The notes below the pieces were generated by a model. That model saw only the letters and a program-made list of their open reading frames with translations. It had not been told where the DNA came from and ran no database searches. Made by a program: the position numbers and the translations under genes. Positions 1-33,068 of a DNA stretch of 33,068 bases are shown one piece after another. Each line of letters begins with the position of its first letter. Within the stretch, counting starts at the first letter, position 1. Source of the stretch: Candidatus Amesbacteria bacterium (GTDB taxonomy: Bacteria > Patescibacteriota > Microgenomatia > CAZETR01 > Amesbacteraceae); the NCBI GenBank assembly GCA_016219445.1, contig JACRNA010000023.1, positions 1 to 33,068 on the forward strand, read 5' to 3'.

Positions 1-59
1 CTAATCTCTTTCCGTATTGCGTAAGTTGTCTTGGCGTTCTTGTGTAATTTGATTTGCAT
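1..59 (-). CDS. N-terminus of IS481-like transposase (partial, runs off window)
   Basis: Reverse complement from the CAT at 57-59 reads MQIKLHKNAKTTYAIRKEI, resembling the IS481 N-terminus (IxxHKNARTTPAxRxEI). Confidence 0.55.
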   Translation of the reverse strand, partial: MQIKLHKNAKTTYAIRKEI

Positions 60-62
60 GAT

Positions 63-83
63 CGTTAGTATATCATACTAACG
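63..83. promoter_or_regulatory. Perfect inverted repeat CGTTAGTA-TATCA-TACTAACG between divergent genes (operator or IS-end candidate)
   Basis: 8-bp perfect arms with a 5-nt spacer, upstream of both the transposase start and the TA operon. Confidence 0.5.
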
Positions 84-139
84 TATCGTTATCTAACACA
101 TAAGCTAATTATACCCCCTATTTATGTTAAAATATATGT

Positions 140-442
140 ATGTCAGGAAAGTTGCCACTTGAGCTGAAAAAATATTTCTGGGATGTGGATTTTGAGGGAC
201 TAAGTCTCAAAAATGATCGGTTATTTTTAATTAAGCGGATTTTGGACCGGGGGAATACCAATTCGGTTAAATGGTTGCGTACAGTTTGTACCGATACTGA
301 AATTATGACAGTACTTCGAAAAACTAGGGATTTATCATCTCAAACGGCAAATTTTTGGTCAGACGTTTTACAGTTAGATAAATCTCAAGTGGTATGTTTA
401 CAAAAGCCATACTCCCCGATACCTTACGGGCTATCCAGCTAG
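140..442 (+). CDS. DUF6922-like putative antitoxin partner
   Basis: LKKYFWDVDFEGLSLKNDRLFLIKRILDRGNT..KWL...LSSQTANFW pattern; overlaps the downstream AbiEii-like gene. Confidence 0.6.
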   Translation: MSGKLPLELKKYFWDVDFEGLSLKNDRLFLIKRILDRGNTNSVKWLRTVCTDTEIMTVLRKTRDLSSQTANFWSDVLQLDKSQVVCLQKPYSPIPYGLSS

Positions 443-1029
443 TGAGCAAGATTCCCATAATTCAAAATGCCTATTTGGCAGGAGGCACAGCCTTGACACT
501 TCAACTTGGACATAGAATTTCTATTGATTTAGATTTTTTTACGCCAGAGGCATTTGATGAAAAAATTCTCGCATCATCTCTGGGTGAATTTCCCCAGTTT
601 ATTCAAGAAGGTACAGCCTGGAGGACAGTCTGGGGAAAAGTGGGGGAAACTAAATTCAGTTTATTTTATTATAAATATCCATTGATTGGTGATATTCTGA
701 TGTTCGAAAATTTGTGCTTGGCTAGTAAGAAAGATATTGCAGCGATGAAAATTCATGCAGTCTCAGACAGGGGAACAAAGAGAGATTTTGTTGACCTGTA
801 TATGTTGGCACAAGAATTTGGAATGAATGAAATTCTCATGTTTTATGATGATAAATATGGAGATTTAGATGAAAAAGCTTATCACCTTATCCGGTCTTTG
901 GATTATTTTTCCGATGCCGAGGCAGAGCCTTCTGATAAAGCGCCAAAAATGCTTATAGATTTACCGTGGGAGAAAGTTAGAACTTATTTTGCCAACGAAT
1001 CTTTAAGATTAGCCCATAAATATTTATGA
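394..1029 (+). CDS. Nucleotidyltransferase AbiEii/AbiGii toxin family protein
   Basis: YLAGGTALTLQLGHRISIDLDFFTPEAF and DIAAMKIHAVSDRGTKRDFVDLY motifs. Confidence 0.85.
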   Translation: MFTKAILPDTLRAIQLVSKIPIIQNAYLAGGTALTLQLGHRISIDLDFFTPEAFDEKILASSLGEFPQFIQEGTAWRTVWGKVGETKFSLFYYKYPLIGDILMFENLCLASKKDIAAMKIHAVSDRGTKRDFVDLYMLAQEFGMNEILMFYDDKYGDLDEKAYHLIRSLDYFSDAEAEPSDKAPKMLIDLPWEKVRTYFANESLRLAHKYL

Positions 1030-1160
1030 CGAATTTTATCCTTGGCAAGATCACTGATTTTGAAGATAAGGGGATAAATATACGATTATATGACCACTGT
1101 ATGCCCATATATGCCGCGAAGCGAATGACATCTATTTTATTAAGGTGTTAAAATAGATCT

Positions 1161-1556
1161 ATGACTCAAAATGAAGTAGTAAAATTTTGGAAAGAGAGCT
1201 CAGATAAGGATTGGGAATTTTCAATGGAATTATATGAAAGCGGTAAACGATACGATTATGCTTTGTTTTTCGTTCATTTATCTCTTGAAAAGTTATTAAA
1301 GGCTTTACATTATCATCTCAAAAATGATCATCCATTGGCAATTCATGATCTGGTAGAATTGGCCAAAAGGACAGGTCAGGAGTTTTCTGAGGAGAACTTG
1401 GCTGATCTCAAAGAAATGACTTCGTACAATTTGTCGGCTCGCTACGATGATTATAAAAAAAATTTCTACAAAAAAGCGACAAAAGAATATACTGATATTT
1501 GGTTTCGTAAAGCAATTAAAATCCGAAAGTTATTACTTTCCTTTTTTGAATTATGA
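1161..1556 (+). CDS. HEPN domain protein (HEPN/MNT pair 1)
   Basis: ALFFVHLSLEKLLKALHYHL...LSARYDDY; ATGA overlap with the downstream nucleotidyltransferase. Confidence 0.8.
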   Translation: MTQNEVVKFWKESSDKDWEFSMELYESGKRYDYALFFVHLSLEKLLKALHYHLKNDHPLAIHDLVELAKRTGQEFSEENLADLKEMTSYNLSARYDDYKKNFYKKATKEYTDIWFRKAIKIRKLLLSFFEL

Positions 1557-1870
1557 GCCAGTCAGATGTAAAGATTATTCTAAAAAAATATCTAGAATTG
1601 GTAAATATGAAATATCCAGTTCAAAATGCTTATCTTTTTGGTTCATACGCCAAAGGGACTTGGCATGAGGGGAGTGATATAGATGTATGCGTGGTTTCAC
1701 CAGCATTTGGAAAAGATTATTTTGATGAGGAATCCCTTTTACGGAGAGACACGTTCAAAGTTGATTCACGGATCTCACCAGTCGCTTTTAATCCTGCAGA
1801 CTTTGCCGAAAAATACAATCTATTGGCTCACGAGATCAAAACATACGGTATACCTTTAATTTCACAATGA
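1553..1870 (+). CDS. MNT-type minimal nucleotidyltransferase (pair 1)
   Basis: AYLFGSYAKGTWHEGSDIDVCVV active-site pattern. Confidence 0.85.
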   Translation: MSQSDVKIILKKYLELVNMKYPVQNAYLFGSYAKGTWHEGSDIDVCVVSPAFGKDYFDEESLLRRDTFKVDSRISPVAFNPADFAEKYNLLAHEIKTYGIPLISQ

Positions 1871-1923
1871 ATGACCATCGTATGACCATATATGCCGCGT
1901 CAGCAAATGACGGGTGATTTCAT

Positions 1924-1971
1924 CCTATAGCTTTACTCACCCAATGTGTATTGCCCCCACTTGACCTATAG
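1924..1971 (+). repeat. Cassette repeat copy 1
   Basis: cctatagctttactcacccaatgtgtattgcccccacttgacctatag. Confidence 0.9.
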
Positions 1972-2004
1972 AAATAATTTGAAATTAAGTGTTAAAATAA
2001 AATC

Positions 2005-2391
2005 ATGACTCAAGTTGACGCAGTTAAAATTTGGCTCGAAGGTGCAGACGATGCTTGGGATACCGCACAAAAGTTGATGTTGCTCAAAAAGAATCACCAC
2101 GCTTTATTTTTCGCCCAGTTGTACTTAGAAAAGCTATTGAAAGCCTTAACTTATCATTTAAAAGACGATCACCCTTTATTTACTCACGATTTAGTATTGT
2201 TAGTGGCAAAGTTAGAGATTCAAATAAATCAGGCACAAATTGAAGATTTAAGAGAAATAAGTAAATTTAATGTTTCTGCGCGTTATGATGAAATAAAAAG
2301 AGGATTGTATAAAAAAGCTACTCCAGAATTTACAAAAATTTGGATCCAAAAAGTTAAAGATTTGGCGATTTATTTTCGAAAGATGTTATGA
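2005..2391 (+). CDS. HEPN domain protein (HEPN/MNT pair 2)
   Basis: ALFFAQLYLEKLLKALTYHLKDDHPLFTHDLV; homologous to 1161-1556. Confidence 0.8.
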   Translation: MTQVDAVKIWLEGADDAWDTAQKLMLLKKNHHALFFAQLYLEKLLKALTYHLKDDHPLFTHDLVLLVAKLEIQINQAQIEDLREISKFNVSARYDEIKRGLYKKATPEFTKIWIQKVKDLAIYFRKML

Positions 2392-2708
2392 AACAAGATT
2401 TAATTATAAAAAAAGCCCAACAATTTGTAAGATTGGTTAATCACAGAGGTATACCAGTTCAAAAGGCTTACTTATTTGGATCATACGCTACCAATCAAGC
2501 TGATGAGTCGAGTGATATTGATGTCTTGATAGTTTCTGATTTATTGGGGAACGATTTAATCGATGAAATGGTAATGTTAGACAAAATAGGGGATGAGATA
2601 GACGGTCGCATTGAACCACATCCTATGAGTTCTACAGACTTTGCCGAAAAATACAATCTATTGGCTCACGAGATCAAAACATACGGTATCCCTTTAATTT
2701 CACAATAA
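2388..2708 (+). CDS. MNT-type minimal nucleotidyltransferase (pair 2)
   Basis: AYLFGSYATNQADESSDIDVLIV; last 23 residues identical to pair 1. Confidence 0.85.
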   Translation: MKQDLIIKKAQQFVRLVNHRGIPVQKAYLFGSYATNQADESSDIDVLIVSDLLGNDLIDEMVMLDKIGDEIDGRIEPHPMSSTDFAEKYNLLAHEIKTYGIPLISQ

Positions 2709-2761
2709 ATGACCATCGTATGACCATATATGCCGCGTCAGCAAATGACGGGTGATTTCAT

Positions 2762-2808
2762 CCTATAGTCTTACTCACCCAATATGTATTGTCCCTCTTG
2801 ACCTATAG
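2762..2808 (+). repeat. Cassette repeat copy 2
   Basis: cctatagtcttactcacccaatatgtattgtccctcttgacctatag. Confidence 0.9.
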
Positions 2809-2838
2809 TGATATGTTACACTTAAATATTGATTCATT

Positions 2839-3024
2839 ATGGAAAGATTTGTTAAAACATTAGAAAAAGTTGAGTCACTGATCGTAACTTACAAATGTCT
2901 TGTTTCTGAGAGAATATTCAAAACAAAAGTTTTGTTGAACGATGATCCACCCGCCGAGGCTATATTGTGTGAATTACACGATAAAAAACACTCAGCGATT
3001 TCAGTAAATGTCGAAAGTGAATGA
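2839..3024 (+). CDS. Hypothetical 61-aa protein
   Basis: ORF just downstream of repeat copy 2; no recognised domain. Confidence 0.35.
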   Translation: MERFVKTLEKVESLIVTYKCLVSERIFKTKVLLNDDPPAEAILCELHDKKHSAISVNVESE

Positions 3025-3025
3025 A

Positions 3026-3802
3026 TTAGTAATTAATGCCGTAGATTTGACTAAAAATATTTAACCTTTTAATTCCATCAACAGCAGTTAGTCTCGGAGC
3101 AATGCTTCTCAAGTAATTTTCACCTACCCAGTCCACTTCGTGCCATTTTTGTTCAAAGATATTTTGGTCAAAGTTTGTTACCTCTATTTTAAATTTATTT
3201 GGCCCCCAGGCTTTGATAACATTAGTTGAGTGCGCGCATGTAATAATATTACGATGAGTGTCAATATCAAGAATTGAAATTAAATGATGTCCTCCGGCGA
3301 TACTTATAATATCCCCAGGCCTTGAATCATTGATTTTATCAATGGATCTAGCATTTGATTGATTAATAATATCTCTTCCATTAAGTTTCGTTACCCCAGT
3401 TAATTCTTTATTAGATGGTTTAGGCAAAGAAGTCTCAAAATTTAATGCTGTTATAGTTTCGATTGCGTATTGGGTGATATTGTAGACAAAACCGGAGCAA
3501 TCTATCCCCCCACCGATTTCAAAGATAAAATCTCTAATACGCTGTTGTGTGGAACATGATAAATCTAATCCAACTTCAGAAGCTTTTTGATAGACAAAAT
3601 CAACAATCTCCCAAGGCATTCGTTTTCCACCCTTTTGCACAGCCATATAATAAGGAGTTCCAATATATAAATCATCGTGATTCATAAAATATGGACATCG
3701 GACATCATGATTTGCTATGGAAAGATGTAAATAAGCATTAACAATAAAGTCAAACCGTTGTGATATTTGCGTGTTCATTTCCTTACTGTTCATATTTGCC
3801 AC
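3026..3802 (-). CDS. NlpC/P60-like cysteine peptidase/amidase
   Basis: GGGIDCSGFVYN (Cys) and RPGDIISIAGGHHLISI (His) motifs. Confidence 0.6.
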   Translation of the reverse strand: MANMNSKEMNTQISQRFDFIVNAYLHLSIANHDVRCPYFMNHDDLYIGTPYYMAVQKGGKRMPWEIVDFVYQKASEVGLDLSCSTQQRIRDFIFEIGGGIDCSGFVYNITQYAIETITALNFETSLPKPSNKELTGVTKLNGRDIINQSNARSIDKINDSRPGDIISIAGGHHLISILDIDTHRNIITCAHSTNVIKAWGPNKFKIEVTNFDQNIFEQKWHEVDWVGENYLRSIAPRLTAVDGIKRLNIFSQIYGINY

Positions 3803-4530
3803 CTGAATCTATATATCCCATCTCCTTGACTAGAATCAAAGTATATATGGCCGTATTTTTTGTATTCCTTAGTTTTTTCTAGCCAACATTGGTGATCCAG
3901 ACCGAGATTTGGATCAATAATTTTTATTTTTCCCAAATGTACCCCGTCTAATTGAGAGGTTAGAGAACTAGAATGGACATAAGTTAATATTGATCGGCTT
4001 ACTACAGTAATGAAAAATATGTGTTTTCCTCTATTTAATCTAATTAAATCTCCGGGTTTAGCGTGAGCAACTTTTATAGGACGTGCATTTTTGATATTTG
4101 TTAAGAATTCTGCATTACATCTCCAAGCATTTCTCCAGGAGGGTAATTTTGAATCGGGAAAGAATTTTTTGGCCAGACTAAATCCATACTTTTCTATGTT
4201 TAACCTATCTGACAGATGATAAGCCAATCCAGAACAATCAATGCCGATTCTATTATTTTTCATAAATACAGAGAGAGCTGTTTTTGTTGAGTTGATTACA
4301 TCAAGTCCATGTTTTTTTGCGCAAAGTTTGATAGCATGAATTATTTGTTTGGGAGTGCCTTTTCCAGAATATGGCCCCTTAATATTTTTTGGTAAATCAT
4401 TCATCCAATAGGGACAATTGATAAGACAGTTTCCAATTTTAAGATACAGATAATTATCCAAGAGTTTTTGTGTTTTTTGGGGTAATACAGTTAAATTTGT
4501 AAGCTTTTTCATTTTGTGTAATTTTATCAC
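3790..4530 (-). CDS. NlpC/P60-like cysteine peptidase/amidase (paralog)
   Basis: IGIDCSGLAYHLSDR and KPGDLIRLNRGKHIFFI; shared architecture with 3026-3802. Confidence 0.6.
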   Translation of the reverse strand: MIKLHKMKKLTNLTVLPQKTQKLLDNYLYLKIGNCLINCPYWMNDLPKNIKGPYSGKGTPKQIIHAIKLCAKKHGLDVINSTKTALSVFMKNNRIGIDCSGLAYHLSDRLNIEKYGFSLAKKFFPDSKLPSWRNAWRCNAEFLTNIKNARPIKVAHAKPGDLIRLNRGKHIFFITVVSRSILTYVHSSSLTSQLDGVHLGKIKIIDPNLGLDHQCWLEKTKEYKKYGHIYFDSSQGDGIYRFRWQI

Positions 4531-4548
4531 ATTTCCACAAATTTAAGA

Positions 4549-4595
4549 CCTATAGTCATACTCACCCAATATGTATTGCCCCACTAGACTCAAAG
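4549..4595 (+). repeat. Cassette repeat copy 3 (3' half diverged)
   Basis: cctatagtcatactcacccaatatgtattgccccactagactcaaag. Confidence 0.85.
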
Positions 4596-4670
4596 AATTA
4601 AAATGGCACAAAATGCTTAACAAACCTGAATATAGGTTACTTTTGGAATTGTCGAAAGAAGGTGAATTAC

Positions 4671-4811
4671 ATGATAAGTAAAGCCAAAGAAGTTATTATT
4701 GATATAATAGTTAGGGAATCAAGTCCAAAAGCAGAAAAGCTAAAACCCTACGAAACGGGTAATATAAAGAGACGTGTATTGGGAGATTTATTTCTTTTTA
4801 GAGTAGATTAG
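4671..4811 (+). CDS. Small ORF (46 aa), possible RiPP precursor or leader-like peptide
   Basis: ATG preceded by SD-like AAGGTG; MISKAKEVIIDIIVRESSPKAEKLKPYETGNIKRRVLGDLFLFRVD; ends 12 nt before the RRE gene. Absent from the supplied ORF track because of its size. Confidence 0.4.
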   Translation: MISKAKEVIIDIIVRESSPKAEKLKPYETGNIKRRVLGDLFLFRVD

Positions 4812-4823
4812 ACAGAGTAACTT

Positions 4824-5114
4824 ATGCGACTAAATACGAGTAAAAGTCACGCAAGTGTTTTGTTTTGTCCGTTAATTGACAAGGTAAATGATTACAACAC
4901 CATTGTTTATAATGTCAATTCAAATACAAACCATAAAGTTAATAGTTTTGGGTATTTCATTTTAGAAATTGTTGAAAATAATCCTGGAATTTCTCTTGAT
5001 GATTTAGTAGATAAATATAGTCGCAAGGTTGGGAAACCAATATGGAAAATTAGAAATCAAGTCGAAAGTTTTGTCAAGGAGATGATGCGAGAAAATATCG
5101 TGCTGATTGATTAA
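4824..5114 (+). CDS. PqqD-like RiPP recognition element protein (lasso B1/E-like)
   Basis: YNVNSNTNHKVNSFGYFILEIVENNPGISLDDLVDKYS....FVKEMMRENIV; directly upstream of an asparagine-synthase-like gene. Confidence 0.65.
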   Translation: MRLNTSKSHASVLFCPLIDKVNDYNTIVYNVNSNTNHKVNSFGYFILEIVENNPGISLDDLVDKYSRKVGKPIWKIRNQVESFVKEMMRENIVLID

Positions 5115-5117
5115 ATT

Positions 5118-6752
5118 ATGACTCAAGAGCTCAACAATTATTTATTCTTGAATCTTTCTAAAGATTTATTAATTACAGCCAAATCGACTTCTCAAATAAT
5201 CCCTCATATTAAGATTCCAAACAGACAATTCCCCAGACCCTTTTTCGTATATGACGATAAATTCATTTGTGCTGGATATTTTTTGTCTTTTGAGGAAGAG
5301 ATATTAAATGATCAGATATTTGAGATGTGTATAAATGGGCGTTGGAAGGAATTGGCAAATAAAATTGCCGATTTTATTATTATCTTTATTGATTGCACTA
5401 GTCACAAGCTTAATATTCTGACTAGTCATTCAGGAAAGTTCCCTTGTTTTTATTCTATTGAGAATAATCAAATAATTATATCCACGAGCTTTCATTTGGT
5501 GGACGAAAATCTTAAAAATAGAACTTTAGATATTGGAGAAGCTGTGGAACTTTTAACTTGGAGCCAAGCAGTATATCCGAGAGAAGAGACACTCTACAAA
5601 CAGATTAGACAGTTACCGCTTGCGACATTATTGACTATTGATAATAATTTTGCTGTTACCACGGAACCATTACTTGTGATTGAAGAAATATTGGAGAATG
5701 GAAGATCGTCGTTATTTTTAGACGAAAAAGATTTTATTGATGAATTTGTACGTACAATAAAAGTAGTTATGAATAATTACTTGAAAACAATTGAAGGTGT
5801 CGAATTTTCCACAGATCTGTCATCTGGCTTTGACAGTAGTCTAGTGACTTATTGGCTGCAAAAATTAACTCACCGGCATTTTTCCTGTCACTCAATGTTT
5901 TCACCACTTATTTATGAAGATTCTGATCCAGAAATTATTAATAAATTTTCAAAGATGCATGGTTTAAAGACCAAGTTCATTGATATAACAGAACAATATC
6001 CATTTACAAATCTTGATAAGATAAATAATGCAAAACATGACTTTTATGTCACCGATTATGCATTAGAAAAAGTATCGCATGCACTTAATTATATTTCCGA
6101 TTCAGGAAAAAAAGAAGTCGCTCTATTTACTGGGCATGGAGGCGATGAACTATTTTATTCTTTTGCCTTAGAAAATACTTTAAGATTTGGAGTTCAACAG
6201 ACATACTTTGATCTGTCAGATTATTCGAAAACCTGGCTAAGTTCAGTATTGACCACAAAAGGTATAGAAATTCTCATGGACAAAAAGAGATTTTTACCAA
6301 AAAGAAATTATCCTTCTCCATCAGCCTATTCAGTGTCAGTTTTGGGCCAAATGTATTTTCCTTTATTTTGGGAATCCGGTGTATGGCCGCTTACCCCCCT
6401 AGATGATCCCAGATTAATAAATGTTTTCAGGAGAATGCCAAAAAGTTTGCAAAGCAAAAAGAATGCTAAGCTAAAATTATGTTCTCTAATGCAAGATGTA
6501 TTTGTCAAAGAACAGTTTGTGCCCAAAGGGGGACCAGATAAACTACGGCATAGATTTTTAATAGAAAAAAAAGATTTGGTCATTACCGTCTTAAAGAAAT
6601 CTATCTTAGGTAATCTGGGTCTTGTAAGAAATTTAGAATTAATTGAAAAACTGGAAAGAAAAGATTCGACTCTTTTTACTGATCTCGCCATCTCCATATC
6701 TCTGCAAGCCTTAATTCAATTGGAAATTTTCCTTCAAAAATCAGACCTATAG
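5118..6752 (+). CDS. Asparagine-synthase-like ATP-dependent amide ligase (lasso-cyclase-like)
   Basis: PPi-loop-like LSSGFDSS, GHGGDELF motif, N-terminal GATase-II-like region without Cys at position 2. Confidence 0.75.
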   Translation: MTQELNNYLFLNLSKDLLITAKSTSQIIPHIKIPNRQFPRPFFVYDDKFICAGYFLSFEEEILNDQIFEMCINGRWKELANKIADFIIIFIDCTSHKLNILTSHSGKFPCFYSIENNQIIISTSFHLVDENLKNRTLDIGEAVELLTWSQAVYPREETLYKQIRQLPLATLLTIDNNFAVTTEPLLVIEEILENGRSSLFLDEKDFIDEFVRTIKVVMNNYLKTIEGVEFSTDLSSGFDSSLVTYWLQKLTHRHFSCHSMFSPLIYEDSDPEIINKFSKMHGLKTKFIDITEQYPFTNLDKINNAKHDFYVTDYALEKVSHALNYISDSGKKEVALFTGHGGDELFYSFALENTLRFGVQQTYFDLSDYSKTWLSSVLTTKGIEILMDKKRFLPKRNYPSPSAYSVSVLGQMYFPLFWESGVWPLTPLDDPRLINVFRRMPKSLQSKKNAKLKLCSLMQDVFVKEQFVPKGGPDKLRHRFLIEKKDLVITVLKKSILGNLGLVRNLELIEKLERKDSTLFTDLAISISLQALIQLEIFLQKSDL

Positions 6753-6792
6753 TCCTACTCACCCAATATGTATTGCCCCACTTGACCTATAG
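6746..6792 (+). repeat. Cassette repeat copy 4 (contains the stop codon of the upstream gene)
   Basis: cctatagtcctactcacccaatatgtattgccccacttgacctatag. Confidence 0.9.
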
Positions 6793-6831
6793 TTTATAAT
6801 GGATCTACTCTGAAAAAAATACTTTAATGTT

Positions 6832-7557
6832 ATGAAACAAGAAGCAATTTTGGTACATGGTTGGGATCCAAGATTTTATAATAATCAAATCAAAGAACCT
6901 ATATCAACAGGAATGGCTTGGTCACACAGGCCTGAGTTGATAAAGAGATTAAGGGAGAAATATAATATTTGTTGCTATAATCTACCTGGATTTTGTGGGA
7001 TTAAGGAGCCTAACAAAGATAAATTTTCCGTGGAAGATTTTGTCCAAGACTTTTTTGAATGGAAAGAAAAAAAACACAAAGATGCAAAATTGATGATTGG
7101 TTATTCTTTCGGGGGAGCAATTCTTCTTAGTTATAAGGCAAAATACCACGATTCTACTCCAACCATCTTGATTTCCCCAGCCATATTTAGGAGTGAATCA
7201 AATCGGTCAGAATTGGCAAAACGCCTGAAGCCATTTATTCCAAGCTATTTTGCAGATTACTTTAGACACGTTTATCAATATTTTGTAAGTGAATACTATC
7301 GACGAGGTTCTCCTTTTTTGCGCTCAACTTACAATTCAATCGCTAGAGCGGATCTTCGTCCCTTGTTGAGTAAAGTGGATGTAAATAAACTGTTACTAAT
7401 ATATGGTAAAAATGACGAAGCTACGCCATGGAACTTAGTTAAAGACACGATAAGAGATCATAAGATTAATTGCCATCTTGTCTCAGACGGTGGCCATAGA
7501 ATTGGTCAGACTCATCCAGGCGAGATAATAAAAGCCATTAATGAGTTTTGCGAATAA
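6832..7557 (+). CDS. Alpha/beta hydrolase
   Basis: LVHGWD, GYSFGG nucleophile elbow, IYGKNDEATP, DGGHRIG. Confidence 0.75.
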   Translation: MKQEAILVHGWDPRFYNNQIKEPISTGMAWSHRPELIKRLREKYNICCYNLPGFCGIKEPNKDKFSVEDFVQDFFEWKEKKHKDAKLMIGYSFGGAILLSYKAKYHDSTPTILISPAIFRSESNRSELAKRLKPFIPSYFADYFRHVYQYFVSEYYRRGSPFLRSTYNSIARADLRPLLSKVDVNKLLLIYGKNDEATPWNLVKDTIRDHKINCHLVSDGGHRIGQTHPGEIIKAINEFCE

Positions 7558-8321
7558 GGAAATAGTTGGTCTTGCGGACGAATTGATAATAGAGAACCAT
7601 GTTAGTGGAGATCACCTCTATGATTGGATCGATATCGTCGGAATTACTCAGCGTCCCGAGAAACTCAAGAAATCTTTATATTTTACTACTCACTCAGATG
7701 GAACCGACGGATGGCACAATGCCTTTGATAGACGGCCAATGGCTCAAAATGTGGCTAGAGATAAAGGGTGGCATTTGGCAGTTGAACCTGGAGTGAATGT
7801 TGATAATCATGAACATTTCATTGTTTCCTCATTGATTGGATTGTCTGAAAGACTGTATGAATTTGCAAGAACAAGAAGCAACCCCTATGTTATTGGTGTC
7901 ACTGGTTCTGTAGGAAAAACCACTACCGTGGCATTTCTGGAACATTTGATTCGAGAATCTGGGGTAGGAGTAACTCGTTTTTGGTCTAAGAGGCTGACTC
8001 CTTTACTCGTTCAGTGTCATTATATTAATAGAGTTGATACGAATACTCCATTTATTGTTATGGAATACAGTGCATATGGTAAAGATCATGTTAGTGAATT
8101 AGCTAAAGTGTTACCCCCTAACTTAGCATTTTTTACCAATATTTATGAAATGCATGTGGGCCAGGACTTATTCAAAAGTGAACGAGAAGTTTGTAGACGA
8201 GGAAAAATTTAAAGGGCTGCTAGAAAAAGGAAAAAGCAGTTATTTGGTCTATCACAAAGGGTTGTCTTTACGACAACCAAATTTTGATCCGGCAGAATAT
8301 CTTAAAAATCGCTGGGGTTAA
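7541..8321 (+). pseudogene. Mur-ligase-like protein, frameshifted and truncated
   Basis: P-loop VIGVTGSVGKTTTVAFLEH; ORF stops at 8212, but another frame continues KFVDEEKFKGLLEKGKSSYLVYHKGLSLRQPNFDPAEYLKNRWG* to 8321. Confidence 0.6.
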
Positions 8322-8326
8322 CTCAT

Positions 8327-8373
8327 CCTATAGTCCTACTCACCCAATGTGTATTGTCCCACTTGACCTATAG
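8327..8373 (+). repeat. Cassette repeat copy 5
   Basis: cctatagtcctactcacccaatgtgtattgtcccacttgacctatag. Confidence 0.9.
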
Positions 8374-8612
8374 TGATATGACGCATGACCAAAAGTGGGG
8401 AATTTTTATGACCTGCCAATGGTTATGTTACAAGAAACAAAAAGTTATGATGTTGGTATTGTCGTCACTGGATTTATCGCAATGACTGGTACCCCTTCAA
8501 AAGCCCTTTGATACGATACTTCTCTACAACAATAATCAACTTGGGCTCGCCGTGTGGGACGATTATGTTTAGAGGGGAGCTTGGCGATAAAGGCAACGTC
8601 GTTGCAGAGGGA

Positions 8613-9077
8613 ATGAAGCCGTTGGCTGGAGATGAAATAACCGCAGCATTCTCAAAAAGAGATAGAAAAGTCCTCAAACTCCCAAGAAACATAACTGAAA
8701 TTGAGTGGGAGAAAATAACCTACTTATCTTGGCTCCATCCCGATGGAAGTAAATGGTTTGTGGTATATAACCCATTAGATGAATTACATGGGTTAGTTTT
8801 AGAAAAAATGGAAACTACTGGGTCGTCCGCAAAACAATGTTCTTGGTGTGCTACCACAAATGCCGGGGATAGAATAGCTCAGTTTGTAGTCAGGCATGCT
8901 TTAAATAGAAGTATAACCATGGGCACATATGTATGTTCAAGTCTAGATTGTGATGACTATATTCGAGGCAGAAAATTTCCAAGCATTGCAACGTTTTCAT
9001 CCTATCCAACATTAGAAAAAAGGGTCAAAAATCTCAGAGATAACTTAGATAATTTCTTTATTAGAGCTCTTTTTTAG
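8613..9077 (+). CDS. FBP_C-type treble-clef zinc-finger protein (EF-G-binding-like)
   Basis: KQCSWCATTN..DRIAQFVVRHALNRSITMGTYVCSSLDCDDYIRG; N-terminus KRDRKVLKLP..EIEWEKITYLSW. Confidence 0.7.
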   Translation: MKPLAGDEITAAFSKRDRKVLKLPRNITEIEWEKITYLSWLHPDGSKWFVVYNPLDELHGLVLEKMETTGSSAKQCSWCATTNAGDRIAQFVVRHALNRSITMGTYVCSSLDCDDYIRGRKFPSIATFSSYPTLEKRVKNLRDNLDNFFIRALF

Positions 9078-9087
9078 TCTTAAAGAT

Positions 9088-10242
9088 ATGTTAGATAATA
9101 GTTCTTACATCAAAACAGCTACGGCATCAGTTCCGTTATTTTATCCTCGGTACAAAATGAAACCTGGTGATAAAATTGATGGCTATATAACAAATAAAAA
9201 ATTGATTGAGGGATTACTGAATTGTGAATATATATTTTTGACTTTGTATTGGAAACCAGTAGGAGATTCTTTACTTTTTCTTTCTGTTGCCCAAGCTTGT
9301 TTTGAATATTTACAATTAACGAGAGATACTCAGCCCAAATGGATAGTTGATGATCAGTATCAGGAATTAATAAGACATATCGGTTTTTTGAAAGATGCAG
9401 ATATGGTTTTCAAAGCTTTAGACAGATTTAAATCTATGATAAAAAATAATCAAAAGGCAGTTTTAATTACGGACGATGATCCATTTAAAATGGCCAATGT
9501 GCCACCAATATTTAATTCGGAAGAATATGTTTATCCAAAATTTGTTGAAAAAGATTCAAGCATAATAATTAAAGAATATTCTTCCCGCCCAGCACGATAT
9601 TTTTTAACCTTTGAACGCGAGGTGGGCAAAAGATTGATTTCAGATCCAAATAACTCTTTGCCAAATTTTGTTTTTGACAGTCAAAAGACGAATAGTGGTA
9701 AGATTATGTGCATAGTAAGTCAGGCGAGCCGGCCAGAAAAGAAATTCGGCACAACCAGATTCATAAAATTAGCCAAAAGACTTTTTGATTCAAAGCTCGT
9801 AGATATAGTTTATTTACTAGCTAATTCAAAGGAAGAATCACCCTCAGAATGGATTTTAGTAAGAAGACTTTTAGAGAAATATAAAGACTGGTTAATACTT
9901 GTTGAGGACAAAAAGTTTGAAGAAACGGCTGAATTATTTAGTAAAAGCCAGATTGTTCTAGGAAACGATACTGGTTTTACACATTTAGCAGCAATGAGTG
10001 TAAACAATATGGGGAGGCCTAAAGTATTTATACTATATTCACGACATGATTATAGTAAATGGAGTACCGGTAAAGATAATGTATATCCGATTGTTACAAA
10101 ATTATCTGAATATTTGAAAAATAATAATATGTCTATTCAAAGAGACGGGATTGATTTGTCAAAGTGGGGTTCTGAAGAGTGGTCATATTCAATTCCTATT
10201 AATAGAGTAGAAAATATGATCAAAAAATATGCACAATATTGA
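9088..10242 (+). CDS. Glycosyltransferase family 9-like (heptosyltransferase-like)
   Basis: KFGTTRFIKLAKRL and VLGNDTGFTHLAAM. Confidence 0.65.
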   Translation: MLDNSSYIKTATASVPLFYPRYKMKPGDKIDGYITNKKLIEGLLNCEYIFLTLYWKPVGDSLLFLSVAQACFEYLQLTRDTQPKWIVDDQYQELIRHIGFLKDADMVFKALDRFKSMIKNNQKAVLITDDDPFKMANVPPIFNSEEYVYPKFVEKDSSIIIKEYSSRPARYFLTFEREVGKRLISDPNNSLPNFVFDSQKTNSGKIMCIVSQASRPEKKFGTTRFIKLAKRLFDSKLVDIVYLLANSKEESPSEWILVRRLLEKYKDWLILVEDKKFEETAELFSKSQIVLGNDTGFTHLAAMSVNNMGRPKVFILYSRHDYSKWSTGKDNVYPIVTKLSEYLKNNNMSIQRDGIDLSKWGSEEWSYSIPINRVENMIKKYAQY

Positions 10243-11170
10243 TTTAACTATTTTAGTTCCAGCATACAATGAGGAAAAATCAATCTTAAAATTATTAAAC
10301 AGCATCAACGCTGCCAATCTGAATAAGATAAATACAGAGATAATTGTTCTTATTAATGGGTCAACAGACAATACCACCCAAGTTGTCAACAACTTTAAAA
10401 AAAAAAAAAAAAACTCCAACCTATCATGGGTTATATTTGAAACAAACGAAAGAGGAAAAACAAAAGCCCTGAACCTAGGATTGTCTATGTCTAAGTCCGA
10501 GATCATTATTAACATAGACGCTGATTGTAAAATTAAGAAAGAATCATTAATAATGATCTTCAACAAACTAAAGATTTGTGAGCAGCTTTTATTGGTTGGT
10601 GGTTTAGATAGACCAGATTTTAGATGTAGTGATAAACAAAGCTTGTTGTACCAATTTCAGGTTGTGCATCAGATATATCGAGAGGTTAGAGGTAGGGTAT
10701 TACCGGTTGGTCGGTTAATGGGATATAAACGTTCAAGTTTTGATAAATTTCCAAAATATTTACATTCAGAGGATACGTGGTTAGCTCTTGATCTAGCCAA
10801 GAGACATGGATGGAAGTCTGTAAAAATCCTGACGGATGCCGTGGTTAATTTTTCACCTGCGCTAAATTGGTTAGACTATATTAAGCAGGAATCCAGATTT
10901 GAATGTGGACTTCCACAGATACTAGATCAATTTCCAGAATTAGAAAATATTTATAACCAACGCAGAATCAATGTTGAGCAAAAGTCTAAAGACAAGATAG
11001 AATCGGAAATTTTTGAAAAAATGGATATGTTTAAGATACCAAGAGAAAGATGGACTCAGATGAATGATATAATTGATTCAGTTATTATTGAAAATGCTCT
11101 AATAATGAACAAACAGCTAATATCAAAAGATGGTAATTGGGATCCAACGAGATCAACTAAGAATGAATGA
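10229..11170 (+). CDS. Glycosyltransferase family 2
   Basis: LTILVPAYNEEKSILKLLNSI...NGSTDNT...NIDADCKI; contains an A17 tract. Confidence 0.85.
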   Translation: MHNIDLTILVPAYNEEKSILKLLNSINAANLNKINTEIIVLINGSTDNTTQVVNNFKKKKKNSNLSWVIFETNERGKTKALNLGLSMSKSEIIINIDADCKIKKESLIMIFNKLKICEQLLLVGGLDRPDFRCSDKQSLLYQFQVVHQIYREVRGRVLPVGRLMGYKRSSFDKFPKYLHSEDTWLALDLAKRHGWKSVKILTDAVVNFSPALNWLDYIKQESRFECGLPQILDQFPELENIYNQRRINVEQKSKDKIESEIFEKMDMFKIPRERWTQMNDIIDSVIIENALIMNKQLISKDGNWDPTRSTKNE

Positions 11171-11804
11171 TAAATTTAAAAATTTGCATAAAAAACACAC
11201 AAAGGGCTTGTATCCAGATAAATTTTTGGATTTAATCTTTACTCATTCAGACATAGTAAGACAGATTGCGCTAAAAATTGCAGATAACTTATCGCAAAAT
11301 AAAATTGTGGTAAATATGGATCTTGTGGAATCTGGGTCAATGTTCCATGATATTGGAGTATATCTATGTTTTGACGATGAATTTAATCCAGATGCTTCAT
11401 TATCAAAATATCTTTGTCATGGACACGAAGGGTACAAGTTACTAAAAGAAGAAGGGTATGATGAACAAGTTGCCCGATTTGCCCTGACACATACAGGAAC
11501 CGGAATTACCAAAGAAGATATAAAAAGAGAAAACATGCCATTTGAACCACGAGATTTTATACCTGTAACTTTAGAAGAGGAAATTGTCTGTTATGCTGAT
11601 AAATTTCATACAAAATGGCCGTCTTTTAATACATTTGAAGAAGCAAAGGCTAGACTTGAAAGATTTGACCCATCAAAGGGAATAATTATGGATAGGTTTA
11701 AAATGAAGTTTGGTTCTCCGAATTTAAGCGATCTTCAGCAAGAATATAGAGAATGGCATAAAAATATGGAAACATTCTTTAATTCCCTACCTAAAGCCAA
11801 GTGA
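11163..11804 (+). CDS. HD-domain phosphohydrolase
   Basis: HSDIVRQIALKIADNL, SGSMFHDIGVY, HGHEGYKLLKEEGYDEQVARFALTHTG. Confidence 0.75.
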   Translation: MNDKFKNLHKKHTKGLYPDKFLDLIFTHSDIVRQIALKIADNLSQNKIVVNMDLVESGSMFHDIGVYLCFDDEFNPDASLSKYLCHGHEGYKLLKEEGYDEQVARFALTHTGTGITKEDIKRENMPFEPRDFIPVTLEEEIVCYADKFHTKWPSFNTFEEAKARLERFDPSKGIIMDRFKMKFGSPNLSDLQQEYREWHKNMETFFNSLPKAK

Positions 11805-11806
11805 TT

Positions 11807-12925
11807 ATGTCAGGGGAGCAATTTCCTGATATTTTGTACAGAGAGGTACCAAGGAATAGGGTCTCCGCCCTAGGCAAAAGCAATAGTGGATATGAAGCTG
11901 ATAGCCTGGCTATTATCAGTGATAATCTCTGGGGACGATTTGGCGTTGTAAGAAAATGGACACAATATGTGACAGGCTCGGCGGATGTAATGATTATTCC
12001 ATTGGGAAGTAATGTATCTCAACTAACAGAATTGGAAGCTCCAAGATTGGGTAGATTTCTTCATTTATGTGGATCGCTCGTGGCCGAAATGCACCGGGAA
12101 TGCGGTAATGGATTTCCTGTTGTGGCCATAAATCAGCAGCCGGAATGCGTGAACATTCCCGATAAATACGCAGCTGACGGAACTGAACTCAAAGTGCAGA
12201 CGATAAACGAAGTTCATGCTCATTTATATATAGAAAACGGTAAATACAATCATACAATTCCGCCATCAAAACTAAAAGCGGAAGATAGGTACAGTTTTAT
12301 TGATCCTCTTGGGATTATTGCTGGTGGGCTTATCTATAAGGAAGCCTGTGACACATTGGAAAGAATCCCAGGATTTGTAAAACTGCATCTATTTGATGAT
12401 AAATATCCACTAGGTGTTAATTTTGAATTAACTGGAGGAATAAGTGAAAATCTGGACAAAACGGAATTGTGTGCGTTTGTAGCCGACACCCAATCGTGGA
12501 TATTCGGTATTTATAGGTCTTTAGAAAACAAACTGAGACAAACAACCGATAGAACTGATGTCGTTGATTGGTTTTTGAAAGAACATCATATGGATAAAAA
12601 AAGTGCTGACTATATATCTAAAATAATTAGTATTATTAGGGATCATTCTGTGGTTGAAAAGAAACATCACAGATTTGTTCCCGGTCCAGCGATGACATGG
12701 ATTATATATGAAAGAGGTGGTAATACATTTGTTAATTTAGCGCCCAGAATACTTTCACGAGGAAACGCCAGTGAATCATTCGGCGTGTGGGTGGAGCCCG
12801 TGGATAATATTGATGGAAATGGAGAAATGGTTTCTGACCAGAAGAAATTCTGGGATAGTATAATTACAAAATTATCTAAGACTTTAGATATTACAAAAGG
12901 TCCTACATATGATAACCCTATATAA
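11807..12925 (+). CDS. Conserved hypothetical protein (possible HIT/GalT-like HAHLYI segment)
   Basis: Long ORF overlapping both neighbours; EVHAHLYIENGK is only weakly suggestive. Confidence 0.5.
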   Translation: MSGEQFPDILYREVPRNRVSALGKSNSGYEADSLAIISDNLWGRFGVVRKWTQYVTGSADVMIIPLGSNVSQLTELEAPRLGRFLHLCGSLVAEMHRECGNGFPVVAINQQPECVNIPDKYAADGTELKVQTINEVHAHLYIENGKYNHTIPPSKLKAEDRYSFIDPLGIIAGGLIYKEACDTLERIPGFVKLHLFDDKYPLGVNFELTGGISENLDKTELCAFVADTQSWIFGIYRSLENKLRQTTDRTDVVDWFLKEHHMDKKSADYISKIISIIRDHSVVEKKHHRFVPGPAMTWIIYERGGNTFVNLAPRILSRGNASESFGVWVEPVDNIDGNGEMVSDQKKFWDSIITKLSKTLDITKGPTYDNPI

Positions 12926-14555
12926 ATATTTTATTCATGATAATCAAGAGCAGAGGCTATTATTCAAAAGACTTATTGACATATGTTTTGATTTCTGGAA
13001 TGGTAAAACGCGTAACGGTAAGGTGTTAATATACAAATCACCCGATTGGTTGAAAAATAAGTTGTCTTCTTTGAATCCAAAACGAGGAATAAAAGAGGAC
13101 AAAATATTGGACATACTGAGAGACATCGGAAAGTATTCAATCTCCCAATCAGATGTAAACTATTTAGCCTTCCCTGATTCAAGTAATTCCCTAGCAGGAA
13201 TGATGGCCGAAATATATACGAAATTCTTGAATCAAAATATGATCGCTTTTAGTAGAAGTGCTCCATACGCAACATTTATTGAAATTCAACTTATAGAGTG
13301 GTTGAGGCAATTAATCGGATATGATTTTAAAAATATTAAGGATGTAAATTCCCTTGCAGAGGTGGGAGGAATGTGTACTACTGGAGGGCATATGTCAAAT
13401 CATATATCCATCCTGGCTGCGCTTAATCATAAATATCCACAAATAAAAGAGAATGGTCTAAATAATCTTGGGGTTAGCCCAAAAATAATCTTGGCCGGAA
13501 AAATCAGCCATTACTCATATTCATCGGCAATGCATCATTTGGGTTTGGGAAATAACAACATAATTTCGACCGAATCGACTACAGCATTTACTACTGATTT
13601 AAATAGTTTGAGAAACGAGCTAAACAAACACAGGGGCAGCGATGATGTATTTATGGTGGTGGCAGTCGCCGGAAATAGCAGAACCTGTGGAATTGACGAT
13701 ATAGAGGCAATTTCAAATATTTGTAAAGAGTTTGGAGTTTGGCTTCATGTCGATGCCTGTCACGGCGGTAGTTTAATATTTTCAGATAAACTTAAAAATA
13801 AACATCTTAAAAGAATAGAGACGGCGGATTCAATTTCCATTGATCCCCATAAGGGAATGTTTGTGACATATCCTTTAAGTTATGTCTTGTTTAAAAAGAG
13901 AGATTCACTCGTTCCGTTTACAAGATATGAGAGCCAGGTTCGAAGTGGAGAAGCTTGGGATTTGGGTTATACAAGTCCATTTTATGGTTCTAGGGGCTTT
14001 GAGTCTCTGAAGCTTTGGACCATGATTAGATCTATGGGCTTTGATGGTTTGAGAAAGGCTGTTGAAAAGAGAGAGGGTGACGCTATATTTGTTCAGAAAT
14101 ATCTTACCGAATCAGAACATTTTATTTTGTTTCATGAAATGACATTCTATAGACTTGCGTTCGTATTCTATCCAAACGATGTAAAAAACATTGTGGATAA
14201 CAGAAAAATAAGTCTAGAACAAAAAAAGAAAATAAGGCTGTGTATAGATAATTATACCCACAAAATAAACGATGAACTATACAAAGAAGGCACTATTTGT
14301 CTAGATGAGTTCAAGCTACACGATATTGCTAATATTACTAATTTAGAATCCGGTAACGACAGATTTTATGTAATGAGTGTGACCACCGGAAATCCAACGT
14401 ATTCAAAAAAGAGTTTAAAAAGATCTTTGGACGTTTTAATAACGAAGTCCAAGAATTATAGTGGAAGCTTCAGGGCCGATATTATAAAGATATTAAACTC
14501 AGAAAGTTATAGTGTTGAAGTTTCTGAAGGATATGGCCCCGCCAGTTGGAAGTAG
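12909..14555 (+). CDS. PLP-dependent group II decarboxylase-like protein
   Basis: LHVDACHGGSLIF....ADSISIDPHKGMFVTYP (PLP lysine motif). Confidence 0.8.
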   Translation: MITLYKYFIHDNQEQRLLFKRLIDICFDFWNGKTRNGKVLIYKSPDWLKNKLSSLNPKRGIKEDKILDILRDIGKYSISQSDVNYLAFPDSSNSLAGMMAEIYTKFLNQNMIAFSRSAPYATFIEIQLIEWLRQLIGYDFKNIKDVNSLAEVGGMCTTGGHMSNHISILAALNHKYPQIKENGLNNLGVSPKIILAGKISHYSYSSAMHHLGLGNNNIISTESTTAFTTDLNSLRNELNKHRGSDDVFMVVAVAGNSRTCGIDDIEAISNICKEFGVWLHVDACHGGSLIFSDKLKNKHLKRIETADSISIDPHKGMFVTYPLSYVLFKKRDSLVPFTRYESQVRSGEAWDLGYTSPFYGSRGFESLKLWTMIRSMGFDGLRKAVEKREGDAIFVQKYLTESEHFILFHEMTFYRLAFVFYPNDVKNIVDNRKISLEQKKKIRLCIDNYTHKINDELYKEGTICLDEFKLHDIANITNLESGNDRFYVMSVTTGNPTYSKKSLKRSLDVLITKSKNYSGSFRADIIKILNSESYSVEVSEGYGPASWK

Positions 14556-15828
14556 TATTTTGGTTTCTCCGACTTTTGCCAAATGGTACAGTGATATTTT
14601 TATGTCTCTAAACATCAAGGGTGAAAATTATTATCATCCGCACCAACTACTAACAAACTTTCTGGCATTGAGCAAAAGTAAGAGCCTTTGTGGATTTAAA
14701 ATAAAATTTACTAAAAATGTATTCAAGATAACCAATTTGAATATCTTGTATACAAACGATGATAGTTTAGCTAGTTATTTAGATTCAGAAAAAATTAATT
14801 CGTTTGATAATTATTTTGAGTCTTTGGCTCCCGTAAGCAGTGGAAGTTTGTTTCTAGATAAAGGAACTTCGCCAAGGCTAATCGTTATAAATCAAAGCTT
14901 GTCGTATGTCGTGGTTGGAGTACATGGGTTTGAGGAATACCTGACAAACTATATCAAAATAAAAAACTGTTTGTCGACCGAACTTACTATCGGAGTCATA
15001 GGAAGGATTGGGGCGATTAAATCTAATAATGGTGGTTACTTCATTTCTGAGTATAGGGGTTTCGATTTTGAGTCTGAAATTATAGAAAACAATAGACATG
15101 AGCTAAAAGATAAACTTTTAGAAGCGACTTCAAGACTAAATAAATATTTTGAGGAAAACAGCCTATTTGTTAGAAATTTGGCTCCAAGAAATATGATTAA
15201 TGGAGATGGAAAGATCTATTTAATTGATTTTGATCATGTATATGACCAACGAAAAATTAAGCCTTTAACCCTGATTACCCACATGTTTTCTAGAAGATTG
15301 TGGTATTCGGATGTATTTGAAAAAGATGTTATCAATAAATTATTTCCAATAAAACTGGATAGTGGCATTGAGACGTATTCAAAATGTGACGGTTTTGAGG
15401 TTAAATACTTTAATTCTTCCAAGGTGAAGCTAAAAGAAAAGATTCGCTTATATGATTTAGTAGAAAAATTTGAGTCAAAAAACGTTTTTAAGGGTTGTGA
15501 TATTTATGGTCATCAACTAGGAAGATTTATTACTGACTTTTGGGGGAATGATTTGGAGATCAAACTATATAAATATCTCCATGATAATTTAGAAAAACTA
15601 GACCAGGTACGAGCGGTGTTATACTTAGTGTCAAAGATTGACCAAGAGTTATTATTAAGGAAAAAGTACGGCCTGTCTTTGATATCGCCAATCCTCACAC
15701 CGAAAGTATTTGAGTGGATAAAAAACCAAAATGGGGAGTTTCAAGTTTGTTGTGATCTTTTCACATATCTATCAGAGACATCAAGGTTCGAAGCCAAATA
15801 CAAACACATTTCAGAATTATTAATTTGA
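14533..15828 (+). CDS. Kinase-fold-like protein with degenerate catalytic loop
   Basis: VRNLAPRNMINGDGKIYLIDFDHVYD resembles HxDLxxxN...IDFD of APH/protein-kinase folds, with Asn where Asp is expected. Confidence 0.45.
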   Translation: MAPPVGSSILVSPTFAKWYSDIFMSLNIKGENYYHPHQLLTNFLALSKSKSLCGFKIKFTKNVFKITNLNILYTNDDSLASYLDSEKINSFDNYFESLAPVSSGSLFLDKGTSPRLIVINQSLSYVVVGVHGFEEYLTNYIKIKNCLSTELTIGVIGRIGAIKSNNGGYFISEYRGFDFESEIIENNRHELKDKLLEATSRLNKYFEENSLFVRNLAPRNMINGDGKIYLIDFDHVYDQRKIKPLTLITHMFSRRLWYSDVFEKDVINKLFPIKLDSGIETYSKCDGFEVKYFNSSKVKLKEKIRLYDLVEKFESKNVFKGCDIYGHQLGRFITDFWGNDLEIKLYKYLHDNLEKLDQVRAVLYLVSKIDQELLLRKKYGLSLISPILTPKVFEWIKNQNGEFQVCCDLFTYLSETSRFEAKYKHISELLI

Positions 15829-15838
15829 TAATACGAAT

Positions 15839-16088
15839 ATGCCCGAATGTTCAGAAATTATCCAGTCTGGGTCATTTTTGCTCGCTAGATGGGACGATTA
15901 TCGAAAGTCGGATTGGACTGAACTAATTGATTCACCTGGCTTATTTTTATAACAAACTAAACAACTTTTGTCTACTTTAAGGTGCTCAAGGAGTCTGGAA
16001 TGTTAACCAAAAAGACGAATTTTTATCTCACTGGGGAAAGCAAACATATCAAGAGGGTTTAGATTTGCCTTTACCTTGGAACAAGTAA
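15839..16088 (+). pseudogene. Decayed coding remnant ending 1 nt before repeat copy 6
   Basis: MPECSEIIQSGSFLLARWDDYRKSDWTELIDSPGLFL* then, in another segment, QGVWNVNQKDEFLSHWGKQTYQEGLDLPLPWNK*. Confidence 0.35.
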
Positions 16089-16089
16089 G

Positions 16090-16136
16090 CCTATAGTCCT
16101 ACTCACCCAATGTGTATTGTCCCACTTGACCTATAG
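16090..16136 (+). repeat. Cassette repeat copy 6
   Basis: cctatagtcctactcacccaatgtgtattgtcccacttgacctatag. Confidence 0.9.
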
Positions 16137-16149
16137 TGATATGATGCAT

Positions 16150-16174
16150 GTAACGATGATTACATCATTGTTAC
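16150..16174. repeat. Hairpin GTAACGATGA-TTACA-TCATTGTTAC
   Basis: 10-bp stem (one G:U) with a 5-nt loop. Confidence 0.6.
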
Positions 16175-16209
16175 TTAATTTTATTTTATTGTCCAGGTAG
16201 GACACTTTT

Positions 16210-16235
16210 TCCCCGCCAAAAGTGGGGATTTTTTA
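16210..16235 (+). terminator. Terminator/attenuator-like hairpin directly before an ATG
   Basis: tCCCCGCcaaaaGTGGGGatttttta: 6-bp stem then T-run; ATG at 16237. Confidence 0.6.
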
Positions 16236-16236
16236 T

Positions 16237-17442
16237 ATGGCATCACATGCTAATCGGTTTGAAAATCCTTATTATTTTATTTCTGCGGGGTTAATAGTTG
16301 TTGCAATTGGGTATCTTGGGTATACTGAGATTATTCTTTTAATATCACATAGTGTTTCCGTAGCTCCAAATCAACTCAAATTAGACACAGTTATTATAGG
16401 CGAAATTGGTAAAGATCCACAACAATTTAACCCCAGCACGATCACTCCTACTGTCACGGCGACAGCCACACTTGAACCAACATTCACTGCCACTTCCACC
16501 CCCACTCTCACCCTAACCCCTACTGAAAATCCACAGCAAACATGGTTGAATAAATATAAAGTATTGAAAACGACTGGAAATTTAACTCTAGGGGGCGATA
16601 AGACTGGTAATAGAATTACTGCAGAAAATTTACAAATACTCGAAAAAAATGATCGAAAATATGCTTACTCCCCAGCTAAACCAATAAATCAATTTGAATT
16701 AAAGGGAGAGTTAGAGGGGGTTGCCTCTTACCAGAAAATCAATACCACAGAGAAATATGTTTTACAGACCTTAATTCCTGTGGATTCTGACGGAAATCTC
16801 TCGTTTCAATTTTTAGATAAAGACAAAAATTTGAGCATCATGAAGTTTAAATATGATCCAACTTCTAAAAATGGTCTTGGTTCTGTAGTTACCAATAAGC
16901 CAATTCCACTAGGCCAAGAGTGGAGAGCTTTGCCGGCTGGAGTGATTGCTAGGTTTGATGAAGGGGTAATGAAGTTTTATGTCGGCGACAAGCTTTATGT
17001 TCCCACTGCTACTTCCACCCCCACCCCCCAATCCACCAAAATTGCCGTAGTCGAAGCCCCCAAAACCCCCGTTCCTCAATTTGAAACCTTTAAGGGTACT
17101 GCTATGGAGGAGTTTGCAAAAGCCCATGGAATTCAATGTCCCGTGGGAACTACGGTTGAAGTAGTTGGAAATCAATATTGGCTTTATAGTTTTGGTAATG
17201 AGTGTACATTTGGGAATGTACCGTTTATTGGAAAAAATTTGGCTGGAGTGGGGATTCTCATACCAGGTGAAAAAGGAGGTTGGACTAACTATGATCCAGG
17301 AGTATCAGGTTGGGATGCCAAAGATATAACAGATAAAGCTGGGATATTGGGTTTTGAGGTTGTGGGGTATAAATATTCTGTTTATCAGAGTGGCGAGAAG
17401 GCATACTTAGGCTTTGTTTTGGCTAAACCAAAAGGCAAATAA
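16237..17442 (+). CDS. Membrane-anchored surface protein with Thr/Pro-rich linkers
   Basis: N-terminal TM (YYFISAGLIVVAIGYLGYTEIILLI) then TPTVTATATLEPTFTATSTPTLTLTPT. Confidence 0.65.
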   Translation: MASHANRFENPYYFISAGLIVVAIGYLGYTEIILLISHSVSVAPNQLKLDTVIIGEIGKDPQQFNPSTITPTVTATATLEPTFTATSTPTLTLTPTENPQQTWLNKYKVLKTTGNLTLGGDKTGNRITAENLQILEKNDRKYAYSPAKPINQFELKGELEGVASYQKINTTEKYVLQTLIPVDSDGNLSFQFLDKDKNLSIMKFKYDPTSKNGLGSVVTNKPIPLGQEWRALPAGVIARFDEGVMKFYVGDKLYVPTATSTPTPQSTKIAVVEAPKTPVPQFETFKGTAMEEFAKAHGIQCPVGTTVEVVGNQYWLYSFGNECTFGNVPFIGKNLAGVGILIPGEKGGWTNYDPGVSGWDAKDITDKAGILGFEVVGYKYSVYQSGEKAYLGFVLAKPKGK

Positions 17443-17481
17443 TCATTGATTTGTAAAAGTTATTTTGTTATGCTGTAATTA

Positions 17482-18702
17482 ATGCCTAAGTTTATAAAAG
17501 TTTCAAGTTTATTTTTAGTTATTTGCTTGGTGATTGGAGTTTTTGTTCAGAAAGTCTCTGCTGGAAAGACTTGTGAACCAGAAATAACTTGTAATGGTAC
17601 TTGGCTTAGGTGTAATGATGAAGCCTTGGCTGATCCGGCTTTTATAAACAATTTTATCAAAACGAAAAGGAATCCTGATGGAAATCTTTTGTTTCCACGA
17701 GATCCAGTTACGGGAAATTTCATGGGAATTGGGGCGGGGTGGGGGTGCTTTGATCCGAGAATTGATGGTAGATCGACTGGTTGCTACTGTTGCACCTGCG
17801 ATGGAACTTGTGGCAACAATCCTCAGCCAATTTCAGGACCCGCAGAGACAGGCGGAATAAACAACAACAATGCCTTTAGCAATCCATTGCCTACTCCACC
17901 CGCATTGACGACAGGTAATTATTTTCAGACCAAGGGCGGCAGTGCCATGGCTTTGAATGGGAATATTTCTTCGTGGCTGCCATATGGCGTTAAGTTTTCT
18001 TTGGATGGCGAAGGTGGCGCACCCGGAATTCCTATGAGTAATGGTTCGTCAAGTTTTGGATCTGGGACGGTATCCAGTACAGGTTGGATAGCTGGAGATG
18101 CGATTAATTCACAGGGGGTAATTTCAGACAAGATTAGTTACCGCAACGACGTGGATTATATCCGAGACCGGATATTGGCTAATATCAAACCTACTCTTAT
18201 TTCCGGAAGCATTACTTCTCTTAGTAATTTGACCTCAGGGGCACCTTATGAAGATGGGGTCTATTATGTCCGCACGGAAGGGAATGCGGATATTTACGCA
18301 GACCTGAGTAATTTGGGCAATACTAGAGTCGTCATCCTGTCTGGAGCTGATATCAATATTTACCAGCCCATCAAATTTAACGGCGGCACAGGTCTGTTTG
18401 CGGCTATTGCCACCCGCGACATTAATATTGATCCGGTAGTCGGAGTAACTGCAGTCGATCCTGATACCCGGGAAGCTGACCTGATGGGAGTCTATATGGC
18501 CCAGCAAAATGTCAATACAGGTAGTAGTATTCGGCAATTACGAGTGGATGGAGTCGTCGTGGGTGTAAACAAAGTGAATTTGCAACGGACCTTGGTTTCT
18601 GCCTTTCCAGCTGAATACTTTGTTTTCAGACCGGAAATTGTGTTGAGCCTACCGAAAGCCCTATTGCGCCAAAATCACCTGTGGAGGGAGGCTCTGCCAT
18701 GA
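17482..18702 (+). CDS. Secreted protein with signal peptide and Cys-rich segment
   Basis: MPKFIKVSSLFLVICLVIGVFVQKVSA signal; CTCDGTCGN cluster. Confidence 0.6.
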   Translation: MPKFIKVSSLFLVICLVIGVFVQKVSAGKTCEPEITCNGTWLRCNDEALADPAFINNFIKTKRNPDGNLLFPRDPVTGNFMGIGAGWGCFDPRIDGRSTGCYCCTCDGTCGNNPQPISGPAETGGINNNNAFSNPLPTPPALTTGNYFQTKGGSAMALNGNISSWLPYGVKFSLDGEGGAPGIPMSNGSSSFGSGTVSSTGWIAGDAINSQGVISDKISYRNDVDYIRDRILANIKPTLISGSITSLSNLTSGAPYEDGVYYVRTEGNADIYADLSNLGNTRVVILSGADINIYQPIKFNGGTGLFAAIATRDINIDPVVGVTAVDPDTREADLMGVYMAQQNVNTGSSIRQLRVDGVVVGVNKVNLQRTLVSAFPAEYFVFRPEIVLSLPKALLRQNHLWREALP

Positions 18703-19484
18703 TCAAAAATTTGTTGAGACTGGCAATAGTGATAGTAATTGGAATAATGAGCTTTGTGGTCGGCCAGACAGTCTGGTTCAGAGTTGCTCCCAAGCAAACC
18801 TTACCTGCTCCTGTGGCAATCCGTGAGACAAAACCAGAAGCCAGAAGATTTCTACCTGATGCAGTTGTTTCTGGAATTGTGGAAAAAGGAATGTTGCAAA
18901 GAGGAAACGAAAATTGGCCTCTCTCCGGTAAAGATGTCTATATTGGAAATATTTATACTAGAGACGATGTCACAGGATTCGGTCCGATAAGTCCGGGACG
19001 AGTTAAAGATGGCCAGAGAATATTTATAGATTTTTACAAGAATAAAAAATTAGATCTTGTAGTTGGCAAAGTCAAAACCTATAAAGACCGCTACATTACC
19101 TATGTAAATGATTCTAGTAATGAAAAGTACTTTTTGAGTTATAAATCCAAATTTTTGGTAGCCGACCCGACTGGTACATTCTGGCGTTGGGGGTATAAGC
19201 CGGATAAAATAAAAGTAGGTGATATTGTGGAGGTGGGCAAAGATACTTATACCTACATTGCTCCTCTCTTGGGTTCGGCTACTGGTATTATAAAAATAAC
19301 AGCCAGAGGAGATTTCTGGGTTAGGTTTGAGGTGGCTGAAGAAAAAATACCAATTGTAGTAAATAAAGGGACAAGGTTAAGTCGGGGGAAAATAACAGAC
19401 CTCAAAGACGGCACTAAAATTTATGTACTCTATTGGTTTGACGGTGGAAACTTAATTGCGCATAGTATAAATATCAATCCATGA
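18699..19484 (+). CDS. Hypothetical membrane-anchored protein
   Basis: N-terminal TM LLRLAIVIVIGIMSFVVGQTVWF; ATGA-coupled to both neighbours. Confidence 0.6.
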   Translation: MIKNLLRLAIVIVIGIMSFVVGQTVWFRVAPKQTLPAPVAIRETKPEARRFLPDAVVSGIVEKGMLQRGNENWPLSGKDVYIGNIYTRDDVTGFGPISPGRVKDGQRIFIDFYKNKKLDLVVGKVKTYKDRYITYVNDSSNEKYFLSYKSKFLVADPTGTFWRWGYKPDKIKVGDIVEVGKDTYTYIAPLLGSATGIIKITARGDFWVRFEVAEEKIPIVVNKGTRLSRGKITDLKDGTKIYVLYWFDGGNLIAHSININP

Positions 19485-20176
19485 GAATTAAAATAGTTTT
19501 GATAATAATTTTTCTGTTTGTATTTGGAGTTGATCGCGTATCAGCTGTCCTAGCAACCTGTGGTGGTGTCAATGCCGGGACTACTACTTCAGCTACCGTA
19601 TCTCAGGCACAGATTGACGCTGAGAATGCTAAACAGAAAGCACTCGTTGCCCAGCAAGAAAAAGATAAAGCTGCGGCTGATTTAGCTGCTTTACAAACAC
19701 AAACAGTCAATAGTGTTACGATTGATCCTTTGGTTAGTGTTGCACTAGAACGAGCGGTATTGAGACTTCAAGAAAAAGAAAAAGAAGTTGATACGTTGTT
19801 CACAATAGTAGCAGATAAAAACAATACAGCAACTACACTAGAAGTTAATTGGAATATTGAGCTGGCTAGACAGGCTGAACAAGAACAAAACGCTTTGGCT
19901 GCGGCGGCAGCTCAAGTGGGAGCTCGAGCAGCTGAAGCGCCAGTTCAATATTATTCGGATTCTTCGGATCCAGGACCTTCTGCTTCTTCCTGTTCTGGTT
20001 GTGGTTGTGGAGGTTGTCGTAGTGATGAGGCTCCCGCACAAAGCAGTGGTAATGAATCTGTGCCAGCTCCAGCAGACAATACTCCACAACAGTCCTATGA
20101 ATCATTTTTTGATTGGGGGTCGCCACCTTCTAATGACTGTTGGTACTGTTATAATAATGATGATTCTTATATTTAG
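19481..20176 (+). CDS. Secreted coiled-coil protein with CSGCGCGGC motif
   Basis: Signal peptide; Ala/Gln/Lys-rich helix; SASSCSGCGCGGCRSDE. Confidence 0.6.
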   Translation: MRIKIVLIIIFLFVFGVDRVSAVLATCGGVNAGTTTSATVSQAQIDAENAKQKALVAQQEKDKAAADLAALQTQTVNSVTIDPLVSVALERAVLRLQEKEKEVDTLFTIVADKNNTATTLEVNWNIELARQAEQEQNALAAAAAQVGARAAEAPVQYYSDSSDPGPSASSCSGCGCGGCRSDEAPAQSSGNESVPAPADNTPQQSYESFFDWGSPPSNDCWYCYNNDDSYI

Positions 20177-20181
20177 TAATT

Positions 20182-20544
20182 ATGTACGAAAATAAAAAAA
20201 ACTGGCTAATCTTGATTTTAATTATTGGTGTGATGTTTGGTTTGGGATTTTGGAAGGCGTCAGGTTATGCCAGTTTCAAACGTATCTATAACTTAGCCAA
20301 ATTTAGACTGGACATGGAGGTAGATTATGCAGTATTAAAATCTTATGATAAAGGTAAGTATATTTTTGTTACCAAAAAAGGTGCTGAGAAAATAGTAGAA
20401 GATACTCGGGGGGTTTTTGTATCAACGATTAATCCTTCAGGGGGATATCTTAAAGCTGATTGGAGTCTGGTTAAGCCAAGATCAAATGTCCAACTAGCTA
20501 TTGAAAAGACTACGGGGAAGATTGTGGCAGTGTTGGTATTATAA
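20182..20544 (+). CDS. Hypothetical single-TM protein
   Basis: N-terminal TM NWLILILIIGVMFGLGFW. Confidence 0.5.
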   Translation: MYENKKNWLILILIIGVMFGLGFWKASGYASFKRIYNLAKFRLDMEVDYAVLKSYDKGKYIFVTKKGAEKIVEDTRGVFVSTINPSGGYLKADWSLVKPRSNVQLAIEKTTGKIVAVLVL

Positions 20545-20755
20545 ACATATTTCCAAACACAATGTAGCAATATCTGAGGTATATGAAGCCTGTCAAAACG
20601 TGTTGCGTACAAGTGAGGCCAAAATGGGAAGAATCTCAGTAGTTGCTCAGACAAAGGCTGGTAGGTATCTCACTTTGATTTTGGCGCAAAAAGGTACCGA
20701 CAGTTATTATCCAGTTTCGGTTCGGGATTCAAATAAAAATGAAAAAAATAAATAA
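20501..20755 (+). CDS. BrnT-like toxin subunit (start uncertain)
   Basis: YYKHISKHNVAISEVYEACQ...GRISVVAQTKAGRYLTLILAQKG..YYPVSVRDSNKNEK resembles HIxxHGVxxEEVEE...RYLxVVxxxxGxxYYVVTARDxxxKE. Confidence 0.5.
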   Translation: MKRLRGRLWQCWYYKHISKHNVAISEVYEACQNVLRTSEAKMGRISVVAQTKAGRYLTLILAQKGTDSYYPVSVRDSNKNEKNK

Positions 20756-21002
20756 AATTCCCCAATTCAAAACCTATGAAGAAGAGGCTAATTTTTGGGA
20801 TACTCATAGTTTTACTGATTTTCCGGGTGAATTTAAGCCTGTAAAAGTGGTGTTTAAACTCAATAAACCAAAAGACGAAAGTTTGACCGTCAGGTTGCAA
20901 GCAAATTTGAAGATCAAGCTAATTGAAGTAGCCAACCAAGCCGGGGTCAACGCCTCGACATTGGCTCGTATGTGGATTGTTGAGAAGTTGCGTGTGGTAT
21001 AA
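20739..21002 (+). CDS. CopG/BrnA-like antitoxin
   Basis: YEEEANFWDTHSFTDFPGEFKPVKV...ESLTVRLQANLKIKLIEVANQAGVNASTLARMWIVEKL. Confidence 0.75.
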   Translation: MKKINKIPQFKTYEEEANFWDTHSFTDFPGEFKPVKVVFKLNKPKDESLTVRLQANLKIKLIEVANQAGVNASTLARMWIVEKLRVV

Positions 21003-21023
21003 TACTAATATCCAAATCGTAGA

Positions 21024-21058
21024 CCTCCTTTTAGGAGCGAAATCGCGTAAAGGAGGTG
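21024..21058 (+). promoter_or_regulatory. SD-sequestering leader hairpin
   Basis: ACCTCCTTT...AAAGGAGGT 9-bp perfect stem; the right arm is the SD of the gene at 21066. Confidence 0.7.
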
Positions 21059-21065
21059 AATTCTA

Positions 21066-21356
21066 GTGCAAGACAAAACAATGAAATGTAAAGACTGTGG
21101 CAAGGATTTTGTGTGGACAGCTGGCGAACAGCAATTCTACCAAGACAAAGGATTTTCCAATCCACCTTCCCGCTGTGCAGACTGCCGAAAGGCCAACAAG
21201 AATGCGAGTTTTGGTGGGGGTGGAGCGTCCCGTGGACCCCGACAAGACTTTCCTATTACTTGTTCCAAATGTGGCAAAGCTGACACTGTACCATTCCAGC
21301 CCAAAGGGCCGGATGTATTGTGCCGAGACTGCTTTAAAGCCAGTAAAGGACGGTAA
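21066..21356 (+). CDS. CxxC zinc-ribbon protein
   Basis: MKCKDCGKDFVWTAGEQQFYQDKGFSNPPSRCADCRKANK...ITCSKCGKADTVPFQPKGPDVLCRDC. Confidence 0.8.
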   Translation: MQDKTMKCKDCGKDFVWTAGEQQFYQDKGFSNPPSRCADCRKANKNASFGGGGASRGPRQDFPITCSKCGKADTVPFQPKGPDVLCRDCFKASKGR

Positions 21357-21392
21357 TAGATGGAGTTAGTAGTGTAAAATATTACTAACTCG

Positions 21393-21463
21393 GGGCCATT
21401 AGCACAGTGGTAATGCATCCCGCTCGCAGCGGGAAAACGGGAGTCCGATTCTCCCATGGTCCA
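21393..21463 (+). tRNA. tRNA-Ala(CGC)
   Basis: Acceptor GGGCCAT/ATGGTCC with G3:U70; anticodon arm TCCCG-CTCGCAG-CGGGA; T-stem GGGAG/CTCCC. Confidence 0.85.
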
Positions 21464-21534
21464 CTTTCGGAGTTCTCTGCCTGTAGATGCTTTCAGCATC
21501 AGCTAAATGCAGGCGGGAATTCTCCGTGGATCCA
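21456..21534 (+). other. Extended imperfect hairpin / tRNA-like element downstream of tRNA-Ala
   Basis: Nested arms CGGAG/CTCCG, GCCTG/CAGGC, GATGC/GCATC; outer GGTCCAC/GTGGATC reuses the tRNA 3' end. Confidence 0.4.
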
Positions 21535-21632
21535 CAACACAAAAATTTTTAACGTTGGGTCTGTCGTTCACCGATTTAATAGAATGGCACAGTATCTTGA
21601 CAGAAGTAATAGTTAGGAGTACGATAAACATA

Positions 21633-22322
21633 ATGAGACACTCAAATGAGTTGGTGGGTAAGATTAAAGAACTTAGATCAAAAGGTAGTACATATGGTGA
21701 AATTAATAAGACATTGAATACAAAACTTTCCAAAAGCACTTTACACTGGATTTGCAAAAAGGTATCTTTACCTCAGAAATATCTCGATAAAATAACAAAA
21801 CTTAATATTAAAAATTTGGGTATAGCCAGAGCAACAGCAAAAGCTGTAAATAAAGCTAAAAGAGAAGAATTAATAAATAAGTTTACCAATGTATATTTAC
21901 CGGTATCATTAAAAATCAATAACGCCAATACGGCAAAAATTGCACTTGCAATGTTATGTCTTGGCGAGGCATCAAAGTCAAAAAGTAAACACGCTTTTAG
22001 TCTGGGAAACTCTGATTCGAGAGTAATAATTATATTTTTAACACTTTTAAGAAGGTGCTTTCCTCAGTTTGATGAGAGTAAGATTAGAGCTACTGTACAG
22101 TGTAGGGCAGATCAGAACATCGAAGAACTGACACATTATTGGCAGAATATTACAAAGATTTCAAAATCTCAATTTTATAAAGTGTTGGTTGACCAGAGAA
22201 CAGTTGGAAAACCTACAAAAAGGTCGGATTATATGGGAGTACTAAATATTTATTATTTAGATAAGAAAGTTCAACTCGAGCTAGAGACTTTAGCAGATTT
22301 AGTCTATAATTCTCTGAAGTAG
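21633..22322 (+). CDS. HTH plus LAGLIDADG-like domain protein
   Basis: HTH-like KELRSKGSTYGEINKTLN..LSKSTLHWICKK then IALAMLCLGEASKSK..FSLGNSDSRVIIIFLTLLRR; lies between two tRNA-Ala genes. Confidence 0.45.
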   Translation: MRHSNELVGKIKELRSKGSTYGEINKTLNTKLSKSTLHWICKKVSLPQKYLDKITKLNIKNLGIARATAKAVNKAKREELINKFTNVYLPVSLKINNANTAKIALAMLCLGEASKSKSKHAFSLGNSDSRVIIIFLTLLRRCFPQFDESKIRATVQCRADQNIEELTHYWQNITKISKSQFYKVLVDQRTVGKPTKRSDYMGVLNIYYLDKKVQLELETLADLVYNSLK

Positions 22323-22392
22323 GGCTTGTCGTATACTGGTAATACATCTGGCTGGCAGTCAGAGAAAAGGGGTTCGATTCCCCTCAGGTCCA
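22322..22392 (+). tRNA. tRNA-Ala(GGC)
   Basis: Acceptor GGGCTTG/CAGGTCC with G3:U70; anticodon loop CTGGCAG; GGTTCGATTCC T-arm. Confidence 0.85.
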
Positions 22393-23570
22393 CACAAGAA
22401 GTCTAAGATATGCATATGGGTAATTCCTTGGACAGAACCCCCCGCCATTTTGTCCATAGTTACCACATATTTTCTAAAATTGTCCGGAATATTTAATAAG
22501 TTTTCAAATTCTCTTTCTCTCACTTTATTTGACGAAATGAGATAAGCAACTTGAACATATATTCTTTCATTGGCTCTTTCTGCCACAAAATCAACCTCAT
22601 TGTTTCCCATTTGGCCAATATAGACTTTGTATCCCAAGTCGAGGAGCTTTGAATAGACGAGGTTTTCCAATATTTTATTTATGTCTACTTGTTTATAATT
22701 GATAATACTGTGCCGTAATCCCAAATCTTCAAAATAATATTTTTCACCTATTTCAAATATTTTTTTGCCGATAATATCTATACGTTGACACTTTGAAACA
22801 AAAAAACTGGATGTTAAAAAAGAAAGATAATTTAAAACTGTATTGGGGGATAAATTTATATTTTGGGATTTCAAAAAGTCGCTTATTTTTTTGGCCGACA
22901 CGAGAGAGCCGAGATTGTCAGCCAAGTATTCGATTAACCGACCTAAAAAGTTTACATTTCTGACCTCAAATCTAGAAACCACATCCTTTAAAATTACGGC
23001 ATCAAAAACATTGTTTAGATATCCGAATACTTGAATGTCTTCTAATTTTAGATTCACTAAATAGGGCAATCCTCCATACCTAATATATTTTTCCAAAGAA
23101 TCGAGATCTTTTGACAATTTATGAAAAGCTAAAAATTCGTCAAAAGACAAGGCGTGAACAGGAATTTCGACATACCTACCAGATAGTTTGCCGGCCAGGT
23201 CAGATGAGAGAAGCTCGGAGTTGCTGCCGGAAATGTATATGTCATACATGCCGGAATTGGCGCAATCCCGCAAGATTTTTTCAAACCCTTCAATTTCTTG
23301 AACCTCATCGATAAAGAGAGAAGATTTAGTGTGGTTTTTTGTTTTTGAGGCGATGTATTTTGCTAAATCGTGATAGTTTTTGATAAAATCGTATTCATAT
23401 TTTTCCTTGTCGATGTAAATTATATTTTGTTTTAGCGTATCGGCAATTTGCATCATTATGTAGCTTTTCCCCACCCGTCTTTGTCCTGTAAAAATTTTAA
23501 TTACATCTTTTCCCACATATGGTGCCACTCGTGCAAAGTATTTTGGTCTTGGGACAAATGTTTTATTCAT
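22359..23570 (-). CDS. AAA ATPase with DUF4143-like domain
   Basis: Walker A FTGQRRVGKSYIMMQI, SLFIDEVQEIEGFEKILRDC, C-terminal NNEVDFVAER nuclease-like motif. Confidence 0.85.
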   Translation of the reverse strand: MNKTFVPRPKYFARVAPYVGKDVIKIFTGQRRVGKSYIMMQIADTLKQNIIYIDKEKYEYDFIKNYHDLAKYIASKTKNHTKSSLFIDEVQEIEGFEKILRDCANSGMYDIYISGSNSELLSSDLAGKLSGRYVEIPVHALSFDEFLAFHKLSKDLDSLEKYIRYGGLPYLVNLKLEDIQVFGYLNNVFDAVILKDVVSRFEVRNVNFLGRLIEYLADNLGSLVSAKKISDFLKSQNINLSPNTVLNYLSFLTSSFFVSKCQRIDIIGKKIFEIGEKYYFEDLGLRHSIINYKQVDINKILENLVYSKLLDLGYKVYIGQMGNNEVDFVAERANERIYVQVAYLISSNKVREREFENLLNIPDNFRKYVVTMDKMAGGSVQGITHMHILDFLCGPEGNRTPFL

Positions 23571-23635
23571 AGTTATAAAATCTATCTAAATATAGTTATA
23601 TTAGAAGTATAGCTAAAACTTATTTATTTGTCAAG

Positions 23636-24920
23636 CTAGTATTTTATTCCAAACAACTTGAGGATGAAGCCCACGATCTTGCCAAAGAAAGATTGTTTTC
23701 GAGGAGTGGGAGCCGAAGCGGGTGTTTCTAGATCCAGATTATAGATCCTCATGTCAGATTTTGGAGTCGGTGTAGGAGTACGCACTGGGGTGCTTGTACC
23801 CAACGGAGTCGCAGACGGAGTGGTTCCGGGAATGGGTGATGGCGCAATTTCATTGACCTTGGCCACAAAATTATCAAATGTTCCAGTTACCTCGGGATAA
23901 TCAGGGGTTCTGGTAGATGTCTGAAGAGCCAATCTACCTTCTCCACTATAAATTCCCGTAAAATTGCCTATTGGTTCCCAACCAAGCGCTGATTTGTAAT
24001 AAGAATAAACTGTCTTGTCGTTTCTCATTAGGCGTACTGTGAGTGGCGAGAACAAACCAGTCTTTATACCGGTTACAACCTGCTTACTATCGAGTGTAGA
24101 AAAGCCGTATACACCACCAAGATTGGATAGAGTAATACCCAGAGTGTTTTTCCAGGATTCATCATGAAATACCAGATCAACGGTTGAGGAAGATCCACTA
24201 GATTGACTGGTTTTAAGCTCGATTGATACGTCAAAGTCACCTTTAATAGTCTTTGTATCAGCAACTGCCGCAATATATTCTTTTAGACCAGCGGGGACAT
24301 AGTGAACAAAAACTTTATCTTTAATTTGTGATTGAGTAGGTGCTCCACTTGGATACTTCCAGACATTCCACCGGGAAACATCGAGTGATCCATCAAAATT
24401 ATCTTTGATTTCGGATGAAGTATTGGCACTTGGGAAAGGAGTGGGCGATGCTTGTAAACCCCAAGTAATTGGATATGAGGTTTTTATCCCACCATCGGCG
24501 ATAATCCAAATATCTGCTCGTCCCTCATTGCCGTTTAAACTAAATTCGGCATATCGATTACTAGAGTGAATATCTAAATTTCCTATTGAATTCGTGGAGC
24601 TAACGCCCCATTGATAATGAGCTTCGTCAACATTACCCTGACTATTAATTGCGGTAGCCGATAAACCATAACGAGGGTATGGGCTACGACCTTCAAGTGT
24701 TTTTACAGATAAATCGATGCGTTCAATTGGAACCGTATTTGCTTTGGAAAATGGATTTTGGCGATTCTGAGCGAGCTTGACAGCCAAACCAAGTCCAGCG
24801 GTTAGGACAAAGACAGAAATAATGGCAGTCAGTTGCCTGAAATAGGGATGGGGAAGGTGAGGAGATTCGGGAGAGACCTCAACTGGAATATCTGTAGATT
24901 GATTTGGATCCGGCAGAATC
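23636..24920 (-). CDS. TM-anchored exported protein with Pro/Thr linker and C-terminal hydrophobic tail
   Basis: TM LTAIISVFVLTAGLGLAVKLA; TPSATPLGTSTPVRTPTPTP; IVGFILKLFGIKY end. Start chosen at MILPDPNQ rather than the upstream in-frame ATG of the ORF track. Confidence 0.6.
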
Positions 24921-24937
24921 ATACTATAATAGTATAT

Positions 24938-25462
24938 ATGCCAGCAAAATTCCGCAATAAGCAGTTTGCCGTCGGGATCTATCATATTTTTCAGGTGGGT
25001 AAGGAAGTCATTTTTACAGGTGATATAGATTTCCAAAGATATTTAAGTAACTTGCGGAGATTCGTGCCCGAAACCGATGCCAAAATCCTGGCCTATTGTC
25101 TCATGCCTAATCGCTTAGATTTATTAGTACGACAAACCACTCCTCGGGCAATCACCACTTTGATGCGCAAACTAACTACTGCCTACAGCATGTACAAGAA
25201 GGGTTCACCTTTTAGAGGAGTGTACAAAGCCAAGTTGCTAGCAGGAGACCGAGAGGTACTAGATACTAGTAGATTAATTCATTGTCAACCCATAACCACG
25301 ACCAACTTTGGACCACTTCAAATCCGTTCCACATTCTCAAGCTATCTTTATTCTAGTTATCATTTATATATAGAGAGTGTCACAAATAACTGGATAGATA
25401 CATTGGACGTGTCTAGGTTGGTACCGGATTATAGGGGATATGTAGAAATAATTTTGATATAA
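24938..25462 (+). CDS. RAYT/Y1-transposase-like protein lacking the HUH histidines
   Basis: IYHIFQVGKEVIFTGDIDFQRYLSNL.., AYCLMPNRLDLLVRQ (usual MPNHxHLL), LTTAYSMYKK...FRGVYKAKLL. Confidence 0.7.
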   Translation: MPAKFRNKQFAVGIYHIFQVGKEVIFTGDIDFQRYLSNLRRFVPETDAKILAYCLMPNRLDLLVRQTTPRAITTLMRKLTTAYSMYKKGSPFRGVYKAKLLAGDREVLDTSRLIHCQPITTTNFGPLQIRSTFSSYLYSSYHLYIESVTNNWIDTLDVSRLVPDYRGYVEIILI

Positions 25463-25469
25463 TATTCAT

Positions 25470-27644
25470 ATGGCAAAATATGATCATAAGACTATAGAAG
25501 AAAAATGGAACAAGGTATGGAATGAACAAAAAATAAACACTGTAGATACCAAAAATGCTTCTAAACCATTTTTTAACCTGATGATGTTTCCATATCCGTC
25601 AGCCGAGGGTATGCATGTGGGTAATATGTATGCCTTTACCGCCTCCGATGTCTATGGCCGGTTCAAGCGCATGCAAGGATTTGATGTATTTGAGCCTATT
25701 GGTTTGGATGGATTTGGCATTCATAGCGAGAATTATGCTCTCAAAATTGGACGCCATCCCAAAGAACACGCTCGTATTACCGAGGAGAATTTTTATAGAC
25801 AATTACATATGGTGGGCAATATGTATGATTGGAGCAAGACAGTTGAGACTTATAATCCCAATTATTACAAATGGACTCAGTGGATTTTTATCCAATTATT
25901 TAAGAAAGGTTTGGCATACCGGGCCAAATCTGAGGTCAATTGGTGCTCCAAATGTAAGACGGTGCTTTCTGACGAGCAAGTTCTGGGTGACAAATGTGAA
26001 CGATGTAATACTGTAGTCATAAAAAAATCTTTGGAGCAATGGTTTTTCAAAATTACCGACTATGCCGAAAGGCTACTCAAGAATTTGGATTGGATTGACT
26101 GGACCTCCAAGATCAAGACTATTCAAAAAAATTGGATAGGGAAAAAAACCGGTTACAAAATAAAATTTGATGACCTGGAAGTATTTACGACTAGGCCTGA
26201 TACATTGCACGGAGCAACCTTTTTGGCAATTGCGGGTCACGAAGATAAATTTACGGGCAAAAAAGTAACCAATCCGGCGACTAGAGTAAAGATTCCTGTT
26301 TGGGAAGCCGAATATATTGTAGCAGACTATGGGACTGGAGTAGTGATGGGTGTTCCTGCTCATGACGAAAGGGACATGGTCTTTGCTAAAAAACATGGAC
26401 TAGAAATTGTAGATATGCAACCAGATGAGGCGATGAAGAAATACGCCGTTGAATATGTGACATACCATTTGCGCGATTGGCTGATAAGTAGACAGAGATA
26501 TTGGGGACCACCAATTCCGATGATCAATTGCCCAAAATGTGGTTGGCAACCTGTGCCTGAAGATCAATTGCCGGTTCTTTTGCCTGATATAGAAGATTAT
26601 CAGCCCAAAGGCGAGGGCAAAGGTCCTTTAGCCGGCCACCCAGAATTTTATAAGACCACTTGTCCTGTCTGTGGGGGATCAGCTGAGCGCGAAACCGACG
26701 TTTCAGATACTTTTTTGGATAGCGCGTGGTATTTTTTGCGCTATCCGAGTGCCGGAATTGACGGTAAACCTTGGGACAAGGACTTAACCAATAAATGGTT
26801 ACCAGTTGCCATGTACACTGGGGGAGCAGAACACGCCACTTTGCACTTGATGTACACACGGTTTATTACCATGGCCTTGAAAGATATGAGTTATTTGGAT
26901 TTTGAAGAGCCTTTTCAAAAGTTTTTTGCTCACGGGATGATTATTAAAGACGGGGCCAAAATGAGCAAGTCCAAGGGAAATGTCGTCAACCCCGATGATT
27001 ATATAACCAAATTTGGGGCGGATACTTTTAGGCTCTATCTCATGTTTTTGGGTCCGGTCAGTGCCGGAGGCGATTTCCGGGATTCGGGGATTGAAGGCAT
27101 GAATAGATGGGTTAACCGGATAGTAAAACACATTGACTTACAGCTGGGGAAAACTTCAAATAACGATCAGCTGGTATCTCGCGGGCTACACAAATTTATA
27201 AAGAGGGCGACAGAGGGATTAGAAAGCAGAAAAAACAATTTGCTGATCGCTGGAGCTATGGAGTTTTTGAATTTAGTCGAAAGCCAGAAAGCCATACTTG
27301 ATTCCTCACAATGGACAATTTTTATTAAGCTAGTTGCTCCACTTGCTCCTTACTTGGCTCAGGAACTTTGGAATAGACTGGGTAATACTGGCCTGGTTCA
27401 TTCTCAACTGTGGCCTGAGTATGATCCCAAGATGATAATTGATGAAAAAGTGACAGTCGTAGTTCAGATCAATGGCAAAGTAAGAGAGAAATTTGAGATT
27501 GAGTCGGATAATGCTGGTGATGAAGCATTTATCCAGCACTTGGCTCTAGAGAGCGCTAAAGTCCAGAATTATCTAAAAGGGGCTTCATATAGGACTATAT
27601 TCGTGCCATGCAAGCTGATAAATTTTATAGTCAATACAAAATAG
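25470..27644 (+). CDS. leuS: Leucyl-tRNA synthetase
   Basis: MMFPYPSAEGMHVGN, TTRPDT, GTGVVMGVPAHDERD, KMSKSKGNVVNPDD. Confidence 0.93.
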   Translation: MAKYDHKTIEEKWNKVWNEQKINTVDTKNASKPFFNLMMFPYPSAEGMHVGNMYAFTASDVYGRFKRMQGFDVFEPIGLDGFGIHSENYALKIGRHPKEHARITEENFYRQLHMVGNMYDWSKTVETYNPNYYKWTQWIFIQLFKKGLAYRAKSEVNWCSKCKTVLSDEQVLGDKCERCNTVVIKKSLEQWFFKITDYAERLLKNLDWIDWTSKIKTIQKNWIGKKTGYKIKFDDLEVFTTRPDTLHGATFLAIAGHEDKFTGKKVTNPATRVKIPVWEAEYIVADYGTGVVMGVPAHDERDMVFAKKHGLEIVDMQPDEAMKKYAVEYVTYHLRDWLISRQRYWGPPIPMINCPKCGWQPVPEDQLPVLLPDIEDYQPKGEGKGPLAGHPEFYKTTCPVCGGSAERETDVSDTFLDSAWYFLRYPSAGIDGKPWDKDLTNKWLPVAMYTGGAEHATLHLMYTRFITMALKDMSYLDFEEPFQKFFAHGMIIKDGAKMSKSKGNVVNPDDYITKFGADTFRLYLMFLGPVSAGGDFRDSGIEGMNRWVNRIVKHIDLQLGKTSNNDQLVSRGLHKFIKRATEGLESRKNNLLIAGAMEFLNLVESQKAILDSSQWTIFIKLVAPLAPYLAQELWNRLGNTGLVHSQLWPEYDPKMIIDEKVTVVVQINGKVREKFEIESDNAGDEAFIQHLALESAKVQNYLKGASYRTIFVPCKLINFIVNTK

Positions 27645-28156
27645 AGCTGATTTTAGCTGGATCAGGCTTATTTTTTATTTTTCTGGGTCTAAAATCACAT
27701 GTCTTTCCTCCCACTGTTCAGATATTAAATAAAAATATTGAGCAAAAAGAGATAATGGTCGACATCCAAGGAGCGGTAAACAAGCCAGGACTGTATAAAC
27801 TAGTCACGGGAAGCAGGATACAGGATTTGTTGGACAAAGCTGGCGGTCTACTGATCGATTCTGATACTAAGTGGATAGAGGTAAATCTAAATAGGGCAAA
27901 GAAGGTCAGTGATGGAGAAAAAATTTTTATACCAAGAATCAATGATCAATCAGCAATAATCAATAGTAAATCAAAGTTAATTAATATTAACGCAGGGACT
28001 AAAGCTGAACTTGAGGCTATTGCGGGAATTGGTGCGGTCACTGCGGAGAAAATAATCAATGGCCGGCCATACCAAGAATTGGCCGAATTGGTTTCCAAGA
28101 AGATCATAAGTGCCAAGCTCTATACCCAGATTAAAGATCTGCTGTCGGTATGGTAA
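27608..28156 (+). CDS. comEA: ComEA-like competence protein (SLBB + HhH)
   Basis: VDIQGAVNKPGLYKLVTGSRIQDLLDKAGG and ININAGTKAELEAIAGIGAVTAEKIINGRPY. Confidence 0.85.
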   Translation: MQADKFYSQYKIELILAGSGLFFIFLGLKSHVFPPTVQILNKNIEQKEIMVDIQGAVNKPGLYKLVTGSRIQDLLDKAGGLLIDSDTKWIEVNLNRAKKVSDGEKIFIPRINDQSAIINSKSKLININAGTKAELEAIAGIGAVTAEKIINGRPYQELAELVSKKIISAKLYTQIKDLLSVW

Positions 28157-29280
28157 GATGGATCGTTATTGGAATACTGATTGCATTATGTCTAGTCAGA
28201 TATATATATGTAGTGCGAACTCAAATCCAGGTCAATATAGGAGATCAAGTCGCAGTCACAGGAGTCATATGGAATGGTAAGATAAGGCTAGAAAACAGAT
28301 CATTTATTATACTAGATAAATTAGTAGATTTAAGTGACGGAGATGAAGTGACTCTGGTTGGCAGAGTATCGAGTCAGGTGATAGATAAAATTGGACAGAA
28401 CATATTCCTTGAAGAAGCCCAAATTGAAAATAATTACACACCAATATTTTATAAACTACGGGTCTATTTAGAAAAACGAATTACCAAATATCTACCTGGA
28501 GATTTAGGTGGTCTAGCCTCAGGTATATTATTAGGAGGCAACAGATTGCTTGACTATAATACCAAACGCGATTTTACTAGAGATGGCCTGTCGCATATCA
28601 TTGCTGCATCTGGATATAACGTCGTGATGGTTAGTGGATGGCTTGCTTATTTCGGTCGTAAAATAAAGCATCAAAAACTAATGATACTGTCTGGTCTACT
28701 AGGAACTATATTGTATATGTTACTTGCTGGGTTAACGGCATCAATAATACGTGCGGGAATCATGAGTATTCTCTCTTTTACCGCATTGATATATGGCCGA
28801 AAGAGCGATGCAATCTGGTCATTACTTATAACTGCGGTAATCATGATATTGTGGAATCCATGGTATATTGCGGATATTGGATTTCAATTATCGGTAGCTG
28901 CGACACTGGGAGTGTTGGTATCATCTGGCTCTGAAATAAATATATTATTAATGGTTCAGCTATTCACTATTCCACTGATTCTTCACCATTTTGGACAGCT
29001 ATCTCTAGTTGCTCCCATCGCAAATTTGTTGGTAGTCTGGACAGTACCTTTTATTATGCAGCTTACTGCTTTGGGTCTAATCTTTGTCCCGGTACTTTAT
29101 TTAGCCTGGCCATTTTTGACATACATGTTGTTTGTCGCAAGCCAGCTATCTAGATGGCCATACGCGAGCCTGACGGTTGGTCAAATGAGTTGGTCGTGGG
29201 TCGCCATCTGGTATTTGGTATTGGCAATAGTCTATAATCGCTATTATGCTAAGAGACAAATTGCGCCAAACGATCGCTGA
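28150..29280 (+). CDS. comEC: ComEC/Rec2 family protein (no C-terminal metallo-beta-lactamase domain seen)
   Basis: GLSHIIAASGYNVVMVSGWL...TASIIRAGIMSILSFTALIYGRKSDAIWSL..NPWYIADIGFQLSVAATLGVL. Confidence 0.85.
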   Translation: MVRWIVIGILIALCLVRYIYVVRTQIQVNIGDQVAVTGVIWNGKIRLENRSFIILDKLVDLSDGDEVTLVGRVSSQVIDKIGQNIFLEEAQIENNYTPIFYKLRVYLEKRITKYLPGDLGGLASGILLGGNRLLDYNTKRDFTRDGLSHIIAASGYNVVMVSGWLAYFGRKIKHQKLMILSGLLGTILYMLLAGLTASIIRAGIMSILSFTALIYGRKSDAIWSLLITAVIMILWNPWYIADIGFQLSVAATLGVLVSSGSEINILLMVQLFTIPLILHHFGQLSLVAPIANLLVVWTVPFIMQLTALGLIFVPVLYLAWPFLTYMLFVASQLSRWPYASLTVGQMSWSWVAIWYLVLAIVYNRYYAKRQIAPNDR

Positions 29281-30838
29281 CGCTGCCGGAGTGGACATCA
29301 CAGAGGTTCAGCTCGAACATCCAAATCTGGAATCGTACGGCGATTATTCGACCAATATCGCCATTAAAAATAAGCTAGATGCCAAGGAAATTGCAAGTAA
29401 GATCCCCGGGGCATCTGTAGCAGGGTCGGGATTTATCAATATTACTCTCAGTCAAGATGTCTTACTTAGCCTAATAAGTAACGTTTGCGATATGCCGGAT
29501 ATAGGCCAAGGTAAGACAGTAATAGTTGAATATTCCAGCCCAAATATTGCCAAGCATTTTGGTATTGGTCATTTAAGGTCTACGATTATTGGTCAAGCGT
29601 TGTACAATCTATACAAGACACTAGGTTACAAGACAGTTGGAGACAACCACCTGGGTGATTGGGGGACACAATTTGGTAAATTACTCTACATGATAGATAA
29701 ATACGATTTGGTAGATTATGATATAGAAAAACTGGAAGAAATATATATAGAATTTCATAAATTAGCGGAGAATAATAAAACACTCGAAGATGAGGCTAGA
29801 AAGTGGTTTAAGAAACTGGAAGATGGTGATAAGTGGGCGCGGGAAATATGGCATAAATGTATTCAGATATCTCTGCGGGAATTTGATAGAATTTATGATT
29901 TACTTGAAGTAAAAATTGATCACGCTTATGGGGAAAGTTTTTATGAAGGTAAAATGCAAGAAATAATTAAACTGGCCAAGGAAAAAGTGGCTATACATAG
30001 TGAGGGGGCATGGATTATAGAAACAGGTCATGAATCTCCATTAATACTTCTTAAAAGCGACGGAGGAACTACTTACGCCACCCGCGATTTAGCAACTATA
30101 TTATATAGAACGACTGAATTTGATCCAGTCAAAATTATCTACGAAGTTGGGGTAGAGCAGACATTGTATTTTGCCCAATTATTTTCTGCCAGCCGGAAAT
30201 TGGGATTGGTTTCTGGCCAGGTGGAACTTGTGCATACCAAGCATGGTCTATATTTAGCCCCAGAAGGACGTAAATTTAGCACTCGGGAGGGTAATACTGT
30301 CAAACTAGACGAAGTGTTGGAAGAGGCTATAAATAGGGCAAAAACGCTTGGGTGTACCGATATTAGGACAGCGACAGCAGTAGGAATTGGTGCTATTAAA
30401 TATTTTGACCTTTCGCATGGCATTCAGAGCAATATTATATTTGATTGGGACAGGATACTTGCTTTGCAAGGGAACTCGAGCCCGTATTTGCAATACACCC
30501 ACGCTCGCATTATGAGCGTGCTCGCGAAAAATAACTCACCCCTTTCGTTCCCCTCTCTTAAATTAAGAGAGGGGGTAGGGGGTGAGTTAAATCCGGAAGA
30601 ATTATCTATATTGCGTTGGATTTACAGGTTTCCGGAAGTAATTGAGGAGGCGGCTAGCAGATACAGCCCCAATCTGCTATGCAATTTCATATACGAATTA
30701 GCCCAAAGATACAATACTTTTTATAACAAGCACCCTATTTTAGGAAATGAGTTTAGATTAGCATTGACAAAGTCAGTGGGAGATGTACTCAAAAAAGGCT
30801 TGAATCTTTTGGGTATAGAAGCCCCGGAAAAAATGTAA
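29246..30838 (+). CDS. argS: Arginyl-tRNA synthetase
   Basis: EYSSPNIAKHFGIGHLRSTIIGQAL, GDNHLGDWGTQFG, KFSTREGNTVKLDEVLEEA. Confidence 0.93.
   Translation: MLRDKLRQTIADAAGVDITEVQLEHPNLESYGDYSTNIAIKNKLDAKEIASKIPGASVAGSGFINITLSQDVLLSLISNVCDMPDIGQGKTVIVEYSSPNIAKHFGIGHLRSTIIGQALYNLYKTLGYKTVGDNHLGDWGTQFGKLLYMIDKYDLVDYDIEKLEEIYIEFHKLAENNKTLEDEARKWFKKLEDGDKWAREIWHKCIQISLREFDRIYDLLEVKIDHAYGESFYEGKMQEIIKLAKEKVAIHSEGAWIIETGHESPLILLKSDGGTTYATRDLATILYRTTEFDPVKIIYEVGVEQTLYFAQLFSASRKLGLVSGQVELVHTKHGLYLAPEGRKFSTREGNTVKLDEVLEEAINRAKTLGCTDIRTATAVGIGAIKYFDLSHGIQSNIIFDWDRILALQGNSSPYLQYTHARIMSVLAKNNSPLSFPSLKLREGVGGELNPEELSILRWIYRFPEVIEEAASRYSPNLLCNFIYELAQRYNTFYNKHPILGNEFRLALTKSVGDVLKKGLNLLGIEAPEKM
30532..30589. 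repeat. Palindromic element inside argS
   Basis: TAACTCACCCC..CCCCTCTCTTAA-A-TTAAGAGAGGGG..GGGGTGAGTTA. Confidence 0.85.
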
Positions 30839-30839
30839 T

Positions 30840-31913
30840 ATGAGGATAGGAATAGATGCTTCTAGAGCGTTTGGTGATCAAAAAACCGGTACCGAAAGCT
30901 ATAGTTTTGAGCTAATTACTCATTTACTCGAGCTTCCTGAGGCAAAAAAACATACTTGGATTTTGTATACACATAACTCACCCCGCCTTCGGCACCCCTC
31001 TTTTAAATTAAGAGAGGAGACGGGGGTGAGTTATAAAGAGATTAAACTCTCTTTTCTTTGGACTCAAGTTGGTTTAGCATATCAAACCTGGATCGACAGG
31101 CTTGATGTTCTTTGGATTCCTGCACACACTCTCCCAATATTGCGAAAGCCCAGTATCAAAACCGTGGTCACAATACACGGACTTGAGTACGAATGGCTGC
31201 CGGCGTACGAAAATTGGCTTCAAAGATGGTACCTTCCACTCAGTACTCAGTACGCAGTGGGCAGCGCCAATCGAATCATTGCAGTGAGTAAATTTACTAG
31301 AGATCAGTTAATTGAGAGATTGGGCGCCGATTCAAAGAAAATAAACGTGATTTATGAAGGAATCAATTTTACTGAGCCAAAAAGATCTACTAAGACAGGA
31401 GAAAGATATATTCTCTTCATCGGCACTGTCCAACCTCGTAAAAACCTAGTGAGACTAATTGAGGCTTTTTGTAAATTGAAAATTGAAAATTGTAAATTGG
31501 TAATATGTGGCAAACTGGGCTGGAATTACCAAGAGGTTTTGGAGGCTGCTAAAAACAAAAATGTCGAGATTACTGGCTTTGTCTCAAATGAGAAACGCAA
31601 TCAATTGTTAAAAGGGGCGTTGGCATATGTTCAACCCAGCATTACCGAGGGTTTTGGTTTACCGGTTTTAGAAGCCATGCATGCTGGTGTTCCCGTCGTC
31701 TCGTCCATGGGCGGAGCTTTGGCAGAAATAGTCGGGGATGCCGGGCTGCTATTTGACCCGTTTAATGTCGAAGACATTGCAAAAAAAATATTAATTATTA
31801 TTCGCAATCATTCGTTGCGATTAGTCTTAATCAAGAAAGGTCACCAAAGAATACAGGAATTTAGTTGGGAAAAAGCAGCAAGAGAGACCTATAAGATTTT
31901 GACAAATCTTTAA
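30840..31913 (+). CDS. Glycosyltransferase family 4
   Basis: MRIGIDASRAFGDQKTGTESYSFEL, ILFIGTVQPRKNLVRLIEAF, PSITEGFGLPVLEAMHAGVPVVSS. Confidence 0.88.
   Translation: MRIGIDASRAFGDQKTGTESYSFELITHLLELPEAKKHTWILYTHNSPRLRHPSFKLREETGVSYKEIKLSFLWTQVGLAYQTWIDRLDVLWIPAHTLPILRKPSIKTVVTIHGLEYEWLPAYENWLQRWYLPLSTQYAVGSANRIIAVSKFTRDQLIERLGADSKKINVIYEGINFTEPKRSTKTGERYILFIGTVQPRKNLVRLIEAFCKLKIENCKLVICGKLGWNYQEVLEAAKNKNVEITGFVSNEKRNQLLKGALAYVQPSITEGFGLPVLEAMHAGVPVVSSMGGALAEIVGDAGLLFDPFNVEDIAKKILIIIRNHSLRLVLIKKGHQRIQEFSWEKAARETYKILTNL
30973..31034. repeat. Palindromic element inside the GT4 gene
   Basis: ATAACTCACCCC..CCTCTTTTAAATTAAGAGAGG..GGGGTGAGTTAT. Confidence 0.85.
31470..31500 (+). repeat. AT-rich short-period repeat within GT4 coding sequence
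   Basis: tgtaaattgaaaattgaaaattgtaaattgg; encodes CKLKIENCKL. Confidence 0.7.
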
Positions 31914-31943
31914 TTTTTAATTTGCAATTTTCAATTTTCAATT
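31913..31943 (-). repeat. Inverted counterpart of the 31470 repeat, at the GT4 3' end
   Basis: aatttttaatttgcaattttcaattttcaattg. Confidence 0.65.
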
Positions 31944-31990
31944 GTGGAACGTGAGGTAAGAAATAATGGGGACAAAGTGTGAACAAAGTA

Positions 31991-32024
31991 TAGAGATTAG
32001 AAATTAGAGATTAGAGACTAGAGG
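31991..32024. repeat. Short tandem repeat (agagattaga-type unit)
   Basis: agagattagaaattagagattagagactagagg. Confidence 0.6.
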
Positions 32025-32039
32025 ACCTGTAGCAAATGG

Positions 32040-32084
32040 GGTATCACCCTCTTAAATTAAGAGGGGGATTAAGGGGGTGATACC
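32040..32084. repeat. Intergenic palindromic element related to those in argS and GT4
   Basis: GGTATCACCC..CCCTCTTAA-A-TTAAGAGGG..GGGTGATACC. Confidence 0.8.
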
Positions 32085-32106
32085 GGTTGAGTGTATAATA
32101 TAAACA

Positions 32107-32694
32107 ATGATCCATAATAGAGCAAATATTCTGGGGGTGGGTGTGAGTAGCACTGAGCTTGCCGAAGTGCTAGCCAAAATTGCCAAAGAAAAGCTATTTA
32201 TAGTTACAGTGAACCCGGAATTTGTAATGCTGGCCCAAGATGACCTCGAATTTAAAAATATTTTAAATAAGGCCGATTTGGCAGTCCCAGATGGAGTGGG
32301 TTTGAAGTTTGCAAGGCCTGGCCTTGCAATTATCCCTGGTCGAAAACTAGTTGAAGAAATAATTAACTTAAAGAAATACAAAATTTTTTACTTGGGTGGG
32401 CAAAATAGAGTGGCGCAAGAGATGGCCAAAAAATTTGGTGGGGCTTTTGATGAAGGACATCAAGATATTAGATCTCAGATCCTAGATCTTAGAGAGAACA
32501 AAAGAATTATAAATAAGGTCAATAAATATAAACCCGATATTTTATTGGTTGCTTACGGTGCGCCGTTCCAAGAAAAATGGCTGTATGCTAATCGCCAATT
32601 GCTAAATGCCAGAGTCTGTATTGGCGTTGGTGGGGCTTTTGATTATTTGACAGGTAGATCAGCAATTCCACCGGAATGGGTGAATATCTCCTGA
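32107..32694 (+). CDS. WecG/TagA/CpsF family glycosyltransferase, C-terminally truncated
   Basis: NILGVGVSSTELAEVLAKI, VTVNPEFVMLAQDD, ADLAVPDGVGLKFA, VAYGAPFQEKWL, GVGGAFDYLTGR; stops soon after. Confidence 0.8.
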   Translation: MIHNRANILGVGVSSTELAEVLAKIAKEKLFIVTVNPEFVMLAQDDLEFKNILNKADLAVPDGVGLKFARPGLAIIPGRKLVEEIINLKKYKIFYLGGQNRVAQEMAKKFGGAFDEGHQDIRSQILDLRENKRIINKVNKYKPDILLVAYGAPFQEKWLYANRQLLNARVCIGVGGAFDYLTGRSAIPPEWVNIS

Positions 32695-32883
32695 AACTGT
32701 CCATCTTTGTTTTTTCCCCACTGGCTCCAATGCCCTAACAACGATTTCTGCTTGATGCTCACTAATAACACCCTGTTCTTTCAATTTTCTTGCTTCCTCA
32801 ATTGCTTCATCAATCTGTTGGGGCGCCCCCCCCTGGTTCATCCATTTTTTGTATGTATTTTTTAGTGAATCGCTAATTGACAT
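32659..32883 (-). CDS. Small hypothetical protein
   Basis: MSISDSLKNTYKKWMNQGGAPQQIDEAIEEARKLKEQGVISEHQAEIVVRAL; AGGAGG upstream; start overlaps the tyrS stop. Confidence 0.5.
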   Translation of the reverse strand: MSISDSLKNTYKKWMNQGGAPQQIDEAIEEARKLKEQGVISEHQAEIVVRALEPVGKKQRWTVSGDIHPFRWNC

Positions 32884-33068
32884 TTATTTTTGTAAACCTC
32901 CTACCAATATTTATAACACAGGAATTTGAAATTTGAAATTCGAAATTTGAAATTTTGGTTTCATTTACTTTTACGCCACCTTGCTCAATGAGTCTTTTGG
33001 CCTCGGATTTGGATTTGGCCAGGCCAGTCTCAACCAAAATATCTATTATATTTCTACTTTCTACTTTC
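32873..33068 (-). CDS. tyrS: Tyrosyl-tRNA synthetase C-terminal S4 domain (partial)
   Basis: Reverse complement reads ILVETGLAKSKSEAKRLIEQGGVKVNETKISNFEFQISNSCVINIGRRFTKINVN*. Confidence 0.75.
   Translation of the reverse strand, partial: KVESRNIIDILVETGLAKSKSEAKRLIEQGGVKVNETKISNFEFQISNSCVINIGRRFTKINVN

Follow-up and report, generated by a model that had tools for sequence, protein, structure and literature searches.

What is the repeat that separates unrelated genes in a variable region of a Candidatus Amesbacteria genome: a site at which cassettes are joined, as a preliminary description of the locus had proposed, or something more ordinary? Patescibacteria genomes are tiny, and no integron was found in the MAG concerned (G000, Microgenomates; 810 kb, 47 contigs, ~95% complete), yet it holds a large hotspot with toxin-antitoxin, RiPP, glycosylation and surface genes. 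The window analysed here is a complete contig of this MAG (C33; 33,068 bp) and carries six copies of a 47-bp repeat, R (consensus CCTATAGTCCTACTCACCCAATRTGTATTGYCCCACTTGACCTATAG; Table 1). The 19-bp core of R, ACTCACCCAATRTGTATTG, has six exact matches in the window (0.02 expected), and none of 100 shuffles gave six, which excludes a chance origin of the six copies. No additional match to the core was found at up to three mismatches on either strand of the window. The six starts and the single, forward orientation first reported are thereby confirmed, and the reported length of ~47 bp holds for five copies, the one at 1924 having 48 bp. The borders of R are sharp: mean pairwise identity drops from 0.83–0.93 in its outer 10-bp blocks to 0.37/0.45 in the 10 bp immediately beyond them, and the heptamer CCTATAG forms both termini.

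Table 1. Features of the repeat locus in the window, in order of position
Feature	Position	Strand	Description
IS terminus	75..102		inverted match to end of contig C24
DUF6922 gene	140..442	+	left border; positional counterpart in G001:C93
AbiEii nucleotidyltransferase	394..1029	+	toxin-like
HEPN1/MNT1 pair	1161..1870	+	left of first R
R copy 1	1924..1971	+	48 bp
Unit R1-R2	2005..2708	+	HEPN2/MNT2
R copy 2	2762..2808	+	
Unit R2-R3	2839..4530		61-aa ORF (+) and minus-strand protein pair
R copy 3	4549..4595	+	degenerate right end, GACTCAAAG
Unit R3-R4	4671..6752	+	putative precursor ORF (4671-4811), PqqD/RRE (4824-5114), Asn-synthetase-like cyclase (5118-6752)
R copy 4	6746..6792	+	cyclase stop codon inside first 7 bp
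Unit R4-R5	6832..8320	+	alpha/beta hydrolase and truncated Mur ligase
R copy 5	8327..8373	+	
Unit R5-R6	8508..16089	+	7.7-kb multi-gene block: FBP_C domain, GT9, GT2, HD, unknown, PLP decarboxylase, unknown, gene remnant
R copy 6	16090..16136	+	upstream of surface operon
Structured leader	16138..16238	+	three hairpins, the last an intrinsic terminator; common to C13
Surface-protein operon	16222..20544	+	right border of hotspot

A scan of the whole MAG yielded one further convincing copy, at C13:710-765, 0.7 kb short of the contig end. Two copies, 2.2 kb apart, are present in a same-genus MAG (G001, Candidatus Amesbacteria bacterium, JAUXUE010000101.1), here called the sister. Among 98 genomes, no other class member has a match of comparable quality, and an exact-pattern scan of GTDB r220 and IMG/VR, viral contigs included, found R solely on the sister contig. 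R is known from these two genomes, both of them MAG assemblies and one highly fragmented. In several places the repeat abuts the upstream gene or ends it. At 8327 and 16090 the preceding gene stops only 2–6 bp from R, and at 6746, on C13 and in the right copy of the sister R supplies the stop codon itself (at 6746 the cyclase gene closes with GACCTATAG, D-L-stop). The earlier statement that R never lies inside a gene body is correct in general and fails at these three places. A 178-bp duplication includes the first two copies: positions 1794..1971 (+), comprising an MNT 3' end, a motif M and R, are 95% identical to 2632-2808.

Sharp edges with the same heptamer at both termini could also belong to a small non-autonomous mobile element that inserted repeatedly, CCTATAG being its target duplication or its ends; HEPN1, which has a similar upstream region that lacks R, would fit such insertions. 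However, all copies share one orientation, all but one lie within a 14-kb region with none elsewhere in the genome, and no terminal inverted repeat extends past the palindrome CTATAG. Transposable elements and MITEs are defined by inverted termini, target duplication and dispersed copies, a description that does not suit R, whose copies are confined to this one locus and C13, and we consider this origin very improbable.

The region from the MurE-M23 block to the surface-protein operon is an accessory hotspot. Contig C24 ends with MurE, M23/LysM, NUDIX and NDT genes followed by an IS terminus, and the matching inverted IS termini place the window directly after C24; the sister shows the same layout on its contig C93. 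Protein identity between the two MAGs is 94% for both MurE and M23 versus 33% for NUDIX, 49% for NDT and 28% for DUF6922; hence, the variable region begins directly after M23. Beyond the surface operon the genes are syntenic with another sister contig (G001:C94). Other genomes of the family differ in what follows M23: AbiEii-HEPN-MNT precedes the surface operon in G002, an RRE+cyclase unit and other genes precede a surface operon in G008, and six more genomes (G004, G007, G009, G010, G011 and G013) have none of these units at that place.

Within the hotspot, R borders functionally unrelated units, as first described. The earlier account of a HEPN/MNT unit between repeats applies to HEPN2/MNT2, the first such pair lying left of the first R, and the minus-strand pair of unit R2-R3, taken for NlpC/P60 proteins, had no match in Pfam, NCBIfam or PHROG. 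Another set of units is present in the sister species, again with junctions at R. The orthologous RRE+cyclase unit of the sister also lies between two R copies but has other neighbours, with a cupin-like gene to its left and an HTH protein to its right. Protein identity of this unit between the two genomes is 58–60% versus 94% for MurE/M23, so it has diverged out of step with the backbone, and the DNA homology stops at the right edge of R (about 5356-5359 of G001 L014 and 6793-6796 of the window). For the other proteins between R copies we found no convincing counterpart in 510 kb of the sister, save for HEPN2, which has a homolog with 90% identity over 40 aa on G001:C22, following a pilin operon; there the homology begins at window position 1990, 18 bp right of R. 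Units missing from the 510 kb, together with the homology edge at R, indicate that R marks unit borders. The comparison of relatives thus revealed the gain and loss of units anticipated in the preliminary description: gene order is not fixed, and R is not spread genome-wide.

Turnover of units at R, its sharp identical ends and its single orientation are what one could expect from an integron-like or att-type recombination site, where units integrate one by one through a recombinase that is unlinked or has been lost. Candidate enzymes are encoded by four genes of the MAG: two PF00589 tyrosine recombinases (C16 and C23, the latter XerC/D-like) and two large serine recombinases (C13:34006, C13:40934), the latter on a contig that bears R. 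Moreover, in other Microgenomates (G354 and G331) related lasso-type units stand between direct repeats that share a strand but differ from R in sequence, and the unit of G354 lies on the strand opposite to its repeats and is therefore unexplained by a pure promoter reading. Apparent repeats next to the cyclases of G160 and G202/G223 were discarded as low-complexity sequence or gene 3' ends.

However, R lacks the anatomy of attC. None of the nine copies read has RYYYAAC/GTTRRRY cores, and DNA folding of both strands gave no stable attC-like hairpin (z –0.74 to 0.12), in agreement with the initial remark that R is not a recognisable attC. With respect to the 28-bp dif layout (11-bp arms, 6-bp centre), the symmetry of R is limited to CAA-N6-TTG and is broken in copy G1b; the five G-type copies lack an intact central dyad (CAATA-TG-TATTG), and G1b departs from it further. 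No recombinase lies beside any R copy. Since the window is a complete contig, the lack of an integrase in it says little alone, but an IntI-type integrase was not found in the ~95% complete MAG either; the classification covered the C23 enzyme, which fits XerC/XerD best and, at 54 bits, falls far below the cut-off for integron integrases (265). No R-like sequence occurs near any gene of the four recombinases, for which reason R was rejected as their att site. Likewise, the locus does not show the arrangement of Ccr/large-serine-recombinase islands, in which the element encodes its own recombinase and the repeat acts as the att site. Finally, the end motif of R is a likely promoter element found genome- and class-wide (see below). 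We therefore regard an att-type site as unlikely. A new cassette-assembly recombination site, as the preliminary description had it, is not borne out, given the missing attC anatomy, the absence of an adjacent recombinase and a terminal motif that heads non-cassette genes throughout the class. The arrangement itself is confirmed, real and unusual, and its first interpretation is supported in part; the comparison with integrons breaks down at the tests that define them, and a more ordinary explanation comes from the regulatory content of R.

R contains a –35-like TTGYCC, followed by a –10-like hexamer 2–3 bp outside its edge. The pattern TTGYCC-N16/17-TATAAT-like is present in eight of nine R copies (AATAAT at 1924; TATGAC, weak, at 8327). 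The summed score of seven R copies was reached in none of 50,000 random draws, a somewhat optimistic P-value, because TTGYCC was picked from two candidate –35 hexamers. The other candidate, TTGACC at the right end of R, was rejected because its –10 scores were worse. The hexamers stand within the 16–18 bp spacing expected of a promoter and face the downstream ORF, with the exception of the minus-strand pair, which a 61-aa plus-strand ORF precedes. Copy 6 and the C13 copy are both followed by a structured leader, whose intrinsic terminator directly precedes the start codon (z –4.8 and –5.2 for the surface operon and C13). Leaders before surface genes in G002 and G005 and before the RRE+cyclase unit in G008 have the same kind of end; the leader at R matches no Rfam family. 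As both the surface-operon copy and the C13 copy carry this leader, the surface-operon promoter is the likely source of R.

The promoter-like features are shared with other members of the clade. From its sequence context, CCTATAG appears to be a class-wide promoter element, often of leaderless genes. The architecture [CCTATAG][TTGA]-N18-21-[TATAAT], also given as CCTATAGTTGA-N18-21-TATAAT, was found in 96 of 384 class genomes versus 1 for the reversed control. At 15 of the 20 readable loci ATG follows the –10 hexamer by 6–13 nt, as in leaderless genes. The 10-mer GACCTATAGT is confined to R copies in G000 (8/8 occurrences), and elsewhere in the class it stands shortly before a same-strand start codon at 21 of 36 sites, versus 27% of random positions in a mechanical test; across the class, enrichment was seen for the full promoter architecture and not for the 10-mer alone. 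In G004, TTGACCTATAGT-N11-TAAAAT-N7-8-ATG occurs at three consecutive genes. The sequence CCTATAGT was considered as a cassette-specific core and rejected, because ordinary class genes (ProB, aspartokinase and others) carry it too. An upstream CCTATAG before the –35 hexamer, often at leaderless genes, would be a testable promoter element in a class with little or no genetics, and a useful by-product of the analysis of R.

Could R then be a regulon promoter only, with 47 bp held under selection for one transcription factor and no role in gene exchange? The promoter architecture and the class-wide CCTATAG would be expected in that case, and on G004:C4 CCTATAGT likewise heads unrelated neighbouring genes. 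But R is far longer, and its copies are more alike, than shared promoter elements need to be; it is missing from the remaining genome, and the homology edge of a differently diverged unit coincides with it. A regulon promoter without any part in exchange thus seems rather improbable.

Overall, we suggest, with a probability of roughly 0.55 and on the basis of sequence comparison, that R is a promoter/operator module duplicated at the heads of units that also serves as homology for their exchange. The ends of R would be the CCTATAG upstream element, with TTGYCC between them and the –10 hexamer supplied by the sequence 2–3 bp beyond R. The module would have its origin in the surface-operon promoter, at the right end of the hotspot, and a copy of it would head each accessory unit. 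RecA-type recombination between R copies, or with incoming DNA, may lead to the gain, loss or replacement of entire units; given near-identical copies in a single orientation, such exchange would require no dedicated integrase. A newly arrived unit would end up behind a promoter, and transcription from R and regulation at R presumably follow. A repeat with this double role, as promoter and as exchange border, would account for the uptake of a new unit by such a genome with immediate expression. Family members also fit this reading: in G008, CCTATAGT lies between the cyclase unit and the surface operon, and in G002 the HEPN-MNT pair has CCTGTAGT-bearing promoters on both flanks, with the surface operon directly after it. 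A regulatory module that also provides homology needs fewer assumptions than a cassette recombination site.

Several observations sit less easily with a promoter module that recombines by homology. TTGYCC is not a strong –35 consensus, and the minus-strand pair is transcribed opposite to R, the 61-aa ORF excepted. At CCTATAG the repeat ends as abruptly as a site-specific junction would, and ~47 bp is short for RecA. Also, the HEPN2 breakpoint is displaced from R by ~18 bp to the right, and the duplicated MNT-M-R stretch of 178 bp extends into coding sequence.

Among known systems, integron cassette arrays resemble the locus in having unrelated genes between same-orientation repeats in a variable region; unlike attC arrays, R has neither attC core nor hairpin, comes with promoter features and one 7.7-kb multi-gene unit, and no integron integrase was found. 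In Mycoplasma vpma/vsa-type loci (M. agalactiae Xer1), recombination sites lie in the 5' region of each gene, the genes belong to a single family that has one unique promoter, and xer1 is adjacent (PMC2268961). In both cases a small-genome bacterium has a surface-gene region where a conserved sequence precedes each unit close to promoters, whereas the units at R are not related to one another, every R copy shows promoter features, the orientation is single and no recombinase adjoins. SCC-type tandem islands (ccr) share direct repeats around tandem units, and Ccr-related recombinases occur in G000; however, these serine recombinases lie on C13, 33–41 kb from the sole R there, with no R-like site adjoining. 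Sigma-70-type promoters with an upstream element match in the spacing of the hexamers, in their strand relative to the following ORF and in the class-wide CCTATAG, but R is a module of 47 bp that recurs nearly unchanged within one hotspot, with its –10 outside the repeat. For Patescibacteria, hundreds of genomic islands and transfers have been described across 125 genomes (PMC12455944); direct repeats, integrons and hotspots did not turn up in a word search of its text, and we found nothing on point in the literature on CPR cassettes or CPR promoters.

It is also conceivable, if doubtful, that a cassette system operates in Microgenomates whose joining site is a portable promoter/operator repeat, served by a non-adjacent Xer- or serine-type recombinase or by competence-linked recombination, with the repeat sequence at equivalent hotspots differing between genera. 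Genes inserted beside a copy of the repeat would then arrive expressed and flanked by modules.

The architecture [CCTATAG][TTGA]-N18-21-[TATAAT] was found in 96/384 Microgenomates genomes, versus 1 for the control, and in many of them an ATG lies 6-13 nt 3' of it. At some promoters of this type an extra CCTGTAG or CTTATAG immediately precedes the -10 element.

The surface-protein operon at the right border of the accessory hotspot is preceded by a strongly structured leader ending in an intrinsic terminator that abuts the start codon. A terminator likewise closes the leaders in three other Microgenomates genomes (G002, G005, G008). No Rfam match was found for the leader before the operon. Such a leader might possibly act by attenuation or represent an unknown riboregulator.

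Besides the 47-bp promoter-like repeat R, there is a second repeat, M, in the window and in L014, located 3' of toxin-antitoxin (TA) and cupin-like genes. Elsewhere in the same genome (G000), its same-genus relative G001 and G002, weak, short matches to M occur. The 3' ends of the two tandem HEPN/MNT TA pairs share 178 bp at 95% identity and their 5' parts are diverged, suggesting gene conversion or recombination within the MNT gene.

The short ORFs upstream of the RRE gene in the window and in the orthologous G001 locus (L014) share SPKAEKLKP/APKAELLKP and resemble the precursors of lasso-type RiPPs, although the RRE+cyclase unit yielded no identifiable B2 protease. Same-strand direct repeats unrelated to R border lasso-type RRE+cyclase units in G354 and G331; in G331 the repeated sequence corresponds to the 3' end of a gene resembling a transporter.

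On other G000 contigs, the right arm of the C13 inverted repeat falls within the 3' end of the large serine recombinase gene, and a partial third copy lies at 29139-29237. This arrangement may be an invertible element or an assembly artefact. The VirB4-like ORF on C23 seems to contain an intein-like insertion, and a XerC/D-like gene lies nearby.

Coordinates of the features discussed and of a candidate defence gene
Feature	Location	Details
CCTATAG promoters (examples)	L130:1503; L131:1503; L094:9362/9991/10315	
Structured leader	window 16138-16238; L013:760-863	z about -5
Repeat M	window 1087-1118, 1868-1899, 2706-2737; L014:3091-3131	TGACCATCGTATGACCATATATGCCGCG
Tandem HEPN/MNT pairs	window 1553-1870, 2388-2708	
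Short ORFs 5' of RRE gene	window 4671-4811; L014:3238-3372	46 aa; 44 aa
Direct repeats, lasso-type units	L043 6915-6990, 9149-9238, 13203-13255; L045 7668-7869, 10990-11064	
Perfect inverted repeat	G000:C13:33832-33933, 35401-35502	102 bp; both sides of recombinase gene
VirB4-like ORF	L022:1803-5063 (C23)	1086 aa
PADLOC PDC-S01 match (candidate defence family)	window 22359-23570, minus strand	403 aa, E 5e-141
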